64,000 nucleotides of DNA from NCBI GenBank assembly GCA_030424975.1, contig JAUHVY010000002.1, positions 682,001 to 746,000 of the forward strand, in the 5' to 3' direction. The notes under the pieces were generated by a model, which ran no database searches, was not told the DNA's origin, and saw nothing but the letters and a program-made list of their open reading frames with translations. A program made the position numbers and the translations under genes. The DNA is from Alphaproteobacteria bacterium. Its GTDB lineage: Bacteria > Pseudomonadota > Alphaproteobacteria > Micavibrionales > Micavibrionaceae. Below are positions 1 to 64,000 of the stretch, one piece after another (the first letter of the stretch is position 1; the number at the start of each line of letters is the position of its first letter).

Positions 1-1
1 A

Positions 2-1393
2 CAATTCCGCGCAAGATTAGCAAGTGAGGAGGATGCGAATTTACGTGCGGCCATCTCAAATGCTTGGGGAACATACGTTACGACAGAATCTTACAGTGAA
101 ATGAATGCGATTGTTTTGGCGCGCGGTTGGGGCGGCGCCGGTATTTGGTATAACAAAATTGCCGAAATTAACAGCGCGTGGATGGATGGCGTAAGCGGTA
201 TTCCGACGATGGATAAGTTCCCGTTGATCATGGAACAGATCAGAGAGTGGAAACTTCAGCACAACGAAAATATTGAAGGTTTGAAAGCATATGACCCGAC
301 ATTGCAAGCCGGTTCAGCTGAAGAATCTTCGAAACAATTCGAAGTGGCTTTGGGTAGCCAAGAGTTAGTTAAGATTGGTGAAGCATTGGCAGATATGTTC
401 GCTTTCTGGACTGAGAACTCAGAAGATGCACTGAATATGACGCGTTCTAATTTCGGGGACGTATTCCGAAGCGGTGCGCAAATGTTGCTTGGTACAACAG
501 GTTTGCTATCTATTCGTTCTTCCAATGCGTTCTTGCATCCGTTGGCGCAGCTTGTTGCCGTTGGTAAGGGGCTTGTAAACTCTGCTGTTGTCAATATGGC
601 TGGGGCGACGGCATCGGCCTTTATGGGCGGTATGTTTGAGGCATTGGGTAAACAGTATTCTTTCCAAAAGGGTATTAGTGATGCGGCAAGTTCGGTATTC
701 TTTGCGATGGCGTTTATGGGGCTGACTGCAGGCTTTGTATTATTCTACGTTTTACCGTTCCTGCCGTTTGTATATTTCTATTTTGCGGTTGGTTCTTGGT
801 TAAAGGCAATTTTTGAAGCAATGGTTGGTGTTCCTTTATGGGCTCTTGCGCACCTTCGTATTGACGGTGAAGGTTTGCCGGGGGATGCTGCACAAAACGG
901 ATATTTCCTTATTTTAGAAATTTTCATCAGACCGATCTTAACCGTATTTGGTTTGGTTGCAGCGATCACAATTTTTGCGGCTCAGGTCAGAATATTGAAC
1001 TTAATTTGGGATTTGGTGGCTGCGAACATGTCAGGTTATACACCGCGTGAGGATATTCTCGGACAAAATTACACGGCTGATTCATATTTCAGAAGAGATA
1101 TTGCCGATGAGTTCTTCTTTACGGTGATCTATACAATCGTTGTTTATATGCTTGCTTTGGCATCATTTAAACTGATTGATAAAATTCCTGATAATATTTT
1201 GAGATGGGCAGGTGCCGGTGTGTCATCATTCGGTGATATGGATAATGACCATGCAGACAGCTTGTCCAGATATGCTGCTTATGGTGGTATGACCGTTGGT
1301 AACCAGGCCGCAAGTGCGACTGTTGATCTGTCACGCGGTATGGGTGGCATGGCCGGTGGTGAAATCGCGAAATTTAACCAATCTCCTCCTTAG
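2..1393 (+). CDS. DotA/TraY-family membrane protein, copy 1 (5' truncated by window edge)
   Basis: This is the C-terminal 463 codons of a large polytopic inner-membrane protein; the frame is open from base 2, so the start lies outside the window. It shares with the next two genes a GW(G/A)xAG(I/L)WYN block (here about residues 45-55 of the visible part), an HPLA block, and a hydrophobic core with PFLPF, an FEAMVGVPLWALAH stretch and a final segment ending in IPxNILRW. This pattern fits the DotA/TraY family, the inner-membrane channel component of IVB (Dot/Icm, IncI) systems. Family assignment comes from motif memory, not a search. It ends 71 bases before the second copy and probably belongs to the same transcript. 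The substrate is unknown. Confidence 0.8.
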   Translation, partial: QFRARLASEEDANLRAAISNAWGTYVTTESYSEMNAIVLARGWGGAGIWYNKIAEINSAWMDGVSGIPTMDKFPLIMEQIREWKLQHNENIEGLKAYDPTLQAGSAEESSKQFEVALGSQELVKIGEALADMFAFWTENSEDALNMTRSNFGDVFRSGAQMLLGTTGLLSIRSSNAFLHPLAQLVAVGKGLVNSAVVNMAGATASAFMGGMFEALGKQYSFQKGISDAASSVFFAMAFMGLTAGFVLFYVLPFLPFVYFYFAVGSWLKAIFEAMVGVPLWALAHLRIDGEGLPGDAAQNGYFLILEIFIRPILTVFGLVAAITIFAAQVRILNLIWDLVAANMSGYTPREDILGQNYTADSYFRRDIADEFFFTVIYTIVVYMLALASFKLIDKIPDNILRWAGAGVSSFGDMDNDHADSLSRYAAYGGMTVGNQAASATVDLSRGMGGMAGGEIAKFNQSPP

Positions 1394-1464
1394 GGAAATT
1401 AACAGGCTAAAGAGCCGGAAATGAAAATGTAATGACAAGGATTTGTTCAGAGGGTAAATAAAAT

Positions 1465-4371
1465 ATGCTTGGCTATTTTACAACAAAACAGGTTGCACGA
1501 TATGTGCTTTTGCCGGAATTGATGGGCAGAACGAAACAGCTGATAACAGGCGGTTTTGGTTTTGTTCCGTTTTTTATTGCGACTGTTTACCAAATGGTTG
1601 GTCTTCTGCCGCGTAATCACCCTTATTTGATGCAACATAATATTGGTCGTTTCGGAATTCATCATGTTGTCGGCGAAGCAGCGCGTAATGTTAAGTTCAG
1701 TTTGAAACACATTGATCAGGTCCTGATGTTTTTCGCCGTTATGGCCGGGATTATCATATTCTTTATGCAATTTTTAGCATTTGCTTGTTTCATAGCATTT
1801 CAACCTGCTGCTGCTATGCCTACGAACTGGTTAGGTTTTTTTGTCGTTGCAGCGCCAGAGCAGGACATCGCTTATATGATGTTAGATATGGTGTTCGGTG
1901 TTCCGTTGCCCGGTGGGTCCGGTGCCGGATATTCGGGCGGTTTCTTCCAATCATGTATCAGTATGGCAACACCGTGTCAGGATAACTTTGGCGTTGCGGT
2001 TCCGGGGATGACGTCTACGGCCTTAACGGGGGTTCCTGTTGCTCAGTTCTCTCCGTTGGCACCACAAGCATATCAGGCATTCCCGTTTGCTTATCATGAT
2101 GGTTTGCACCGCTTGTTCTCTGTTTACAGTAACGGTTTGTTGGTGATCGCTGTCGGTATTACCGCTTATTTCATGGTGACTGTGGTTGCAGAAACAGCAC
2201 AGAGCGGTACGCCTTTCGGTAAACGTTTTAATAAAATATGGGCGCCGGTGCGTATCGTTGTCGCATTTGGTCTTTTGATCCCGCTGACTGTCGGTTTGAA
2301 TTCATCACAATATTTGGTTTTATACGCTGCAAAATACGGTTCTGCGTTTGCGACAAATGGTTGGAATTACTTTAATACAACGCTTACCACGGCTTACCTT
2401 GGCGATGACGGACAGCGATTGGTGGCATATCCGAATTCACCTGAGCTAATTGAGCTATCCAAATTTTTGTTCGTTTCAAAAGTATGTAAGCATATTTTTG
2501 ATTTCTATGAAGCTGAACGTTTGGGGGTTGCTGTAGGATCATTGACCCCTGCGCAAGAAGTGCGTGCTTATGCTCTTGGTTTCCCGCAAGACAGCCCTGC
2601 CAGAGCTATGGATATTGATGGTACCGGATACAATGCTTTTAACGATCACGTTTTTAATGATCTTGGTGGCGGGCGATTAGATACCAATTATGGAACGATT
2701 GTATTTGGTGTACAGGATCAGGCACGTTTCTCTGATCAGCCGGGGTTTGTTAAACCGGTATGCGGGCAGTTGAAATTCTTATTTACTGATCCGCGCTATT
2801 CAACATTAGTTGCTGCTGCTTATGGTAACAATGACACACCTACACCGGCTTCTGACCATTTGCAACGTGCATATTATAAAGTTATTCAGGATTTTTGGAC
2901 AGATACGGGTTGGAACGGCGTTGTTGGTGACGGCCCGACGCACCCTGCGCAGGCGACGGGTTCACACAACCGTCATAAATTTTATACGAAGGCTATTATT
3001 CCTCAGGCGACAGCGGGGTATGGAACGGTCGCAACGGATACTGATGTTGACGGTACGTTTGCCTCCAATATTCAGGCGAATATGAAAACAATCGTCTCCA
3101 ATAGTGTTGCTACGGCGGTTACGCAACAGGTCGCGACCCCTGTTTGGGGGAATGCGGGTGGCGCTGATAAGGCATATGATATTGGCAGCAAGGGCTGGGC
3201 TGCGGCCGGTATTTGGTATAACCGTATCGCTGAAATGAATGGTGTTCTGGTGGCTGCTGTATACGGGATGCCGCGTATTGAAAAATACCCGCTTACAATG
3301 GAAAAGGTTGCGGAGTTAAAAACAAAAATGGACTCCTCTATTCAGGCGGGCGATCAGTATAAGTGTGAAGTTTCAGGTGTTGATGATGTTTCAAACTTAC
3401 TTGATGCGGCTAAGGGTTCGGAATTTGCTTGTGCCCTATATAAGGCATATGACTCATGGTCTACGGCATCCGAAGGTAATCTACCCGTAGATAAAAGCGG
3501 AAACCCGATTTTGGCCGCGATTAAGTCTATATTAGGTTTGAATGGTCTTTATCAAATGCGTGAAAATCCTTCAACACATCCGCTTGCTATGTTATCTGCA
3601 GTGGGTCGTTCGTTGGTTGAGAGCTCTATTAACACGTTAACTATCTCAGGATTATCAACGATTTTCGCATTCTTAAAGGGTGGTGATAATACATTGGCAA
3701 CCATATCAAGCTTCCTTGTTATGATTTCGATGCTTGGTTTGACGGTTGGTTTTGTCCTGTTCTATGTCGTTCCGTTCTTGCCGTTTATTTATTACTTCTT
3801 TGCCGTTGGTGGCTGGGTAAAGGGGATTTTCGAGGCTATGGTCGGAGCACCGCTTTGGGCGCTTGCACATATCCGTATTGATGGTAACGGTCTGCCCGGG
3901 AATGCTGCACTGAATGGATATTTTTTGATATTCGAAGTGTTCTTACGCCCGATTTTGATTGTATTTGGTTTGCTGGCAAGTATTTCGACATATTCCGCGT
4001 TGGTGAATGTATTGAATAACGTCTTTACATTGGTTACAGAAAACGTTGGTGGTTATGATATTGAATCAGAATTAATTGCGCCGCGTGGTACCATTTCGTA
4101 TATGCGTTCATCCATCGACCAGTTCTTCTTTACGGTAATTTACGCAATTATTGTTTATATGCTTGGTATGGCTTCGTTTAAATTGATTGATATGATCCCG
4201 AATAATATCCTGAGATGGATGGGGCAGAGTGTTGCAACATTCGGAGATCAGCGCGAAGATCCTGCACAAGGTCTGGTGTCTAAGTCTGCTGCCGGTTCAC
4301 AACAAGTATTGTCTAAACTTGGTGGTGGTATGCAAGGTATGACAAAAGCTATGGCCAGTGAAAGAGGCTAG
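1465..4371 (+). CDS. DotA/TraY-family membrane protein, copy 2
   Basis: This is a complete 968-residue polytopic protein. The N-terminal part (residues 1-110) carries an RYVLLPELMGR stretch and the first membrane segment. A second membrane pair lies near residues 225-290, followed by a long extracytoplasmic region (about 300-580) containing cysteines. The C-terminal half repeats the channel core of the first gene: GWAAAGIWYN, HPLAMLSAVG, PFLPFIYYFFAVGGW, FEAMVGAPLWALAHIRIDG and an FFFTVIYAIIVYM segment. DotA of Legionella and TraY of R64 are about 1000 residues and have this organisation. An A/G-rich stretch precedes the ATG. It is the central member of a three-gene tandem array and is probably a structural channel protein; paralogue-specific roles cannot be read from the sequence. 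Confidence 0.82.
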   Translation: MLGYFTTKQVARYVLLPELMGRTKQLITGGFGFVPFFIATVYQMVGLLPRNHPYLMQHNIGRFGIHHVVGEAARNVKFSLKHIDQVLMFFAVMAGIIIFFMQFLAFACFIAFQPAAAMPTNWLGFFVVAAPEQDIAYMMLDMVFGVPLPGGSGAGYSGGFFQSCISMATPCQDNFGVAVPGMTSTALTGVPVAQFSPLAPQAYQAFPFAYHDGLHRLFSVYSNGLLVIAVGITAYFMVTVVAETAQSGTPFGKRFNKIWAPVRIVVAFGLLIPLTVGLNSSQYLVLYAAKYGSAFATNGWNYFNTTLTTAYLGDDGQRLVAYPNSPELIELSKFLFVSKVCKHIFDFYEAERLGVAVGSLTPAQEVRAYALGFPQDSPARAMDIDGTGYNAFNDHVFNDLGGGRLDTNYGTIVFGVQDQARFSDQPGFVKPVCGQLKFLFTDPRYSTLVAAAYGNNDTPTPASDHLQRAYYKVIQDFWTDTGWNGVVGDGPTHPAQATGSHNRHKFYTKAIIPQATAGYGTVATDTDVDGTFASNIQANMKTIVSNSVATAVTQQVATPVWGNAGGADKAYDIGSKGWAAAGIWYNRIAEMNGVLVAAVYGMPRIEKYPLTMEKVAELKTKMDSSIQAGDQYKCEVSGVDDVSNLLDAAKGSEFACALYKAYDSWSTASEGNLPVDKSGNPILAAIKSILGLNGLYQMRENPSTHPLAMLSAVGRSLVESSINTLTISGLSTIFAFLKGGDNTLATISSFLVMISMLGLTVGFVLFYVVPFLPFIYYFFAVGGWVKGIFEAMVGAPLWALAHIRIDGNGLPGNAALNGYFLIFEVFLRPILIVFGLLASISTYSALVNVLNNVFTLVTENVGGYDIESELIAPRGTISYMRSSIDQFFFTVIYAIIVYMLGMASFKLIDMIPNNILRWMGQSVATFGDQREDPAQGLVSKSAAGSQQVLSKLGGGMQGMTKAMASERG

Positions 4372-4411
4372 TTGAGAATCTAACGGTATAATTTGGAAGT
4401 GTAAGAGTAGA

Positions 4412-7400
4412 ATGGCATCATCAAGCTCAAAATTTGTTAGATACAGTGTAATGCCGGGTATTTTGCCCCGGGTTAAGTCTTTGTTCGAGTCCGGTTTTGC
4501 GCTTGTCGCTAATTTGATTGCGGTCATTTATTATAACGTTGGTATATTGCCTGCTAATCATCAGTATCTTGATCCTAAAAATTATGGTCGTTATGGCGTA
4601 CGACATGTGATTGCAGAAGCAGCGAACAGAATTGAATTTAACAGAGACAATATAGATAAGGTTGTCATTTTCATGATTATTCTAATGGGAATGGTCTTGC
4701 TTATGGCACAGTTTGTATTATTTGCATTGACCCTGTTTTCATTTAATCCTGCGATGGCCTCTACATGGTATAATGTATTTGTAAATACACCTGCACCGCA
4801 TTCTTCTTATGATGATATTGCCTTTATGGCACTGGAAAGTGTATTTGGGGTCAGGCAGTATTCCGGCTCCGGCTCGACTTTGGGCTTTTTCAATTCATGC
4901 GTATCGAATACGGGCGTTTACTGTACGGACTACTGGGGGGCTCAAATGGAATTCGGCGCTTTGCCGGCTGCTGCTCCTTACCCGTCGCCGTTCCATTCAG
5001 CGTTGCACCAAATGTTTCGGTTTTACTCAGGCGGTATCGCGTTCTTAGCAATGGTGGTTATTCTCTATCATGTTGTTGCAATTGTTGGTGAAACAATTGC
5101 AACGGGCACGCCATTTGGTCAACGCATGAACCGTGCATGGTTTATTCCTCGTTTGATTGTGTTTTTTGCGTTAATTGCACCTGTAAGTACATCGGGTAAT
5201 AATGATGGTATTAGTGTTGGGCAGATGTTTGTTTTTGCGGCCGCTAAATTCGGTTCAAACATGGCAACAAACGCGTGGCTGGATTATGTGTCTATCGCTG
5301 CGAGACCTGTTGCAGGCGGTAATGTTATGCCTGACATGTTTGGTGCACAATCGACACCGCAATGGCGTAGTTTCGTTGCACGACCGAATGTACCTGAGGT
5401 TGGTGAATTGACGCAATTTATGCATATCGTCAGAATGTGTATGTTCGCAGAAAGAATTGTGAATAATATGAAGATCAGGCCTTATGCTGTGCGTGAGCAC
5501 AGTACGGACACGAGCCCCGTGTCGTATCCCGGCTCAGGGGGCTCTGAAACGTATGCGGAAATGGGCGGTTTTACAGAGGATGCGTTGGAGCTTTTCAATG
5601 GTGAAACTTTCGAGGAGGTCGTACGTTTTTCAAGGTTTGATGATGTGATTATTCGTTTTGGTCACTATAACCCACCGGAGACTACATCATACGGCTCGAC
5701 GCTGACCGAAGCGTATGATCCCGATAACCCGCCCGGGGCATATGACGATGAATTAGGGTATGTTGATCCCGTGTGCGGTGAAATTCAGATGCATATCATG
5801 TCTGTTGATATGTTTGTGATTGGCGGACCTGTTTTTGGTATTCAGCAGAACTATTACGACTCTTTGCGAGAGTATATTTTACAGGATATGACAATCGATA
5901 CGACCGCATATTGTATGCTTCAGGCGATTTTACCGTATCACCAAGATAACGTATGTGTTGATGAAAACTATACGACTGATGATGAGTTTCCTGTTGGCTC
6001 TAACCACTTTCAAAGATCACCGGACACAAAGTGGCTGACTGCCGATGCGGCGCGCGCGGTGATTGAAAGATATAACTCTAAAAACAAGTTTTATCTTGTT
6101 GGTGAAACCACCAATGACGGTACTTATAACTATGATATTAATGAAGATATGTTTGCCAGCCCGTCTTCACCATATTCTGTGATGGCATATTATGATAACG
6201 TTGGTTATCCAAACCATTTGGTTATGAGTAATGCTATTCTGGCAAAGGGTTGGGCAGGCGCCGGGCTTTGGTATAACCAAATCGCGCAGGTAAATGGCTT
6301 TCTTACTGATGCTGTCCAAAACTATCCTCGTCCGTTCAGATACCCTAAAGTGATGGAACAAATCGCTTCGTATCACTTGTCACATGATAGCAACACGTCC
6401 TATGAGCGTCGTTTTAACCCGCGTTTGCAGAACGGTGAATTGGTGCCACTGCCAAGACCGGGCGACCAGTATATAGCCGCAGCTTTATATAGCTCTTATT
6501 CATTATGGAATAGTGCGACCGTTCAGGAAACTGTGTATAGCCGCCACTCTTCCAATGCGATTGTTGATGTTATCAATATGATGCTAGGAACATTTGGTTT
6601 GTATGATGTTGTTGATAACAAATATGTTCATCCTATGGCCTTCCTGAGTGCCCTTGGCAAAAGCATGGTTGATGCAGCGGTTATGAACATGTTCGCAGGT
6701 TTTGGTGGCCTGATTGCGCAACTTGTGCAGGATGATTTTGTTAAAAGCTTGGGGTCTGTTATCTCATCATTTGCTTTTAAATTCGGAATGATTGGTTTAT
6801 CCATCGGCTTTATTTTGTATTATATTTTGCCTCTGATGCCTTTTATATACTTCTTCTTCGCATTTTGCGGTTGGGTAAAGAGTATATTTGAAGCCATCGT
6901 TGCCATTCCACTATGGGCATTGGCACATATTAAAATGGATGGTGAAGGGCTTCCGGGACCGTGGGCAACGAACGGATACTTCCTCTTATTTGAGATATTC
7001 TTACGGCCAATATTAATTATCGCTGGCTTTGTAGCGAGTGTAACCATGTTTACCGCTTTGGTGGATGTGTTTAATACCAACTTCTCACTTATTGCGATCA
7101 ATGCAGCAGGTTTTGATGTTGAAAAAGCATTATTCCCGGGAGATGGCCCTACACCGATGCCGGCAGCAGCAGGGGAAGTCTTGTTAAGAAACCCGGGCGG
7201 ATCGATTGTTGATTATTGGCGCGGCAGTATTGATGAATTCTTCTTTACCGCAATTTATATTATCATCGTATACATGATCGGCTTGTCTTGTTTCAAATTG
7301 GTGGATCAGATACCGAACAACATTATTCGTTGGATGGGGGCAACTGTAAGTACATTCCACGAGCAAGCGGGTGATCCTGCGGGTGAGCTAACAAGCAAGG

Positions 7401-7525
7401 TGTTCCGTGGATCACAGATGACGAACGCCCAAATTAGCGGCTTCTTAGATCGTTTGCGTGGTCGTCCGGGTGGTGATGCTGTTACGAATACTATGATTGC
7501 CGGTGCTGCGACAGGTGGTAAGTAA
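4412..7525 (+). CDS. DotA/TraY-family membrane protein, copy 3
   Basis: This 1037-residue protein parallels copy 2 from end to end: RYSVMPGILPR near the N terminus, first membrane segments about residues 85-110, a large exported loop with several Cys (about 120-200 and 390-560), then GWAGAGLWYN, HPMAFLSALGK, PLMPFIYFFFAFCGW, FEAIVAIPLWALAHIKMDGEGLPG and a last FFFTAIYIIIVYM segment. It starts 40 bases after copy 2 and is followed by a strong terminator, so it probably closes the operon. The exported loop differs strongly from copy 2 while the membrane core is conserved, as expected if the three proteins form a hetero-oligomer or handle different partners. That functional reading is inference. 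Confidence 0.82.
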   Translation: MASSSSKFVRYSVMPGILPRVKSLFESGFALVANLIAVIYYNVGILPANHQYLDPKNYGRYGVRHVIAEAANRIEFNRDNIDKVVIFMIILMGMVLLMAQFVLFALTLFSFNPAMASTWYNVFVNTPAPHSSYDDIAFMALESVFGVRQYSGSGSTLGFFNSCVSNTGVYCTDYWGAQMEFGALPAAAPYPSPFHSALHQMFRFYSGGIAFLAMVVILYHVVAIVGETIATGTPFGQRMNRAWFIPRLIVFFALIAPVSTSGNNDGISVGQMFVFAAAKFGSNMATNAWLDYVSIAARPVAGGNVMPDMFGAQSTPQWRSFVARPNVPEVGELTQFMHIVRMCMFAERIVNNMKIRPYAVREHSTDTSPVSYPGSGGSETYAEMGGFTEDALELFNGETFEEVVRFSRFDDVIIRFGHYNPPETTSYGSTLTEAYDPDNPPGAYDDELGYVDPVCGEIQMHIMSVDMFVIGGPVFGIQQNYYDSLREYILQDMTIDTTAYCMLQAILPYHQDNVCVDENYTTDDEFPVGSNHFQRSPDTKWLTADAARAVIERYNSKNKFYLVGETTNDGTYNYDINEDMFASPSSPYSVMAYYDNVGYPNHLVMSNAILAKGWAGAGLWYNQIAQVNGFLTDAVQNYPRPFRYPKVMEQIASYHLSHDSNTSYERRFNPRLQNGELVPLPRPGDQYIAAALYSSYSLWNSATVQETVYSRHSSNAIVDVINMMLGTFGLYDVVDNKYVHPMAFLSALGKSMVDAAVMNMFAGFGGLIAQLVQDDFVKSLGSVISSFAFKFGMIGLSIGFILYYILPLMPFIYFFFAFCGWVKSIFEAIVAIPLWALAHIKMDGEGLPGPWATNGYFLLFEIFLRPILIIAGFVASVTMFTALVDVFNTNFSLIAINAAGFDVEKALFPGDGPTPMPAAAGEVLLRNPGGSIVDYWRGSIDEFFFTAIYIIIVYMIGLSCFKLVDQIPNNIIRWMGATVSTFHEQAGDPAGELTSKVFRGSQMTNAQISGFLDRLRGRPGGDAVTNTMIAGAATGGK

Positions 7526-7593
7526 CTTCTAAAGCCGTTGATGCAATTTAATTGATGTTTACTGTTTGCTTATTTTAAAAAGACAGCAACAAA

Positions 7594-7622
7594 AAGGGCA
7601 GTGTTTTACTGCCCTTATCTTT
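7594..7622. terminator. Bidirectional intrinsic terminator
   Basis: A 9-bp perfect stem (7594-7602 with 7608-7616) with loop GTTTT is followed by a T-rich run on the plus strand. The A run before it gives a T tract on the minus strand. It lies between the convergent third DotA-like gene and mlaC, so it can end both transcripts. Confidence 0.85.
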
Positions 7623-7642
7623 TTTATCTTTTATTTAAACAC

Positions 7643-8311
7643 CTATTGTTGGCTTCTCAGATGCTCCAAGAGGGCGTCAATCTTTCCGCCCCCGCGTTGT
7701 ATCACAGAAGAGAAATCAGAGCGCTGTGTGAGCGACATACTCACGCCCTCGACAATAAGGTCAATCACCTTCATGCTGCCGTCTTTCTTTTTACGTACAC
7801 GCCATTCAACGCTGATTTTTGGTCCGCTCGTAGGAACGATCACGGAGCTGACAATAGCATCAGAGTTGCCTGTATCACGTGCCGATACAATATCCAGACG
7901 TTGTCCGTCATATTCACTAAATCGGCGAGAATAGACGTTAATGATCATATTTTCGAATAATGTCATATATTCTTTTTGTTCATCTTTCGAGGCTTGCTTC
8001 CAGTTCTTGCCGAGCGCAAAACGAGCAATTGTTTTCATATCGAAATTTTTCGTCAAAAGTTTTTTAAATTCTTTCTTACGATCATCTTGCGATAGTGAGT
8101 CATCTTCAAGAAAGCTGACACCGTCATCAGCAAGCTTTGTCACAAAGGTTTTTGCTTCGTCACTGACGCTGGCAGCGCTGATTTGGATGATTTGCGGAGT
8201 GGAGTTTGTGCCATGATAATCTGCAATTGGCGTTGCACCGGCATAGCCGACATTCAGACCGATGAGGGAAACACTTCCTAGGGCTGTTAAGATAACTTTA
8301 GACACATTCAT
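7643..8311 (-). CDS. mlaC: MlaC-like periplasmic phospholipid-binding protein
   Basis: MlaC (Ttg2/toluene-tolerance family) shuttles phospholipids through the periplasm between MlaA at the outer membrane and the MlaFEDB ABC transporter, keeping the outer leaflet free of phospholipid. The 222-residue product begins with a signal peptide (about residues 1-26, ending in an AGA-type site). It contains family-type stretches: FDMKTIARFALGKNW, an FSEYDGQ segment and a V-E-W-R-V-RKKDGSMKVIDLIVEGVS region close to the C terminus. The length is normal. It lies 57 bases downstream of mlaA on the same strand; the mlaFED transporter genes are not in the window. Confidence 0.88.
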   Translation of the reverse strand: MNVSKVILTALGSVSLIGLNVGYAGATPIADYHGTNSTPQIIQISAASVSDEAKTFVTKLADDGVSFLEDDSLSQDDRKKEFKKLLTKNFDMKTIARFALGKNWKQASKDEQKEYMTLFENMIINVYSRRFSEYDGQRLDIVSARDTGNSDAIVSSVIVPTSGPKISVEWRVRKKKDGSMKVIDLIVEGVSMSLTQRSDFSSVIQRGGGKIDALLEHLRSQQ

Positions 8312-8368
8312 ACTCCATTATAACACATTGTTGTATCGTATTACACGACGACGTAGTGTTCCCTTTTG

Positions 8369-9178
8369 TTAATAATCATCGTAGTCGGGAATTTCTACAT
8401 TCTGTACATCAACGCTTTTATCAGCACTTTTATCCGCAATAAGAGATTTTCTATATTGATAATATGCACTACGCACTGCGGCATAGTAATCAAACGAACT
8501 TTTATCCAGCTCTTTTTGTGTATCCATCAGGGAGTCGCGAATATCTAAATAGTTCAGAGCAAATTTTGCGGTATATAAGTTTTCTTTGTCCTGACCGTAT
8601 GCATACCATCGCACAGGGTCTATGACAGAATCTGTTAAATAGCCACCGTAGTCACGCATAGATGACGGTCCGATAAACGGTACAACCATATAAGGTCCGT
8701 GATCAACGCCCCAAACAGCCAGTGTTTGACCAAAGTCTTCCTGTTCGTATTCAATACCCTCGTGACCGGCAATATCAATTAAACCGCCAAATCCGATTGT
8801 GGAGTTAATTGCAGTGCGCATTAAAACATTTCCTGCACCTTCCGCATCACCTTGTAAAACCTGGTTGATGAAGATAATAGGATTCGAAAGATTGCGTAGG
8901 AAATTACGCAAGCCCGTGCGTGCCGGCTTTGGTGTAACAGTGCGGTATCCCTCTAATACAGGGAAAATAACATTTTTATCGACGGCCTGGTTGAAAGACA
9001 TAACCATGCGGTTTTGTTCTTCAAACGGGTCGTTAATTTCAATGCCGCCATCAACAATTGTGTTTGATTTAAATGTTGAGCAACCACCCAAAAGCATGGT
9101 GCTGACAACACTCATCATAAGAATTTTGCCGAAACCACGGCGCTTTGGTTCACACATAGAAATTTTGTTATCGCTCAT
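8369..9178 (-). CDS. mlaA: MlaA/VacJ-like outer-membrane lipoprotein
   Basis: MlaA is the outer-membrane component of the lipid-asymmetry system and passes mislocalised phospholipids to MlaC. The product is 269 residues with an extended N-region and a lipobox LLGGC placing the lipidated Cys at residue 33. The family core follows: DPFEEQNR, FNQAVDKNV, a KPARTGLRNFLRNLSNP stretch, then IGFGGLIDIA and the MVVPFIGPSSMRDYGG motif. The C-terminal acidic tail is poorly conserved. It is probably co-transcribed with mlaC. Confidence 0.92.
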   Translation of the reverse strand: MSDNKISMCEPKRRGFGKILMMSVVSTMLLGGCSTFKSNTIVDGGIEINDPFEEQNRMVMSFNQAVDKNVIFPVLEGYRTVTPKPARTGLRNFLRNLSNPIIFINQVLQGDAEGAGNVLMRTAINSTIGFGGLIDIAGHEGIEYEQEDFGQTLAVWGVDHGPYMVVPFIGPSSMRDYGGYLTDSVIDPVRWYAYGQDKENLYTAKFALNYLDIRDSLMDTQKELDKSSFDYYAAVRSAYYQYRKSLIADKSADKSVDVQNVEIPDYDDY

Positions 9179-9319
9179 GGTTTGCGTATATCCTGCTCAT
9201 AAAATTTTGTAGATTGTGAAAGAAGAATCCCCACCAACCTCACTTTTGTAACATATGATGATTATCAATTCGTTAACTGAAACACAAGCCCCCAAAATAA
9301 ACGTGTACAACTTTTAATC

Positions 9320-10471
9320 TTAGCCATCTTCAATGTTCATCATGGCAGACAGGCCAAGCAAAAATGCAATGAGTGCGGGTGACCAAGCGGCCATCATGAC
9401 CGGTATTTGTTGTGATGCGCCCAATGCTTGTAAGAAGCTGGACATAAAAAATAAGATAAAGCCGATGAAAACGCCTGCGGCGATCATCGTGAATGTACCT
9501 TTTGATCGTGGTGGCTGCATAGAGACGGTGGCAGCTAATAAAATCATCGCACAGAACAAAAGGGGCTGTGCCAGCAGACTCTGATAGTAAACTTTGATGC
9601 GGGTCGCATCAAAACCGGTTTCCTCTAATGTGTTGATATAAGAAGGCAGCTTCCAAAATGACATGCTTTGCGGGGATGAAAAGCTTTCTTCAATGTCTTG
9701 AACCGTAAGGGTCGTGGGGAGCTTGTAAGAATCTTGTTTGATCGTGATGCCCTCTGCCGTGGCGGGGTGCAATGTAATATCTGTTAAATTCCAAAACTCA
9801 CCCTCCAACCGTGCCGTCGGAGCGTCAATGCGTTGTAAAAAATCATTATTATCTGTGAAATACAAAACGGTTACATTCTGCAAGATCCAATCGGGCTGTT
9901 TGATTTTTTGAGCATGTAAAATAACGTAACCACTCGTTAGATTTTGCTCATCCGATGAGGTGGGGGCATTGGATGCCTGCTCAATTAAAATATTTTGCGT
10001 TAGCCATAGCCCTTCTTGAAAAACAGCGATTTGATTGCTCTCGCGTTTTAGGTATTTACGCTCCATATCCTCGAATTTGTTTACCAGAATGGATCCGACC
10101 GGATTAATAACGGTCATATGCAATACAGCGAAGAATATGGCTACAAATGTAATAGGTGTCAGGAATTGCCAAACAGAAAAGCCTGACGCGCGCACTACGA
10201 TCAGTTCGTATTTTCGGGTTAGTTGCCAAAAGGTGAACATCGCACTAAATAGGACGGCAAAGGGGATGAGCGTTTGCCCGACTTCGGGTAGTTTATATAG
10301 CCCCATTTTCAGGACAAGACCAAGGGCGACATCTTCGTGTTTGCTGGCGCGGCGGATCAATTCGACGGTATCAAACAGATAGATAACGGCAAGCAGTGCA
10401 AGCAACAGAACGATTAAATTTACGAAATAACGCTTTGCAAGATACAGGCTCAGGGTTGTTGTAATTTTCAT
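9320..10471 (-). CDS. lptG: LPS export permease LptG
   Basis: LptG pairs with LptF and two LptB ATPases to extract LPS from the inner membrane and push it onto LptC. The 383-residue protein has the YjgP/YjgQ layout: three N-terminal membrane segments (about residues 15-120), a periplasmic beta-jellyroll domain (about 130-280), and three C-terminal segments (about 295-380). The N-terminal SLYLAKRYFVNL and the GQTLIPFAVLFSAMFTF stretch are typical. Its ATG overlaps the end of lptF by 4 bases, indicating translational coupling. LptA, LptB and LptC are encoded 17-20 kb away at 28.8-31.9 kb. Confidence 0.92.
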   Translation of the reverse strand: MKITTTLSLYLAKRYFVNLIVLLLALLAVIYLFDTVELIRRASKHEDVALGLVLKMGLYKLPEVGQTLIPFAVLFSAMFTFWQLTRKYELIVVRASGFSVWQFLTPITFVAIFFAVLHMTVINPVGSILVNKFEDMERKYLKRESNQIAVFQEGLWLTQNILIEQASNAPTSSDEQNLTSGYVILHAQKIKQPDWILQNVTVLYFTDNNDFLQRIDAPTARLEGEFWNLTDITLHPATAEGITIKQDSYKLPTTLTVQDIEESFSSPQSMSFWKLPSYINTLEETGFDATRIKVYYQSLLAQPLLFCAMILLAATVSMQPPRSKGTFTMIAAGVFIGFILFFMSSFLQALGASQQIPVMMAAWSPALIAFLLGLSAMMNIEDG

Positions 10472-11595
10472 GCGGCCTCCTGCTTTTTGCGATATAGGAA
10501 TTCACGGCGCATTTTCTCGCTAAAACCGCTCAGGGCGAAAAGTGAAATGCCTGCTGGCGCTAAAACAACAATATACATAAGCACAAGACCGAAGATGTTG
10601 TTTCGTGCCATATTATAGGACGCTAAAAATAAACCCTGTAGCAGCATAATTAAAACAATAGCATAGGCAATGCGTTGCCCAAGGCCACGACGATCAACGG
10701 GCCCGAGTAACAAAAGCGATAGCGCCACAAGCGGGAAGGTTAGGGCAAGTAAAGGGCCGGTAACGCGGCGGTGAATTTCGATTGTAAAATCATGCAGGTT
10801 TTGTACATCGCGTGTATCTGATCTATCAGGGTTTAGCAATTGATTGATGGTGCGTTCATTTGGTTCACTCCATCTTTGGCCACTGATTTTATTTTCAGGG
10901 AGATCAATTGTGTACCGATCAAATCCGAGTTTTTGTAAAACGCCACGTTCACGATCAAATTCATGGCGACGGCCGTCAAAGACTATGATTTGATGACCGT
11001 TTTGGCCTTCTACCAAAATGCCGCGTTTGGCCATGATCGTTGTCGGTAGTTTTGATTTGTCGCGGGAGTCATGGATCATCAGGCCGTGTAATTCGCCATC
11101 GGATGTGCGCTCACGAATATAGACAGTGATCCCTTTACCCGGTGCATTAACACCTTCACGGAACAGGAGGGTTGAAAATTCAGCCTTCAGAGCGGTACGC
11201 ATTTCATGCATTTTTGCAAGTGACATGGGAGCAATCCACATCGTGATGCCCCATAATAGAAATGTCACCATCAGGCCAAGTAAAAGCGCAGGGCGTGCCA
11301 AGGCGAACGGAGAATGGCCAATACCCTTCATTGCGATCAATTCAGAGTCCGCCGTCAGTTTATTGTATAAAAACAGGGTCGCACTCATGAGGGAGAGCGG
11401 CAAGATTACTTCAAAAAAGCGAGGAAGTGCCAAGCCGGTCAGAACCCAAAAAGCAGACCCGCCCGAGGCAGAATTGATGACGATTTCTAAAAAACGGAGC
11501 GATTGTGTCAGGAACACAATAAACGTCAAAACAATGGCGATGAAAAACGTCGCGATGCCAAGATTTCTTAAAATGTAAAAATCAAAAATTTTCAT
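10468..11595 (-). CDS. lptF: LPS export permease LptF
   Basis: This is the partner permease of LptG in the LPS extraction complex. I place the start at the ATG with its first base at 11595 (375 residues), which gives the usual LptF opening MKIFDFYILRNLG. An upstream in-frame ATG at 11634 adds 13 polar residues, but it sits about 6-12 bases from a TATAAT-like element at 11647-11652 and would leave almost no leader. The layout is three N-terminal membrane segments, a periplasmic domain, and three C-terminal segments, with an LPLSLMSATLFLYNKL stretch in the second segment. It runs divergently from pepA. Confidence 0.9.
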   Translation of the reverse strand: MKIFDFYILRNLGIATFFIAIVLTFIVFLTQSLRFLEIVINSASGGSAFWVLTGLALPRFFEVILPLSLMSATLFLYNKLTADSELIAMKGIGHSPFALARPALLLGLMVTFLLWGITMWIAPMSLAKMHEMRTALKAEFSTLLFREGVNAPGKGITVYIRERTSDGELHGLMIHDSRDKSKLPTTIMAKRGILVEGQNGHQIIVFDGRRHEFDRERGVLQKLGFDRYTIDLPENKISGQRWSEPNERTINQLLNPDRSDTRDVQNLHDFTIEIHRRVTGPLLALTFPLVALSLLLLGPVDRRGLGQRIAYAIVLIMLLQGLFLASYNMARNNIFGLVLMYIVVLAPAGISLFALSGFSEKMRREFLYRKKQEAA

Positions 11596-11646
11596 AAGGT
11601 TTTTTAGGCGGTTTTTCGTGTTCTGGCTAGCCATTTGATCGCGAAG

Positions 11647-11652
11647 ATTATA
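11647..11652 (-). promoter_or_regulatory. Candidate -10 element for lptF-lptG
   Basis: A perfect TATAAT on the minus strand lies 52-57 bases upstream of the preferred lptF start. The -35 position is weak (GTCGCT at 17 bases), so this is only a candidate in the divergent lptF/pepA intergenic region. Confidence 0.35.
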
Positions 11653-11719
11653 CTATGTCATAGCAATTTAGCGACTAATTTTTCTAAGAAGGCATAGAAG
11701 CCTTAAAACAGGATACAAG

Positions 11720-13228
11720 ATGACCGTCAACATTTCTTTCTCAAAAGCCCCGCACAAAAAGGCTGAAGCTGCCGTTCTTTGCTTCTATGACAGCAAGGAT
11801 CAAGCGCCTTCCGTGGCCTCAATGAACTATGAATTTAGCGGGTTTTTAGATCATGTTTTGAAGAAAACAAAGAGTTTTAAGGGGAAAAACGGTCAGATAG
11901 AAATCTTAATGTTGCCCGAAGGCGCACCGTATAATTACGTCATTTTGTTCGGCTGCGGTAAAAAAGAAGACCTCGACAAGGATGCTGCCGAAAAGTTGGG
12001 CGGAAAACTATTTGCTGCGCTTGATGGTAAGAATATCGAAACCGTTGAATTATTGATTGATAATGATGTCCCCAATAGTGGCGAAATAGCCGCGTATCTT
12101 GCGACCGGTTTCAAATTGCGCTCCTATAAGTTCGAGCAATATCAAACCAAAAAAGCCGATGATGATAGTGTCAAAATATCTGAGGCAAATTTTGTCGTGT
12201 TCGACAGTAAAATATCAGAGCAAATCTATACTGAACAATTATGCGTTATTGACGGTATGTTCTTTGCGCGTGATTTGGTCAATGAGCCCCCGAATGAACT
12301 TTATCCTGATGCATATGCTAAACGCATTAGGGATGAGTTGAAGCCTTTGGGTGTTGAGATTGAAATCTTTGATGATAAAAAAATGAAAAAGCTTGGCATG
12401 GGCGCTCTTATGGCTGTGGGGCAGGGCTCCGATAATGCCCCGCGCATGGTGATTATGCGTTGGAAAGGCGATAAGAATTCAACAGATGCGCCGCTTGCAT
12501 TTGTGGGCAAGGGCGTGACGTTTGATACGGGCGGTATCTCGCTGAAGCCGGGCGCAGGCATGGAAGATATGAAAATGGACATGGGCGGTTCGGCGGCTGT
12601 TGTCGGTTTGATGATGGCTTTGGCACGCCGCAAAGCAAAGGTGAATGTTGTCGGCGTTGTCGGTCTGGTCGAAAATATGCCGTCTGCACGTGCATATCGC
12701 CCTGCCGATATCGTGAAATCATATTCGGGTAAAACGATTGAAGTGTTGAATACGGATGCAGAAGGGCGCTTGGTTTTGGCTGATGCGCTGTCTTATGTAC
12801 AGGACGTCTACAAGCCGAGCTTGATTGTCGACCTTGCGACATTAACGGGTGCGATGATGATGGCGTTAGGGCATGAATATTGCGGCACGTTCGTTACAGA
12901 TAATATTTTGTGGGAACAAATGGACAATGCCGGCAAAAAAACGGGCGAGCGTTTATGGCGTATGCCGCTTGATGAGGTATGGAAAAAAGACATGGAGGGC
13001 ACAATCTCGGATGTTCAGAACATGGCAAAATCAGGCCGCTGGGCGGGGGCATGTACGGCCGCTGCATTCCTTTGGCATTTCATAGAGGATGGAACCCCGT
13101 GGGCGCATATGGATATTGCAGGAACCGCATGGATCAAATCAGATCGTGATACATACCCAAAATTCGGTACGGGTTTCGGTGTGCGTGTGCTTGATCGTTT
13201 GATTGCAGAAAATTACGAACAGATGTAA
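11720..13228 (+). CDS. pepA: Leucyl/cytosol aminopeptidase, M17 family
   Basis: This is a two-metal cytosolic aminopeptidase that removes N-terminal residues from peptides; in some bacteria PepA also binds DNA. The 502-residue product has an N-terminal macro-like domain and a C-terminal catalytic domain. Catalytic-site stretches are visible: VGKGVTFDTGGISLKP (metal-binding Lys/Asp region, about residues 262-277) and the family signature NTDAEGRLVLADALSY (about 345-360). The length matches bacterial PepA (about 500). An AGGAT stretch precedes the ATG. The holC gene follows two genes downstream, a common proteobacterial association with pepA. Confidence 0.95.
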   Translation: MTVNISFSKAPHKKAEAAVLCFYDSKDQAPSVASMNYEFSGFLDHVLKKTKSFKGKNGQIEILMLPEGAPYNYVILFGCGKKEDLDKDAAEKLGGKLFAALDGKNIETVELLIDNDVPNSGEIAAYLATGFKLRSYKFEQYQTKKADDDSVKISEANFVVFDSKISEQIYTEQLCVIDGMFFARDLVNEPPNELYPDAYAKRIRDELKPLGVEIEIFDDKKMKKLGMGALMAVGQGSDNAPRMVIMRWKGDKNSTDAPLAFVGKGVTFDTGGISLKPGAGMEDMKMDMGGSAAVVGLMMALARRKAKVNVVGVVGLVENMPSARAYRPADIVKSYSGKTIEVLNTDAEGRLVLADALSYVQDVYKPSLIVDLATLTGAMMMALGHEYCGTFVTDNILWEQMDNAGKKTGERLWRMPLDEVWKKDMEGTISDVQNMAKSGRWAGACTAAAFLWHFIEDGTPWAHMDIAGTAWIKSDRDTYPKFGTGFGVRVLDRLIAENYEQM

Positions 13229-13272
13229 GAATAGCGGCGATATATTTTAACCCGTTATAAATTTTAGTAACC

Positions 13273-14421
13273 GTGACACTGATTTCTAAATATTCGCAAA
13301 GCGACCAGTTGCCGCGTGGTGAGGCATGTACCTCACGCCGCGTGTCGCACGTTGATGCCTTGTTACAATATGGCTTGGTATCATCTGGTCAGGTTGATGC
13401 CTTAACCGATATCGGCCGCAGTTTTGATATCGGTATTTCACCGCATATCCTAAAGCTGTTATCAGGGCGAAACGCGGATCTGAGAGATGATCCGATCGCC
13501 AAGCAATATATTCCAGCGGCAGAGGAAAATACGATCTTACCTGATGAAGAAGGTGACCCGATCGGGGATGAAATCTACAGTCCTGTGCGTGGGATTGTTC
13601 ACAGATATCCGGATCGTGTATTGCTCAAGGTGTCATCGGTTTGTGCCGTGTATTGCCGTTATTGTTTCAGAAAAGAAATGATCGGGCAGGGCGCTGAACA
13701 TATGAGCGCCGATGATCTGGATGATGCAATTTCCTATGTTCGTGATAATCCGCAAATCTGGGAGGTCATTTTAACAGGTGGTGACCCTTTTATGCTTTCG
13801 GCGCGTCGTTTACAAAATGTTTTGGATCGCTTGGGCGCTATTGATCATGTGCAAATCGTGCGGATTCACACGCGTATACCGGTGGCTAGTCCGTCCCATC
13901 TAAGCGAAACGCATCTATCTGTATTGAAAGGTTTTTCAAAGGCAGTTCATGTGGTTATTCATGTTAATCACAGGGATGAGGTGACAGAGGAGGTGCAAGA
14001 GAAGATTTTGGCTCTACGCACTGCAAATTGTTCAGTTTTGTCGCAATCTGTGCTGCTGAATGGGGTGAATGATAACGCTAAAACGCTGGAAGATTTGTTC
14101 CGTTTTCTGGTCGCACACCATGTCAGACCCTATTATTTGCATCACTTGGACCGCGCAAAAGGCACGTCACATTTCCGTGTGCCGCTGAAACGCGGTCAAG
14201 AAATCATGCGTGAACTACAAGGGCGTGTTTCAGGAATATGTTTGCCGAAATACATGTTGGACATTCCCGGCGGGCATGGGAAAATTCCCGTTCATGACGG
14301 GTATGTACACCACCGTGATGGTGATATTTATCAGGTGAGCGATTATCAGGGGTGCACGCATTTATATTTTGAAAATATGCCTGATGCCACGTCGTCTGTT
14401 CATATGCAGGAGGCCAAATGA
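13273..14421 (+). CDS. Lysine 2,3-aminomutase-like radical SAM protein (KamA/EpmB type)
   Basis: This 382-residue radical SAM, PLP-dependent aminomutase-family protein either interconverts lysine and beta-lysine or, as EpmB, supplies beta-lysine for modification of elongation factor P. The cluster motif CAVYCRYCFRKE (CxxxCxxC) is at about residues 119-130, a glycine-rich TGGDPF lies near 172, and the C-terminal part has a YYLHHLDRAKGTSHF stretch typical of the family. The start is a GTG without a clear ribosome-binding site. No epmA or efp gene is adjacent, so lysine mutase versus EpmB cannot be decided here. It overlaps holC by 4 bases. Confidence 0.85.
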   Translation: MTLISKYSQSDQLPRGEACTSRRVSHVDALLQYGLVSSGQVDALTDIGRSFDIGISPHILKLLSGRNADLRDDPIAKQYIPAAEENTILPDEEGDPIGDEIYSPVRGIVHRYPDRVLLKVSSVCAVYCRYCFRKEMIGQGAEHMSADDLDDAISYVRDNPQIWEVILTGGDPFMLSARRLQNVLDRLGAIDHVQIVRIHTRIPVASPSHLSETHLSVLKGFSKAVHVVIHVNHRDEVTEEVQEKILALRTANCSVLSQSVLLNGVNDNAKTLEDLFRFLVAHHVRPYYLHHLDRAKGTSHFRVPLKRGQEIMRELQGRVSGICLPKYMLDIPGGHGKIPVHDGYVHHRDGDIYQVSDYQGCTHLYFENMPDATSSVHMQEAK

Positions 14422-14867
14422 CGGAAGTGCGGTTTTATCATTTACAGCACCAATCACAGGAGCAAGTCCTGCCGTTATTGCTTGGAAAGGCATTAGAACG
14501 CGGACATAAAATTGTTTTGAAATGTGCCAATACACAGGAATGCGAATACCTGAATCAGCATTTATGGACCTACAGCAAAGAGAGTTTCCTGCCACATGGT
14601 TCTGCCGCGAATGGAGATGCAGTGCTTCAGCCGATTTGGATTACAGCCGAAGATGAAAACCCAAATGCAGCCGATGTATTAATTGTATCGGAAAATGCGG
14701 TATCACAAGCTCAGGGCGAATATGCGTTGTGTTGTGAGATGTTGAGCGGTCATAACCCCAATGCCGTTGCAGCAGCGCGCCAGCGTTGGAAAGCATATAA
14801 GGAGCAGGGCTTTGAAGTGACTTATTGGCAACAAAATGAAAATGGTGGTTGGGAAAAGAAAGCCTGA
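14418..14867 (+). CDS. holC: DNA polymerase III chi subunit
   Basis: HolC (chi) is the clamp-loader accessory subunit that links the replisome to single-strand-binding protein. The 149-residue product has the family opening TEVRFYHL, a KALERGHKIVLKC stretch where the family shows a similar amphipathic strand-helix, an LWTYSKESFLPHG segment matching the conserved LWT...FLPHG motif, and QPIWIT. Its ATG overlaps the preceding stop (ATGA), so translation is probably coupled to the radical SAM gene. Confidence 0.9.
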   Translation: MTEVRFYHLQHQSQEQVLPLLLGKALERGHKIVLKCANTQECEYLNQHLWTYSKESFLPHGSAANGDAVLQPIWITAEDENPNAADVLIVSENAVSQAQGEYALCCEMLSGHNPNAVAAARQRWKAYKEQGFEVTYWQQNENGGWEKKA

Positions 14868-14898
14868 CATTTATTGCTCTCGTTGTGTTACCCACAAA

Positions 14899-14930
14899 AA
14901 AAGCCGCCATTTATGAGGGCGGCTTTTGTA
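14899..14930. terminator. Bidirectional intrinsic terminator
   Basis: A 10-bp perfect stem (14899-14908 with 14918-14927) has A and T runs on its flanks. It lies between the convergent holC and cytochrome c genes. Confidence 0.85.
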
Positions 14931-14946
14931 TATTCATGTACTTATC

Positions 14947-15588
14947 TTAGTGATGTGAAGGTTCCGCAGGCGCTTCTTCACCTTCTGCTGCTGCCTCTTC
15001 TTCCTTCGGTGCGAAAGCAGCTTCTTCCTTGGCGATATCTGCATCACTTGGCAGCGCATAAGGTGCGTCAGATTGTTGGCGTAACCAAGCAATTAGAGCC
15101 GCACGGTCAGATGCTTTTTTCAAACCTGCGAAGTTCATTTTTGTGTCGCTGATGTATTTCTTCGGCTTTTCAAGGAAGTGGTTTAGGGAGTCATAATCCC
15201 ATGTTCCACCCTTTGTTTTTACACCGTCAGAGTATGCAAAGCCAGCCACGTGCGCCTTTGGACCGCCGACAACACCATACAGGTTCGGGCCTTGTTTCGT
15301 TGGGCCGCCTTTGTCAAAGGAGTGACATGCCGCACATGCCTTAGAGATCTTAGCGCCTTTTTCGGCATCTGCTGTCGCCAGCATTGCCATAATCGGATCA
15401 GGTAATTTGGGCCCTGCGTCTACTGCTCCGCCGTGCGCTCCGGCTTCTGCCCCATCGATATGAACGGCATCTTCTTTCAGCGGCTCTTGATAGAAGATCA
15501 GATTTGCAAAGAAGCCTGATAGCATCACGGTCAGAAGCGCGCAAAGAATAGCGGCAAATATTTTGTTGTTTTCAAGATTAGCGGACAT
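14947..15588 (-). CDS. Membrane-anchored cytochrome c (CycM/c552-like)
   Basis: This 213-residue class I c-type cytochrome probably carries electrons between the bc1 complex and a terminal oxidase, as CycM does in other alphaproteobacteria. An uncleaved N-terminal membrane anchor covers about residues 9-32. The single haem motif CAACH is at 85-89 and the likely distal Met is in the TKMNF stretch near 152, followed by ASDRAALIAWLR. A C-terminal tail rich in Glu, Ala and Pro ends in two His. No oxidase genes are adjacent. Converges with holC. Confidence 0.9.
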   Translation of the reverse strand: MSANLENNKIFAAILCALLTVMLSGFFANLIFYQEPLKEDAVHIDGAEAGAHGGAVDAGPKLPDPIMAMLATADAEKGAKISKACAACHSFDKGGPTKQGPNLYGVVGGPKAHVAGFAYSDGVKTKGGTWDYDSLNHFLEKPKKYISDTKMNFAGLKKASDRAALIAWLRQQSDAPYALPSDADIAKEEAAFAPKEEEAAAEGEEAPAEPSHH

Positions 15589-15700
15589 GATTCACATACC
15601 CTTGTTTTCGTTAAAATTTATCATAGTAAAAATGAAAGCATTTCATTTTCGCGGAAATGAGCAAAAAGCTACTTAAAAAAAATAGTACAGCTCTTTCCTT

Positions 15701-15732
15701 TTGTCGACATAGATATACAGTTTGCGTATAGT
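15701..15732 (+). promoter_or_regulatory. Candidate promoter of pheA
   Basis: TATAGT at 15727-15732 is preceded at 17 bases by TCGACA (15704-15709), with TTGTCG overlapping it at 15701. It lies 55 bases upstream of the chosen pheA start, in an AT-rich gap. The -35 match is modest. Confidence 0.35.
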
Positions 15733-15786
15733 CATTCAACCAAAAAATTGATTTATATAAAAAAAATCCAAGAATTCGGAAGAAAA

Positions 15787-16650
15787 ATGACAAAAAAATT
15801 AAAGACTATCGCTTTTCAGGGTGCGCATGGGGCGTATTCCGATTTATCTTGCCGCACGGTTTTTCCGGAAATGGAGACATTGCCATGTCATTCATTTGAT
15901 GAGGCCTTTCGTGTTTTGGCAGATGGGCGCGCGGATTTAGCAATGATCCCCGTTGATAACTCTATTGCGGGGCGCGTGGCGGATGTACATCATCTGATCC
16001 CGCAGGGTGATTTCTTTATTATCGGCGAACATTTTCAGCCGGTCAATCATATGTTGTTGGGCGTTAAAGGTGCGAAAATTGAAGATATCAAGCATGTACA
16101 CAGCCATATTCATGCTTTGCCACAATGTCGTGAATATTTGAAGACGCTTGACGTGCAATCGCATGTTCATGCCGATACGGCAGGCGCCGCAAAAGAGATT
16201 TCAGAAAAGAATGATAAGCATCATGCCGCGATTGCCTCGTCTTTGGCGGCCGAAATTTATGGGCTTGATGTATTGGCACAGGATATTGAAGACCAAAGTC
16301 ATAACGTGACACGGTTTCTGATTTTCTCGACAGAACCTGAATTTCCGGATGTTGATGACGAAGATGTAGTGACCAGCCTGTTGTTCGAGGTTGGAAATAT
16401 TCCTGCGTCTTTATATAAAGCGCTAGGCGGTTTTGCGACGAACGGGCTGAGTATGACAAAATTGGAATCCTATGTTGATGAGAAATTTCAGGCCGCGCGT
16501 TTCTTTTGTGACATTGAAGGGCATCCCGAAAGCTTGCCCATGCGTCGCGCCTTGGCGGAACTTGACTTTTTTGCCAAGGATGTTCGTTTGCTGGGGGCGT
16601 ATAAGGCAAATGATTTTCGCAAAAAACATGTCAATAATGACGAATTTTAG
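15787..16650 (+). CDS. pheA: Prephenate dehydratase
   Basis: This enzyme converts prephenate to phenylpyruvate in phenylalanine synthesis. I chose the ATG at 15787, which follows GGAAGA at good spacing; an open TTG 39 bases upstream adds a Lys-rich tail without family similarity. The 287-residue product has the PDT domain (AFQGAHGAYSD at the N terminus, DLAMIPVDNSIAGRVADVH with the catalytic-loop pattern, a DQSHNVTRFLI motif) followed by an ACT regulatory domain (about residues 195-275; GNIPASLYKAL and an LTKLESY-like stretch) for phenylalanine feedback. It is monofunctional, without chorismate mutase. Confidence 0.93.
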   Translation: MTKKLKTIAFQGAHGAYSDLSCRTVFPEMETLPCHSFDEAFRVLADGRADLAMIPVDNSIAGRVADVHHLIPQGDFFIIGEHFQPVNHMLLGVKGAKIEDIKHVHSHIHALPQCREYLKTLDVQSHVHADTAGAAKEISEKNDKHHAAIASSLAAEIYGLDVLAQDIEDQSHNVTRFLIFSTEPEFPDVDDEDVVTSLLFEVGNIPASLYKALGGFATNGLSMTKLESYVDEKFQAARFFCDIEGHPESLPMRRALAELDFFAKDVRLLGAYKANDFRKKHVNNDEF

Positions 16651-16732
16651 TTTTTAAAATAAGGGCTTGCATTACCATCCTGTTTTCGTGCTAGTGTATC
16701 CCTTGCAAAATAAGAAGAATAAGGAATTTTTT

Positions 16733-17071
16733 ATGCCAACACATGCAGAATTAACGGCCAGGCTACTTGTAGATGCGGCGCAGTTCTTCCGTACTTTGGG
16801 ATCGCAAAATGAAAAGCTGACCGGCCAGATGAATGAAAACGCAACTGTTTTCGAACAAATGTCTGATTTGATGGTGCAGGACCCGAACGGTTCTTTGGAA
16901 GGGACATCGAATGCGGAATTGTCATCACGGTTGCTTCGTGATGCGGCGGCTTTTTTCCGCACTTTGGCCGAACAGAATGCGCCAATTCAGGATCAGATGA
17001 ATGATAACGCACGCGTGTTCGAGGATATCGCCGACCGTGTGGCGAATGATCCTGATGGTGTGATGGAATAA
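16733..17071 (+). CDS. Unknown protein made of two tandem 52-residue repeats
   Basis: The start is set at the ATG at 16733 behind AAGGAA; a longer open TTG start is less likely. The 112-residue product consists of two copies of one unit, residues 5-56 and 61-112, with a period of 56 residues (168 bases) and 29 of 52 positions identical by my count. Each unit reads AEL-x-x-RLL-x-DAA-x-FFRTL, then QN, QMN-x-NA-x-VFE, and ends in DP-x-G. The unit looks all-helical, with no signal peptide, membrane segment or Cys. I do not recognise the family; a small helical-bundle or adaptor protein is a guess. Confidence 0.8.
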   Translation: MPTHAELTARLLVDAAQFFRTLGSQNEKLTGQMNENATVFEQMSDLMVQDPNGSLEGTSNAELSSRLLRDAAAFFRTLAEQNAPIQDQMNDNARVFEDIADRVANDPDGVME

Positions 17072-17082
17072 TTATTTCATCA

Positions 17083-17388
17083 TCAGGCGTAGTTGCGGAT
17101 AAAGTCCACAATATCCAACCGTGCGATGCGACCGCCTTTAACTATTCCGGTTGTCTTACCGACAAAGCGCTTTTCCTGCGGGCAGTAAGAGCGCTTTTTT
17201 ATTTCTATCCGTTTATCGCCGTGTTTACGTTTCAAAAGCTGTGCTAATTTAACTGCACGTTTCATGCAATGTGTGCCTGCAACGTGCTCCCACTGTGCCA
17301 TACGGCCGCTACTACATTCGTGAAAGACATAGAGGTCATAGCGCACAGAATAGAGCGCCAAGGGGGCTTGTTTTAAACTGTTCTTCAT
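17083..17388 (-). CDS. Hypothetical basic protein
   Basis: A 101-residue product if translation starts at the ATG whose first base is 17388; an in-frame TTG four codons upstream is the alternative. The protein is rich in Lys and Arg, with four Cys and several aromatic residues in the first half (SVRYDLYVFHECSSG) and a basic central stretch (LLKRKHGDKRIEIKKRSYC). No signal peptide or membrane segment is seen and no family is recognised. It converges with the repeat protein, with 11 bases between the stops. Confidence 0.6.
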   Translation of the reverse strand: MKNSLKQAPLALYSVRYDLYVFHECSSGRMAQWEHVAGTHCMKRAVKLAQLLKRKHGDKRIEIKKRSYCPQEKRFVGKTTGIVKGGRIARLDIVDFIRNYA

Positions 17389-17499
17389 GGGTGATTCCAA
17401 ATTTATAAAAAATAACGATCTATGCTATAGGATAAAATATTAACAAAGTGTTAACGGTTGGTAAGTCGCACGTTTCAAAGGTTTTTTTGACTTTGGGAA

Positions 17500-17529
17500 T
17501 TGAGTTTTACCCTCGAAAAGGGTTATACT
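17500..17529 (+). promoter_or_regulatory. Candidate promoter of ftsK
   Basis: TTGAGT at 17500-17505 and TATACT at 17524-17529 are separated by 18 bases and lie 78 bases upstream of the ftsK start. Both elements are near consensus. Confidence 0.45.
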
Positions 17530-17606
17530 GATTCGATATTTTCTTTTGGCACAATCCGTGTCGTTTTCAATTTTCAACCATCTGAGTATAAGGACTGGCA
17601 ATCATC

Positions 17607-20198
17607 ATGGCGCGTTCTCGTAAAATTAAACGCTCTCGTAACAGCAAAAAATCATTTTTGCCCGAATCTCTGCAGGCTTTTGTCGCCCGCAGGTTAGTCG
17701 ATTGCATTGCATTGTTTTTTGCAGGTTGCGCGGCGTTTTTGTTTGCGTCTTTATTCACCTATAGCAGCAGCGACCCGTCATGGAATACCGCTTCTGAAAA
17801 CACAGGGGCGCGCATTGCGAATGTCGGCGGCGAAAGCGGAGCCTATCTCTCTGATCTTTTGTTGCAAACAATAGGGTATGGCGGTTTTTGTATTGCAGCG
17901 GGCTTGATGATTTGGGGGTATCGCGTCTTTAAACGTCAAACGGTGCGTCCGTTAACGCTTCGTCTTGCGGCGTTGCTTGTCGCATCTGTTTTTGCCTCTG
18001 TCGCTCTGGCGCGTGTGCCTGCGGGGACATGGCTTGAAAACGAATATCTGGGCAGCAGTACAGGCGCGTTATTCCTCGGCTCTGCTGTATCATCATTATC
18101 TGTTTTCAATTTGCCGTATCTTGATGTGACCTTGTGTTTGGTTTCTGCTGTCTTGGCCATTGGTGTGTTTTTATATGCGGCCGCTTTTTCAACATATGAA
18201 ATTGCGTCTATGTGGTTCCGTCTGAAGATTGCTGCTTTTACGGTGTTTGGTTTTGTTATGGCGATGGTCGGGCGTTTTGTCGGTTGGGTACAACATTATA
18301 ATGAACCTGATTATGAAGCTGTGCCATCCGCAGGTCTTAATCTTGGGGTCATGGAAAAATTGCGTGACATGAAGGCGCAGCGTGCACTCGCAAAAGAGGA
18401 GCATGTTGCCGCATTGAAGGCGAAGGCTGATGAGCGCGCAGCCCGCAAAAGCATTGAAGATGAGCGTAAAAAAGCCGCCGCTGCTACGATTAAAACTGCG
18501 CCGAAAATTAAAGATGAAGAGCCGCCGTTTGAACCGACGCATAGTGTTGCACCATCGTCGTCCGGTATTTCTATTCCCGTGGTTACCCCAAAGGAGGCGT
18601 CGCCTAAACCTGCGGCGAAGGCCAAAGACACCGCGCAGAAGCGTTTTGCGCTGTCCGATGTGGACGGTGAATGGGAATTGCCGCCTGTATCCTTGATCCA
18701 AGAAGTGCCGGCCGAAGCCAAAGGCGAGGTTCTAAACGAAGATGCTTTGCGTAAAAATGCCGAGCTTTTGCAAAGTGTTTTGGAGGATTTCAATATCAAA
18801 GGTGAAATCGTCAGCATTCACCCCGGTCCTGTTGTTACGTTGTATGAATTTGAACCTGCGCCGGGTACAAAATCATCGCGCATTATTTCCCTTAGTGATG
18901 ATATCGCACGTTCGATGTCTGCGATATCCGTGCGTTGTGCCGTTGTGCCGGGACGTAATGTTATTGGTATCGAATTGCCGAATAAAAAACGTCAAACAGT
19001 TTACATGAAAGAAATGTTGCTTTCACGTATGTATGACAAAACATCGGCAAAGTTGCCGTTGATTTTGGGTAAGGATATCGGCGGTCAACCTATATTGGCA
19101 GATCTTGCAAAAATGCCGCACTTGCTAGTGGCTGGTACGACGGGCTCGGGTAAATCGGTTGCGGTGAACACAATGATTATGTCACTGCTTTATCGTCTGT
19201 CGCCTGAGAAATGCCGTTTCATCATGATTGACCCGAAGATGTTGGAGCTATCGGTTTATGATGATATTCCGCATTTGTTAACCCCTGTGGTAACGGAACC
19301 CGGCAAGGCCGTTGTGGCGTTGAAATGGGCGGTGCGTGAAATGGAAGATCGTTATCGCAACATGTCAAAACTCGGTGTGCGTAATATTGAGGGCTATAAC
19401 CAACGCATGCGTGACGCCATTAAAAATGATGAGCAGATCATGCATAAGGTGCAAACGGGATTTGAGCCTGATACAGGGAAGCCGATTTTCGAAGATCACC
19501 CGATGCCGTTGGCGGAGTTGCCGTATATTGTCATTATCGTTGATGAATTTGCCGACTTGATGTTGGTGGCCGGTAAGGATGTTGAAAACGCAATCCAGCG
19601 TTTGGCGCAGATGGCGCGTGCGGCTGGTCTTCACCTTATTATGGCGACGCAGCGTCCGTCCGTTGATGTTATTACAGGCGTTGTGAAGGCGAACTTCCCG
19701 ACACGTATTTCATTCCAGGTGACCTCTAAAATTGACTCACGTACGATCCTTGGTGATGGTGGTGCGGAACAATTATTGGGGATGGGGGATATGCTATACA
19801 TGGCGCCGGGTGGGCGTATTACCCGTGTCCACGGTCCGTTCTGTTCGGATGATGACGTTGAAAAGGCAACGGACTTCCTTCGTGCGCAAGCAAAACCCGC
19901 CTATATTGATGATGTAACATCCGAAGATTCTGATTTTGGCGGTAGCGAAGTGATGAATGCCATGTTCGGCGGATCATCAGGCGGTGGCGGCGATGATGTC
20001 GATGAGTTATACGACCAAGCTGTGGCCGTGATAACGCGTGAGGGTAAGGTTTCGACCAGCTTTATTCAGCGTCATTTGCAAATTGGGTATAACCGTGCGG
20101 CGCGTATCGTTGAGGAGATGGAGCGTCAGGGTGTGATTTCACCGGCAAATTCCGCAGGCAAACGCCATATCTTGGTGAGTGACCATAGCGGCGCATAG
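17607..20198 (+). CDS. ftsK: DNA translocase FtsK
   Basis: FtsK anchors at the division septum and pumps chromosomal DNA to resolve and segregate the termini. The 863-residue protein has four N-terminal membrane segments (about residues 29-210), a charged and Pro/Ala-rich linker (about 245-350), a RecA-like motor with Walker A GTTGSGKS (about 510-517) and Walker [13 protein letters not shown], and a C-terminal winged-helix gamma domain (about 795-860, with [19 protein letters not shown]) that reads KOPS sites. AAGGA precedes the ATG. The linker is short compared with E. coli, as usual in alphaproteobacteria. Confidence 0.96.
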
Positions 20199-20225
20199 TA
20201 TCAATCGAAACAAAAGTTATTCATA

Positions 20226-20254
20226 ACAGGCCCTATATGTGGGCCTGTTTTTTT
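20226..20254 (+). terminator. Intrinsic terminator after ftsK
   Basis: An 8-bp perfect GC-rich stem (20226-20233 with 20241-20248) is followed by a run of seven T. Confidence 0.88.
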
Positions 20255-20395
20255 GTATGCGCCTTAAGTTTATTTTTTTTCAGGAAACCCAAAACACAGG
20301 TTTTCCGTTTGTAATATCGTATAACCATCAAACGGGGCTTTGCGCAGGTTTGTGAAGTTGCTATGGTTTAAAAATAAAATGACGGATGATATATC

Positions 20396-21031
20396 ATGAC
20401 TAAAAAAATCTTGGGTTTTTTGTTTATTTTCACGCTGTTTGTACCTATCCAGCAGGCATTGGCCATGAAAGGGCGTGACGCCAGTGTCGAAGACATTACA
20501 CGCGCCGAACAATATCTACAGGATTTGAAGTCGGCAAAAGCGCGTTTTGTGCAAACAACCCATGACGGATCGCAAATGGTCGGTACATTTTATTTGCAAC
20601 GCCCGGGCAAATTGCGTTTTGAATATGACCCGCCGATTAAGAATTTCATCGTGGCTGATGGCTTGTTTATTTATTTTTATGATGCCGAGTTAGAAGAGCA
20701 AACTAACGCACCTATTAAGGCAACTTTGGCGAATTTCTTCTTACGTAAAAATTTTACGCTGAGTGATGATTTGATCGTTAAGGAAGCCAAGCATGCCGGT
20801 GGTTTGTTACAGATAAAGGTCGTGAAAGCCGAAGAGCCCGAAGCCGGTTCGATTACATTCGGTTTTTCTGAAAAGCCGTTCGAGCTAAAGAAATGGCGCG
20901 TATTAGATGCGCAAGGCATGATCACTGAGGTTGAATTGTTTTACCTGAAGAACAACGTAAAGCATGATAAATCTTTATTTATGTATGTTGATCCGAACAA
21001 AGACCCGTCAAAGCCGAGCTATAATCAATAA
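20396..21031 (+). CDS. lolA: Outer-membrane lipoprotein carrier protein LolA
   Basis: LolA ferries lipoproteins from the LolCDE transporter across the periplasm to the outer membrane. The 211-residue product begins with a signal peptide (residues 1-23, ending QALA). The LolA fold is supported by a [14 protein letters not shown] stretch, [18 protein letters not shown] (the conserved RPG-x-LRFEY motif) and a [16 protein letters not shown] repeat. Downstream of the ftsK terminator, it sits 20 bases before recR. The order ftsK-lolA is common in proteobacteria. Confidence 0.92.
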
Positions 21032-21051
21032 AAAAAGGTAAGTACTGCGTT

Positions 21052-21645
21052 ATGAATGAAGGGCCGTTAGAAAATCTTATCCGTTTATTATCGGGCTTGC
21101 CGGGATTGGGCAACCGTTCTGCACGGCGTATTGCTCTCCATTTGCTCTCAAAACGATCAACATTGATGATGCCTTTGGCGCATGCTTTATCGGATGCTGC
21201 GGAAAATGTAAAAAGTTGTAGCATATGCGGCAATTTAGATATGAATGATCCGTGCAATATTTGTACGGATGATAAGCGTTACAAGGCGCAAATTTGTGTC
21301 GTCGCACAAGTGAGCGATGTGTGGGCGATTGAACGTACCGCCGCGTTTAAAGGACGGTATCACGTGCTTGGTGGTTTGTTATCTGCGCTAGACGGTATCG
21401 GCCCCGAAGATTTGCGCATTGATAAATTGATTGATCGTATTCATGGTGGTGAAGTGCCCGTAGAGGAGGTTATCCTTGCCCTCAGCGCGACCGTAGACGG
21501 CCAATCAACCGCGCATTACATTTCCGATCACCTCAGCCCGCTTGGTGTAAAGGTGACGCATTTGGCGCATGGTGTTCCTGTCGGCGGGGAGCTGGATTAC
21601 CTTGATGACGGAACCATCACCACGGCGCTTCGCTCCCGCGCATAA
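21052..21645 (+). CDS. recR: Recombination mediator RecR
   Basis: RecR works with RecO (and RecF) to load RecA on SSB-coated DNA. The 197-residue length is normal. Visible features are a helix-hairpin-helix region near the N terminus ([20 protein letters not shown]), a four-Cys zinc finger ([16 protein letters not shown], about residues 57-72) and a Toprim domain (about 80-175, with [14 protein letters not shown] and [19 protein letters not shown]). It is not accompanied by dnaX-ybaB here, unlike the frequent order. Confidence 0.95.
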
Positions 21646-21646
21646 G

Positions 21647-21982
21647 TTATTCTTTTTCAGAGATATATACTGTGCCGCTGCCGCTGACCTGCAGGGCGGC
21701 AACATGGGTAAATTGTGCGCTGTCATCGCCGCCAATGGCCATGTCGTAATATATGCCTGACGGAAAATAGTGGTCGTTTGTTGTAGCATTTACATCCGCG
21801 CCGCCAAAGGCAAGGTAAACAGGTGCATCGGCATATACGCTGATGATTCGTGTGCCTGTATCAAAGGCGGTAGCGTTGCGCGCAGATGTATCGGAAAAGG
21901 CAATGCTATGGGCTTTGGCTTGTTTTAGGCGCATTGCCGGAATAGGGTTGTCGTTGACATCCTGCGGTAAGAGGGTCGTCAT
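21647..21982 (-). CDS. Small phage-tail-like beta protein (hypothetical)
   Basis: The 111-residue product is rich in Ala, Thr and Asp and looks all-beta. The pattern SARNATAFDTGTRIISVYADAPVYLAFG, then ATTNDHYFPSGIYYD, then a short C-terminal strand resembles small proteins often found among phage structural genes, which carry a (S/A)xxNATAF start, an IRFG-like strand and a TxxDxxLPAG loop. That match is from memory and moderate. AAAGGA precedes the ATG. No other phage genes are nearby. Its leader holds a promoter and an intrinsic terminator (separate entries), so its expression may be conditional. It converges on recR with one base between the stops. Confidence 0.6.
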   Translation of the reverse strand: MTTLLPQDVNDNPIPAMRLKQAKAHSIAFSDTSARNATAFDTGTRIISVYADAPVYLAFGGADVNATTNDHYFPSGIYYDMAIGGDDSAQFTHVAALQVSGSGTVYISEKE

Positions 21983-22013
21983 GATTTTATCCTTTCATTT
22001 GAAAATTGAGCAT

Positions 22014-22046
22014 AAAAAAACCGCCCTGCGGCTCACGCGTGGCGGT
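22014..22046 (-). terminator. Terminator hairpin in the leader of the phage-tail-like gene
   Basis: On the minus strand a 6-bp outer stem (22041-22046 with 22020-22025) encloses a further short CGC/GCG pairing and is followed by seven T (22020-22014). It could end the upstream polysaccharide transcript or act as an attenuator for the gene starting at 21982, only about 30 bases further on. Confidence 0.7.
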
Positions 22047-22082
22047 GTGTTTTAAAACGGTTTTCTGGCGTTTATGAAATAC

Positions 22083-22111
22083 AATTTAGGATTATTTTCT
22101 TAGTATGTCAA
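22083..22111 (-). promoter_or_regulatory. Strong candidate promoter upstream of the hairpin
   Basis: On the minus strand, TTGACA (22111-22106) and TAAATT (22088-22083) are separated by exactly 17 bases. A transcript would start near 22076 and meet the terminator hairpin after about 30 bases. Confidence 0.6.
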
Positions 22112-22116
22112 GTGTC

Positions 22117-22971
22117 TTATTCACATTGATAGAGAACGTATCTCTTTTGCGACATCGAATAAACGCGAATCCAGAACAGTGAAAAGAACCCCCATCCGCA
22201 TATCCAAAGCGCAGTGTTTTGCTGTGTTTCGCTGAGGCTGAAATAAAGCAATGAGAGGGCGGCTAAGAGCGTTAGGCCAAGTAGTATGGACAATGTATTA
22301 CGTGCCCCGCGTGTGATGCTGTAGATCAAAGTAAACGCCGTATAAGCAAGCAGGAGGGCAAGGATAAGAGTTTGCACTTTAAGCGGGGCGTTTTGCAAAG
22401 CGAGGAGAGATTGCAGGTCGATTAACGGTGCGGCATGATATAGGCAAAGTGCGGACAGGACGCCGAAAAATGCAAATAATATGCGCGAAGCACGGTTGCT
22501 GTAGGCGTAACTTTGGCCGGCCCAAAATGCCGCGCCGATCATGAAAAAGACCGCGATATTAGCAACTAAATCATATTGGCTGAGCTGTGCGCTGCTCGAA
22601 TGAATGTAATATGCTGCATATATCAATGCGAGTGCCAGCCAAACCATGGTGCGTGCGTGTACACAAAGCAGGGCAAAGGCGCTGCGTTTCAGGTTTTCGG
22701 GTGCAACAGCGCGATGTGCCAAATCTTTCGGCAGTTTCGCAAGGCTATAATTACTGGTTTTAGATGATAATTTCTGGCTTGAGAAAAGGTCAAAATGTTC
22801 GCTAAGCTCATAGAGTGAGAGAACGCGCATACAAATATACATACCCCAAAAAACCGACAGAACACCAATCATGGACGGGGTCGGATCAAAATATAGAAAT
22901 GACAGAACGCTTACTGCGATCAGCAGTATGTATGTAAATAGACCGGGGTGTTTAGAAAAATAATATGACAT
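22117..22971 (-). CDS. Polytopic membrane protein of the exopolysaccharide cluster (unknown)
   Basis: A 284-residue protein with about eight hydrophobic segments (near residues 12-30, 33-50, 103-125, 133-150, 160-180, 197-220, 228-245, 255-275) and a cytoplasmic loop around residues 60-100. I recognise no family. Its start overlaps the stop of the preceding small gene by one base, and both follow a Wzc-like gene on the same strand, so a role in polysaccharide assembly, for example a polymerase-like or accessory membrane protein, is a context-based guess. Confidence 0.7.
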   Translation of the reverse strand: MSYYFSKHPGLFTYILLIAVSVLSFLYFDPTPSMIGVLSVFWGMYICMRVLSLYELSEHFDLFSSQKLSSKTSNYSLAKLPKDLAHRAVAPENLKRSAFALLCVHARTMVWLALALIYAAYYIHSSSAQLSQYDLVANIAVFFMIGAAFWAGQSYAYSNRASRILFAFFGVLSALCLYHAAPLIDLQSLLALQNAPLKVQTLILALLLAYTAFTLIYSITRGARNTLSILLGLTLLAALSLLYFSLSETQQNTALWICGWGFFSLFWIRVYSMSQKRYVLYQCE

Positions 22972-23210
22972 TAGGGCGCCTCATAGGCTTTTATCATACG
23001 GAACTGTGCAAATTTTTGAGGAGTGTCTGCAGAATTATCCGAAGGATCGGTTGCAGCATCGGAAGGGTTTTGTTGTACGGCGAGTGCCGCAGCAGAATCA
23101 TGGCCTTTTCCGGTGATGAGGAAAAAGCCGAGGAAAATTTGTAGGCAAGAAAACAGCGCAATGAAGAAAAAAGCGCCACGCCTGGAGATGTTAGAATCGT
23201 TGATTCGCAT
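22971..23210 (-). CDS. Small single-pass membrane protein (unknown)
   Basis: A 79-residue product with a basic N terminus, one membrane segment (about residues 13-33) and a Ser/Asp/Ala-rich tail predicted outside the cytoplasm (PSDAATDPSDNSADTPQ). It begins 23 bases after the Wzc-like gene and overlaps the next gene by one base (TAATG), so it is probably a real coupled cistron. No family is recognised. An open frame on the same strand almost exactly covering it was judged a shadow. Confidence 0.6.
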   Translation of the reverse strand: MRINDSNISRRGAFFFIALFSCLQIFLGFFLITGKGHDSAAALAVQQNPSDAATDPSDNSADTPQKFAQFRMIKAYEAP

Positions 23211-23233
23211 AGCAATAATAGTATAAATAAAAT

Positions 23234-25189
23234 TTAAGCAGCTTGGTATCCGCCATAATGGATGATGGCTTCTCCGTACCCGTACTCAACATGTTTTTTA
23301 AGGTCAATATTCGTCAAAACCGTTGCAATTTGGGTGTTTTTGAACTTTTCGAATTGTGAAATTCCGTTGTGGACAGTTTGCCTTGTTGTGCGGTTCCATG
23401 CCACAGCATAGAGCAATAATTCACTAAAACGCGCGACGCTTAATGTATCTGAAACGGACATGCATGCCGGTGTGTCGATGATTACTAGATCATATTGATG
23501 GCGCAATGTATTTATCAAATTCCCCATTTTGGCAGAGGCGATTAAGTCAGTCGCGCTGTTGGGGACGTCACGTCCGTATAAAACATGCAAACCAGTCGGA
23601 TCAGATGTATCTATGACATCACTAAGGTCCTTACCGCCGACAAGGTATTCAACCAATGAATCGGTGTTCTTTGTTCCCATAATTTTATGAACATTTGGTT
23701 TGCGGAAATCAGTATCAATAAGAATAACGCGTTGCCCTGATTTCGCACTGAGCTTTGCTAGCCAAGTGGACAGCGTCGTCTTCCCTTCACCCGGGGTGGA
23801 AGAGGTCACGGAAATCACCTTTGGCAAGCTTCCGCTTGGTGAATTGATTGTCATGGCCAATTTTAATGTGCGAAGCGCTTCGGTTGTTGTGCTGATCGGG
23901 TTATCGATCACGTAATCACCAAGGGCACGGTTTTTGTCCGCCTTTGTTTGCGGGATAAGCGCGTAGCACGGATGGCCTAACGTGTCTTGCATCTCACGGC
24001 CGCTAAGATATGTTTTGCGGGTAATTTCTAAAATCAGACTGAGCAAAACCCCCGCCAGCATGGATGCAAGCGTACCAAGCAAAATAATGCGGGATTTACT
24101 GTCGGCGAAGCCGTTATCAACGATGCGCGCAGGTGTAATCGTAAAAGGTAAATTGAACGCTTCTGTGCCTGCTGCGGGTTCAATCATATTGGCGATAAGA
24201 TCCATATACTGATTTTCGATTTTATCGCGTGTTGTTTGCGCAACAGCGATCATCTCACCTAATGCTTCTTTGCGCGAAGCATAAGGATCAGCTACATCGC
24301 GGTTTCTGACTTGTGCAACCAAACTTTGCAAAGAATCTTTCGTCTTTTCGTAATTTGCAATAATTTGCGATCGCACAGCACTACGTTCATTTTTGAGCTG
24401 ATCTTCAATAATGGCTAAATCGGCCTTCGCTGTAATCATTTTCGGGTGTTTTTCACCGTATCGTGATGACAAATGGGCGATCTCGTCATTTTGAACGCTG
24501 AGTTTTTTACGCAAAGCAGAAAGTGTACGGTTATCTTCTATAATGCCGTTATCGTTTAATTTATTGTATGCTTCTGCTGCGCGTTGGTGTTCTTTTTCTG
24601 CAACATTCATTGCAAAAATTTTGCCAACGCTGGCGGGTTTTGCAACGGGCTTTTCGGCATCAAGGAGCGCAAGTTCTTCTTGTGCGTTTATGATTGTTGT
24701 TTCCAACTCAGATAATGTTTGCTGATAATTTGCCTGCACCTGATCGAGGGGGGAGGTTTCATCAACTTTATTTTGCGCGGTATATTCGGCCTTGTATTCA
24801 TCAAGTAATGTGTTCAAAACACTGGCTGCGTGTTTTTGATCACGGCTTGTGTATTTTGCATGAATGACATGGGAATCTTTGCTTTGTTCAATGCTTAGAT
24901 TTCTGGACATGTATTCCGCAACGCCCTCTGCCAGCCCCATTGCGTCAACTGTGTCATAGACCAGACGCTCTGTTTGCAGCAACGTTTCTTGTGTGTTTAC
25001 GAATGCAAGATCTGCATCTTTGCGGTCATAAATAATTTCGGCTTGTGCGGTATATTCAGGCTTGATGAGTGATGTGGTATATAAAAATCCGGTAAATCCT
25101 GTGAGGGCAGAGAAAAAGATAAGGAACTTCCTACGCCTGAGAACGCGCATGATTTCCTGAAAACTATTTGGTTGCTCTGTCTGCCTCAT
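23234..25189 (-). CDS. Wzz/BY-kinase fusion (Wzc-like polysaccharide chain-length and tyrosine kinase protein)
   Basis: This co-polymerase controls polysaccharide chain length and export through cycles of autophosphorylation. The 651-residue protein has a first membrane segment (about residues 17-36), a Wzz domain with long coiled coil (about 130-330), a second membrane segment near 370-390 and a cytoplasmic BY-kinase domain with Walker A STPGEGKTT (about 465), Walker A' VILIDTDFRKP and Walker B LVIIDTPA. The last 20 residues contain four Tyr (YGYGEAIIHYGGY), a short form of the usual Tyr cluster. It lies 18 bases from the export gene. No glycosyltransferase gene is nearby. Confidence 0.9.
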   Translation of the reverse strand: MRQTEQPNSFQEIMRVLRRRKFLIFFSALTGFTGFLYTTSLIKPEYTAQAEIIYDRKDADLAFVNTQETLLQTERLVYDTVDAMGLAEGVAEYMSRNLSIEQSKDSHVIHAKYTSRDQKHAASVLNTLLDEYKAEYTAQNKVDETSPLDQVQANYQQTLSELETTIINAQEELALLDAEKPVAKPASVGKIFAMNVAEKEHQRAAEAYNKLNDNGIIEDNRTLSALRKKLSVQNDEIAHLSSRYGEKHPKMITAKADLAIIEDQLKNERSAVRSQIIANYEKTKDSLQSLVAQVRNRDVADPYASRKEALGEMIAVAQTTRDKIENQYMDLIANMIEPAAGTEAFNLPFTITPARIVDNGFADSKSRIILLGTLASMLAGVLLSLILEITRKTYLSGREMQDTLGHPCYALIPQTKADKNRALGDYVIDNPISTTTEALRTLKLAMTINSPSGSLPKVISVTSSTPGEGKTTLSTWLAKLSAKSGQRVILIDTDFRKPNVHKIMGTKNTDSLVEYLVGGKDLSDVIDTSDPTGLHVLYGRDVPNSATDLIASAKMGNLINTLRHQYDLVIIDTPACMSVSDTLSVARFSELLLYAVAWNRTTRQTVHNGISQFEKFKNTQIATVLTNIDLKKHVEYGYGEAIIHYGGYQAA

Positions 25190-25207
25190 TGGTTACTCTT
25201 CCCTTGC

Positions 25208-25894
25208 CTAGCGCGCCTGAATGATGATGATATCACCAGGTTTCAGGCCATAAGTGCCGCTGTCTTGCATACCGCGATAATAGACTTTCTCGGTTTTACG
25301 TATGATTTCAAAGCGTGATTGATTTGCATCATCTGTGTATCCGCCGGCTAGTGCCACGGCATGTAATAAGTGCGATAAATCACCGCCAAAAGGGTACACT
25401 CCCGGGTTTTTTACTGCGCCCAAAACAAAAATGGCATCTTTCGGAACGCTCGGAATATCATTTTTAGAAACCTTTGGCGCTTGAACAGCGGCCTTTGTTG
25501 ATTTGGTCTCATGCTTCTGCGTCACTTCGGCCTTTGTAACGGCCTTAACGGGGGCGGGCGGGGGGGCGAAATATGATACTGAAACCTCCGGATTCTTAAG
25601 GTATCCGTCTTTCAGCGCGGCCTCTATTTTATTCTCTATGTTTGCACCATTTTGTGATGTCACATTAACGCGCCCAATAAGTGGCATCTGAATTGAGCCG
25701 TCGGCATCAATCACGTATGTTTCGCTGAGTTCGTCTTCGCCCTTTACATGAATGACAATTTCTTCGCCGTTTTTAAAGATATGCTTTTCACCACTGACCG
25801 GAGTGCCCGCAAAGGACGGGGCGGCAAATGCCATGACAAATGTCATAGCGCACGTACCAAGAAATAAATGTGGGCGTGTTCGTTTTGAAAACAT
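25208..25894 (-). CDS. Polysaccharide export protein (Wza/Poly_export family)
   Basis: This is a periplasmic/outer-membrane ring component for polysaccharide export. The 228-residue product has a signal peptide (about 1-29, ending SFA), a Poly_export domain (about 35-108, with YVIDADGSIQMPLIGRVNV), a Lys/Ala/Pro-rich linker (about 112-150), and one SLBB domain (about 153-225, with GAVKNPGVYPF and LKPGDIIII). It has no lipobox Cys and no C-terminal amphipathic helix, unlike Wza, so it may need a separate outer-membrane partner. It is the first gene of the minus-strand cluster. Confidence 0.88.
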   Translation of the reverse strand: MFSKRTRPHLFLGTCAMTFVMAFAAPSFAGTPVSGEKHIFKNGEEIVIHVKGEDELSETYVIDADGSIQMPLIGRVNVTSQNGANIENKIEAALKDGYLKNPEVSVSYFAPPPAPVKAVTKAEVTQKHETKSTKAAVQAPKVSKNDIPSVPKDAIFVLGAVKNPGVYPFGGDLSHLLHAVALAGGYTDDANQSRFEIIRKTEKVYYRGMQDSGTYGLKPGDIIIIQAR

Positions 25895-26011
25895 TGGGTT
25901 TCACAGGCCTGTGCAAGAGTTAATGCATTATGCGCATACAAGCATAATGTATTTTGCGATCACCGAACAAGGGTGCGGACTGTGAAGTCTTTGGTTTATC
26001 CAGAGGAAATT

Positions 26012-26842
26012 TTAGGCGCTTTTTACATGCTCTTTTGTAATCGTATGTTCAACGATCCGCGATCCGACCGGCAGATCAACAAGGCGCACAGAAACTTCCG
26101 GCGCAATGCCGTCCTTAGCAAATAAATCTTCGAAATTTGCTATTGCTTCGGCGAAACGATTCGCCGCTTCTGTGGGCTCTGTTTCGTAAAGCGGGCGCTG
26201 TAACAGCAATGCGTATTCGAATGATTCTGTTTGAGCGATGATGTCCGATTGACGACGCAAGCGTACAAGATATTTAGAAAGCTTGGCCACTGAATAATCT
26301 GCGGCATACGGACCTTCGGCTTCGTAGATAGCTTGGTAATTTGTGATGCTGATGAAGACGATGAATGTTCGTTCGCCATAACGATCAGCACGGTCAATTG
26401 CAGAAAGGAAGAGTTGGTTAAACGCGGATTTAGCAATGATGCCTCCTGCGCTCGGGAAGTCTTCGGAATCATCTCCAATGCGTTTGATCAGTGCGGTAAG
26501 GTTCCGTGCGCTGTTGACGGTGGTATCCAATATTTCATTATCAATCGGTTTTAAAATACAGTTGTTTGCACCGGATTGTATCGCCTCAATCTGCGTGATG
26601 TCAGAACCCATTTGCACGATGTAGGGGTAGCGACCTGTCGCGCGGCGCAGGCTCAGAATTGTCGGGCGTGCACTTGTGAGCGGTGCAGGATCTATAAAGA
26701 TCATCTCATAGTCTTCGCTCTCAAGGCGTTCAATCGCGTTGTTCTTGACGGGTTCATGGGTGATTTTATGCCCAAGTGGCTCCAAACGGCTTGTCATCAT
26801 TTGTGCTGTTATATCTTCTCTGTCTACTACTAAAATTCTCAT
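26012..26842 (-). CDS. Response regulator with degenerate GGDEF domain
   Basis: This 276-residue protein begins with a receiver domain: acidic D7 and D10, phospho-acceptor candidate D51 (MIFIDPAP), S80 and K98 (ILKPID). The second half (about residues 128-250) follows the GGDEF fold in outline (FIVFISITNYQAIYEAEG for the usual D-x-D-x-FK-x-x-ND stretch, then RRQSDIIAQTESFEYALLL where R-x-GGDEF would be), but the catalytic GGDEF signature is absent, so it should not make cyclic di-GMP. It lies upstream of, and on the same strand as, the polysaccharide genes, with a 117-base gap. A regulator of that cluster is plausible but unproven. Confidence 0.75.
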   Translation of the reverse strand: MRILVVDREDITAQMMTSRLEPLGHKITHEPVKNNAIERLESEDYEMIFIDPAPLTSARPTILSLRRATGRYPYIVQMGSDITQIEAIQSGANNCILKPIDNEILDTTVNSARNLTALIKRIGDDSEDFPSAGGIIAKSAFNQLFLSAIDRADRYGERTFIVFISITNYQAIYEAEGPYAADYSVAKLSKYLVRLRRQSDIIAQTESFEYALLLQRPLYETEPTEAANRFAEAIANFEDLFAKDGIAPEVSVRLVDLPVGSRIVEHTITKEHVKSA

Positions 26843-27006
26843 ACTTATAACCTTTTGGAAAAATGCCCCTGTTCAAAATACGTCGTATTATATGCGAAAT
26901 TAAAACCTTTTTGGAAAATGATTTGCACAGATTAACGTCTGTAGATAATGACAAAAAAAAGATTAAAAAAAAACTAATTATTTCAAAGGAATTTCAAGTG
27001 CTTCGT

Positions 27007-27033
27007 TTGACATTTAGGTGTTTGTGATATACG
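27007..27033 (+). promoter_or_regulatory. Candidate promoter of rnd
   Basis: TTGACA at 27007-27012 and TATACG at 27028-27033 are 15 bases apart, slightly short. It lies 60 bases upstream of rnd. The 250-base gap around it is otherwise AT-rich with no gene seen. Confidence 0.4.
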
Positions 27034-27053
27034 AAACATACAGGTGAAAAAAC

Positions 27054-27070
27054 AGAGCGTTCGGCGCTCT
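27054..27070 (+). promoter_or_regulatory. Stem-loop in the rnd leader
   Basis: A 6-bp perfect stem (27054-27059 with 27065-27070) with loop TTCGG lies 23 bases before the rnd start codon and has no T run, so it is a leader structure rather than a terminator. Its role is unknown. Confidence 0.4.
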
Positions 27071-27092
27071 TGGACGATTTTAGGGTTTACTA

Positions 27093-27701
27093 ATGAGTAT
27101 TACATTACACAAAAATGACATTCCTGCTGATCTTGATTTAGGGAATATGGTTGCCATTGATACGGAAACAATGGGTTTGAACCCTTCTCGCGACAGGCTC
27201 TGTGTGGTTCAGCTTTCATCGGGGGATGGTAATGCACATTTAGTGCAATTCGACGGCAGCGATTACAGTGCGCCGAATTTATGCAAGCTTGTATCCAATC
27301 CTGATGTGATGAAACTATTTCACTTTGCCCGTTTTGATGTCGCAATTATGAAGGCGTATCTCGGTGTGGATTGTCCAAATGTTTATTGTACAAAAATTGC
27401 ATCGAAATTGGTGCGTACCTATACGGATAAACATGGTTTGCGTCACATTTGCCGTGAACTATTAGGGGTTGAGATCAGTAAGCAATACCAATCATCTGAC
27501 TGGGGTGCGGCGGAGCTAAGTACCGAGCAATTGAATTACGCAGCAAGCGATGTGTATTATTTGCATAAGTTAAAAATCCATCTCGATAAAATGTTGGAAC
27601 GCGAAGGGCGCAAAGATATCGCGCAAAGCTGTTTTGATTTTATCGGCACGCGCGCAACGCTAGATTTGAGCGGATGGTATTACGATATTTTCGAACATTA
27701 A
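27093..27701 (+). CDS. rnd: Ribonuclease D-like 3'-5' exonuclease
   Basis: This 202-residue DEDDy-family exonuclease probably trims the 3' ends of structured RNA. Exo I motif is MVAIDTETMGL (residues 20-30), Exo II has the HFARFD stretch near 77, and Exo III is YAASDVYYLHKL (about 149-160), with the Tyr expected of DEDDy enzymes. The HRDC domains of long RNase D are absent, as in the short alphaproteobacterial form. It heads the conserved order rnd-kdsD-lptC-lptA-lptB-rpoN, 22 bases before kdsD. Confidence 0.88.
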   Translation: MSITLHKNDIPADLDLGNMVAIDTETMGLNPSRDRLCVVQLSSGDGNAHLVQFDGSDYSAPNLCKLVSNPDVMKLFHFARFDVAIMKAYLGVDCPNVYCTKIASKLVRTYTDKHGLRHICRELLGVEISKQYQSSDWGAAELSTEQLNYAASDVYYLHKLKIHLDKMLEREGRKDIAQSCFDFIGTRATLDLSGWYYDIFEH

Positions 27702-27723
27702 AGTTAACGTATAGGGGCAGGCA

Positions 27724-28743
27724 TTGGGCGAAGCTTTGAACACCGCTGCATCGGGTGAAGTTGCAGACAAGGATATTGCATGTGCCGTTCACGTTCTGAA
27801 AACTGAGGCTAAGGCGCTTGAGGCGCTGGCTGATATTGTTAATGACGAATTCTTTAAGGCCGTTGACGCAGTTCATAGTATGAAAAACACGGCGCAAGGC
27901 GCGGGGCGTTTAATTGTTGCCGGTATCGGGAAAAGCGGCCATGTTGCGCGTAAAATTGCGGCAACTTTGGCTTCCACCGGTACGCCGTCATATTTCGTGC
28001 ATCCGGGTGAAGCCAGTCACGGTGATATGGGTATGATTACCGATCGTGACGTTGTCCTTATGCTTTCCAATTCAGGTGAGAATAACGAACTTTCTGATCT
28101 TATTCATTATACGCGCCGTTATGACATTACTTTGATTGCAATGACGAGCAACCCTGAATCGACGCTGGCGCGTTATTCGGATATTCAATTACTTTTGCCG
28201 CGTGTCGGTGAGGTCTGCCCGAATGGCTTGGCGCCGACGACTTCGACGACGATGATGATTGCTTATGGTGATGCATTAGCGGTAGCGTTGTTGGAGCGCA
28301 TGGGATTGACGCCCGAACAGTATAAGGTGTTCCATCCGGGTGGAAAATTAGGGCAGAAATTAATGAAAGTGTCTGAACTGATGGTTTCAGGTGATGATTT
28401 GCCGATTATTGGGCAAGATGCATTAATGGATCAGGCGCTTATTGCTTTAACCGAAAAGAACCTTGGTGCAGTGTTGGTTTTTGATGGCCAAAAAGATTTG
28501 CTCGGGATTGTAACGGATGGTGATTTGAAGCGTCATATGGCGCCTGATTTGTTGCAGCGTCCTGTGACCGATATTATGAGTAAAAATCCAAAGATGATTG
28601 CACAAGATGCTTTGGCGGCTGAAGCCCTTGATATCATGACAAAAACACCTGGCCAATACATCACAAGTTTAGTTGTGACAAAAGACGGTAAAGCGTGTGG
28701 CATGATTAGATTGCAAGATTGTTTGCAAGCCGGCGTCGCCTGA
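27724..28743 (+). CDS. kdsD: Arabinose-5-phosphate isomerase (KdsD/KpsF)
   Basis: KdsD converts ribulose 5-phosphate to arabinose 5-phosphate, the first step towards Kdo for LPS. The product is 339 residues if translation starts at a TTG behind GGGGCAGG; the next ATG would cut into the conserved N-terminal helix, so the TTG is preferred. The SIS domain carries GIGKSGHVARKIAATLASTGTPSYFVHPGEASHGD (seen at about residues 65-100), with SNSGE near 118, followed by two CBS domains (about 215-270 and 283-335). Placement before the lpt genes fits its LPS role. Confidence 0.93.
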   Translation: MGEALNTAASGEVADKDIACAVHVLKTEAKALEALADIVNDEFFKAVDAVHSMKNTAQGAGRLIVAGIGKSGHVARKIAATLASTGTPSYFVHPGEASHGDMGMITDRDVVLMLSNSGENNELSDLIHYTRRYDITLIAMTSNPESTLARYSDIQLLLPRVGEVCPNGLAPTTSTTMMIAYGDALAVALLERMGLTPEQYKVFHPGGKLGQKLMKVSELMVSGDDLPIIGQDALMDQALIALTEKNLGAVLVFDGQKDLLGIVTDGDLKRHMAPDLLQRPVTDIMSKNPKMIAQDALAAEALDIMTKTPGQYITSLVVTKDGKACGMIRLQDCLQAGVA

Positions 28744-28767
28744 TCTATAGTCTTACCTCCTTATGCG

Positions 28768-28779
28768 GGGCGTACGCCC
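28768..28779. repeat. Perfect 12-bp GC-rich palindrome between kdsD and lptC
   Basis: GGGCGTACGCCC reads the same on both strands and lies 25 bases after kdsD, followed by TGTTTGTTT. It could be a weak terminator or an operator-like site ahead of lptC; nothing in the sequence decides. Confidence 0.4.
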
Positions 28780-28828
28780 TGTTTGTTTAAGCTGCGTATA
28801 TGGTATGACAGGCATCAGGTGGTGAAAT

Positions 28829-29518
28829 ATGTCCGAAGACTTATCACAAGAACAAATGGTTGATGAACTTGATCAGCGTATGCAGCGCCTTTCAAGCCGT
28901 GAGGGTTTGGAACGTAATATTGGCGGATATTCGGCTTTCGTTAAATCGATGCGATTAGTCCTGCCTTTGGGGGCTTTGGTTTTGGTGGTTTTATTATTTG
29001 TCGGATCCGAAGATAACGAGCCGATGATTAAACCGATCGAGCAGACATTGAAAGATATGGATGAACCGCAGGTTAATCAGAATGAATTATTGAACCCGAA
29101 ATTCGAAAGCGCGGATAAGAAAAACCAACCGTATAAAATTACTGCTGATCGCGCCATTCAGGGGGAGCAGAACAAAGACCTTATTATGCTTGAAAAGCCT
29201 GTCGGGCAGATGACCTTAAAGGATGGTATGGAGGTCACGATGCGATCGGAGAGCGGTGCATACAGGCAAGATACACAACGTTTTTTCCTGCAGGGCGGAG
29301 TGCATATGCAGCATCAAGACGGGTATGAGTTGGTGAGCGATGAGGCGCATTTCGACTTGGAAAAGAAATATGCGTGGTCGGAAAAGGCCGTGACGGGATC
29401 AGGGCCTGATATATCTATTGCGGCGGAAGGCATGCGCGCAAATGGAGAAACAGGCGAAATTATTTTTACAGGCCCTGCGAAACTGGTGCTTGAGAACGGC
29501 CTTGATGGTGCGTTATAA
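28829..29518 (+). CDS. lptC: LPS export protein LptC
   Basis: LptC is a bitopic inner-membrane protein that takes LPS from LptBFG and passes it to LptA. The 229-residue product has a cytoplasmic N-tail, one membrane segment (about residues 46-65, LVLPLGALVLVVLLFVG) and a periplasmic OstA-like jellyroll (about 85-225) with NPKFESADKKNQPYKITADRA and a DGMEVTMRSESGAY strand pattern. The last stop codon directly abuts the lptA ATG. Confidence 0.9.
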   Translation: MSEDLSQEQMVDELDQRMQRLSSREGLERNIGGYSAFVKSMRLVLPLGALVLVVLLFVGSEDNEPMIKPIEQTLKDMDEPQVNQNELLNPKFESADKKNQPYKITADRAIQGEQNKDLIMLEKPVGQMTLKDGMEVTMRSESGAYRQDTQRFFLQGGVHMQHQDGYELVSDEAHFDLEKKYAWSEKAVTGSGPDISIAAEGMRANGETGEIIFTGPAKLVLENGLDGAL

Positions 29519-30352
29519 ATGGTTATGAAAAAGTTTTTATTAGGTATGGTTTTGCTCTGTTCTGTGGGCGGTGTGGCGTATGCGCAAAATACGCCCAACC
29601 CGGATCGCAATAAGCCATTAGAAATCACCGCAGATGAAAGCCTGGAATGGCACCGTAATGAGCAGTATTTTCGCGCGCGTAAAAATGTTGTTGCAACCCA
29701 AGGCGGAACAACGCTTAAGGCGGCCTTGCTCACCGCGAAATATAAGCAAACCGAAAAGAGCGGTATGGATATTCATACCATTGAGGCGCGCGGCAATGTG
29801 CAGATCCTTTCGGCAAAAAGTAAAGCCTATGGTGATGTTGCCGTCTATGATGTGGCAAAGGGATATGCCGTGATGACGGGCAAGAATTTACGCGCCGTAT
29901 CAGAGGACCAAACCATCACTGCGCGCGATAAGTTTCAATATTGGGCCAAAACGGGACGTGTAGAAGCGATTGGCGCGGCGAAGGCGAAGCGTGAGGGTGA
30001 TACTCTTGAATCTGATAAGATTGTTGCAATTTTTACAACGGATAAAAACGGTAAGCGCGTATTACATTCATTGGAAGCGGTCGGTAATGTTACGATCACA
30101 ACGCCTGATGAGGTGCTGAAGGGCGATAAGGCAACATATTCGGCGCAGACAAGTATTGCGCAAATACATGGGAATGTCAGAATTGCCCGTGGCCCGAATA
30201 CGTTAAATGGTGCACGCGGTGAAGTGAATTTGAAAACGAATATCAGCAAAATTTTCGGCGCGGATAATCAAAATGCCGGTGAAGGGAAGGGGGGTCGTGT
30301 AAGCGGTGTTTTCTATCCCGGGTCTAATTTGAACCCAAAAAATGATGAGTAG
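29519..30352 (+). CDS. lptA: LPS transport periplasmic bridge protein LptA
   Basis: LptA forms the periplasmic bridge that conveys LPS to LptD. The 277-residue product has a signal peptide (about 1-22, ending VAYA) and an OstA fold with repeated strands: PLEITADESLEWHRNEQYFRARKNV, ARGNVQILSAKSKAYGDVAVYDV, and GNVTITTPDEVLKGDKATY. It is about 90 residues longer than E. coli LptA, with the extra part at the C terminus (basic Gly/Asn-rich tail). An ATG two codons later is an equally possible start. Confidence 0.9.
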   Translation: MVMKKFLLGMVLLCSVGGVAYAQNTPNPDRNKPLEITADESLEWHRNEQYFRARKNVVATQGGTTLKAALLTAKYKQTEKSGMDIHTIEARGNVQILSAKSKAYGDVAVYDVAKGYAVMTGKNLRAVSEDQTITARDKFQYWAKTGRVEAIGAAKAKREGDTLESDKIVAIFTTDKNGKRVLHSLEAVGNVTITTPDEVLKGDKATYSAQTSIAQIHGNVRIARGPNTLNGARGEVNLKTNISKIFGADNQNAGEGKGGRVSGVFYPGSNLNPKNDE

Positions 30353-30368
30353 GTAAGGGTAGGCGCAT

Positions 30369-31025
30369 ATGGATATTTTATTGAAATGGGCTTTGATGGC
30401 CTCCGTACAGCTGGCCGCAACGATGTCACCGGGGCCGGCTTTTGTTGTGTGTGTGCGTAATGCGTTGACACATGGGCGGGCTGTTGGCGTTTTTACCGCG
30501 CTGGGGCTTGCGCTTGGTGTTGGGGCGCATGTTTTATTTGTTTTGCTTGGTATTGCGCTGATTATTTCGCAATCCGTCTTCTTGTTTAATTTGATTAAAT
30601 ATATGGGCGCGGCATATTTATGTTATATCGGCGTGAAGTCTATTTTGTTTTCAAAGAAGCGTGACGCATCTGATGATATGCAAGGGGAGCAGGCTGGCAT
30701 CACGGCTGTAAAAAGTAATGTAAAATCAATGCGTTTTGATAAGGCGGTGTTGAACGGATTTTTGACAAATCTGCTTAATCCAAAGGCTGTTGTATTTTTT
30801 ACGGCGGTATTTACGCAATTTATCGGCCCTGATACATCACATATTGTGCATGTGGTTTATGGGATGACATCGGTTATCATTGAATTTTTATGGTTTAGCG
30901 GCGTGTCTATTGTTTTGACAAATGCGCGCGTAAAACGTAAATTTATGGCAGTAATGCATTGGGTAGAGCGCACCTGCGGCGGCCTTATGGTTGGTTTGGG
31001 TGTTAAGCTGGCTTTATCAAAATAA
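30369..31025 (+). CDS. LysE/RhtB-family amino-acid exporter
   Basis: A 218-residue membrane protein of the LysE/RhtB family, which exports amino acids such as lysine, homoserine or threonine. The family stretch MSPGPAFVVCVRNALTHGRAVGVFTALGLALG-like region is at residues 19-50, an LIKYMGAAYLCYIGVKSI helix is near 75-95 and NGFLTNLLNPKAVVFF is near 130-146. About five or six membrane segments are present. The substrate is not predictable. It interrupts the otherwise conserved lptA-lptB order and is an accessory insertion in the operon. Confidence 0.88.
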   Translation: MDILLKWALMASVQLAATMSPGPAFVVCVRNALTHGRAVGVFTALGLALGVGAHVLFVLLGIALIISQSVFLFNLIKYMGAAYLCYIGVKSILFSKKRDASDDMQGEQAGITAVKSNVKSMRFDKAVLNGFLTNLLNPKAVVFFTAVFTQFIGPDTSHIVHVVYGMTSVIIEFLWFSGVSIVLTNARVKRKFMAVMHWVERTCGGLMVGLGVKLALSK

Positions 31026-31109
31026 TTTACCACATGGATGATTTGGTGTATTGGTTCATCTTCCTGTCATGACCCGCGTCATGATGGTTCTGTAAGAGTA
31101 TGAAATTTT

Positions 31110-31883
31110 ATGAATTTAATGAAATCAAAAATGGGCAGAAAACCGCGCTTGAAAGAAGTGCCTAAGGGCTTGGTCGCGACGCACCTGTCAAAGTCATATA
31201 AGAAACGTCCCGTATTGCGTGACTTTAGTATGCGCATTAATCGCGGTGAGGCCGTTGCGTTACTTGGCCCGAACGGCGCGGGTAAGACGACATGTTTTCA
31301 TATCATTACCGGGCTTATTGGTGCGGATGGCGGTTCTATTTTGCTGGACGGGCAGGATATTACCAATTTGCCAATGTATCGCAGATCACGTATGGGCGTG
31401 GGTTACTTGCCGCAGGAAGCTTCAATTTTCCGAGGGTTGTCGGTAGAGGATAATATCCGCGCCGTGATCGAGCTTCAGGATTTAAGCAAGGAAGATCAGG
31501 ACTTCATGCTTGAGGACTTGCTTGCAGAATTCAGTGTGGAACATTTACGCAGAACGCCTTCTCTTGCTCTATCGGGCGGGGAGCGTCGCCGCGTTGAGAT
31601 TGCGCGTGCACTTGCCGCGCGCCCTGACTTTATTTTGCTTGATGAGCCATTAGCGGGTGTTGATCCGATTGCAGTGAATGATATCCGTAATTTAATCGGA
31701 CAGTTAAAAAACCGCGGTATAGGCGTATTGATTACCGACCATAACGTGCGTGATTGTTTGGGTATTGTTGATCGTGCGTATATTTTGCATGGTGGTAAGG
31801 TTCTGATGGAAGGGCCGCCCGATGAAATCGTAAACCATAAAGATGTTCGTCGTGTTTATCTCGGTGAGGGTTTCTCTCTCTAA
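31110..31883 (+). CDS. lptB: LPS export ABC transporter ATPase LptB
   Basis: LptB is the cytoplasmic ATPase that drives the LptFG permease. The 257-residue protein has Walker A GPNGAGKTT (residues 53-61), Q-loop VGYLPQEASIFRGLSV, signature LSGGERRRVEIARAL, Walker B FILLDEPLAGVDP and H-loop ITDHNVRD. The length is normal with an N-terminal basic extension of about 20 residues. The partner permeases lptF and lptG lie at 9.3-11.6 kb. Confidence 0.96.
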   Translation: MNLMKSKMGRKPRLKEVPKGLVATHLSKSYKKRPVLRDFSMRINRGEAVALLGPNGAGKTTCFHIITGLIGADGGSILLDGQDITNLPMYRRSRMGVGYLPQEASIFRGLSVEDNIRAVIELQDLSKEDQDFMLEDLLAEFSVEHLRRTPSLALSGGERRRVEIARALAARPDFILLDEPLAGVDPIAVNDIRNLIGQLKNRGIGVLITDHNVRDCLGIVDRAYILHGGKVLMEGPPDEIVNHKDVRRVYLGEGFSL

Positions 31884-31946
31884 TCTCTTTTAATTTTCGT
31901 TATATACGACTGTATTTGTGGTGACTTCTTACTGCCGCATGGTAAT

Positions 31947-33434
31947 ATGTATCTTATGAATACGTTCTCTCAGAAGCTCGATCTTCGGCAATCTCAACAA
32001 CTGGTGATGACACCTCAGTTACAACAGGCAATTAAGCTGTTGCAGCTGAATAATGTTGAGCTTGGTGAATATATTGAAGAAGAGCTTGAGAAGAATCCTC
32101 TCCTTGAAAAAGCAGATAGTAATGCAGATGGCCTGAGTGGCGCCGATGATATGCCGCAAGATACCGTTAGCGGCGATCAGGGAGCGGATGATGTTGATGC
32201 CGCATTCTCTGCACAGATCTCAGAAGGGGAAAGCAGAGATTTTGATGCTGGGTCATCTATGGCGAATATAGGCGCGGGTGGAAATTCTAAATTTGAAAAT
32301 GCCGAAGATAGCTTCGAAAATCGAATGAGCGCGGATAAAAGCCTGCGTGAGCATTTAACGGATCAATTGCACATGGCCTTCGGTGAGGAGCGGGATCGTA
32401 TGATCGGGGCGTTTCTGATCGATCGTTTGGATGAGAGCGGTTATCTGCGTGATGATGTCGGTGACATGGCAGAGCGTTTCGGATGTTCGAATGAGCGCAT
32501 AGAAAAGCTTTTAAAGCGCATGAAGGGCTTTGACCCCACAGGTGTATTCGCGTGCGATTTGTCCGAATGCTTGGCCTTGCAATTGGATGAAAAGGGCGGT
32601 CTGGACGCGCCGATGATCGCGCTGCTTGATAATCTGCAAATGCTGGCGGATCATGATTTTAAAAAGCTGGGTGAGGTTTGCGGCGTCAATGATACCTATC
32701 TGATGGATATGGTTGAGGAGATTAAAAGCTTAAACCCGAAGCCTGCAGGCGAATTTGATCATTTGGTTGTGCAAACTGCGGTGCCGGATGTTTTGATGAA
32801 ACGTTTGCCGAAAAATCTTGGTGGTGGATGGCGCGTTGAATTGAACGCCGATACATTGCCGCGCGTGCTGGTGAATCAGGAATATTATACGCAAGTATCA
32901 CAGAGCGCGGTGAAGAAACAGGACCGCGAATATGTAACAACACAATTAAATTCAGCGAATTGGTTAGTGCGCGCACTTGATCAGCGGGCACAAACGATTC
33001 TAAAGGTTGCCAGTGAAATCGTGGAGCAGCAAGAGGCGTTCTTTAATTACGGCATTGAGTTTTTGCGTCCTCTTACGCTCAAGGATATTGCGGATGAAAT
33101 TGAAATGCACGAAAGCACCGTCAGCCGCGTTACAACAAATAAGTTTATCGGTACGCCGCGTGGTATTTTTGAATTGAAGTTCTTTTTTTCGACTGCCATC
33201 GTATCGGAAAGTGGTATGGCGCACTCATCCGAAGCGATTAAAGCCCGTATTAAAAATTTAATCGATGAGGAAGATCCGCGTAAAATTTTGTCTGATGATA
33301 AAATTGTCGATATACTGAAAGAAGAGGGAATTGACATCGCCAGAAGAACCGTTGCCAAGTATCGTGAGGCGATGCATATAGGATCATCGGTGCAACGACG
33401 AAAACAAAAGAAAAATTTAATAAATCGCGGATAG
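31947..33434 (+). CDS. rpoN: RNA polymerase sigma-54 factor
   Basis: RpoN directs RNA polymerase to -24/-12 promoters that need an enhancer-binding ATPase. The 495-residue protein has the Gln- and Leu-rich region I (LDLRQSQQLVMTPQLQQAIKLLQL, seen at about residues 8-32), an acidic region II (about 50-120), the core-binding domain, an HTH (LKDIADEIEMHESTVSRVT) and a C-terminal RpoN box (ARRTVAKYRE, about 467-476). An ATG three codons downstream of the chosen start is also possible. No enhancer-binding protein is encoded in the window. Confidence 0.95.
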   Translation: MYLMNTFSQKLDLRQSQQLVMTPQLQQAIKLLQLNNVELGEYIEEELEKNPLLEKADSNADGLSGADDMPQDTVSGDQGADDVDAAFSAQISEGESRDFDAGSSMANIGAGGNSKFENAEDSFENRMSADKSLREHLTDQLHMAFGEERDRMIGAFLIDRLDESGYLRDDVGDMAERFGCSNERIEKLLKRMKGFDPTGVFACDLSECLALQLDEKGGLDAPMIALLDNLQMLADHDFKKLGEVCGVNDTYLMDMVEEIKSLNPKPAGEFDHLVVQTAVPDVLMKRLPKNLGGGWRVELNADTLPRVLVNQEYYTQVSQSAVKKQDREYVTTQLNSANWLVRALDQRAQTILKVASEIVEQQEAFFNYGIEFLRPLTLKDIADEIEMHESTVSRVTTNKFIGTPRGIFELKFFFSTAIVSESGMAHSSEAIKARIKNLIDEEDPRKILSDDKIVDILKEEGIDIARRTVAKYREAMHIGSSVQRRKQKKNLINRG

Positions 33435-33531
33435 AATGTTTGACTAAAGTCATTGATAAAATGTCATTTAGGGAATACACCTAAAGGCATGAATAGACAA
33501 AGTTTCATAAACCACAAAAGGGTAAAAAATC

Positions 33532-34131
33532 ATGGAAATGACCGTTCAAGGAAAGCAAGTTGATGTTGGCGATGCTCTAAGAGAGCATGTGACAGGTAAG
33601 ATGTCAGACATCGATCAAAAATATTTTAATCATGCGACAAATGCGACGGTGACCTTCTCTCGCGAAGGGCATGGCCATGCAATGTTCAAAGTGAATATCT
33701 CCGTGAATGTCGGTAAGAATATTCAGGTCGTAACAGAGGCCATGGAGCAAGACCCGTATGCGGCGTTCGATTTGGCATCTGAAAAAACGGCTAAACGTTT
33801 GCGCCGTTACAAGCGCCGTTTGCGTGATCACCATAACCGTGCGGAAAAGACACCGGAAGCGGAATTGATCAAGGCGCGTGCCTATACGTTGGCGCAAGAA
33901 GCACAAGAAGCCGTAGAGCAGGATAATGAAGAAGATGTTCATAAGGATCCTGCAATCATCGCTGAGATTCAAACACATATTGAAAAGATGAGTGTTTCTG
34001 AAGCGGTAATGCGTATGGAATTGGCGGATCAAAATGCGTTGATGTTCCGTAATGCGGGAAATGACAAGCTTAGTATGATCTATTTGCGTAAAGATGGTAA
34101 TGTTGGCTGGATCGAGCCGGATGAAGTATAG
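33532..34131 (+). CDS. hpf: Ribosome hibernation promoting factor, long form
   Basis: Long HPF stops translation and pairs 70S ribosomes into 100S dimers during starvation. The 199-residue product has the S30AE N-terminal domain (about 1-100; MEMTVQGKQVDVGDALREHV), a charged linker, and a C-terminal dimerisation domain (about 140-195) with MSVSEAVMRMELADQNALMFRN and IYLRKDGNVGWIEP, a typical match. It follows rpoN, as is usual, and is closed by a terminator. Confidence 0.95.
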   Translation: MEMTVQGKQVDVGDALREHVTGKMSDIDQKYFNHATNATVTFSREGHGHAMFKVNISVNVGKNIQVVTEAMEQDPYAAFDLASEKTAKRLRRYKRRLRDHHNRAEKTPEAELIKARAYTLAQEAQEAVEQDNEEDVHKDPAIIAEIQTHIEKMSVSEAVMRMELADQNALMFRNAGNDKLSMIYLRKDGNVGWIEPDEV

Positions 34132-34156
34132 TATCAATTTTTCATAAGAATTTAAG

Positions 34157-34186
34157 ATTCCCGCAGCATTTTGCGGGAATTTTTTT
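34157..34186 (+). terminator. Intrinsic terminator after hpf
   Basis: A 9-bp perfect stem (34157-34165 with 34172-34180) is followed by seven T. It separates hpf from the ptsN-like gene; the 185 AT-rich bases after it presumably hold that gene's promoter, though no clear one is seen. Confidence 0.9.
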
Positions 34187-34371
34187 GTCTATAATTCATG
34201 TATATTACGATATAAAAAAACACAAAAATCGCTTAAATCATTGTAAATAAATGGTTATTTGTGTGTTAGTTATTGCAAAAATAAATGAATTTTTTTCTGG
34301 ATTTTGCTATTCGCCTTATGTTACAAACCTGCGACTTGTTAAGGACAGTTGAGAAAAAGGAAGTTTGCAAG

Positions 34372-34842
34372 ATGGCTATTTCGAGGCAAATTCATTTTGA
34401 TCTATATCTCGCGCGTGTTAAGGCGCAATCCAAGCACAGAGCCTTTGAGATTTTGGCTGAGGAAGCATCGCCTCTGGCAATGACGAGCTGTGATGAGTTA
34501 ATCAATGTATTTGAAAAACGCATGTCAGAACGTAACGCGGGTGTTGGTGGCGGCGTTGCCGTGTTTGATGTGAAATCACCGTATATTCAAAAGCCGGTTA
34601 CGGCACTGGTTACGTTGGACCAGGCCGTTGAATACGGGGCGTCTGATCACGCGCCTGTTGATGTCATCGCTGCTGTTTTGTCACCTTTGTCTTTTGGGCC
34701 GAAACATTTGCAAAAATTGGCTGGTGTATCACGCTTGATGCGCTCTGATGATTTGTGCGAAGCGATGCGTGAAGCAAAAGATATTGATGCTTTACGCGTT
34801 TTGTTTATGCCTAATCAGGGGTGGATGGTCGCTGCGGCGTAA
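34372..34842 (+). CDS. PtsN-like EIIA-Ntr protein without the catalytic histidine
   Basis: The start is the ATG at 34372, which follows AAGGAAG at 8 bases; the upstream frame gives an unlikely hydrophobic lead. The 156-residue length and overall pattern fit EIIA-Ntr: SKHRAFEILAEEA, VFEKRMSERNAGVGGGVAVFDVKSP, KPVTALVTLDQAVEYGASDHAPVDVIAAVLSP, HLQKLAGVSRLMRSDDLCEAMREA. Position after rpoN-hpf is the conserved ptsN location. In active EIIA-Ntr the loop reads G(I/V)GNG(I/V)A(I/V)PH; here Pro-His is replaced by Phe65-Asp66. The protein therefore cannot be phosphorylated on that His and is either a constitutive regulator or a relic. Family assignment is by eye. Confidence 0.8.
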   Translation: MAISRQIHFDLYLARVKAQSKHRAFEILAEEASPLAMTSCDELINVFEKRMSERNAGVGGGVAVFDVKSPYIQKPVTALVTLDQAVEYGASDHAPVDVIAAVLSPLSFGPKHLQKLAGVSRLMRSDDLCEAMREAKDIDALRVLFMPNQGWMVAAA

Positions 34843-34867
34843 ATAGAGCATGTAAAAAGAATGAAAA

Positions 34868-34896
34868 AGGGCGCTAATACGGCGCCCTCACTTTTT
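34868..34896. terminator. Bidirectional intrinsic terminator
   Basis: A 7-bp GC-rich stem (34868-34874 with 34882-34888) has A5 on one side and T5 on the other. It lies between the convergent ptsN-like and DUF1150 genes. Confidence 0.75.
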
Positions 34897-34912
34897 GTCC
34901 TGTATAAGCATA

Positions 34913-35155
34913 TTAATGCGTTACAACAGGTTCCAGATCGTTTTGTTTTGCCATCACCATTGCCAGCTCTTTACGTCCTGATGAATATAGTGTTTCACCA
35001 TCGGCTGAGCAGACTTCGTACGATGTGCCTAGTTTGCCTTTTACGGCTTTGACGTAGGCAATTTGTCCGACACCGAAATTGCGAAAATCCTGAACCGAAA
35101 GGCGTTTTAAAATTTGGGTGGGATTGACGTAATTTTCAAGGTTCTTCTCTGTCAT
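34913..35155 (-). CDS. DUF1150-family protein
   Basis: The 80-residue product from the ATG whose first base is 35155 (behind AGAAGG) fits the small DUF1150 family, which in alphaproteobacteria regularly follows hsp20. The visible pattern is a DFRNFGVGQIAYVKAV stretch, SYEVCSADGETL, then a helix ending in AMVMAKQNDLEPVVTH, as in that family. A 100-residue version from an upstream codon would lack family similarity. The molecular role is unknown; a link to the heat-shock chaperone is suggested by context. It begins 68 bases after the hsp20 stop. Confidence 0.85.
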   Translation of the reverse strand: MTEKNLENYVNPTQILKRLSVQDFRNFGVGQIAYVKAVKGKLGTSYEVCSADGETLYSSGRKELAMVMAKQNDLEPVVTH

Positions 35156-35223
35156 AAATGCCTTCTTCCATATCTGATTGTACTTATATAATACATAAAA
35201 CTGCGCAGAATACAAAGGATTCC

Positions 35224-35694
35224 TCAGTCTTCGTCACTTGTGCTATCTACATCAATAGCTTGCAGCTCTTTTGTCTTTTTATTTTTCTGGTTAATCTTGA
35301 TTTTCACCGCATTTGATTCAGGAATAATGCGTTCAAGATTAATGTGCAAAAGGCCGTTATCAAGATCGGCTCCTGTAACCTCTATACCGTCGGCCAATAC
35401 AAAGTTACGCTGGAACTGACGTGCAGCGATTCCGCGATGCAGATAGATGCGCTCTTTGTCGTCTTTTTGTTTGCCGCGAATGCAAAGCTGGTTTTGGTCA
35501 ATCTCTACATCCAGATCATCCATTGAAAAACCGGCCACAGCCAAAGTAATGCGCAGGCCGCTATCTGCAATTTGTTCGATATTATAGGGGGGGTATCCAT
35601 CTGCGCCGTTTTTACGCAGGCGATCTATGGTCTTTTCAAAATCATCGAAACCCAAAAATAACGGGCTGTCGAATAGGGATAGACGTGTTGTCAT
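35224..35694 (-). CDS. Small heat-shock protein, Hsp20/IbpA family
   Basis: This ATP-independent holdase binds unfolding proteins at high temperature. The 156-residue product has the IbpA-like N-terminal LFDSPLFLGFDDFEKTIDRL, an alpha-crystallin domain (about residues 37-125) with YNIEQIADSGLRITLAVAGFS, GIAARQFQRNFVLADGIEV and the GLLHINLERIIPE strand carrying the G-x-L motif. The C-terminal I-x-I is replaced by VKIKI. AGGAG precedes the ATG. A gapped 8-bp inverted repeat lies in its upstream region. Confidence 0.92.
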   Translation of the reverse strand: MTTRLSLFDSPLFLGFDDFEKTIDRLRKNGADGYPPYNIEQIADSGLRITLAVAGFSMDDLDVEIDQNQLCIRGKQKDDKERIYLHRGIAARQFQRNFVLADGIEVTGADLDNGLLHINLERIIPESNAVKIKINQKNKKTKELQAIDVDSTSDED

Positions 35695-35732
35695 CTTTCA
35701 AACTCCTCTTTGTCTATGAGCGAGAATATATT

Positions 35733-35776
35733 TGTTTTCACATATCAGCCCGCATAGGCAGCGCCGATTGAAAACA
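35733..35776. repeat. Gapped inverted repeat upstream of hsp20
   Basis: TGTTTTCA (35733-35740) and TGAAAACA (35769-35776) form an 8-bp inverted repeat 28 bases apart, 39-82 bases upstream of the hsp20 start. It may be an operator or leader hairpin; no sigma-32 promoter or ROSE-type thermometer was recognised. Confidence 0.35.
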
Positions 35777-35809
35777 CATTCATACGATACAGGATTTTCT
35801 GCTGTTTTA

Positions 35810-35980
35810 TCAAGAAGACTTTACAAACAGGCGGTCGCAATACATGCATTCGACCTGATTCTTGCCATCAAATGTGTACCAGACCTTTGGGTGGCCCAGC
35901 TCAATATTGCCTCCGTCGCAGGAAACACCATCTGCGTGCGGGTCAACTGTAATTGTTTCAGGTTGGTTTTGTTGTGTCAT
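35810..35980 (-). CDS. Small zf-CHCC zinc-finger protein (NDUFS6-like)
   Basis: This 56-residue protein was read directly from the sequence. It carries the zf-CHCC pattern: VSCDGG, ELGHPKVWYT, and VECMYCDRLF, giving Cys-His-Cys-Cys ligands at about residues 21, 30, 45 and 48. Alphaproteobacterial members of this family are relatives of the 13-kDa zinc subunit of mitochondrial complex I (NDUFS6). The exact job in bacteria is unclear to me. GAAGAA lies before the ATG. It is upstream of hsp20 on the same strand and divergent from the pilin-like gene. Confidence 0.85.
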   Translation of the reverse strand: MTQQNQPETITVDPHADGVSCDGGNIELGHPKVWYTFDGKNQVECMYCDRLFVKSS

Positions 35981-36091
35981 TGTTCTTCTTTTCGTATTTA
36001 TGATGGGTATTTAAAGCAAATTTCTGTGTAAATTCAAGTCGTGAATGCGCATCTGTTTCAAATAGTTTGGAGAGTAGGGTAGAATATTGTC

Positions 36092-36754
36092 ATGATGCGG
36101 AATTCTTCGGGAAATGTTTTAGTTTATATTCTGATCGCAGTGGCAATGCTCGCGGGGCTTTCCTATGCCGTGACACAGGGGGGGCGTGGCGGTGATGATT
36201 ATATTACTGGCGAGCGCGCCCGTGCGGGTGCGATGAAGCTCTTGGATTATACGAATGCATTGGCCAATGCCGTTACCCAATTAACCTTACGTGGGTGTGA
36301 TGAAACGCAAATCAGTTTTGATAACCAGATTGATACATCCCGATATAATAACGCACTCGCACCATCCGATGAGAGTTGTAATATATTCTCTCTTAACGGG
36401 GGCGGGGTGCAATATGATGAAGCTTTAGACGTCATCTATACGGGTGATTACAAGATAGGTGATGTCGGCACGGGCGAAATGGAGTTAATGGCGGATATTC
36501 GTACGAGCCAGTCGGTATGCATAAAGATTAATGAAATTTTGGGCGTAGATAACACAGGTGCGGATGGGCCGCCGGTTGATAAATTAAGTGCAGGTGATTA
36601 TTTTGACGGATCCTATGGTGACGCCGGGGCGGCAACATCAAATCAGCTCATTTCATCATCAGAGCTAAAAGGACGTTCTGCGGGGTGTCGCGTGAATTCC
36701 GGAACAGGTGACAGCGCCATATATAGATTTCATAAGGCGCTGTTGATCCGCTAA
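36092..36754 (+). CDS. Pilin-like single-pass exported protein (unknown)
   Basis: The 220-residue product opens with a short polar stretch ending in SSG, then a hydrophobic helix (about residues 8-27, NVLVYILIAVAMLAGLSYAV) and a long polar domain with four Cys. The layout resembles a type IV pilin or pseudopilin, with possible cleavage after Gly7, but Glu at mature position 5 is missing and no prepilin peptidase is nearby. The polar part has SFDNQIDTS, MELMADIRTSQSVCIKINEIL and a Gly/Asp-rich end. No family is recognised. Its stop overlaps the cysS stop by four bases (convergent). Confidence 0.6.
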   Translation: MMRNSSGNVLVYILIAVAMLAGLSYAVTQGGRGGDDYITGERARAGAMKLLDYTNALANAVTQLTLRGCDETQISFDNQIDTSRYNNALAPSDESCNIFSLNGGGVQYDEALDVIYTGDYKIGDVGTGEMELMADIRTSQSVCIKINEILGVDNTGADGPPVDKLSAGDYFDGSYGDAGAATSNQLISSSELKGRSAGCRVNSGTGDSAIYRFHKALLIR

Positions 36755-38133
36755 GCTTTTTTCCAGATGGCGCCGTTTGGCGTATCTTCAATTGCGATAC
36801 CCATCGATAATAATTCATCACGAATCTCATCAGAGCGAGCATAGTTTTTATTGGCACGCGCATCTGTCCGTTCTTTTAATAAACCTTCAATCCGTGCAAC
36901 ATCCACGCTGTCATCGCTGACGGTATAACCCAGCCATTCATCCGGGTTTTGCTGCGCTATATTCAAGATTTTTGCCGCAGCAATTAGCGATGATTTTGCG
37001 TTGCTTGTTTTCTCTTCTGCGGCAGATTTGGCGAGCTTCACAAGGGCGGCTATGGCTTTTGGTGTGTTGAGATCATCACACAGCGCATCCATGAATTCAG
37101 AGGGAGCAGTTGCGTTTTCATCAATCGAGATATCGCTTATCTCGCGCAAGTTTTGATAAATGCGATCCAGTGTTTTTTTGGATTGAGCAATAGAGTCTTC
37201 GGTCCAATCCAATGGCTGTCTGTAATGCGCAGATAATAATGTCAGGCGCAGCACTTCACCCTCATGATCATTCACAAGGTCATGGGCGAGCGTTACATTG
37301 CCAAGAGATTTTGACATTTTCTCTCCCTCAACAGTGACGAAGCCGTTATGTACCCAATATTTAGCGAAGCTGGCCAAGTCATCAGGGTTTGCATCACCGC
37401 AACAACTTTGGGCAATTTCATTTTCATGATGCGGGAATTTTAAATCCGCACCGCCGCCGTGAATATCAAACGGCAGGCCAAGATGCTCTGCCGCCATGGC
37501 GGAACATTCAATATGCCATCCTGGGCGCCCTTTGCCCCATGGGCTTTCCCAACCGGGCTCGTCATCCTTTGATGGTTTCCACAAAACGAAATCTGCGGGA
37601 TCTTTTTTGTATGATGCGACCTCTACGCGGGCGCCTGCGATTTGCTCATCACGGCTACGTCCTGACAGGCCGCCATATTTATCAAAGGAGGGGACATGAA
37701 ACAGAACGTGCCCGTCTGCGGCATAGGCGTGGCCTTTTTCAATCAATTTTTCAATCAGACGTACCATGTGCGGAATGTGGGCGGTTGCACGTGGCTGAAT
37801 ATCGGGGGCGGTGACCCCCAATGATGCCATGTCTTGATTATAAATATCGGTGTATTTCGTCGTAATCTCTTCAATCGGTACCCCTGTTTCGCGCGATGCA
37901 GTCATGATTTTGTCATCAACATCGGTAATATTGGAAACATATGTGACCTTTGGGTAAATGCTTCGTAAGACATTTGCCAAGACGTCAAAGACCACGGCCA
38001 TGCGGGCATTTCCGATATGGGCATAGTTATAAACCGTTGGCCCGCAAGCATAAAGGCGCACGTGGTTTTCATCTATGGGGGTAAAGATTTCTTTCTGACG
38101 GGTCAGAGAATTATGTAGTTTTAGTTCGCTCAT
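36751..38133 (-). CDS. cysS: Cysteinyl-tRNA synthetase
   Basis: This class I synthetase charges tRNA-Cys. The 460-residue protein has zinc ligand C30 (LYACGPTVYNYAHIGN), the HIGH-equivalent HIGN at 39-42, further zinc ligands in the HIECSAMAAEHLG and GADLKFPHHENE stretches, and KMSKSLGN near residue 270. The C-terminal anticodon domain ends in the GIAIEDTPNGAIWKK motif typical of CysS. Length is normal. It is on the minus strand, divergent from folE. Confidence 0.97.
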   Translation of the reverse strand: MSELKLHNSLTRQKEIFTPIDENHVRLYACGPTVYNYAHIGNARMAVVFDVLANVLRSIYPKVTYVSNITDVDDKIMTASRETGVPIEEITTKYTDIYNQDMASLGVTAPDIQPRATAHIPHMVRLIEKLIEKGHAYAADGHVLFHVPSFDKYGGLSGRSRDEQIAGARVEVASYKKDPADFVLWKPSKDDEPGWESPWGKGRPGWHIECSAMAAEHLGLPFDIHGGGADLKFPHHENEIAQSCCGDANPDDLASFAKYWVHNGFVTVEGEKMSKSLGNVTLAHDLVNDHEGEVLRLTLLSAHYRQPLDWTEDSIAQSKKTLDRIYQNLREISDISIDENATAPSEFMDALCDDLNTPKAIAALVKLAKSAAEEKTSNAKSSLIAAAKILNIAQQNPDEWLGYTVSDDSVDVARIEGLLKERTDARANKNYARSDEIRDELLSMGIAIEDTPNGAIWKKA

Positions 38134-38223
38134 GCCTATTTTTTCACTATCAATGTCGCTTTTTACTGGAAAATACGGTAAAGAAACGCTAAGACCAACC
38201 CTTAATTTGAGGTTTTTGGAAAA

Positions 38224-38838
38224 ATGGCACTAAAAATGAACAAAGAAGACACCGTTATTCAGGATAACAAGCCGACTCGTGAAGAGGCAATGAAGGCGGT
38301 TGAGGTACTTTTACGTTGGGCGGGCGAAGATCCGCGCCGCGAAGGTTTGCTTGATACACCCAAGCGCGTCGTAAAGGCATATGAGGAGTTTTTCTCAGGC
38401 TATACAAAGGACGCAGCGGCAGAATTATCCAAAACATTCGAAGATATCGAAGGCTTCGATGACATGGTTTTGGTAAAGGATATTGATTTCGTATCACATT
38501 GCGAGCATCACCTTGTCCCTATTTTGGGTAAGGCGCATGTTGCCTATTGGCCGGATGAAAAGGTTGTCGGTATTTCCAAATTGGCGCGTATTGTTGATAT
38601 TTACGGTCGTCGCCTTGTGTCACAGGAAAATATGACCCGTAACATTTTGCAATGTATTGATAACACCCTAAAGCCGAAAGGCACGGCGGTCTTTATTGAC
38701 GCCAACCACCAGTGTATGTCAACACGTGGTGTGAACAAGGGATGTTCATCAACCGTGACAACTATGTTCAGCGGTGTTTTCAAAGAAGACATGCATGTAC
38801 AACGTCGTTTTCTGGACATGATCAGTCATAAGCGTTAA
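38224..38838 (+). CDS. folE: GTP cyclohydrolase I
   Basis: FolE makes dihydroneopterin triphosphate from GTP, the first step of folate synthesis. The 204-residue protein contains zinc ligands in DFVSHCEHHLVPILGKAHVAY (about residues 90-108) and the C-terminal HQCMSTRGVNK stretch, plus GLLDTPKRVVKAYEEFFSGY near the N terminus. The N terminus has two close ATGs; the first is preferred. A downstream folate gene, folC, is encoded at 54.6 kb. Confidence 0.96.
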   Translation: MALKMNKEDTVIQDNKPTREEAMKAVEVLLRWAGEDPRREGLLDTPKRVVKAYEEFFSGYTKDAAAELSKTFEDIEGFDDMVLVKDIDFVSHCEHHLVPILGKAHVAYWPDEKVVGISKLARIVDIYGRRLVSQENMTRNILQCIDNTLKPKGTAVFIDANHQCMSTRGVNKGCSSTVTTMFSGVFKEDMHVQRRFLDMISHKR

Positions 38839-38868
38839 GCTTCGTGCCGAATTAAACGGCAGAGGCTT

Positions 38869-39975
38869 ATGATGATCGCATTTTCACTTCCCAAATGGTA
38901 TGACCTTCACACCCATTTTCGCCAAGGCGCGGCAATGGGGGATTATATACGTGCGCATATTGATATGGGCTGTGCGGGCGCATTGGCCATGCCAAATACC
39001 AAGCCGCCGACGGCTGTTGTCTTTGAAAAAGATGAGGCGGGCGAGTATTGGAGTATTGAGCGATATATGCGTGACCTGATGGCTGCAGGCGCAGATGCAT
39101 TCGATGCTCTGATTGTACCCCTTTATTTGACGAAAGACACAACGCCGGAAATGATCCGCGAAGGCGCGAAGTCCGGGCTGTTGAAGGCTGCAAAGGCTTA
39201 TCCGCCTCATGGTACAACAGGTGCGGAATTCGGTATTCCGATTACTGAATTTATTGAAAACGGTGTGTTTTCGGCGATGGAAGAGGTTGGTGTTACCCTT
39301 TGTGTTCACGGCGAGGAGCACGGACTGAGCGGTGATCGTTATTTTGATCGCGCCGAAAATGCGGAAGAGATTTTTTACCAAACACGTATGCCGAAAGTGC
39401 GCGCAGCATTCCCGAATTTGAAAATTGTGTGTGAGCACGTGACAACCAAAAAGGCCGTTGATTTTGTAAAAAGCGCAGGGCCGAACACTGCCGCGACCAT
39501 CACACCGCAACATTTGATTTATACCATTGGTGATTTGATACAGGGGTTGAAATATCATTTATTCTGTTTGCCTGTTTTAAAACATGTCGAAGATCGCGAT
39601 GCATTGCGTGCAGCCGTCATTGATAAAGGGAATACGCAATTTTTCGCAGGGACGGACAGTGCACCGCATACCACAAAGGCAACGGATTGCGGATGTGCCG
39701 CCGGATGTTTTACGGGCGGAATTGCACCGCAACTCTATGCGCAAGGGTTTGAACTTGCGGGGGCGGATTTGTCAACTGTAGACGGGCAGGCATCATTCCA
39801 AAAATTTCTTTGTGAAATCGGAGCACATTTTTATGATCTTCCGATTTCGATAGAGCGCTTTACATTGGAAAAAACACCGATGGAGGTGCAGGCATTATCA
39901 ACACCGGAAGGCGATGTTGTTCCATTACCTGTTGGGATTAATCAGCCCACCATCTCATGGTCGTTAAAGTTGTAA
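38869..39975 (+). CDS. pyrC: Dihydroorotase
   Basis: This enzyme cyclises carbamoyl aspartate to dihydroorotate in pyrimidine synthesis. The 368-residue protein shows metal ligands of the amidohydrolase fold: DLHTHFRQG (about residues 12-20), a candidate carboxylated Lys in the LLKAAKAYPPHGTT stretch, HGEEHG, CEHVTTK, and catalytic Asp in FAGTDSAPHTT. The sequence matches the short PyrC (class II) type. It starts 30 bases after folE and ends 4 bases before the methyltransferase gene. Confidence 0.92.
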   Translation: MMIAFSLPKWYDLHTHFRQGAAMGDYIRAHIDMGCAGALAMPNTKPPTAVVFEKDEAGEYWSIERYMRDLMAAGADAFDALIVPLYLTKDTTPEMIREGAKSGLLKAAKAYPPHGTTGAEFGIPITEFIENGVFSAMEEVGVTLCVHGEEHGLSGDRYFDRAENAEEIFYQTRMPKVRAAFPNLKIVCEHVTTKKAVDFVKSAGPNTAATITPQHLIYTIGDLIQGLKYHLFCLPVLKHVEDRDALRAAVIDKGNTQFFAGTDSAPHTTKATDCGCAAGCFTGGIAPQLYAQGFELAGADLSTVDGQASFQKFLCEIGAHFYDLPISIERFTLEKTPMEVQALSTPEGDVVPLPVGINQPTISWSLKL

Positions 39976-39979
39976 TATC

Positions 39980-41164
39980 ATGTCGTGGCAGTTTTTGATC
40001 GGGCCGGAGGTTCAGGCGTTCATTCGCGCGCATGCGGATGATGACGTCAAGGCGCTGGGGCTGAAAAAATCACCTGATGCATCATGGTCATACCCCCTTG
40101 TTTTGGATCAAATCAAGGTGCGCCAAAAGGCCAGAATTAAGTCACCTGATTTGTACGAAACGGATGGTTTTATTTTTCCGCCGAATGATGTGTATGAGCA
40201 ATCGTCCTCTCAGGCTTGTGCGGCGTATAAGGCGTCCTTAGTAAGCGGAGGGAGTTTTGCCGACCTGACGGCAGGCGCGGGAATGGATTCTTTTGCCTTT
40301 GCGAAACGATGTGTTGTGGGCTTATGTGTGGAAAAGTGCCGTAATTACGCGGAAGTATTAAAGCATAATGCCTCTGTTGTTTCTGATAATATTATCGTTT
40401 TGAATGTTTCTGCAGAAGATTTTTTGGAACATTGTGAAGTCATGGATATGGTGTTTATCGATCCGCAGCGTCGCGATAATTCGCGTAAAGGGTTGTATGA
40501 CTTTTCCGCTTGTTCGCCCGACATTGTTTCCCTTCTTCCTACCCTGAAACAGAAGGCAAGAAAGGTGATTATCAAGGCATCACCATTTTTGGATATTGAG
40601 CGCGCTGTTGAATCATTGGGGTGCGTCAATGAGGTGCATGTGGTGCAGTGGCGCGGTGAGTGTAAAGAGGTTCTTTATGTGCTCGATTTTACTCATTATG
40701 TTGACCCATCCATGATTGAAATAACGGCTATTGATCTGAATGATGATGGTAGTGTGAAGACAAAATTCAGTCATACAAAAACACAAGATGCGCAGGCCGA
40801 AATTGAATATGCGATGCCGCAATCATTTATCTGCGAGCCGGGACCGGCCTTTCAAAAGGCGGGTGGGTTACGCGCAATGGGGTTAACATATGGCCTGAAA
40901 AAATTACATCCGAATACGCAACTTTTTACATGCGATGAGATGATGCGTGAATTCCCGGGAAAGGTGTACGAGGTTGTTGATATAGTGCCTGTCCAGGCAA
41001 AAAGCCTCCCTGTAAAAAAAGCAGATTTATGTGTTCGGAATTTTCCCGCTGATGTAAAATTATTAAGAAAGAAATTAAAATTGGGCGAAGGCGGAGATGC
41101 TCGAATTTATGCTGTCACCTTGATGAATGAGGATAAGCGCTTGATTATCTGTAAGAAAGGTTAG
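39980..41164 (+). CDS. THUMP-like/PG_1098-family class I SAM methyltransferase
   Basis: This 394-residue Rossmann-fold methyltransferase carries motif I FADLTAGAGMDSFAFAKR (about residues 93-110), an ELK-type second strand (VGLCVEKCRNYAEVLKHN), and a D-P-Q-R motif (VFIDPQRRD, about 156-164) in place of the usual DPP/NPP loop. A C-terminal THUMP-like segment ends in LGEGGDARIYAVTLMNEDKRLIIC. This architecture is best known from Bacteroidota (PG_1098 of Porphyromonas). The substrate is unknown; RNA is suspected from the THUMP-like part. It is tightly coupled to pyrC. Confidence 0.8.
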   Translation: MSWQFLIGPEVQAFIRAHADDDVKALGLKKSPDASWSYPLVLDQIKVRQKARIKSPDLYETDGFIFPPNDVYEQSSSQACAAYKASLVSGGSFADLTAGAGMDSFAFAKRCVVGLCVEKCRNYAEVLKHNASVVSDNIIVLNVSAEDFLEHCEVMDMVFIDPQRRDNSRKGLYDFSACSPDIVSLLPTLKQKARKVIIKASPFLDIERAVESLGCVNEVHVVQWRGECKEVLYVLDFTHYVDPSMIEITAIDLNDDGSVKTKFSHTKTQDAQAEIEYAMPQSFICEPGPAFQKAGGLRAMGLTYGLKKLHPNTQLFTCDEMMREFPGKVYEVVDIVPVQAKSLPVKKADLCVRNFPADVKLLRKKLKLGEGGDARIYAVTLMNEDKRLIICKKG

Positions 41165-41290
41165 GCTATGGCTATGGATAAGTGTTTGTTTTTATAATTT
41201 TGCTAAAGATATTTTAAGTATTAGCCATGTATAATGTAAAAATGGAAATGCGTTCGTGTTTTCATAAAAGTAAGCGAATGGATACAATTT

Positions 41291-43471
41291 ATGGGTTTTT
41301 CCTCTATTACAAAGTCATTGGTGAAAGACAATGCGGCTTCGGATAATGCTGCTGAGCGGAAAGCTGCGTCCGGATTCAAAAGCATTTTTGTTTCATCGCC
41401 AACCCATATATGGAGCAGTAAAGTCAGTTGGCGCGTCGCATTGACGGCATTCCTGACGATTATGCTGGTTCAAACATTTGTTTTAAACGTGGGCGGTGTT
41501 GCGCAATTCAGGGCAAACGAGCTGAAATCTCTTGAATTACAAGCGCGTTCTGCAATTGCTTCTGTTGTTGATCCTGAGTCACGTGGCACACGCACGAGCC
41601 CGTTTAATGAATCACAAATAGAGCGCATGTTCAGAACAACACATATTCGCGGCTTGACCGTTTACTCTTATAAATATGATTTCATTAAAAGTTACGGCGA
41701 GCCAGTACATTTGATTGCGAAGTTCGGCCAGTTAGATGAAACCTATATGAGTGAAAACGGAAATGTTTATGAACTTATTTTCAAAAGCTCAGATATTCAA
41801 AGCACATTTATTGTCGTTGTGCAGATGGACTCCAGCCGCGTTGAGGAAAAGGTTCATGATTATGTGATGGACAGCATAAAGATCATGGGCATTTTGTCTT
41901 TGCTTGTAACGAGCGTATTGATGATTGCGCTTGGCAAATGGTTGTTGGAGCCGATTTTGTTTATGCGTGCCAATTTGGTCGCGGCGTTTAAAAACCCGGA
42001 ATTACCGGAAATAGAAGATTCACCGTATAGCTCATCGGATGAGATAGGAGCTGCCATCGCGTTAACACAAAAATTGATTAAGCAAAATGCGGAAAGCTTG
42101 AAGCATATTAAGAGTACGGCGGAAGATAAGATTCATAAGCTTGCCTATTATGATAGCTTGACAGGGCTGCCGAACAGGACATTGTTTGTTCAGACGTTAT
42201 CAGAAAAAGGTAATGTACGCCGAGGCGAGGATGTACCGCGTTTTGCGATTGTAACGCTCGACCTCGATCATTTCAAAGATATCAACGATTCTATGGGCCA
42301 TAATGTCGGTGATGCGATATTGCGTTCCGTTGGTAAAAAACTACGCGCATCCTTACCGGAAAGTGCATTTGTTTCGCGTACCGGTGAGGACGAATTTGCC
42401 ATTATGATGCCACTTGTTGATGACGCACTGAATGCGCGCGATGTCGCCGAACGTGTGGCCGGTGTTATTAAGTCACAACCATTTAAGGTCTTTAACGAAG
42501 AGTTTCAGGTGCGTTCCTCTATTGGCGTGTCGACATATCCTGATGATGGCGCAGAGCCGGATATGGTGCTGAAAAATGCGGATATAGCACTTAATCGTGC
42601 GAAAGAAGAGGGGCGTGATACGATTAAGGAGTATTCCGAAGATTTCGATCGCGCGGTACAAGAGCGTTTCCAGATCTTGAGGGATTTGCGCGATGCGCTT
42701 GAGCATAATCAGTTGGATCTTCATTATCAGCCACAATTATGTTTGAAAACGGGGCAGGTGATCGGTGCGGAGGCTCTGTTGCGGTGGTGGAAGCCGGACA
42801 ATAGTAAAGAGGGCGGTAGCTTTGTTTCACCGGGCGTGTTTATTCCTGTGGCTGAACAGTCAGGTTTAATTGTTCCGATAGGGCAGTATGTTTTGCGCCG
42901 TGCGTGTGAAACCTCAGTACGCCTGAAAAAGGATCACGGTATTGATATGCGTATAGCGGTGAACGTATCGGGTAACCAGTTCACGCATGGTGATATCTGC
43001 AGCGATGTTATTAAATGTGTACATGACACTGGCGTTGATCCGAAGATGTTAGAGCTTGAGGTGACGGAAAGTGTGTTTATGGATGATATTAACCATACCG
43101 TCAGTATTTTAAATGACTTACACAAAATCGGCGTTGAGCTTGCGATTGATGACTTTGGTACGGGGTATTCATCTTTATCATATCTAAGCCAGTTCCCGAT
43201 CGATCGTTTGAAAATTGACCAATCATTTGTACGTCAGGCTTTGAATGATAAGGAAAATGCATCAATCGCGAAAACAATCATTAATTTGGGGCACTCATTG
43301 AACCTGAAGGTTATTGCGGAAGGTGTGGAAACTAAAGAGCATGAAAACTTCTTGATTAATCAGGGGTGTGATGAAGTGCAAGGTTTCCGTTATTCGCGTC
43401 CTGTGCCAGAGAAAAAGCTGGTGGAATTCATTGAAAGCTATAACGGTGATTTGAATTCTTTCAAAGGTTAA
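41291..43471 (+). CDS. Membrane GGDEF-EAL protein (cyclic di-GMP turnover)
   Basis: This 726-residue composite signalling protein has a membrane segment (about residues 46-66), a periplasmic sensor region (about 70-190), a second segment (about 195-220), a GGDEF domain (about 280-440) and an EAL domain (about 450-715). The catalytic loop of the first domain reads GEDEF (365-369) rather than GGDEF, which is tolerated in some active cyclases. The EAL motif is intact (EAL at 494-496) with DDFGTGYSSLSYL and an E-V-T-E-S stretch, so phosphodiesterase activity is likely. It stands alone between the methyltransferase and aroA. Confidence 0.9.
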   Translation: MGFSSITKSLVKDNAASDNAAERKAASGFKSIFVSSPTHIWSSKVSWRVALTAFLTIMLVQTFVLNVGGVAQFRANELKSLELQARSAIASVVDPESRGTRTSPFNESQIERMFRTTHIRGLTVYSYKYDFIKSYGEPVHLIAKFGQLDETYMSENGNVYELIFKSSDIQSTFIVVVQMDSSRVEEKVHDYVMDSIKIMGILSLLVTSVLMIALGKWLLEPILFMRANLVAAFKNPELPEIEDSPYSSSDEIGAAIALTQKLIKQNAESLKHIKSTAEDKIHKLAYYDSLTGLPNRTLFVQTLSEKGNVRRGEDVPRFAIVTLDLDHFKDINDSMGHNVGDAILRSVGKKLRASLPESAFVSRTGEDEFAIMMPLVDDALNARDVAERVAGVIKSQPFKVFNEEFQVRSSIGVSTYPDDGAEPDMVLKNADIALNRAKEEGRDTIKEYSEDFDRAVQERFQILRDLRDALEHNQLDLHYQPQLCLKTGQVIGAEALLRWWKPDNSKEGGSFVSPGVFIPVAEQSGLIVPIGQYVLRRACETSVRLKKDHGIDMRIAVNVSGNQFTHGDICSDVIKCVHDTGVDPKMLELEVTESVFMDDINHTVSILNDLHKIGVELAIDDFGTGYSSLSYLSQFPIDRLKIDQSFVRQALNDKENASIAKTIINLGHSLNLKVIAEGVETKEHENFLINQGCDEVQGFRYSRPVPEKKLVEFIESYNGDLNSFKG

Positions 43472-43540
43472 GCATTGCTCTATCTGTTCTATCGGTGTAA
43501 TCAGAACATAAGGTTTCGATTACAGTGGTAAATTTCAATA

Positions 43541-44917
43541 ATGCAAAAAGATATCTATTCAGGACAAGTCCAATCTAAAAAATGCAGTGCTTTAAACGGC
43601 TCTGCCATTCTTCCGGGCGATAAATCAATCTCTCACAGATCAATAATGTTTGGTGCGCTTGCTGTAGGCGAGACGATCATTAGCGGTTTGCTTGAAGGTG
43701 AAGATGTTTTGCATACTGCGGATGCTATGCGTGCGATGGGAGCCAAAATTGCGATGGGTGATGACGGTTTATGGCGCGTCCATGGTGTTGGTATCGGCGG
43801 ATTACAGGAGCCGGATGAAGTCTTGGAAATGGGCAATAGCGGCACATCAACCCGTTTGTTGATGGGGCTAGTCGGTGGTCATGATATTACGGTGACATTT
43901 ACGGGGGACGCATCATTGCGCAAACGTCCGATGAAACGTATCGTTACACCACTTGAGATGATGGGGGCCACGTTTCTGTGCCGATCCGGCCATCGCTTGC
44001 CACTAACGGTTTGCGGCGCACAAGATGCGTTGCCGATTGAATATAAACTGCCCGTGGCCTCGGCGCAGGTGAAATCAGCCATTATGTTGGCAGGGTTGAA
44101 TGCCGCAGGGCGCACAACCGTTATTGAGGATCATCCTACGCGTGATCACAGTGAAAATATGCTGAGTCATTTTGGTGTGAATGTTGATGTCGAAGAAATT
44201 GAGGGTGGTGCGTATGCAGTTTCCTTGGTCGGGCATCAGGAATTAAAGGGATGCGCGGTCGATGTGCCGAGCGACCCAAGCTCTGCTGCGTTTGCGGCAG
44301 TTGCTGCGCTAATTACCGAAGGGTCTGATATCACATTGCCGAATGTCGGTGTAAACCCGCGCCGTGACGGTGTGTTTGTAACATTAAAGGAAATGGGCGC
44401 GGATATTCGCTATGAAAATGAACGTGTGGAGGCGGGGGAGCCCGTCGCAACATTGCGTATTACCGCAAAAGACATATTAAAAGGCATTGATGTTCCGGAA
44501 GAGCGCGTGCCGTCAATGATCGACGAATTTCCTATATTGGCTGTTGCAGCTTCATGTGCGCAAGGCACAACCCGTATGACGGGCTTGGCGGAGCTTCGTG
44601 TGAAGGAAAGTGATCGTCTTTTGATGATGGCGCAGGGCTTAAAGGCGTGCGGCGTTGACCTTGAGATGGGCGAAGATAGTTTGATCATTCATGGTACAGG
44701 CAAGCCGCCAAAAGGTGGGGCATGTGTGGAAACCGCGCTGGATCACCGTATCGCTATGAGCTTTCTTGTTCTTGGCTGCGCAAGTGAGGAGCCGATTGCC
44801 GTTGACGATGCATCACCGATTAAGACGAGCTTCCCGAATTTCATTGAATTGATGAATGACCTTGGCGCGCGTATCGGTGATGAGGCAGAGCAGGGCGAAG
44901 GCTTGCGCTTGGCATAG
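43541..44917 (+). CDS. aroA: 3-phosphoshikimate 1-carboxyvinyltransferase (EPSP synthase)
   Basis: AroA catalyses the sixth step of the shikimate pathway. The 458-residue protein resembles the alphaproteobacterial class II form: LPGDKSISHRSIMFGALA (about residues 25-42), a GLLEGEDVLHTA stretch, RPMKRI, and SAQVKSA. The glycine loop reads MGNSGTSTR, with Gly where the tolerant Agrobacterium CP4 enzyme is said to carry Ala. It heads the conserved block aroA-cmk-rpsA-ihfB-lapA-pyrF-trpF, 10 bases before cmk. Confidence 0.95.
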   Translation: MQKDIYSGQVQSKKCSALNGSAILPGDKSISHRSIMFGALAVGETIISGLLEGEDVLHTADAMRAMGAKIAMGDDGLWRVHGVGIGGLQEPDEVLEMGNSGTSTRLLMGLVGGHDITVTFTGDASLRKRPMKRIVTPLEMMGATFLCRSGHRLPLTVCGAQDALPIEYKLPVASAQVKSAIMLAGLNAAGRTTVIEDHPTRDHSENMLSHFGVNVDVEEIEGGAYAVSLVGHQELKGCAVDVPSDPSSAAFAAVAALITEGSDITLPNVGVNPRRDGVFVTLKEMGADIRYENERVEAGEPVATLRITAKDILKGIDVPEERVPSMIDEFPILAVAASCAQGTTRMTGLAELRVKESDRLLMMAQGLKACGVDLEMGEDSLIIHGTGKPPKGGACVETALDHRIAMSFLVLGCASEEPIAVDDASPIKTSFPNFIELMNDLGARIGDEAEQGEGLRLA

Positions 44918-44927
44918 GCATAGAATA

Positions 44928-45602
44928 ATGAATAACCTCAATTCAAATATCATTGCGGTAGACGGACCATCCGCGAGCGGAAAGGGGACGTTATCACGTA
45001 ATCTGGCTGCGGCGCTGGGCTTCGCGCACATGGATACGGGCGCGCTATACCGCGCGGTCGGGTATGAAGTTCTGCAGGCAGGTGCAAATCCCGAGAACGA
45101 AAGCGATGCGATTGCAGGGGTTCAGAGCTTGAAATCGAAGCTCACACAATCGAATGTCCTTTCAAACCCTGATTTACGCCTTGATGAAACAGGTGTGGCT
45201 GCATCAAAGGTAGCGGTTATTCAATCCGTGCGCGATGCATTGACCAATCTGCAACGTGATTTCGCAAAGGCGCCGCCCGCAGGGGCAAAAGGCGCTATTT
45301 TAGATGGTCGTGATATCGGTACGGTGATCTGCCCTGATGCGCCTTTGAAGCTGTTTGTGACCGCAAATGAAGAGGTTCGGGCAAAAAGACGAACGAAAGA
45401 GTTGCAATCTAAAGGATTAGACGCTACATATAAGGCCGTTTTAGAGGATATGCGTGCCCGTGATGCCCGCGATACGGCCCGAAAGGCTGCTCCGCTAAGG
45501 CCTGCAGGGGATGCTGTCGTTATTGATAGCTCTGATCTTGATGAGGCCGAAATGCTTGAGCTGGCTTTGGGATATGCGAAAAAGGCATTGGCCGTTTCAT
45601 AA
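44928..45602 (+). CDS. cmk: Cytidylate kinase
   Basis: Cmk phosphorylates CMP and dCMP. I start at the ATG at 44928 (224 residues); an upstream in-frame codon inside aroA adds 24 residues without family similarity. The P-loop GPSASGKGT is at residues 13-21, followed by FAHMDTGALYRAVGYE, DGRDIGTVICPDA (seen near 125-137) and the DARDTARKAAPLRPA LID-like region. It lies between aroA and rpsA, the usual alphaproteobacterial neighbours. Confidence 0.95.
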   Translation: MNNLNSNIIAVDGPSASGKGTLSRNLAAALGFAHMDTGALYRAVGYEVLQAGANPENESDAIAGVQSLKSKLTQSNVLSNPDLRLDETGVAASKVAVIQSVRDALTNLQRDFAKAPPAGAKGAILDGRDIGTVICPDAPLKLFVTANEEVRAKRRTKELQSKGLDATYKAVLEDMRARDARDTARKAAPLRPAGDAVVIDSSDLDEAEMLELALGYAKKALAVS

Positions 45603-45655
45603 GCAAAACGCGCATTAGCGAATATATCTTCATAAAACACGTAATATATGCTTTG

Positions 45656-45687
45656 CCTGCCCTTCCTGAAATATAGGGCAACCTGCA
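45656..45687 (+). promoter_or_regulatory. Stem-loop in the rpsA leader
   Basis: A TGCCC/GGGCA stem with an outer TTGC/GCAA extension and an internal loop lies about 55-85 bases upstream of the rpsA start. In other bacteria rpsA is autoregulated through leader structure; here that is only inferred from position. Confidence 0.35.
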
Positions 45688-45739
45688 AACGTAAGGTGAA
45701 GCGTTATATTGCGATTTAAAATTTGAAAGGAATATTATT

Positions 45740-47458
45740 ATGGCGCATGTAGCCGCAAATCTAAAAGACAGAGAAGACTCCACAGAGTTTGCAGCTCTAC
45801 TCGGAGAAACTATCGGAGTAAATGAAAAATTCGAAGGAAGTGTTGTTAAAGGTGTTGTAATCGCCACTGACGATGATCATGTTATCGTTGATGTCGGTTT
45901 GAAATCTGAAGGCCGCATTCCTTTGGCAGAATTCTCCAAACCAGGAGAAGACCCAGAAATTAAAATCGGAGATACCGTTGAAGTGTTCGTTGAACGCATG
46001 GAAAACCGTGACGGTGTATCTGTTCTATCTCGTGACAAAGCACGCCGTGAAGAGGTGTGGTTGGATCTTGAGAAATCTCATGAAGCAGGAGAGCGTGTCA
46101 CCGGTACGATCTTTGGTCGTGTTAAAGGTGGTTTCACAGTTGACCTTGGTGGCGCAGTGGCGTTCTTGCCGGGTTCACAAGTTGATATCCGTCCGGTTCG
46201 TGACATTGATCCGTTGATGAATACACCACAGCCTTTCCATGTTTTGAAAATGGACCGCAGCCGTGGAAACATCGTTGTTTCACGTCGTTCAATCCTTGAA
46301 GAATCACGTCAGGAAGCACGTGGCGAATTGCTTGAGAATTTGGCTGAAGGTCAGGTTCTTGAAGGGATCGTTAAAAACATCACAGATTACGGTGCATTCG
46401 TTGATCTTGGCGGTGTTGACGGCTTGTTGCACGTTACTGATATCTCTTGGAAACGTGTTAACCACCCATCAGAAGTTCTTCAGATCGGTCAAACTGTTGA
46501 AGTACAGATTGTTCGTTTCAACGAAGAAACACAACGTATCTCTCTTGGTATGAAGCAGCTTGAAGCTGATCCGTGGCAAGAAGTTGGCGACAAATATAAA
46601 GTGGGTGACCGCTTTACAGGTCGCATCAGCAACATCGCTGATTACGGTGCGTTTGTTGAGCTTGAAGACGGTATCGAAGGTCTTGTTCACGTTTCTGAAA
46701 TGTCATGGACAAAGAAAAACGTACATCCGGGTAAAATCGTTTCAACATCACAAGAAGTTGAAGTGGAAGTTCTTGAGGTTGACCTTGAGAAGCGCCGTAT
46801 CTCTCTTGGCTTGAAACAGTGTCAAGATAACCCATGGGCAAGCTTTGCTGACAACTTCAAAGTTGATCAGGAAATCGAAGGTGAAGTACGTAACATCACT
46901 GAATTCGGTTTGTTCGTTGGCTTGACAGAAGAGATCGACGGTATGGTTCACCTATCTGACATTTCTTGGGAAGACCAAACAGAAGATGCTTTGAAAGCCT
47001 TTAAGAAGGGCGATATGGTTAAAGCGAAGATCCTTGAAATGGATCCTGAGCGCGAGCGTATTGCTTTGGGTATTAAGCAGCTATCTGATGATCCTTATGA
47101 AGGCGCAATGCAGGGCATGGCCAAAGGTGCGGTTGTAACATGTACTGTTACAGAAATCACAGGCGGATCAGTTGAAGTGAGCGTGAATGACAATGTTACA
47201 GGCACAATCAAGAAAGCTGACTTGTCACGTGAACGTTCAGAGCAACGCCCGGATCGTTTTGCTGTTGGTGAGAAAGTTGACGCAAAGGTTATGTCAGTAG
47301 ACAAGAAAAACCGTAAAGTGGCACTTTCGATCAAGGCACGCGAAATTGATGAGGATAAACAAGCGATGAAAGACTTCGGTTCAACCGAAAGCGGTGCATC
47401 TCTTGGTGATATCCTTGGTGCAGCTTTGCAAGAGAACAATGTAAAGGATAAAAGCTAA
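45740..47458 (+). CDS. rpsA: 30S ribosomal protein S1
   Basis: S1 binds mRNA leaders and helps the 30S subunit start translation. The 572-residue protein carries about six S1 domains, beginning near residues 30, 115, 200, 285, 372 and 460; the third and fourth are most regular (GIVKNITDYGAFVDLGG, GRISNIADYGAFVELEDG). The length fits alphaproteobacterial S1. Codon use is enriched in favoured codons, as expected for high expression. A GAAAGGA stretch precedes the ATG and a wobble-paired terminator follows. Confidence 0.97.
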   Translation: MAHVAANLKDREDSTEFAALLGETIGVNEKFEGSVVKGVVIATDDDHVIVDVGLKSEGRIPLAEFSKPGEDPEIKIGDTVEVFVERMENRDGVSVLSRDKARREEVWLDLEKSHEAGERVTGTIFGRVKGGFTVDLGGAVAFLPGSQVDIRPVRDIDPLMNTPQPFHVLKMDRSRGNIVVSRRSILEESRQEARGELLENLAEGQVLEGIVKNITDYGAFVDLGGVDGLLHVTDISWKRVNHPSEVLQIGQTVEVQIVRFNEETQRISLGMKQLEADPWQEVGDKYKVGDRFTGRISNIADYGAFVELEDGIEGLVHVSEMSWTKKNVHPGKIVSTSQEVEVEVLEVDLEKRRISLGLKQCQDNPWASFADNFKVDQEIEGEVRNITEFGLFVGLTEEIDGMVHLSDISWEDQTEDALKAFKKGDMVKAKILEMDPERERIALGIKQLSDDPYEGAMQGMAKGAVVTCTVTEITGGSVEVSVNDNVTGTIKKADLSRERSEQRPDRFAVGEKVDAKVMSVDKKNRKVALSIKAREIDEDKQAMKDFGSTESGASLGDILGAALQENNVKDKS

Positions 47459-47488
47459 TATAATTGGCTTGTAATATAATAAATTTTA

Positions 47489-47517
47489 AAAAGTCGGCTT
47501 TATGTCGGCTTTTTTTT
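47489..47517 (+). terminator. Plus-strand terminator built on a direct repeat with G-U pairs
   Basis: The arms AAAAGTCGGC (47489-47498) and GTCGGCTTTT (47504-47513) look like a direct repeat of GTCGGC, but in RNA they pair over 10 positions with two G-U wobbles, loop TTTAT, and are followed by eight T. The opposite strand would carry two A-C mismatches, so termination should be one-directional. Confidence 0.75.
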
Positions 47518-47672
47518 GGAATGAAATTGCCTGTTCGTGCGTTATATGTCATAATAAAATATGTTTTGAAATCAATGGGTTTTGCTTGACGATGGCCTCG
47601 ATATGGGGCAGTCTATACCCATACGAGAAACATAAGTTTTATTCTTTTCGAATTAAAAAAGGATATTTTGAT

Positions 47673-47954
47673 ATGACTAAATCCGAGCTTATTCAGCGTT
47701 TGGCCGATATGAATCCGCATCTTTATTTGCGTGATGTCGAGAAAATTGTTGAAACAGTTTTCAATGAAATTTCCGATGCTCTTGCACGCGGTGATCGTGT
47801 CGAGCTCCGTGGGTTTGGTGCATTCTCTGTGAAACACCGCGATGCGCGTGTTGGCCGTAATCCGCGTACCGGTGAAACCGTACATGTTGAGGAAAAGCGC
47901 TTGCCGTTTTTCAAGACAGGTAAGGCTCTTCGTGAAAAATTGAATGGTGAATAA
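47673..47954 (+). CDS. ihfB: Integration host factor beta subunit (HU/IHF family)
   Basis: IHF bends DNA at specific sites. I start at the ATG at 47673, giving 93 residues; a longer open frame lacks similarity upstream. The family opening is [18 protein letters not shown], the DNA-binding arm has the GRNPRTGE motif (about residues 63-70) and the C terminus reads [16 protein letters not shown], typical of IhfB. The position after rpsA is conserved in proteobacteria. AAAAAAGGA lies 8 bases before the start. Confidence 0.93.
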
Positions 47955-47957
47955 GAC

Positions 47958-48302
47958 ATGGGTCTTATTCGGGCATTGATTGGTATTGTCGTCACAATTT
48001 TAATCGCCGGATTCGCCGCGCTTAACCGTGAGCGCGTTCCTGTGACGTGGAATCCTTTGGAATTTGATGTCACGCTAGAGCTACCGCTTTATGCCATTAT
48101 TCTTGCCTGTACTGTTTTCGGGTTTGTGATTGGTGGTTTCAGTGTGTGGGTGAATCTTTCAGGCGTCAGAAAAGAGCGCCGCCGCCAGAAAAAGGAAATT
48201 AAGATCCTTGAAAAAGAGGTGGCGAAATTACGGGATGATAAATTTCAGCCTAAACCGCATATGCCTGCTCCTGATATGTTTCAGGCTCTGCCGCCACAAT
48301 AA
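47958..48302 (+). CDS. LapA-domain (DUF1049) membrane protein
   Basis: This 114-residue protein has two N-terminal membrane segments (about residues 5-23 and 42-64) separated by NRERVPVTWNPLEFDVTLELPL, the DUF1049/LapA pattern, then a basic coiled-coil tail (about 70-97, RKERRRQKKEIKILEKEVAKL) and a Pro-rich end. LapA in E. coli is linked to LPS control with LapB. It starts 3 bases after ihfB, the usual context, and no lapB is seen nearby. Confidence 0.88.
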   Translation: MGLIRALIGIVVTILIAGFAALNRERVPVTWNPLEFDVTLELPLYAIILACTVFGFVIGGFSVWVNLSGVRKERRRQKKEIKILEKEVAKLRDDKFQPKPHMPAPDMFQALPPQ

Positions 48303-48394
48303 TCCCTCAAAAAAACCTATCGTTTTGTTTTTGCTTGTGTCTTCACAATCTTCGTGCATATTAACCGTGCGAACAGGTGAAAGGGAAGAGCATT

Positions 48395-49081
48395 ATGACG
48401 GCAAAAATTTTCTGCGCAATTGATACGGATAATCTTGATACGGCATGCGATTTGGCGTCACGTATTGCACCTGTTACCGGCGGTATAAAACTTGGGCTGG
48501 AATTTTTTAATAATTTCGGTCCGCAAGGGATCGAGCGCGTATTAAAATCTGCCCCCGATGCACAATTGTTTATCGATTTAAAATTCCATGACATCCCCAA
48601 CACTGTGGGTGGCGCTGTGCGCGGTATTTGCCGTAATTTTGCACCGGCATACCTTAATGTGCATGCTGCGGGCGGCCGCAGCATGATGGAGGCCGCAAAA
48701 GATGCCTGTGGTTCTGATACGAAATTATTAGCCGTAACGATTCTAACCTCTCTTGATGCTGCAGCTATTGAGGCGGTTGGTTATCAAAGTGATGTTGCCG
48801 CGCAAGTAGAGCGTATGGCTCTTTTGACCAAAGATGCGGGGCTAGATGGTGTGGTCTGTTCCGCCCATGAAATTGAAACATTACGCGCGGCATGCGGCGA
48901 TGATTTTGCCTTGATGGTTCCCGGAATTCGCCCGGCAGGCAGCGCCGTCGGTGATCAAAAACGCGTTATGACCCCGCGCGAGGCATTGGATGCTGGCGCC
49001 ACGCATTTGGTGATCGGTCGCCCGATTACAGGCGCAGCAGACCCGGCCAAGGCAGCAGCGGATATTTTATCTGATATTTAA
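48395..49081 (+). CDS. pyrF: Orotidine 5'-phosphate decarboxylase
   Basis: PyrF makes UMP from OMP, the last step of pyrimidine synthesis. The ATG at 48395 behind AAGGGAAGAG is preferred over an upstream GTG. The 228-residue TIM barrel carries FIDLKFHDIPNTVG (about 64-77) with the catalytic Lys and Asp pair, and MVPGIRPAGSAVGDQKRVMTP with the phosphate-binding loop near residues 180-200, then a THLVIGRPITGA phosphate site. It is the second pyrimidine gene in the window after pyrC. Confidence 0.95.
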   Translation: MTAKIFCAIDTDNLDTACDLASRIAPVTGGIKLGLEFFNNFGPQGIERVLKSAPDAQLFIDLKFHDIPNTVGGAVRGICRNFAPAYLNVHAAGGRSMMEAAKDACGSDTKLLAVTILTSLDAAAIEAVGYQSDVAAQVERMALLTKDAGLDGVVCSAHEIETLRAACGDDFALMVPGIRPAGSAVGDQKRVMTPREALDAGATHLVIGRPITGAADPAKAAADILSDI

Positions 49082-49106
49082 TTTATTTTTGAAGAGGATT
49101 TTTAAG

Positions 49107-49904
49107 ATGGAAAGATTTGAACCTAAATATGTTTCAGGAGAAGTAGGTGTAAGTGCGCGTAATTTTGTGCGTGAGAATAAGAGTGAGTTATGGGCAATTT
49201 TTAAGCCGCTTTTTCCATATATTGCCGGATGCCATCTTTTAGATGCCATTATTTCTGATGCTTTTTTTCCGAAAGCCGGTTTCGGCCTGTTTGGCGTGAT
49301 TGCCATTTATTTTACAATGGTGCTTATTATTTCATGGCATCGTGTTGTTATTCATGGGCCTGATAATTACACGCCGGTGAACCCGTTTAAACCACGCCGC
49401 AGTGAATTGGCCTTTATGGGTATGGGTGTGTTAATTGGCTTAGGTATGGTTCTTATTGCGGGGGCTTTTGTGGCAGCAACGGCATACACAAAAGCAGGCA
49501 TTATGGGCATGATAACTCTATTCGCTATCATATCTTGTATCTATATTTCGTATCGTATGTCTTTTTACTTTCCTGCAAAGGCAGTAGGTGCAGACATCAG
49601 CCTGAAAGATTCTTTTCGTTTGAGTAAGGGCTATTTATTGCGTTTATTTGGCGCAGGAATATATGCATCATGGCGCATTATGTTAGTTGCGTTTGGATAT
49701 GCAATGTTAGTGGGCATAATTGTCACAATCATGGCGAATTTTATATCTTTTGCAAGTGTGCAAAATACAGTTGCGTTTATTTTGTTGCTTCCTATGAGTG
49801 CTTTTATTGAGCCGATATCAACGGTGCTGGGTGTGACTGTTCTTTCAAATTATTACCTATATGCGATGCAGAATGATAATCGTTCTGTTGAAATGAATAT
49901 ATGA
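49107..49904 (+). CDS. Membrane protein of unknown function
   Basis: A 265-residue protein from the ATG at 49107 (behind AGAGGA), with about six hydrophobic segments (near residues 35-50, 57-80, 100-127, 132-155, 185-212, 220-245) and a soluble N-terminal lead of about 30 residues. A mid-protein SLKDSFRLSKGYLLRLFG resembles the amphipathic stretch seen in several integral membrane families, but I recognise no family. It begins 25 bases after pyrF and overlaps trpF by 4 bases, so it is part of the pyr/trp transcript. Confidence 0.7.
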   Translation: MERFEPKYVSGEVGVSARNFVRENKSELWAIFKPLFPYIAGCHLLDAIISDAFFPKAGFGLFGVIAIYFTMVLIISWHRVVIHGPDNYTPVNPFKPRRSELAFMGMGVLIGLGMVLIAGAFVAATAYTKAGIMGMITLFAIISCIYISYRMSFYFPAKAVGADISLKDSFRLSKGYLLRLFGAGIYASWRIMLVAFGYAMLVGIIVTIMANFISFASVQNTVAFILLLPMSAFIEPISTVLGVTVLSNYYLYAMQNDNRSVEMNI

Positions 49905-50539
49905 GTGTAAAAACCAAAATATGCGGTATTAAAACCCCCGAGGCATTGCGCGCCGCAATTGACGGCGGTGCGCGTTTCGTGGGGTTTGTCTTTTTTCCGC
50001 CATCGCCGCGCCATGTCGCCATTGATACGGCCAAGGAATTGGCGTTGATGTTACCGACAGGGGTGCGTAGCGTTGCATTATTTGTTGACCCGAGTGATGA
50101 GCAGCTTGAGGCCGTGTTAGGGCATGTTCAAATCGATATGATTCAATTACATGGTGATGAAACACCGACCCGCGTGCGCGAGATTAAGCAAAAATACGCC
50201 ATGCCTGTGTTGAAAGCATTTCCCGTGCGCGATGCAGAGGATATCGATAGATCGTCAGATTATAGCGGCATTGCCGATTGGTTTATTTTCGATGCGAAGC
50301 CTGTGAATGCCGATTTACCGGGGGGTACGGGGCAAGTTTTTGATTGGGAATTGCTTGCCGGGCGTCATTTTGATGTGCCGTGGATGTTATCGGGTGGCTT
50401 AACCCCTGATAACGTAGCAGATGCTCTTGCACGGCTCTCGCCTGATGCGGTTGATGTGTCATCGGGGGTCGAGCGCACGCGCGGCGAAAAAGATGAGGCA
50501 AAAATCAGGGCTTTTCTCTCGGCGGTTAACGCGCTATAA
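49901..50539 (+). CDS. trpF: Phosphoribosylanthranilate isomerase
   Basis: TrpF converts phosphoribosyl anthranilate to its carboxyphenylamino form in tryptophan synthesis. The 212-residue barrel opens with [14 protein letters not shown] (catalytic Cys7 region), then [25 protein letters not shown] (about 84-91), and ends with [10 protein letters not shown] and [14 protein letters not shown], the phosphate-site motif. It overlaps the upstream membrane gene by 4 bases and precedes trpB by 8 bases. Confidence 0.95.
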
Positions 50540-50547
50540 CCGCTCTT

Positions 50548-51756
50548 ATGACTGTGAATTCTTATAAAAATCAGCCCGATGATCGCGGGCATTTCGGGCA
50601 ATATGGCGGACGCTATGTTGCTGAAACCTTGATGCCGTTAATCCTTGATGTCGAAAAGGCATGGAACGAAGCGAAAAACGACCCTGATTTTTGGGCGGAT
50701 TTCGACAAGTTGGCCAAAGATTATATCGGCCGCCCAAGCCCGTTATACTTTGCCGAGAAAACGACAAAGCATTTGGGCGGCGCAAAGATTTATTTCAAGC
50801 GCGAGGAATTGAACCATACGGGCGCACATAAAATTAACCATTGTATCGGCCAGGTGATGCTTGCCAAACGTATGGGGAAAACCCGTATTATCGCCGAAAC
50901 GGGTGCAGGCCAACACGGCGTGGCCACGGCAACTGTTTGTGCGTTATTTGATTTGCCATGTACCGTATTTATGGGCGCAAAGGACGTTGAGCGTCAGGCA
51001 CCCAACGTTTTCCGCATGAAGTTATTGGGGGCGGAGGTCGTGCCCGTAACCGCAGGGTCGGAAAGCCTGAAGGATGCCATGAATGAAGCCATGCGTGATT
51101 GGGTAACCAATGTGCATGACACATATTACTTGATCGGCACGGTTGGCGGGCCACACCCATTCCCCGCGATGGTGCGTGATTTTCAATCTGTGATCGGTAA
51201 GGAAACCAAGGAGCAAATGCTCGCCGTAGAAGGGCGCTTGCCTGATTCCGTGATTGCCTGTATTGGCGGCGGGTCAAACGCGATGGGTATTTTCCACCCG
51301 TTTTTAGATGACCCTGAGGTTGGCTTGATCGGTGTTGAGGCCGCAGGTCACGGTGTAGACACAGATCAACACGCCGCCAGTTTGAATGGCGGACGCGCGG
51401 GTATCTTACATGGTATGCAGACCTATTTCCTACAGGATGATGATGGCCAAATCCAAGAGGCACATTCGATTTCCGCCGGTTTGGATTATCCGGGAATCGG
51501 GCCCGAGCATGCGTGGTTGTTTGATCAAAAACGCGTTAATTATGTTAGCATTACTGATGATGAAGCTCTGGAGGCATTTAAATTATGCGCGAAGTTAGAG
51601 GGGATCATCCCCGCTTTGGAATCGGCGCATGCTTATGCCCATATTTTGAAAATCGCAGGTGACCTGCCCAAAGATCATATCATGGTGCTGAACCTTTCGG
51701 GGCGCGGTGATAAGGATATTTACACTGTCGCCGACAAGTTAGGGGTGAAAATTTGA
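50548..51756 (+). CDS. trpB: Tryptophan synthase beta chain
   Basis: TrpB joins indole and serine with PLP to make tryptophan. The 402-residue protein shows [14 protein letters not shown] near the N terminus, the PLP lysine in [13 protein letters not shown] (about 84-96), the [10 protein letters not shown] phosphate loop, and [14 protein letters not shown]. Its stop overlaps a TTG that opens the next small gene. trpA does not follow directly; two other genes intervene. Confidence 0.96.
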
Positions 51757-52148
51757 AAAATGAGGTTTCCGTAAAGTCTTGCACATCTGATGTCGTCTTA
51801 TGTTTTTCAAATATAAAAAAGGACAGTGTTTGTGTAAGTTTGGCTTCCTCATCTTTAAGTGCTTCAAGGACTGTATATTTACATCCAAACTTTCCTATGT
51901 TGGATGCTTATTTTTTAGATCTGGCAGAAAAGAAAGCTCCTTGGGATGGTAAGATTTTATGGGAGGCCTTGGAAAAAGAGCTAAGCATTGTTGCCGAATG
52001 TAATAATTTGGGAAAAGTGAAATTTACAATAGGGGTTTATCAATATATTAATTCTGAGAATTGGTCGCTGGAAGCAGAGTTAGATTATGATTTAGGTATG
52101 TTGCCTGCATTAGGTAAGGCATTTGAAAACGTTTGGAAGAATATATGA
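51753..52148 (+). CDS. DUF6228-like small protein
   Basis: The 131-residue frame begins with a TTG overlapping the trpB stop, and no better start lies within its conserved part. The pattern resembles DUF6228: alternating strands ([19 protein letters not shown]), a short FFLDLA-like helix, [50 protein letters not shown]. That match is from memory. It is unlinked to tryptophan metabolism as far as known and overlaps the next gene. Base composition looks more AT-rich than its neighbours. Confidence 0.6.
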
Positions 52149-52645
52149 GTGCAAAAGTTATAGAGGAATACGAAGTTAAAGCGGGATTGGAAACAATCGA
52201 AGCATTTTCCGTTGTCGGCATTTCGAAAATCATTAGCGGTAATGAAAATGCCTCAGAGGAAATTAACGGCCTGTGGGAGGCGTTCTTTAAACAAAGCGTC
52301 GGGCAGAGCGTCGATAACCGCGTGGACGATATTATTTATGCCGTTTATTCCGATTATGAAGGCGATCACACAAAACCATATCGTTTAACCATTGGGTATA
52401 AGATTAAGGGTGAACCGATTCTGAACGCAGAATTGCACCATGTGCAGGTTCAAAAATGTGATTATGCCTTGATGAGTGCGGCGGGCGAGCAACCCAAAGC
52501 CTTGATCGATACATGGACGGCGATTTGGCAAAGCGATTTGGATCGTTGCTTTAAGACCGATTTCGAAGTCTATGGCCAACGTTTTTTTGAGGACGGCGTG
52601 CACGAGGTTCTGGTCGCTGTAGGCGTAAATATAGATGAACAATAA
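52145..52645 (+). CDS. GyrI-like effector-binding domain protein
   Basis: This 166-residue protein has the GyrI-like/AraC effector-binding (SOUL-type) pattern: VVGISKIISGNENA, INGLWEAFFKQ, NRVDDIIYAVYSDYEGDHTKPYRLTIGYKI, CDYALMSAAGEQPKALIDTWTAIWQSDL, FKTDFEVYGQRFF. Such domains bind small cationic or aromatic ligands, either in regulators or alone. No DNA-binding domain is present. The start is the ATG at 52145; an in-frame TTG is four codons earlier. It lies 10 bases before trpA. Confidence 0.85.
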   Translation: MSAKVIEEYEVKAGLETIEAFSVVGISKIISGNENASEEINGLWEAFFKQSVGQSVDNRVDDIIYAVYSDYEGDHTKPYRLTIGYKIKGEPILNAELHHVQVQKCDYALMSAAGEQPKALIDTWTAIWQSDLDRCFKTDFEVYGQRFFEDGVHEVLVAVGVNIDEQ

Positions 52646-52655
52646 GAATTGAAGA

Positions 52656-53459
52656 ATGAGCAGAATTAAAAATAAATTTGAAGCCCTGAAGCAAGAAAAC
52701 CGCGCCGCTCTTATCACATTTATCATGGCAGGTGACCCGGATACGAAACGCAGCGGCGATATATTGGCGGCGTTACCAAATGCGGGGGCAGATATTATTG
52801 AGCTTGGTATGCCCTTTACGGATCCGGCCGCGGATGGTTTGACCATTCAATTAGCAGGGCAGCGCGCCTTGGCGGCAGGTGCGAATATGAAGCAAACCTT
52901 GTCGATGGTGCGTGAATTCCGTGTGGGCGATGATACAACGCCGATAATACTTATGGGCTATGCGAACCCGATTTTTTCCTATGGATATGCGGCGTTTGCA
53001 AAAGATGCCAAAGAGGCAGGCGTAGACGGTTTAATTATTGTTGATGTCCCACCCGAGGAATCTTCTCCGTTAGAGCAGGAGATGCAGGCCAACGGCCTTG
53101 ATTTAATTCGTCTTGTCACGCCGACAACAGATGAAGCACGCCTGGAGCATGCATTGCGCGGCGCGGGCGGGTTTTTGTATTATGTTTCGATTACAGGGGT
53201 CACAGGAACGGCCAAGGCCAACTTGGATACGTTAAAACCGCATATCGATATGATTAAATCAAAAACCGATTTACCGATTGCGATTGGTTTTGGTATTAAA
53301 ACACCAAACGATGCACAAGAAATGTCAAAGCTAGCCGATGCCGTTGTTGTAGGATCGGCGATCGTTGATAAGATAAAGGACGTTAAAGAGAGTGGAGAAG
53401 GCAAGGATGATGTACTTGCTCTTGTCTCATCACTTTCAAACGGTATAGGGTCACGATAA
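52656..53459 (+). CDS. trpA: Tryptophan synthase alpha chain
   Basis: TrpA cleaves indole-3-glycerol phosphate to indole, which is channelled to TrpB. The 267-residue barrel has the catalytic Glu in ADIIELGMPFTDPAADG (about residues 46-62), the catalytic Asp near GLIIVDVPPEES, then FLYYVSITGVTGT and IAIGFGIKTPNDA, with VVGSAIVD at the phosphate site. It is separated from trpB by two small genes but remains in the same direction. Confidence 0.95.
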   Translation: MSRIKNKFEALKQENRAALITFIMAGDPDTKRSGDILAALPNAGADIIELGMPFTDPAADGLTIQLAGQRALAAGANMKQTLSMVREFRVGDDTTPIILMGYANPIFSYGYAAFAKDAKEAGVDGLIIVDVPPEESSPLEQEMQANGLDLIRLVTPTTDEARLEHALRGAGGFLYYVSITGVTGTAKANLDTLKPHIDMIKSKTDLPIAIGFGIKTPNDAQEMSKLADAVVVGSAIVDKIKDVKESGEGKDDVLALVSSLSNGIGSR

Positions 53460-53552
53460 TCCGTCTGATCGGGTTGGTTCTTGACTTTATGGCGTATTTT
53501 ATGCGAAACATGGCTCCTGTTTGAAAATAGGGCGCAAAATCAGGATTTTTAA

Positions 53553-54614
53553 ATGAATTGGCTGTCTAACTTTATTCCTCCGCGTATTCGTTCTTTTGTG
53601 AGTGAGCAAAAGGAAGTGCCGGATAATTTGTGGCAGAAATGTAATGCCTGTGAAGGGATGTTATTTCACCGTGATTTAGCAAATAATCATAATGTTTGTT
53701 ACCACTGTGGTCATCACCTGCGTTTGAGCGTGAAAAGCCGTTTGAATATGTTGTTCGATGGCGGTGAATATGAAAGTGTTGAGCTGCCGAAAGTGGCGCA
53801 TGACCCGCTGAAGTTTAAAGATCGTAAGAAATATGTCGATCGTATCAAAGAGGCACAAACAAAAACCAACCTAAAAGAGGCCGTGACGATTGCGCGCGGT
53901 AAAATGGGTGGGTTACCTGTGGTGTTTGTGGCGTTTAATTTCCGTTACATGGGGGGCTCTATGGGGGCTGCTGTTGGTGAAGCCATCGTGAAGGCGGCGG
54001 AAATTGCCGTGAAGGATAAGGCCGCGCTTATCGCTGTGCCCGCATCAGGTGGTGCGCGTATGCAAGAAGGGATGATTTCCCTCATGCAGATGCCGCGCAG
54101 TATTATTGCCGTTGAAATGGTGAAGGATGCGAAGCTGCCTTATATCGTGATCTTAACTGACCCGACAACAGGCGGCGTAAGTGCGTCATTTGCGATGGTT
54201 GGTGATATTCACATCGCTGAGCCCGGATCTATGATCGGTTTTGCTGGCCGCCGTGTGATTGAAGAAACCGTGCGTGAAACATTGCCTGATGATTTCCAGA
54301 CTGCAGAATATCTTTTGGAACATGGTATGGTTGATATGGTCGTAGAGCGTAAGGAAATGCGCAAGACATTAGTGAATTTGATCAGCATCATGACACAGCA
54401 GCCTGCAACGATTGATCCGGATGATAATGGCGGCCCGAAAGGTGGCAAGTCATCGGAAAGTGCTCCGGCCAATACAAATGCAAAAGCTGAAGCGAGTGAA
54501 AACGGTCAAAAGGCATCCACACAAGCAAAAGCAGCATTAAAAGCCGTTCAAAACATTTCCCAAAATGTTGAAGATGTTAAAGGTCATGGCGCCGCACAAG
54601 CAGCCGGTGCCTAG
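53553..54614 (+). CDS. accD: Acetyl-CoA carboxylase carboxyltransferase beta subunit
   Basis: AccD, with AccA, transfers the carboxyl from biotin to acetyl-CoA to give malonyl-CoA. The 353-residue protein has a four-Cys zinc finger (CNACEGMLFHRDLANN, then CYHCG; about residues 31-58), the acyl-CoA-binding crotonase core with GGSMGAAVGE and ASGGARMQEGMISLMQM, and a DPTTGGVSASFAM loop. A Lys/Ala-rich tail of about 65 residues follows the core and is longer than usual. The trp-accD-folC order is conserved. Confidence 0.96.
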   Translation: MNWLSNFIPPRIRSFVSEQKEVPDNLWQKCNACEGMLFHRDLANNHNVCYHCGHHLRLSVKSRLNMLFDGGEYESVELPKVAHDPLKFKDRKKYVDRIKEAQTKTNLKEAVTIARGKMGGLPVVFVAFNFRYMGGSMGAAVGEAIVKAAEIAVKDKAALIAVPASGGARMQEGMISLMQMPRSIIAVEMVKDAKLPYIVILTDPTTGGVSASFAMVGDIHIAEPGSMIGFAGRRVIEETVRETLPDDFQTAEYLLEHGMVDMVVERKEMRKTLVNLISIMTQQPATIDPDDNGGPKGGKSSESAPANTNAKAEASENGQKASTQAKAALKAVQNISQNVEDVKGHGAAQAAGA

Positions 54615-54627
54615 ATAACGGAATGCC

Positions 54628-55968
54628 ATGCATCAGGCAGACCTAAGCCATAGCCATAAAAGCCTGGAAGAGAAGCTGAATAAAATTTTTCAGCTTCGTC
54701 GTACCAAAACCAAAGTGAATTGGGATCCCGAGTTATATCATAAATTACTGGCTGATTTTGGTAACCCGCATTTGAATTTACCACCTGTTATTCATGTTGC
54801 GGGAACAAACGGTAAGGGCTCGGTGATTGCGATGCTCCGTTCTATTCTTGAGGCGTCTGGAAAGCGCGTTCATGTCTATACTTCCCCGCATCTTATTCAT
54901 GTGAACGAACGTATCACATTATCGGGCAAGCATATTGACAATGCACAGCTGGAGGCCCTGATTGATGAGGCGTTATCCTATATTGATGATGCGCCGCTCT
55001 CGTTTTTCGAAATTATTACCGCTGTTGCGTTTAAGGCCTTTTCACAAGTGCCTGCGGATATTTTATTGCTAGAGGTCGGAATGGGTGGACGACTGGATTG
55101 CACAAATGTTATTGCCGCGCCCGTTGCAACGGTTATTAATCGTATTTCATTGGATCATACGGAATTCCTTGGTGATGATATTGCGCAAATTGCTGCACAA
55201 AAGTCCGGCATCATAAAGCAAAAAGTTCCGTGTTTTATAGGCTATCAAGGGCATGATAATAATGCAGACATTATTCATGATGTTATCCAACGTGAAGCCC
55301 ATGAACAGGGAGTGCAGGCCGTTTTTTACGGCGATGATTTTAGTGCGGTATCAAAAGATTCGGCGCTTCATTTTATAATGGGGGCTTTCGAAGAAGAATG
55401 CTATGCATTGCCCGCGTTAATCGGCGAGCATCAAATCTATAATGCGGCGCTTGCGATAGCTGTCATAAAGGCATTGCCTGCACCGTTTTCAGAAATCACA
55501 AATGATCATATCAATAACGGGTTATTGGCTGTGCAATGGCCCGGACGTTTGCAAAGGTTGGATGCTGCGTGTTTTGGCTTGTCGAATGATACGGAAATTT
55601 GGCTCGATTGCGGGCATAACGATAGTGCAGGCGAAGCGCTGGCAGAGCAAGTACGGTATTGGGACCAGGATCAGGAAAAAGAAAATCATTTGATTTTTGC
55701 GATGTTGGGTCAAAAGGACGCGAAAGGGTTTCTCTCTCCTTTATCCGAAGTTATTCATCAATTTCATTTGGTGCCGATTGCGAATGACCCCAGTTCTAAA
55801 ACAGTCAAAGACATTAATCTTGATGGTTTTCCGAAAGTAATATCTGTGCAGGAGCATACGTATGTGTTTGAAGCGATAAAGAACAGTGCGCGCGGCAATT
55901 CCCGTGTCATTATAGCAGGGTCGGTCTATCTGGCAGGCGAAGTTCTGCAAGCGATAGAAAAGGCGTGA
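54628..55968 (+). CDS. folC: Folylpolyglutamate synthase/dihydrofolate synthase
   Basis: FolC adds glutamate to dihydropteroate and then to folates. The 446-residue Mur-ligase-type protein has P-loop HVAGTNGKGSV (about residues 54-64), SPHLIHVNERI, DILLLEVGMGGRLDCTN, ISLDHTEFLGD and GEHQIYNAALAIA, and a C-terminal domain with IWLDCGHN. The length is normal. It starts 13 bases after accD. The thioredoxin gene that often follows folC is absent; a two-component system follows. Confidence 0.94.
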   Translation: MHQADLSHSHKSLEEKLNKIFQLRRTKTKVNWDPELYHKLLADFGNPHLNLPPVIHVAGTNGKGSVIAMLRSILEASGKRVHVYTSPHLIHVNERITLSGKHIDNAQLEALIDEALSYIDDAPLSFFEIITAVAFKAFSQVPADILLLEVGMGGRLDCTNVIAAPVATVINRISLDHTEFLGDDIAQIAAQKSGIIKQKVPCFIGYQGHDNNADIIHDVIQREAHEQGVQAVFYGDDFSAVSKDSALHFIMGAFEEECYALPALIGEHQIYNAALAIAVIKALPAPFSEITNDHINNGLLAVQWPGRLQRLDAACFGLSNDTEIWLDCGHNDSAGEALAEQVRYWDQDQEKENHLIFAMLGQKDAKGFLSPLSEVIHQFHLVPIANDPSSKTVKDINLDGFPKVISVQEHTYVFEAIKNSARGNSRVIIAGSVYLAGEVLQAIEKA

Positions 55969-56029
55969 TTAAATGTATATGCTATGCACAAATCGTTGAT
56001 AAAAGTGCATTGTTTTGGGATAATAACGC

Positions 56030-56734
56030 ATGACAAATAAAATTTTCCTGGTCGATGATGACCGTAACATATTGCTGTCTGTTTCTATGGCGCTTGAAGC
56101 GGAAGGCTTCAAAGTTGAAACATTCAACGACGGTGAATCCGGATTAAAAGCGATTTTGGAGCAAGAGCCGGATTTGGTTGTCTTGGATGTCAAAATGCCG
56201 CGTATGGACGGTATTGAGGTATTGACCAAATTGCGAGAGGTCAGCAACGTTCCGGTGATCTTTTTAACATCTAAGGACGACGAGGTTGATCAGGTTATCG
56301 GCCTGCGTATGGGGGCGGATGACTACGTCACTAAACCATTTTCTCAACGCCTCTTAATTGAACGCATTAAGGTTTTAATCCGTCGTTGGGAATTGTTGAA
56401 AAATGACGTACAGCAGACTGAGCAAATCAGCGAGAATTATGAGTACGGTAACCTGGTTTTGGATGATTCGCGCCATTTATGTTCATGGCAGGGTAATCCT
56501 CTAAACCTTACTGTTACTGAATATTTGCTTGTTAAGGCCTTGGCCATGCGACCGGGGCATGTTCGTAACAGAGATCAGTTGATTGATATGGCATATGGTG
56601 AGAATATCTATGTTGATGACAGAACGATTGATTCGCACATTAAACGGGTGCGAAAGAAGTTTAAAAAGATAGATGAAGAATTCGACAGAATCGAAACCCT
56701 ATACGGAGTCGGCTACCGCTACAAAGAAGAATAG
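56030..56734 (+). CDS. chvI: Response regulator ChvI
   Basis: ChvI is an OmpR-type regulator of envelope, acid and exopolysaccharide responses in alphaproteobacteria. The 234-residue protein has a receiver domain (1-120; acidic pair at 9-10, phospho-acceptor D53 in LVVLDVKMP, TSKDD, KPFS with the conserved Lys) and a winged-helix domain (about 140-232, ending ETLYGVGYRYKEE). It is followed by chvG, whose chosen start overlaps it by 62 bases. Confidence 0.93.
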   Translation: MTNKIFLVDDDRNILLSVSMALEAEGFKVETFNDGESGLKAILEQEPDLVVLDVKMPRMDGIEVLTKLREVSNVPVIFLTSKDDEVDQVIGLRMGADDYVTKPFSQRLLIERIKVLIRRWELLKNDVQQTEQISENYEYGNLVLDDSRHLCSWQGNPLNLTVTEYLLVKALAMRPGHVRNRDQLIDMAYGENIYVDDRTIDSHIKRVRKKFKKIDEEFDRIETLYGVGYRYKEE

Positions 56735-58439
56735 CCGATGGTTCCGCATAAGCTCGCAGCGCGGGGAAATAGAGCAACTCTTTGACTTATATTGGGGCGG
56801 TAAGGAACGCCGTATTACCGGTATGACCCTTCGTATTATGGGGGTCAATGCCCTTGCGGTGATTACACTGGTTATCGGGGGGGTATATCTTGGTAAGTAT
56901 AAAGACAATCTTGTAGAGAATAAGCTTGAGCGATTTAAGGTCGAAACTATTCTTGTAACTGCAGCTGTTTCAGAGGGTGCGTTAGCGACGCAGAAAACCG
57001 AAGACGGAGAAGTTATTTTCCTTTCTCAGACGAAATCAGAAAAACTGGTGGGGCATCTTGCCGCGACGTTGGGCAAGCGTATCATGGTTTTTGATGTGGA
57101 AGATAAGCTGGTCGCTGACTCGCAGGAAGTAATTAAAAATTCAAAAGTCGGCCCTATCGTTCAGATTGTGGAAGAAAAAGAACCGGAATTGAGCAGTGTT
57201 GAGCTTTTGAAAGATATTTTGCGCTATACAGCATCGCTTTTTCCAAGATTTGATCGTTTGCCTAAATTTCGCGGAATAGAATCATTGAGCGGTGCGGATT
57301 ATCTTGATGTTGTTGATGCAAAAAAGAAAATGCTGAGCTTTTCTGTTTGGCGATCAAATGAAGATGACATTATACTGACTGCGGCTATGCCAATCTTGAC
57401 TGAAACGACGGTTGCGGGTGTCGTTTTTATCATAAATGAGAATAATGATATTCAAGAGGCTCTGGATGACACGTTCTTTGATGTTGTTAAAATATTCTGC
57501 ATAACATTAGCAATTACGATGTTGCTGTCTATTTATTTGTCAGGCGTGATTGCAAAACCTTTGCGTAAACTGGCACAAGCTGCAGAAGATGTGCGTAAAG
57601 GGAAGTTAAAGCATACAGACATTCCCGATATGAGTGATCGTCATGACGAGATTGGTGAGTTATCGGTTGTTTTGCGTGATATGACGAATGCGCTATGGGA
57701 GCGTATGGATACAATTGAAGCTTTCGCAGCGGATGTATCTCATGAGATTAAAAACCCTCTTAGCTCCCTTAAGAGTGCAGTGGAAACAGCAGGGATTGTC
57801 AAAAAGAAAGAAGATCTGAATAAGCTTTTGGATGTCATTAAAAATGACGTTGATCGTCTTGATCGACTGATTACAGACATTTCCAATGCCTCCCGTTTGG
57901 ATGCGGAGTTATCGCGAGAAGTTTTTGAAGTCGTAGATATGAAAAAGGTGCTTCGTGAACTAATTGATTCGTATAAAAGCCCCCTTGAGAGGGATGTCGA
58001 CAGTAAGTTAAATAATGATGAAGCCTTGAAGGACGGCGTTTTGATTACGCTTGATTTATCGGATGAGGACGATATTTTTGTTCGTGGTAGTGAAGGACGC
58101 CTTATTCAGGTTTTGCAAAACATAATTTCCAATGCGCTGTCTTTTGCGCCCAAAAAGTCACGTATTCGTATTGCAACAAAAATAAAATCAAAGCGTCTGA
58201 CAATATTTATCGATGATGAGGGACAGGGCATACCGAAAGGTAAATTAAAAACGATTTTTGAGCGTTTTTATTCAGAACGTCCGAAACACGAAGATTACGG
58301 TAGGCATTCCGGCTTAGGGTTATCTATATGTAAGCAAATTATCACGGCGCATAACGGTATTTTATACGCGGAGAACCTAACAGATCGTTCAGGCGAAATT
58401 ACGGGGGCAAGATTTATTATTGTCTTGAATATTTTATGA
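56673..58439 (+). CDS. chvG: Sensor histidine kinase ChvG
   Basis: ChvG phosphorylates ChvI in response to envelope or acid stress. The 588-residue protein has membrane segments at about residues 53-75 and 272-295, a periplasmic sensor between them, a HAMP domain (about 295-345), the H-box SHEIKNPLSSLKSAVE with His357, and an ATPase domain with NIISNALSFAP, DEGQGIPKG and SGLGLSICKQI. The start at 56673 lies inside chvI; the only later ATG (56823) sits directly before the first membrane segment and lacks a ribosome-binding site. The stretch between (RWFRISSQRGEIEQ) looks coding. Either start is possible. Confidence 0.9.
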   Translation: MKNSTESKPYTESATATKKNSRWFRISSQRGEIEQLFDLYWGGKERRITGMTLRIMGVNALAVITLVIGGVYLGKYKDNLVENKLERFKVETILVTAAVSEGALATQKTEDGEVIFLSQTKSEKLVGHLAATLGKRIMVFDVEDKLVADSQEVIKNSKVGPIVQIVEEKEPELSSVELLKDILRYTASLFPRFDRLPKFRGIESLSGADYLDVVDAKKKMLSFSVWRSNEDDIILTAAMPILTETTVAGVVFIINENNDIQEALDDTFFDVVKIFCITLAITMLLSIYLSGVIAKPLRKLAQAAEDVRKGKLKHTDIPDMSDRHDEIGELSVVLRDMTNALWERMDTIEAFAADVSHEIKNPLSSLKSAVETAGIVKKKEDLNKLLDVIKNDVDRLDRLITDISNASRLDAELSREVFEVVDMKKVLRELIDSYKSPLERDVDSKLNNDEALKDGVLITLDLSDEDDIFVRGSEGRLIQVLQNIISNALSFAPKKSRIRIATKIKSKRLTIFIDDEGQGIPKGKLKTIFERFYSERPKHEDYGRHSGLGLSICKQIITAHNGILYAENLTDRSGEITGARFIIVLNIL

Positions 58440-59287
58440 TTGAAATACACAAAAAACCATTAATTATCACCGGGCTGTCAGGGGCGGGGATTTCGACAGT
58501 CCTCAAGGTAATGGAAGATTTTCGCTATGAGGTTTTCGATAACTTTCCGCTCTCGCTTGTGAAAACTTTGTCAGAAAAGACAACGCCGATCGAGGGAGCA
58601 AAAGGGATTGCTTTTGGTATAGATACGCGCACCCGTGGCTTTAGTCCTGAGGCTGTGCTAAATGCCGTAAAAGAAATGGACGCTACGCTTGTATTTATTA
58701 CATCGGATGATTCGGTGTTGCATAAACGGTTCAAGCAGACCCGCCGCCGTCACCCGCTCGCGAAGAATAAATCGGTGTCTTATGGTATTCGTGAGGAGCG
58801 TAAGCTGCTGGCAGATATACAAAAAAACGCAGATTTTGTGATTGATTCAACTGATACATCAATCCATGATTTGCGCCATATACTGGAGGGTCATTTTGCG
58901 TTGCATCCGGAAGGAAACTTAACGGTTTCGCTTATGTCGTTCGGTTTTAAGAACGGTAGCCCGCGCGAGGCCGATATTATTATGGATGTCAGGTTCCTGG
59001 ATAATCCGCATTGGAAGGCTGATCTGCGTCCCAAAACCGGTTTGGATAAAGAGGTTGGCGATTATATTCGCACTGATAAAAGTTTTGACAGCTTCCTGCA
59101 GAATTTCAAAAATCTGATTGAGCCGTTGATCCCGCGATACGCGGAAGAGGGGAAAAGCTATCTGACGATTGCGATTGGATGCACGGGCGGGCGCCATAGA
59201 TCGGTGTATATTGTGGAAACCTTACAGAAATGGCTAGCAGATAAAGGTATTGCCGCGGATGCGGACCACCGAGATTTGAAGAAATAG
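58436..59287 (+). CDS. rapZ: RapZ (YvcJ/RNase adapter family) with altered Walker A
   Basis: RapZ is a nucleotide-binding protein that in E. coli senses glucosamine-6-phosphate and presents sRNA to RNase E. The 283-residue product overlaps chvG by 4 bases. The P-loop reads GLSGAGIST (13-21), with Ile19 where Lys or Arg is usual. The C-terminal half keeps family stretches: SFGFKNGSPREADIIMDVRFLDNPHW and IAIGCTGGRHRSVYIVE. In other alphaproteobacteria hprK usually lies between chvG and rapZ, with EIIA-Man and HPr genes after; none is here. Confidence 0.92.
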   Translation: MIEIHKKPLIITGLSGAGISTVLKVMEDFRYEVFDNFPLSLVKTLSEKTTPIEGAKGIAFGIDTRTRGFSPEAVLNAVKEMDATLVFITSDDSVLHKRFKQTRRRHPLAKNKSVSYGIREERKLLADIQKNADFVIDSTDTSIHDLRHILEGHFALHPEGNLTVSLMSFGFKNGSPREADIIMDVRFLDNPHWKADLRPKTGLDKEVGDYIRTDKSFDSFLQNFKNLIEPLIPRYAEEGKSYLTIAIGCTGGRHRSVYIVETLQKWLADKGIAADADHRDLKK

Positions 59288-59312
59288 CGTAAAAAGGTGT
59301 TTGTAAATAAGC

Positions 59313-59338
59313 AAAAGGCGGGAATTTCCCGCCTTTTT
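59313..59338. terminator. Bidirectional intrinsic terminator
   Basis: An 11-bp perfect stem (59313-59323 with 59327-59337) with a 3-base loop has A and T tracts at its ends. It separates rapZ from the convergent 45-residue gene. Confidence 0.88.
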
Positions 59339-59363
59339 AAATTCTTACATTCCGTTTTCGGAA

Positions 59364-59501
59364 TTACATGTCCAATGTGTTTGTGTTGTCAACACTTGGA
59401 GCAAGAGACATCTCGTAACCTGCGCTTGCGTTTGCTGCGAAAGCTGGAAGAATACCTGTTACTGTTACTGGAGCTGCTGCACCTGAAAAATCTTGGTTCA
59501 T
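59364..59501 (-). CDS. 45-residue Ala/Thr-rich peptide coupled to the 128-residue gene (unknown)
   Basis: This small frame was read directly from the sequence: it opens [16 protein letters not shown] and ends TNTLDM. Its ATG overlaps the stop of the upstream gene as ATGA, a GAAAGGGTG stretch precedes it, and codon choice is uniform (GCA, ACA, CCA, GTA), so I think it is real. The peptide is Ala, Thr and Val-rich, almost uncharged, with no Lys or Arg. No family is recognised; it could be a small structural or secreted peptide. A terminator follows. Confidence 0.55.
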   Translation of the reverse strand: MNQDFSGAAAPVTVTGILPAFAANASAGYEMSLAPSVDNTNTLDM

Positions 59502-59884
59502 ATGAAAACACCCTTTCTTATTGTAAAAACCGCATTATCTTTGGAAACACCGGAGCCGTCGTAGTCTTTAAAAACTATCTTTGTCTGGTCGCCTGCCTGT
59601 GCTTCAGGTATTACAGTATACAAAACACGTGTCTTTGTCAAACTTGAAAGATCAATAAGATCATTTTTTCCGTTCAGAAGGGTAATAAGGTTCATAACCT
59701 TCTTTTCAGTGACCTCCCGATCCTCTTCTTTTTTAATAAGGACGTAATCCCCCACATGTGTGTAGTCATTTTGCGAATGGTTAAATTCGAAAATTTGGAA
59801 TGCGCGTTCAACAAGCGGATTTGGCCTGTAAATGAAGCGTGATCTGTCCCCGGGGACAGTTTGTTCGTTAAAATTAATGCTCAT
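59498..59884 (-). CDS. Hypothetical protein of 128 residues
   Basis: The product is soluble, with no signal peptide or membrane segment. Visible stretches are [53 protein letters not shown], and a C-terminal [17 protein letters not shown]. The ATG lies about 100 bases from the divergent ahcY start. I do not recognise the family. It forms a two-gene unit with the 45-residue peptide and replaces the EIIA-Man/HPr genes expected between rapZ and ahcY. Confidence 0.65.
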
Positions 59885-59983
59885 ATTTCAATATTACCAT
59901 TGGTTTTTATAAAAAAAAATGTTTTAGTCACCTCACTGAAAAAAAGTTTTAGCATATATGTGTTTATTTTTAAGGAGAAAAAT

Positions 59984-61294
59984 ATGTCCGTTGCCCCAAA
60001 AAGTGTAGAGCAGGATTATAAAGTCAAGGATATCAGCCTTGCAGAAGCAGGCCGTCTGCAAATTGATTTGGCCCAAGATGAGATGCCGGGCCTTATGTCG
60101 ATTCGTGAAGAATACGGCGCGGAGCAGCCTTTGAAAGGTGCTCGCATTGTCGGATGTTTGCATATGACTGTGCAAACGGCCGTTTTGATCGAAACATTAA
60201 CAAGCTTGGGCGCGGAAGTGCGTTGGAGCTCATGTAACATCTTCTCAACACAAGACGAAGCAGCAGCAGCGATCGCAGCAGCAGGTATTCCTGTTTTCGC
60301 ATGGAAAGGTGAAACAGAAGAAGAATATGAATGGTGTATCCACCAGACAGTGAAAGGCCCGAATGGCTGGACACCGAATATGATTCTGGATGACGGTGGT
60401 GATTTGACTGCTTTGGTTCATAAAGAATATCCGGAATTGATGGAAGACATCAAAGGGATCTCCGAAGAAACAACAACAGGTGTGTTGTTCTTGAAGAAAA
60501 TGGAAAAAGAAGGTCGTTTGAAAGCGCCTGCTATTAATGTGAATGACTCTGTTACAAAATCAAAATTCGACAATAAATACGGTTGTCGTGAATCTTTGGT
60601 TGATGCGATCCGTCGTGCGACAGATGTTATGCTTGCCGGTAAAGTGGCCATGGTTTGTGGTTACGGGGATGTCGGTAAGGGTTCTGCGGAATCATTGTCT
60701 TCACAAGGCGTACGCGTAATGGTTTCTGAAATTGACCCGATCTGTGCATTGCAGGCCGTTATGGATGGTTACGAAGTAACAACTATGGAAGATGCAGCGC
60801 CACGTGCTGACATTTTCGTGACAACAACAGGTAACAAAGACATTATTACTGTTGACCATATGCGCGATATGAAAGACCGTGCAATCGTGTGTAACATCGG
60901 TCACTTCGACAACGAAATTCAGGTTGAGCCGACACGTAACATGAAATGGACAAACATCAAGCCACAGGTTGATGAAATCGAATTCCCAAGCGGAAAGCGT
61001 ATTATCTTGCTAGCTGAAGGTCGTTTGGTGAACCTGGGTTGTGCAACCGGTCACCCGTCATTCGTGATGAGTGCATCTTTCACAAACCAGACATTGGCGC
61101 AAATCGAGCTTTGGAAAAATCATGGTGAATACGAAAACAAAGTTTACGTATTGCCAAAGCATTTGGATGAAAAAGTTGCTGCTCTTCACCTTGATAAGGT
61201 TGGTGCGAAACTAACGAAGCTTTCACAGGAACAAGCTGATTACATCGGCGTTGAAGTTGCTGGTCCGTTCAAGGGCGATGCATATCGTTACTAA
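59984..61294 (+). CDS. ahcY: S-adenosylhomocysteine hydrolase, short form
   Basis: AhcY splits S-adenosylhomocysteine to adenosine and homocysteine, recycling the methyl cycle. I start at the ATG at 59984 behind AAGGAG, giving 436 residues; a longer frame adds a hydrophobic lead without similarity. Key stretches are [55 protein letters not shown] (NAD site), HFDNEI and the C-terminal [10 protein letters not shown]. An insertion of about 35 residues typical of alphaproteobacterial enzymes is missing between [12 protein letters not shown] and KGISEE, so it has the eukaryote-like length. Confidence 0.95.
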
Positions 61295-61319
61295 GATTTA
61301 CGATTATACAGTTTATAAT

Positions 61320-61352
61320 ATCCCCGCTTTCTATGAGGGCGGGGATTTTCTT
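61320..61352 (+). terminator. Intrinsic terminator after ahcY
   Basis: An 8-bp perfect GC-rich stem (61320-61327 with 61339-61346) is followed by a T-rich run with one C interruption. Confidence 0.8.
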
Positions 61353-61441
61353 TTGCACTTTCCTCTTGGTTTTCTATGCATTCATGCATAAAATCATCTT
61401 TCTAAAGCCTGCGTACTCAATTTACATGACGGATCACTTAT

Positions 61442-63757
61442 ATGTTTGGCTCGATCGGCAGCACAGCATCGTTACGCGCAGAGAAATCACGGCTAGAGGC
61501 ATTTTTATCTGCTGTGCCGGGAGAATATTGCGGCTGGGCGTCTGATGGAAGTGTCGCATTCTCCAAAGGTTTTTGCGATATGTTGAATATCAAACAGATT
61601 GCCGACCTGAATGATATCCAAAACCGCTTGACATACGAAGATGCCGCCAATCTTGAGGGGCTGTTTTCGCGACTTCTTCAAGATGGCATTCCCTTTACAG
61701 TGAATGTGTCGACACGCAACGCATCAAAAATTTTGAAAATTATTGGCACGCGCGGAGAAGATTTATCAGGAAAAGATCATTTTCATATTCTTTGGATGGA
61801 GGATATAACCGCCCTTAAGAAAGCATCGGATATTGAAATAGAAGAAAATACACGTATTCGCGAAGAAATGGAGCATATGCAACATGGTCTTGATGCCATG
61901 CCATACGCCGTTTGGATGCGTGATAAGGAACAGCGTATAACATGGTGTAATGTATCATATGCGAAGCTTATCGGTGCAACGCCGAGTGAAATTGTTGCGC
62001 AACAAAAGGAAATTATTGCGCCTGATAAAAAGCGTAAGCCTACAGAAAAAAATATTTTGGTTGGCCCTGAGCTTGCAAAGCTCGCACTGGATAAGGGCGT
62101 GAAACAAGTTATTAAAATTCATGAGGTGTTGGGCGGCAAGCGTTTGCTACTGAAGATCAAGGAAATTCCCGTGTTGGCTTATGGTATTACGGTCGGGGTT
62201 GCACGTGATATTACCGAAGAAGAAGAGATTATCGGACAAATTGAAAATAACCAAAGTGCAAACCGTGCATTACTGGAGCAATTGCGCTCTGCGATCGGTA
62301 TTTATAACGCCGATCAGGCGCTCGTATTCTATAATTCCTCATTTTCACAGCTTTGGGGTCTGGAGGATGGTTGGCTGAATACAAAGCCGAAACTTGGCGA
62401 GGTCATGGAAAAGCTTCGTGAGTCCAGAAGGTTGCCTGAGCAGGCCGATTTTAAGTCATATAAAAAAAGCTGGCTGAATATGTTTACCGGTTTGATCGAG
62501 CCACATGATGATATGTTGTATTTGCCTGATGGGTCGGCTCTTCGCATGTTGGTCGTGCCGCACAAATTAGGCGGTCTGATGATGACATTCGAAGATGTGA
62601 CCAGCAGGCTTGAGCTTGAGTCATCATATAACACCCTTATCGCGGTTCAAAAAGAGACCCTGGATAACCTCGAAGAGGGGGTCGCCGTGTTTGGTGGCGA
62701 TGGTCGTTTGAAACTATGGAACCCGTCATTTGCATCTTTATGGGGGTTCAATCCGGAAACATTAGAGGGTGAACCACATGTGACACGCATCACTGATAAG
62801 GTGTCATCGTTTTTTAATGATACGGATTGGCCGCAAATGAAAGAAAAGATCATTATGCTTGCGCTTGATCGTTCCGTAAATAGTGGCCGTTTCGAAAGGC
62901 AGGACGAAAAAATCGTCGATTATGCCACGGTACCATTGCCGGATGGCGGGGTTTTGATCACATATTCCGATATGACCGATACAGTGCGTGTTGAAAATGC
63001 GTTGCGTGATAAAAATATTGCTTTAGAAACGGCGGAGAAGCTGAAACTTGATTTCCTTGCCAATGTTTCATATCAACTCAGAACCCCCTTGAATGCCATT
63101 ATGGGGTTCAATGAGATGTTGACCCAAGAATTCTTTGGTCCGTTGAACGAGAAGCAAAAGGAGTATACGGGTGACATTCAAAACGCGAGTGAGAAGCTCC
63201 TGAATCTGGTGAATAACATCCTTGACCTATCAACGATAGAAGCGGGTCAAATGTCATTGGATATTATTGATACTGATATAAATGCGATGATGGATAGCGT
63301 GTTTGATTTGGTATCCGAATGGGCACGTAAGGAACGAATAGAAGTTAAACTTGATTGCTCGGCACATGTCGGTATTGCACAAATTGATGAAAGTCGCATG
63401 AAGCAGGCTATTGTGAATTTGGTGCATAACTCAATTTCCTACACGCCTGAGGGTGGAGAAATTATACTGAAAGCTGAGTCTATAGAGGATGCTGTACAGT
63501 TTAAAGTTATTGATAACGGCCCCGGAATTGCGCCGGAGGATCAGGAACGGATCATACAGCCGTTTGAGCGTGTTGACAGTGCATCATCGGAACGTGGTGC
63601 CGGGCTTGGGCTTGCACTCGTTAAAAACATTGTCGATTTGCACGGCGGTCAGTTCGTATTGGAATCAGTTGCGGAGCAAGGCACAACTGTGATTTTATCC
63701 GTTCCGCGCAAATCAGATATTATTCAAGCTGAACATGCAGAGGGTGCAGTGGCCTAG
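61442..63757 (+). CDS. divL: DivL-type PAS kinase-like protein with Tyr in place of the H-box His
   Basis: DivL regulates the CckA-CtrA cell-cycle pathway in alphaproteobacteria. The 771-residue protein has several PAS-like domains (about residues 150-260, 270-380 and 390-510), then a DHp domain whose H-box reads FLANVSYQLRTPL, with Tyr544 replacing the phospho-acceptor His, as is known for Caulobacter DivL (Tyr550). The ATPase domain follows, with the N-box QAIVNLVHNSISYTPEGG, DNGPGIAPED and GAGLGLALVKNI. No clear N-terminal membrane segment is seen, whereas Caulobacter DivL is membrane-anchored. It lies after ahcY and its stop overlaps a convergent gene. Confidence 0.92.
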   Translation: MFGSIGSTASLRAEKSRLEAFLSAVPGEYCGWASDGSVAFSKGFCDMLNIKQIADLNDIQNRLTYEDAANLEGLFSRLLQDGIPFTVNVSTRNASKILKIIGTRGEDLSGKDHFHILWMEDITALKKASDIEIEENTRIREEMEHMQHGLDAMPYAVWMRDKEQRITWCNVSYAKLIGATPSEIVAQQKEIIAPDKKRKPTEKNILVGPELAKLALDKGVKQVIKIHEVLGGKRLLLKIKEIPVLAYGITVGVARDITEEEEIIGQIENNQSANRALLEQLRSAIGIYNADQALVFYNSSFSQLWGLEDGWLNTKPKLGEVMEKLRESRRLPEQADFKSYKKSWLNMFTGLIEPHDDMLYLPDGSALRMLVVPHKLGGLMMTFEDVTSRLELESSYNTLIAVQKETLDNLEEGVAVFGGDGRLKLWNPSFASLWGFNPETLEGEPHVTRITDKVSSFFNDTDWPQMKEKIIMLALDRSVNSGRFERQDEKIVDYATVPLPDGGVLITYSDMTDTVRVENALRDKNIALETAEKLKLDFLANVSYQLRTPLNAIMGFNEMLTQEFFGPLNEKQKEYTGDIQNASEKLLNLVNNILDLSTIEAGQMSLDIIDTDINAMMDSVFDLVSEWARKERIEVKLDCSAHVGIAQIDESRMKQAIVNLVHNSISYTPEGGEIILKAESIEDAVQFKVIDNGPGIAPEDQERIIQPFERVDSASSERGAGLGLALVKNIVDLHGGQFVLESVAEQGTTVILSVPRKSDIIQAEHAEGAVA

Positions 63758-63999
63758 AGGCACTCAACCCATGTTTTGCTGGTACCGTCTTCGTTTAGGG
63801 TACCTTTGATAATGACATCCCCAAATTCAATACTCGTTTTGCAGTTAAAAATAGGGAAGAGCGCTCTGAGTGTGATTTCAAGTTGCCGCCCGGGATAAAA
63901 CGGGCCGCGTGCGCAAAATTCAGCGCGATCTTGCAGATAGTCTTCCGTCGGGTGCCGTGTGCCTGCGGCTTCTAATCTGAACGTGCTGACGTTACGGCG
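63754..63999 (-). CDS. 3' end of an unknown minus-strand gene (partial)
   Basis: An open frame on the minus strand runs from the window edge to a TAG at 63756-63754, overlapping the divL stop by two bases. The 81 visible residues (RRNVSTFRLE... KTWVECL) are mostly beta-strand in pattern, with several Cys (about residues 29, 52, 80 of the visible part) and an FPIFNCKTSIEFGD strand. I see no recognisable family. The start lies outside the window. Confidence 0.6.
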   Translation of the reverse strand, partial: RRNVSTFRLEAAGTRHPTEDYLQDRAEFCARGPFYPGRQLEITLRALFPIFNCKTSIEFGDVIIKGTLNEDGTSKTWVECL

Positions 64000-64000
64000 T

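What the first reader, a model, noticed from the sequence alone, without database searches (positions are those of the whole stretch)
2..7525. Three tandem, full-length DotA/TraY paralogues
The visible parts of all three share the membrane core while the exported loops of copies 2 and 3 differ greatly. Legionella Dot/Icm and IncI plasmids are known to have one DotA/TraY gene. A same-strand triple array suggests a hetero-oligomeric channel, or paralogues dedicated to different partners, in a lineage-specific IVB-type apparatus. Inference from motif conservation and gene order.
Basis: partly seen in the sequence, partly recalled or inferred. Interest (0 to 1): 0.75.

Follow-up and report, generated by a model that had tools for sequence, protein, structure and literature searches.

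The report
Three tandem DotA secretion-gate genes
Bacteria of the Micavibrio family (which includes known bacterial predators) carry three old, side-by-side, clearly different versions of the gene for the inner gate of a Legionella-type injection machine, where the best-studied machines have one, so the gate is probably built from, or switched between, three kinds of subunit.

Summary
Three full-length DotA/TraY (VirB6-class) genes lie in tandem: 1002 aa (start 1.6 kb upstream of the window), 968 aa and 1037 aa. They are 36-41% identical, hit TIGR04346 (E 2e-50 to 1e-72), and the two modelled ones match the Legionella DotA structure 9ngy (Z 19-20). They are the only DotA genes in the complete 2.43-Mb genome. 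The rest of one chromosomal IVB machine sits elsewhere: DotD-C-B and DotI-H-G-N-O 230-255 kb away, DotM-DotL about 90 kb away.

The array is a fixed trait of the family: 57 intact arrays in Micavibrio-related genomes have 3 (52) or 4 (5) copies, never fewer. Trees group copies largely by array position. Single-copy sister families carry one dotA at the same ettA-mlaC site, so the genes were multiplied in place. The long periplasmic segment has diverged to about 20% identity.

Best reading: three non-redundant gate subunits of one machine. Heteromeric versus alternative gates cannot be decided by sequence. Closest precedent: tandem VirB6 paralogues of Rickettsiales.

The parts
2..1393 (+). dotA copy 1 (D1), last 463 of 1002 aa; starts 1616 bp upstream of the window at contig C2:680385 (GTG)
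   Evidence: TIGR04346 E 2.4e-50; full frame in L002:2386-5394; position-1 clade
1465..4371 (+). dotA copy 2 (D2), 968 aa
   Evidence: TIGR04346 E 1.2e-72; AlphaFold model pLDDT 76; 9ngy DotA Foldseek E 1.2e-11, prob 1.00, VIA-align Z 19.2, 596 residues aligned, rmsd 6.9
4412..7525 (+). dotA copy 3 (D3), 1037 aa
   Evidence: TIGR04346 E 4.5e-54; model pLDDT 73; 9ngy DotA Foldseek E 5.8e-11, Z 19.8, 581 aligned, rmsd 6.4; R388 TrwI/VirB6 Z 10.2, 264 aligned
1394..1464 (+). 71-nt spacer D1-D2 (no strong terminator found)
   Evidence: median gap between neighbouring dotA copies in 70 loci is 25 nt
4372..4411 (+). 40-nt spacer D2-D3
7594..7616 (+). terminator-like hairpin (10 pairs, then T-rich tail) between D3 and the convergent mlaC; probable end of a dotA1-dotA2-dotA3 transcript
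   Evidence: consensus scan only, L002:11595-11617
7643..8311 (-). MlaC-like gene, conserved right-hand neighbour (landmark, not part of the system)
   Evidence: within 1 kb of the array's end in 44 of 57 intact relatives; also next to the single dotA of G121 and G119. The name MlaC is from general knowledge of the gene order; it was not scanned against a family library here

Best explanation
The array encodes three non-redundant paralogous subunits of the inner-membrane gate (DotA/TraY, VirB6 class) of one chromosomal type IVB secretion system. Shown here: they arose by tandem multiplication of a single dotA at its present site in the stem of the Micavibrio family and have been kept in fixed order since; membrane cores are conserved while the long periplasmic segment has diverged to about 20% identity; the likely VirB5/TraW/IcmX-like partner is also multiplied, as are IcmD-like units, while DotC, D, G, H, I and the ATPases were found once each in the loci read. 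Inferred: since Legionella DotA and IcmX form a stacked five-fold protochannel, the three DotA proteins most likely co-assemble into a heteromeric protochannel, topped by a heteromeric VirB5-like tip, that delivers proteins to other cells.
For: Family and fold. Other IVB genes: DotH E 1e-69; DotD, DotC, DotB, DotI; DotG/TraO, TraQ-like; DotM, DotL/TrbC; DotO/TraU E 3e-88 and DotN/TraT E 7e-9. Fixation: 52 arrays of 3, 5 of 4, none with fewer, among 57 intact ones; 135 of 142 genomes of the order have DotA. Order and orthology: position 1, 2 and 3 copies of about 33 relatives form separate starred clades with parallel branching; a better model on 102 rows gives position-1, -2 and -3 clades of 16 rows each at 100, and all family copies apart from single-copy outgroups at 98. 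In-place origin: single dotA at the ettA/mlaC site in G121, beside ettA in G140, beside mlaC in G119. Operon-like spacing: 128 of 137 gaps at most 100 nt, 20 overlapping. Divergence: 20-24% in the long periplasmic segment versus 38-56% in the cores; copy-specific fixed residues. Partner expansion: five X paralogues with position-specific clades; X frames of relatives also match plasmid TraW. TraW, IcmX and VirB5 are listed as equivalents, pentameric, beside TraY/DotA/VirB6, pentameric (PMC12624023). The DotA-IcmX protochannel is pentameric and gates translocation (PMC12857230; PMC12981334). A separate tandem triplication occurred in family f6, G126.
Against: No data on co-assembly, stoichiometry or expression. 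Conserved co-retention fits alternative single-type gates equally well. DotA and X numbers do not match: three DotA with five X here, three DotA with two X in M. aeruginosavorus-type genomes. Copy 2 and copy 3 are not each one clade across the whole family (5-6 label changes), so some copies were re-duplicated or converted. The TraW link of X is weak in the window's own genus: profile-profile comparison fails (probability 1) and the TraW model does not find X in this genome; it rests on relatives that match both profiles.
Confidence: 0.5

Rival explanations
1. Three alternative same-copy gates: each DotA makes its own pentamer, used with different TraW/IcmX-like tips, substrates, prey or life stages, on a shared outer-membrane core and shared ATPases.
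For: The long periplasmic segment, which by analogy meets IcmX, is the divergent part; partner paralogues are expanded and position-conserved; three-member X arrays in other genera mostly hold one member of each of three X classes.
Against: Tight operon-like spacing in relatives argues for joint expression; DotA:X numbers are not constant; no copy was found lost among 57 intact arrays, though dedicated gates should sometimes be dispensable.
Confidence: 0.3
2. Recognition or exclusion: the copies diverged mainly because their exterior-facing parts are recognised by neighbours, as TraY is by the exclusion protein ExcA in IncI plasmids, so multiple TraY-like proteins set who can inject whom.
For: TraY works with ExcA in entry exclusion (PMC6112013); fast divergence of the long periplasmic segment.
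Against: No ExcA-like gene was sought or noticed beside the array; conserved neighbours are mlaC and ettA; conserved cores show a channel role is kept.
Confidence: 0.08
3. Plain gene amplification for dosage, or neutral redundancy.
For: Tandem arrays often arise this way; some lineages have a fourth copy and some sister pairs (L051 positions 2 and 3).
Against: Copies are only 36-41% identical and carry position-specific conserved residues; position-specific orthologues persist across the family without loss.
Confidence: 0.04

Closest known systems
DotA of the Legionella Dot/Icm T4BSS (PDB 9ngy)
   Same: Same fold over most of the length (Z 19-20), same C-terminal motif block, same class of machine
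   Different: One DotA protein in the Legionella machine by the papers read; here three. Here an extra N-terminal region of about 100 aa precedes the part that aligns with Legionella DotA. Far below the Legionella equivalog cut-off (128-162 versus 500 bits)
TraY (with TraW, TraX) of IncI1 plasmid R64
   Same: TraY matches each copy (E 2e-14 to 2e-8); most other parts have R64 counterparts
   Different: R64 has one TraY and one TraW in one operon; here three DotA and five TraW-like genes in two separate loci, with no relaxase in the stretches read around the three IVB loci (relaxase places)
Tandem VirB6 paralogues of Rickettsiales (four in Anaplasmataceae, five in Rickettsiaceae)
   Same: Tandem, co-oriented, divergent paralogues of the VirB6-class gate in an alphaproteobacterial chromosomal system (PMC7648143)
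   Different: Those belong to an IVA-type system, and A. phagocytophilum lacks VirB5; these belong to an IVB system and the VirB5-like protein is multiplied too
Protein-secreting I-type T4SS (pT4SSi) reported in seven marine Micavibrionales
   Same: Same order and system class (PMC9418006)
   Different: The passages read give no DotA copy number

Membership tests
DotA/TraY family (VirB6 class) | Score above the curated cut-off of TIGR04346 (100 bits) | tested here: met
   171.8 (partial D1), 245.5, 184.2 bits
DotA/TraY family (VirB6 class) | DotA fold | tested here: met
   D2 and D3 models versus 9ngy: Z 19.2 and 19.8 over 596 and 581 residues, well above all other rows. D1 not modelled
DotA/TraY family (VirB6 class) | Pfam PF11388 DotA model | tested here: inconclusive
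   No match, but the control genomes also gave none
Legionella-type DotA (NF033886 equivalog) | Score of at least 500 bits | tested here: not met
   128-162 bits
Type IVB secretion system | DotD, DotC, DotB, DotI, DotH, DotG, DotO in the genome | tested here: met
   locus at C2:424.6-451.8 kb
Type IVB secretion system | Coupling complex DotL/TrbC and DotM/TrbA | tested here: met
   TrbC E 2e-119, DotM E 7e-46 at C2:587.5-592.5 kb; both below the equivalog cut-offs
Conjugative IVB system | Relaxase linked to the transfer genes | tested here: inconclusive
   Four relaxases in the genome, none within the stretches read around the three IVB loci; transfer in trans is not excluded
TraW/IcmX/VirB5 class (the X1-X5 proteins) | Profile match to TraW | tested here: inconclusive
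   No match to X in the window's genome and hhalign probability 1, but in 11 relatives TraW matches (E 1.5e-6 to 7e-3), and in those re-examined the match is an X frame
TraW/IcmX/VirB5 class (the X1-X5 proteins) | Pentameric tip on the DotA gate | not testable with these tools
Hetero-oligomeric VirB6 gate | Different paralogues in one ring | not testable with these tools
   Needs biochemistry or cryo-EM

The most novel reading that the evidence does not exclude
A type IVB machine whose central conduit is heteromeric at each level: a mixed ring of three DotA proteins, a mixed tip of up to five TraW/IcmX-like proteins (in this genus as many as the subunits of the Legionella ring), and multi-unit IcmD-like proteins. 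It would be fixed in an alphaproteobacterial family that includes epibiotic predators, and convergent with the VirB6 expansion of Rickettsiales.
Probability: 0.35. Interest if true: 0.82.

Novelty: new variant of a known kind. Interest (0 to 1): 0.6.

Why it matters
The DotA-IcmX protochannel is the proposed gatekeeper of IVB secretion, and published models treat it as a five-fold ring of one DotA protein. A family in which the gate gene has been kept in three distinct versions makes the question of what the gate subunits recognise and how they open testable by comparison, and gives an independent parallel to the unexplained VirB6 expansion of Rickettsiales. It also points to a contact-dependent injection machine in M. 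aeruginosavorus, a predator whose genome paper reported no evidence for a type IV system (PMC3189940): the held genome with exactly the published length, 2,481,983 bp, has the three-gene array and the core locus.

Tried and rejected
Apparent fused dotA genes: the whole-genome search showed open frames of 1812 and 1829 aa (G012, G058). Reading the DNA showed in-frame stops between the genes, so there is no fusion and no fusion argument for contact.

Pfam PF11388: no match, but uninformative because nothing matched in the controls.

X as a known family: no useful Pfam or PDB match; not in plasmid or viral collections; TraW link only through relatives.

One DotA paired to one X: rejected as a general rule, because numbers differ among genera.

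Mobile-element origin of the array: not supported; the site and neighbours are conserved.

The FastTree run contained some wrongly read outgroup fragments; the later trees use corrected ones.

IcmX itself was not fetched for a direct comparison; the equivalence TraW = IcmX is taken from a published table.

Full report
What was checked. The window is contig C2:682001-746000 of a 2,428,954-base genome in two contigs, rated 100% complete. The three frames at 2-1393, 1465-4371 and 4412-7525 are real and co-directional. The first begins outside the window, at C2:680385; the whole gene codes for 1002 aa. All three score above the curated cut-off of TIGR04346 DotA_TraY, and the whole-genome search finds no other copy. 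They are far from the Legionella-only DotA model (128-162 against 500 bits), so they belong to the broad DotA/TraY family and not to the Legionella equivalog.

Similarity beyond hydrophobicity. Over the full length copies 2 and 3 are 41% and 36% identical to copy 1, with invariant motifs such as PLWALAH and DGxGLPG. By region, identity is 37-43% in the N-terminal 110 residues, 38-56% in the first membrane core, 41-47% in the C-terminal core, but only 20-24% in the long periplasmic segment between them (region borders were set by hand on the copy-2 model). Legionella DotA aligns only from about residue 104 of the profile, so these proteins have an extra N-terminal region of about 100 aa. AlphaFold models of copies 2 and 3 (mean pLDDT 76 and 73) have one significant Foldseek match in the PDB, the Legionella DotA-IcmX protochannel 9ngy (E 1.2e-11 and 5.8e-11). 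VIA-align gives Z 19.2 (596 residues, rmsd 6.9) and Z 19.8 (581 residues, rmsd 6.4); copy 3 also matches VirB6 of R388 at Z 10.2 (264 residues, rmsd 6.8). The large rmsd may reflect domain shifts and the middling model confidence.

The rest of the machine. No other IVB gene was found by similarity to R64 Tra proteins in the 40 kb upstream or elsewhere in the window. The core locus lies at C2:424.6-452.4 kb: DotD, DotC and DotB, DotI, DotH, a short DotG/TraO, a 552-aa protein with three IcmD-like units and a TraQ-like end, a separate 140-aa IcmD-like protein, a DotN/TraT-like protein, DotO/TraU and a weak IcmV-like protein. DotM and DotL/TrbC lie at C2:587.5-592.5 kb. The machine is therefore spread over three chromosomal places. 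Names such as IcmD for the 140-aa protein and DotN for the TraT match rest on gene order and established correspondences between R64 and Legionella genes (own knowledge), not on a family model. Four relaxases exist in the genome, none within the stretches read around these loci, which fits protein delivery but does not prove it.

How general the array is. A search of genome contigs returned 70 loci from Micavibrio and unnamed alphaproteobacterial assemblies. Of 57 arrays not cut by a contig end, 52 have three copies and 5 have four; none has one or two. Of 137 gaps between copies, the median is 25 nt, 128 are at most 100 nt, and 20 are overlaps. MlaC lies within 1 kb downstream in 44 of 57, and EttA within 1 kb upstream in 40 of 57. 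In the order, 135 of 142 genomes have DotA. In the wider class only 12 of roughly 380 sampled genomes outside the family do, mostly with one copy. The 70 loci are the best matches to these very genes, so they sample mainly this family.

Origin. Trees place copies by their position in the array, with parallel branching order (209 rows; 102 rows under a mixture model). In the window's half of the family the three positions are separate clades at full support. All family copies form one group apart from single-copy relatives (98). Across the whole family, position 1 needs 2 label changes but positions 2 and 3 need 6 and 5, so the deep split of copies 2 and 3 is not clean; later duplication or gene conversion in some lines is likely. 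Single-copy sister families have one dotA at the same place: between ettA and mlaC in G121, beside ettA in G140, beside mlaC and downstream of dotI-dotH-dotG in G119. The simplest history is multiplication in place in the stem of the family. Family f6 (G126, G127) made its own tandem copies separately (100), and two genomes elsewhere in the class have pairs.

Divergent from dotI lie five tandem genes, X1-X5, coding for 463-601 aa, 31-43% identical to one another, with N-terminal ends that look like export signals (read by eye). They were found in 120 of 135 genomes of the order, five in nearly every genome of the window's genus and usually two to six elsewhere in the family; they are mostly missing in the single-dotA families f5 and f7. 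X copies are also position-specific orthologues. No Pfam, NCBIfam or PDB match exists for the window's own copies. In relatives the NCBIfam TraW model matches weakly (11 genomes, best E 1.5e-6); in the six that I re-examined the match lies in an X frame, and several frames match both an X profile and a plasmid TraW profile. Direct profile-profile comparison fails. I hold X to be TraW-like with moderate confidence. A published table equates TraW, IcmX and VirB5, pentameric, and TraY, DotA and VirB6, pentameric (PMC12624023).

Mechanism. Shown: one IVB system, three retained and diverged gate paralogues, conserved cores, divergent periplasmic segments, multiplied likely partner. Established elsewhere: DotA and IcmX form a pentameric protochannel that rearranges to open (PMC12857230; PMC12981334). 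Inferred: the three DotA proteins co-assemble in one heteromeric gate (about 0.5), or serve as alternative gates (about 0.3). Tight spacing and absence of loss favour the first; divergence in the part expected to meet the partner fits both. Delivery of proteins to other cells is inferred from the class of machine and the lack of a linked relaxase.

What is known. Tandem VirB6 paralogues in Rickettsiales are the closest precedent (PMC7648143). An I-type system was listed for seven Micavibrionales (PMC9418006). The M. aeruginosavorus ARL-13 genome paper found no evidence for a type IV system (PMC3189940); the held genome G047 has exactly the published length of 2,481,983 bp and carries the core locus and a DotA triple. 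Within the held open-access papers no report of multiple DotA genes was found; most subscription papers are not held, so this is not proof of novelty.

Noticed in passing
G000 contig C2:433498-441060 (L012:3498-11060, - strand): Five tandem paralogues of a probably exported, cysteine-containing protein, divergent from dotI; weakly TraW/IcmX-like through relatives; position-specific orthologues across genera. Possibly as interesting as the dotA array itself.
   Followed up: yes
G000 contig C2:445697-447355 (L013:697-2355): One 552-aa protein holds three IcmD-like units followed by a TraQ-like end, next to a separate 140-aa IcmD-like gene; M. aeruginosavorus-type genomes have a shorter 388-aa version, and G225 has three neighbouring genes that match it.
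   Followed up: partly
G047 (2,481,983 bp) and G046 (2,458,610 bp): The held genome of the published length of M. aeruginosavorus ARL-13 carries a IVB core locus and a DotA triple, against the statement in its genome paper that no type IV system was evident.
   Followed up: partly
L150:4276-14839 (G126) and L175 (G127): Family f6 has its own tandem dotA copies, one of them with a long C-terminal extension (1330-1383 aa), arisen separately from the window's array.
   Followed up: partly
L047, L048, L051, L053, L057, L069, L070: Five arrays (L051, L053, L057, L069, L070) have a fourth dotA; in L051 copies 2 and 3 are sister genes, so duplication continued in some lines. In L047 and L048 copy 2 falls outside the main copy-2 clade.
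   Followed up: no
window 1465-1794 and 4412-4741 (dotA copies, residues 1 to about 110): Extra conserved N-terminal region before the first export-signal-like helix, not aligned with Legionella DotA; similar start regions are visible in single-copy sister families.
   Followed up: no
G000 contig C2:427669-429291 and C2:444476-445600: Two acidic proteins (540 aa, and 374 aa with one apparent membrane helix) conserved in the IVB core locus of relatives without a family match; candidate lineage-specific parts.
   Followed up: no
window 22117-26842 (- strand): Small polysaccharide cluster: Wzc/EpsG-like tyrosine autokinase, Poly_export/SLBB protein, a GGDEF protein and a 284-aa protein without a Pfam match.
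   Followed up: no
window 28829-34842: lptC-lptA-(transporter)-lptB-rpoN-hpf-EIIA order, a common envelope/sigma-54 block; ordinary.
   Followed up: no

Follow-up and report, generated by a model that had tools for sequence, protein, structure and literature searches.

This locus raises the question of what an EIIA-Ntr protein (PtsN) is kept for when the histidine that should carry its phosphate has become an aspartate. The earlier note on the window (the whole stretch of DNA analysed, 64,000 nucleotides) had pointed to such a replacement in a PtsN homologue encoded after rpoN and hpf, and had left two explanations side by side, i.e., a constitutive mimic of the phosphorylated state or a relic.

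The ptsN gene and its active-site loop

The window ptsN starts with the ATG at 34372 and ends with the stop codon at 34840-34842; a second in-frame ATG lies upstream of this start, at 34285 (Table 1). By descent, its product is PtsN. PTS_EIIA_2 (PF00359) is its sole Pfam domain, scoring 48.2 bits against a curated cut-off of 27, and the gene order rpoN-hpf-ptsN is the same as in E. coli. Structure comparison of the predicted model (pLDDT 88.8) gives EIIA-Ntr proteins as the best solved relatives, with Z 21.3 and 1.7 Å over 144 residues for 1a6j. Gene order, profile score and fold thus agree with the orthology proposed earlier. The score for the NCBI PtsN equivalog TIGR01419 is 52.2 bits, below its cut-off of 138.7, and identity to E. 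coli PtsN is 25-28% in structure alignments. A PF00359 profile search of the source genome returned this single match, which answers the earlier question of a second ptsN in the negative.

Asp66 corresponds to His73 of E. coli PtsN both when aligned to PDB 1a6j and in a 113-protein alignment (the PtsN proteins of 111 loci in the order, E. coli PtsN, and L102 of genome G008, a 708-aa EIIA-containing protein that is not PtsN and is excluded from the counts). The preceding residue is Phe, and the phosphorylatable His of the GxGxGxAxPH motif is missing, as the earlier note had read it. No other His is restored in the loop by the 113-protein alignment, none being present within residues 55-70 of the window protein; the nearest conserved one is His112, at the position of E. 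coli His120. All eight readable PtsN proteins of the window's genus have Asp at the site, so that a sequencing error is excluded.

Table 1. Coordinates of ptsN, its elements and the neighbouring genes in the window
Feature	Position	Strand	Basis or remark
rpoN, sigma-54	31947..33434	+	domain search
hpf, ribosome hibernation factor	33532..34131	+	PF02482 + PF16321; adjoins ptsN in most of the family
Ribosome-binding-site-like AAGGAAG	34357..34363	+	sequence
ptsN, EIIA-Ntr orthologue, 156 aa	34372..34842, stop codon included	+	PF00359; fold like 1a6j
Active-site loop, residues 57-68, GVGGGVAVFDVK	34540..34575	+	sequence, alignments
Codon GAT = Asp66, place of the phosphorylated His (E. coli His73)	34567..34569	+	alignments
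C-terminal Ala-Ala-Ala of PtsN	34831..34839	+	C-terminal Ala-Ala kept across the family
DUF1150 gene, downstream of ptsN	34913..35155, start approximate	-	
Hsp20 gene, downstream of ptsN	35224..35694	-	

The gene immediately upstream of ptsN is hpf in 81 of the 113 loci. This adjacency persists in many family genomes in which rpoN is not found in the flank (some of the flanks being short), which suggests that PtsN and ribosome hibernation may be functionally connected.

The EIIA-like fold is shared, with Z about 12, by the cytoplasmic domain of Band 3 (SLC4 anion exchangers), and one of 24 family members also matches Band_3_cyto. The Band 3 domain works without phosphotransfer. However, it belongs to a eukaryotic membrane transporter, whereas the window PtsN is a free bacterial protein encoded at its ancestral locus.

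The phospho-site across the family and the fate of the relay

The order was represented by 142 genomes, 104 of which belong to the GTDB family of the window, and PF00359 matches were found in 111 of the 142. Within the family, PtsN is retained in 91 of 104 genomes and 13 gave no match. Two of the 91 proteins are fragments without the site; in the 89 readable ones the residue is His (46), Asp (31), Asn (6), Gln (2), Ser (2), Thr (1) or Ala (1), i.e., 12 of 89 have neither His nor Asp. Genome G047 of the family has His. Among the other families, f2, f4 and f6 have His in 14 of 14 PtsN proteins, f3 has Gln, f5 has two His and two Ser, and f7 has Thr. The comparison with other Alphaproteobacteria that the earlier note had suggested sets Asp in 31 of 91 family proteins beside His, with an intact loop, in 26 of 26 proteins sampled from the class outside the order, this sample being the 26 best matches to an Asp-type query among 387 genomes, 277 of which had a match.

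The context that the earlier note lacked is the family-wide absence of HPr. No match to PF00381 was found in any of the 104 family genomes, and 25 of the 142 genomes of the order have one. In the source genome (two contigs, completeness 100) the search gave nothing at E <= 10, the control genomes being positive. PtsN from HPr-bearing genomes of the order has His in 13 of 13 cases, while genomes without an HPr match have 49 His, 47 other residues and two unreadable sites; this count pools all families of the order and includes some incomplete genomes, and the Fisher tests on the tables of HPr and EI-like presence ignore ancestry and are descriptive only. An alphaproteobacterial PTS locus comprising HprK, EIIA-Man, HPr and EI is present in G123 (family f6); the intact relay and its locus are treated, for the Brucella PTS, in PMC2937029. 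At the corresponding place in G029, a member of the family, only a sensor kinase, RapZ and an EI-like protein are encoded. No EIIA-Man was found in the source genome, and EIIA-Man matches occur in six of 104 family genomes (G079, G080, G083, G014, G033 and G110) despite the absence of HPr.

The EI-like protein of the source genome (699 aa, G000:C1 376479-378578; L150 985-3084, + strand) is 31% identical to that of G029 over query residues 125-635. The catalytic positions His285 and Cys602 are retained in it, as are many residues that are invariant in the PEP-binding domain, and structure prediction gives a model (pLDDT 73) similar to Enzyme I (2hwg); neither the HPr-binding domain (PF05524) nor the mobile domain (PF00391) was detected by domain search. 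Its gene is flanked by genes that we take to be catalase-peroxidase-like and trehalose-synthesis-like. Such proteins occur in seven of the 104 family genomes, the source genome and six others (short and weak hits to the PEP-binding portion in G108 and G120, and a PF05524 match below the cut-off in G011, were dropped). In G029 and G111 the gene adjoins rapZ and a sensor kinase. It is interrupted in G078 (L136) by one in-frame stop within the match and in G086 (L137) lies in two separate pieces, which could reflect ongoing loss or assembly errors. Loss of the whole PTS was dropped as a description, given these EI-like proteins and the EIIA-Man matches. Because the catalytic His and Cys are kept, "no PTS at all" is too strong a statement; to judge from these residues, PEP-driven phosphorylation of some protein by this orphan is possible, and a possible donor counts against uncoupling. 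In the six family genomes where an EI-like protein occurs together with PtsN, the site is always Asp; a tie between Asp and the EI-like protein was set aside, since the six represent just two lineages of the tree.

Since both the phospho-acceptor His and a genomic HPr are missing, the window protein is not filed as a functional PTS EIIA; by its sequence and genome it is classed as an uncoupled EIIA-Ntr. It shares fold and length with EIIA-Ntr of E. coli and Caulobacter, and with E. coli PtsN also the rpoN-hpf-ptsN neighbourhood and the position of His112, but differs from both in having Asp in place of the phospho-acceptor and in residing in a genome without HPr.

Origins and retention of the aspartate

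In a tree of PtsN and HPF built without the site columns, the changes over the order comprise six from His to Asp, four to Asn, three each to Gln and Ser, two to Thr and one to Ala. A tree of HPF only (the 85 rows that have HPF), the topology of which cannot be biased by the site, yields seven D/H changes, and a single D clade is rejected (p-AU 4e-7). In a loop-free tree (86 rows with HPF; seven long, partial or odd rows excluded), five D/H changes are all forced by well-supported branches, and one origin is again rejected. According to these three trees, His-to-Asp arose about five to seven times, not once.

On the PtsN and HPF tree, 16 losses of the His state are counted within the family over 26 units of branch length, and 0 losses of the Asp state over 12.4 units, where 7.6 would be expected at the His rate (P 0.0005); the HPF tree gives 0 against 4.7 expected (P 0.009). 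Both P values presuppose a rate that is constant and states reconstructed by parsimony. Asp66 is also among four invariant columns of 155 in the 31 Asp proteins, but these rows were chosen by that very column, so that the loss count, rather than the invariance, is the fair test. Recurrent origin combined with zero later losses argues that Asp was selected and did not drift. Asp is over-represented relative to one-base changes of the His codon (six of 12 family events; P 0.002 to 0.0001, depending on transition bias) and relative to the BLOSUM expectation too, and none of the family PtsN proteins has Tyr, Arg, Leu or Pro at the site. Nonetheless, Asn, which is of similar size and uncharged, is also common, and the test therefore supports "small polar, Asp most often" rather than charge alone. 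The gene itself is under purifying selection, with dN/dS of 0.18 and 0.13 in the two close Asp pairs whose silent sites are not saturated and of 0.04 to 0.12 in the four closest His pairs.

Such conservation is uneven along the protein. Of the 31 Asp proteins, 10 have the Glu that corresponds to E. coli E58, vs. 41 of the 46 His proteins in the family; Gly59 is present in 20 Asp vs. 45 His proteins, and the Pro preceding the site in none vs. 28; the equivalent of E. coli G66 is often lost in Asp proteins, and the loop of PtsN is degraded in the window's genus. On the other hand, R121, L113 and G61 are present in all Asp and all His proteins, and H112 is present in 29 of 31 Asp rows vs. 33 of 46 His rows (Fisher p 0.02, a descriptive value that ignores ancestry). 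Judged from these residues, Asp proteins are losing the transfer machinery but retain the fold and part of the surface, a pattern that would fit retention for a binding role.

The last two residues of PtsN are Ala-Ala in 87 of 91 family sequences (VA in four), in 10 of 10 sequences of f6 and in most of the 26 class samples. We take this ending to resemble a C-terminal degron of the ClpXP type; if so, the amount of the protein may be the control that is left after the loss of PtsN phosphorylation.

Readings of Asp66 and their meaning

The best explanation, to which we give about an even chance, is that HPr-less PtsN has been kept for binding and that Asp66, which was selected, is probably phospho-like, the protein acting constantly. 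The window PtsN is a vertically inherited protein of a lineage without HPr and so without the normal phosphorylation route. It would have given up the role of phosphate acceptor and been retained as a binding regulator. Asp66 was fixed by selection at the phospho-site, and would keep PtsN in a state like that of phospho-EIIA-Ntr, so as to act constantly on a partner; control, if any, would be exerted through the amount of PtsN. A plausible partner, by analogy with Caulobacter, is the bifunctional SpoT/Rel. In that bacterium, EIIA-Ntr~P and the H66E variant inhibit the (p)ppGpp hydrolase of SpoT, to which they bind, whereas H66A does not bind (PMC4848567). The source genome encodes one long SpoT with HD, RelA_SpoT synthetase, TGS, RIS and ACT domains (131 of the order's 142 genomes have a RelA_SpoT match). 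The Caulobacter case and the presence of SpoT in the source genome would make SpoT the first target to examine, other partners being equally possible: PtsN has further partners in other bacteria (PMC13104625), and the phosphorylated form of PtsN is preferred in the case of Salmonella GlmS (PMC5024086). Engineered H66E (Caulobacter, PMC4848567) and H73E (Salmonella, PMC6456747) are likewise acidic at the phospho-His position, but they are laboratory-made and carry Glu, whereas the window PtsN has Asp and is natural and recurrent. No description of a natural His-to-Asp EIIA-Ntr was recognised in the open-access literature that was searched.

Several observations weigh against mimicry. Asn arose about four times compared with six for Asp, which leaves charge, over mere size, unproven as the cause; His persists in 46 HPr-less members of the family, and Asp is therefore not required. 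Given the losses at E58, G66 and the Pro, the site in Asp proteins may resemble neither the phosphorylated nor the unphosphorylated state, and H73A and H73E had similar effects on PhoP-regulated genes in Salmonella (PMC6456747), which counts against the mimicry reading. It is thus conceivable, although we hold it only tentatively, that after the loss of HPr the unphosphorylated surface does the binding and that the site takes any small polar residue, Asp being the one that fits the loop best, by hydrogen bonding or a salt bridge and without imitating phosphate. The presence of N, Q, S, T or A in 12 of 89 readable proteins and the decay of the surrounding loop in Asp lineages speak for this, as do targets of unphosphorylated PtsN elsewhere, e.g., YcgO; it accounts less readily for Asp being the commonest replacement and never lost, and for the higher retention of H112 in Asp rows, with the reservation as to ancestry given above.

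Drift in a gene decaying after loss of the relay, the relic of the earlier note, is improbable. The 13 family genomes without a PtsN match and the degraded loop of the window's genus are what it would lead one to expect, but it is contradicted by purifying selection in close pairs, by open, full-length reading frames, by a confidently predicted fold and by an Asp that originated repeatedly and was never lost. The same recurrence, retention and selection favour the note's other proposal, a constitutive regulator, over the relic; its mimicry of phospho-His is the part that we infer. Still less probable is that Asp66 is a new phospho-acceptor in the style of receiver domains, with phosphate coming from a histidine kinase or from the EI-like orphan. 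That the orphan of the source genome keeps its His and Cys positions, and that Asp is found in six of six family genomes with both proteins, would suit it, yet an EI-like match is lacking in 25 of the 31 genomes with Asp, the six fall into two tree lineages only, and HPr is absent.

The preferred reading, a phospho-like PtsN acting constantly, can be taken further, to a speculative form that we regard as possible but doubtful. The phospho-His switch would have been hard-wired repeatedly, i.e., after HPr loss, His-to-Asp would have locked EIIA-Ntr in a phospho-like state in at least five lineages, with a permanent "nitrogen-starved" output, such as a constantly restrained SpoT hydrolase, that might suit slow-growing or prey-dependent cells. 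If mimicry is true, natural evolution has arrived at the type of substitution that laboratories introduce as a phosphomimic.

The family of the window thus represents a natural, repeated experiment on EIIA-Ntr without its relay. Retention of PtsN suggests a phosphorylation-independent role worth keeping, and the related His, Asp and Asn versions make it possible to ask which conformation is useful. In these small-genome bacteria, the chain of the relay has been lost and its last protein has been kept.
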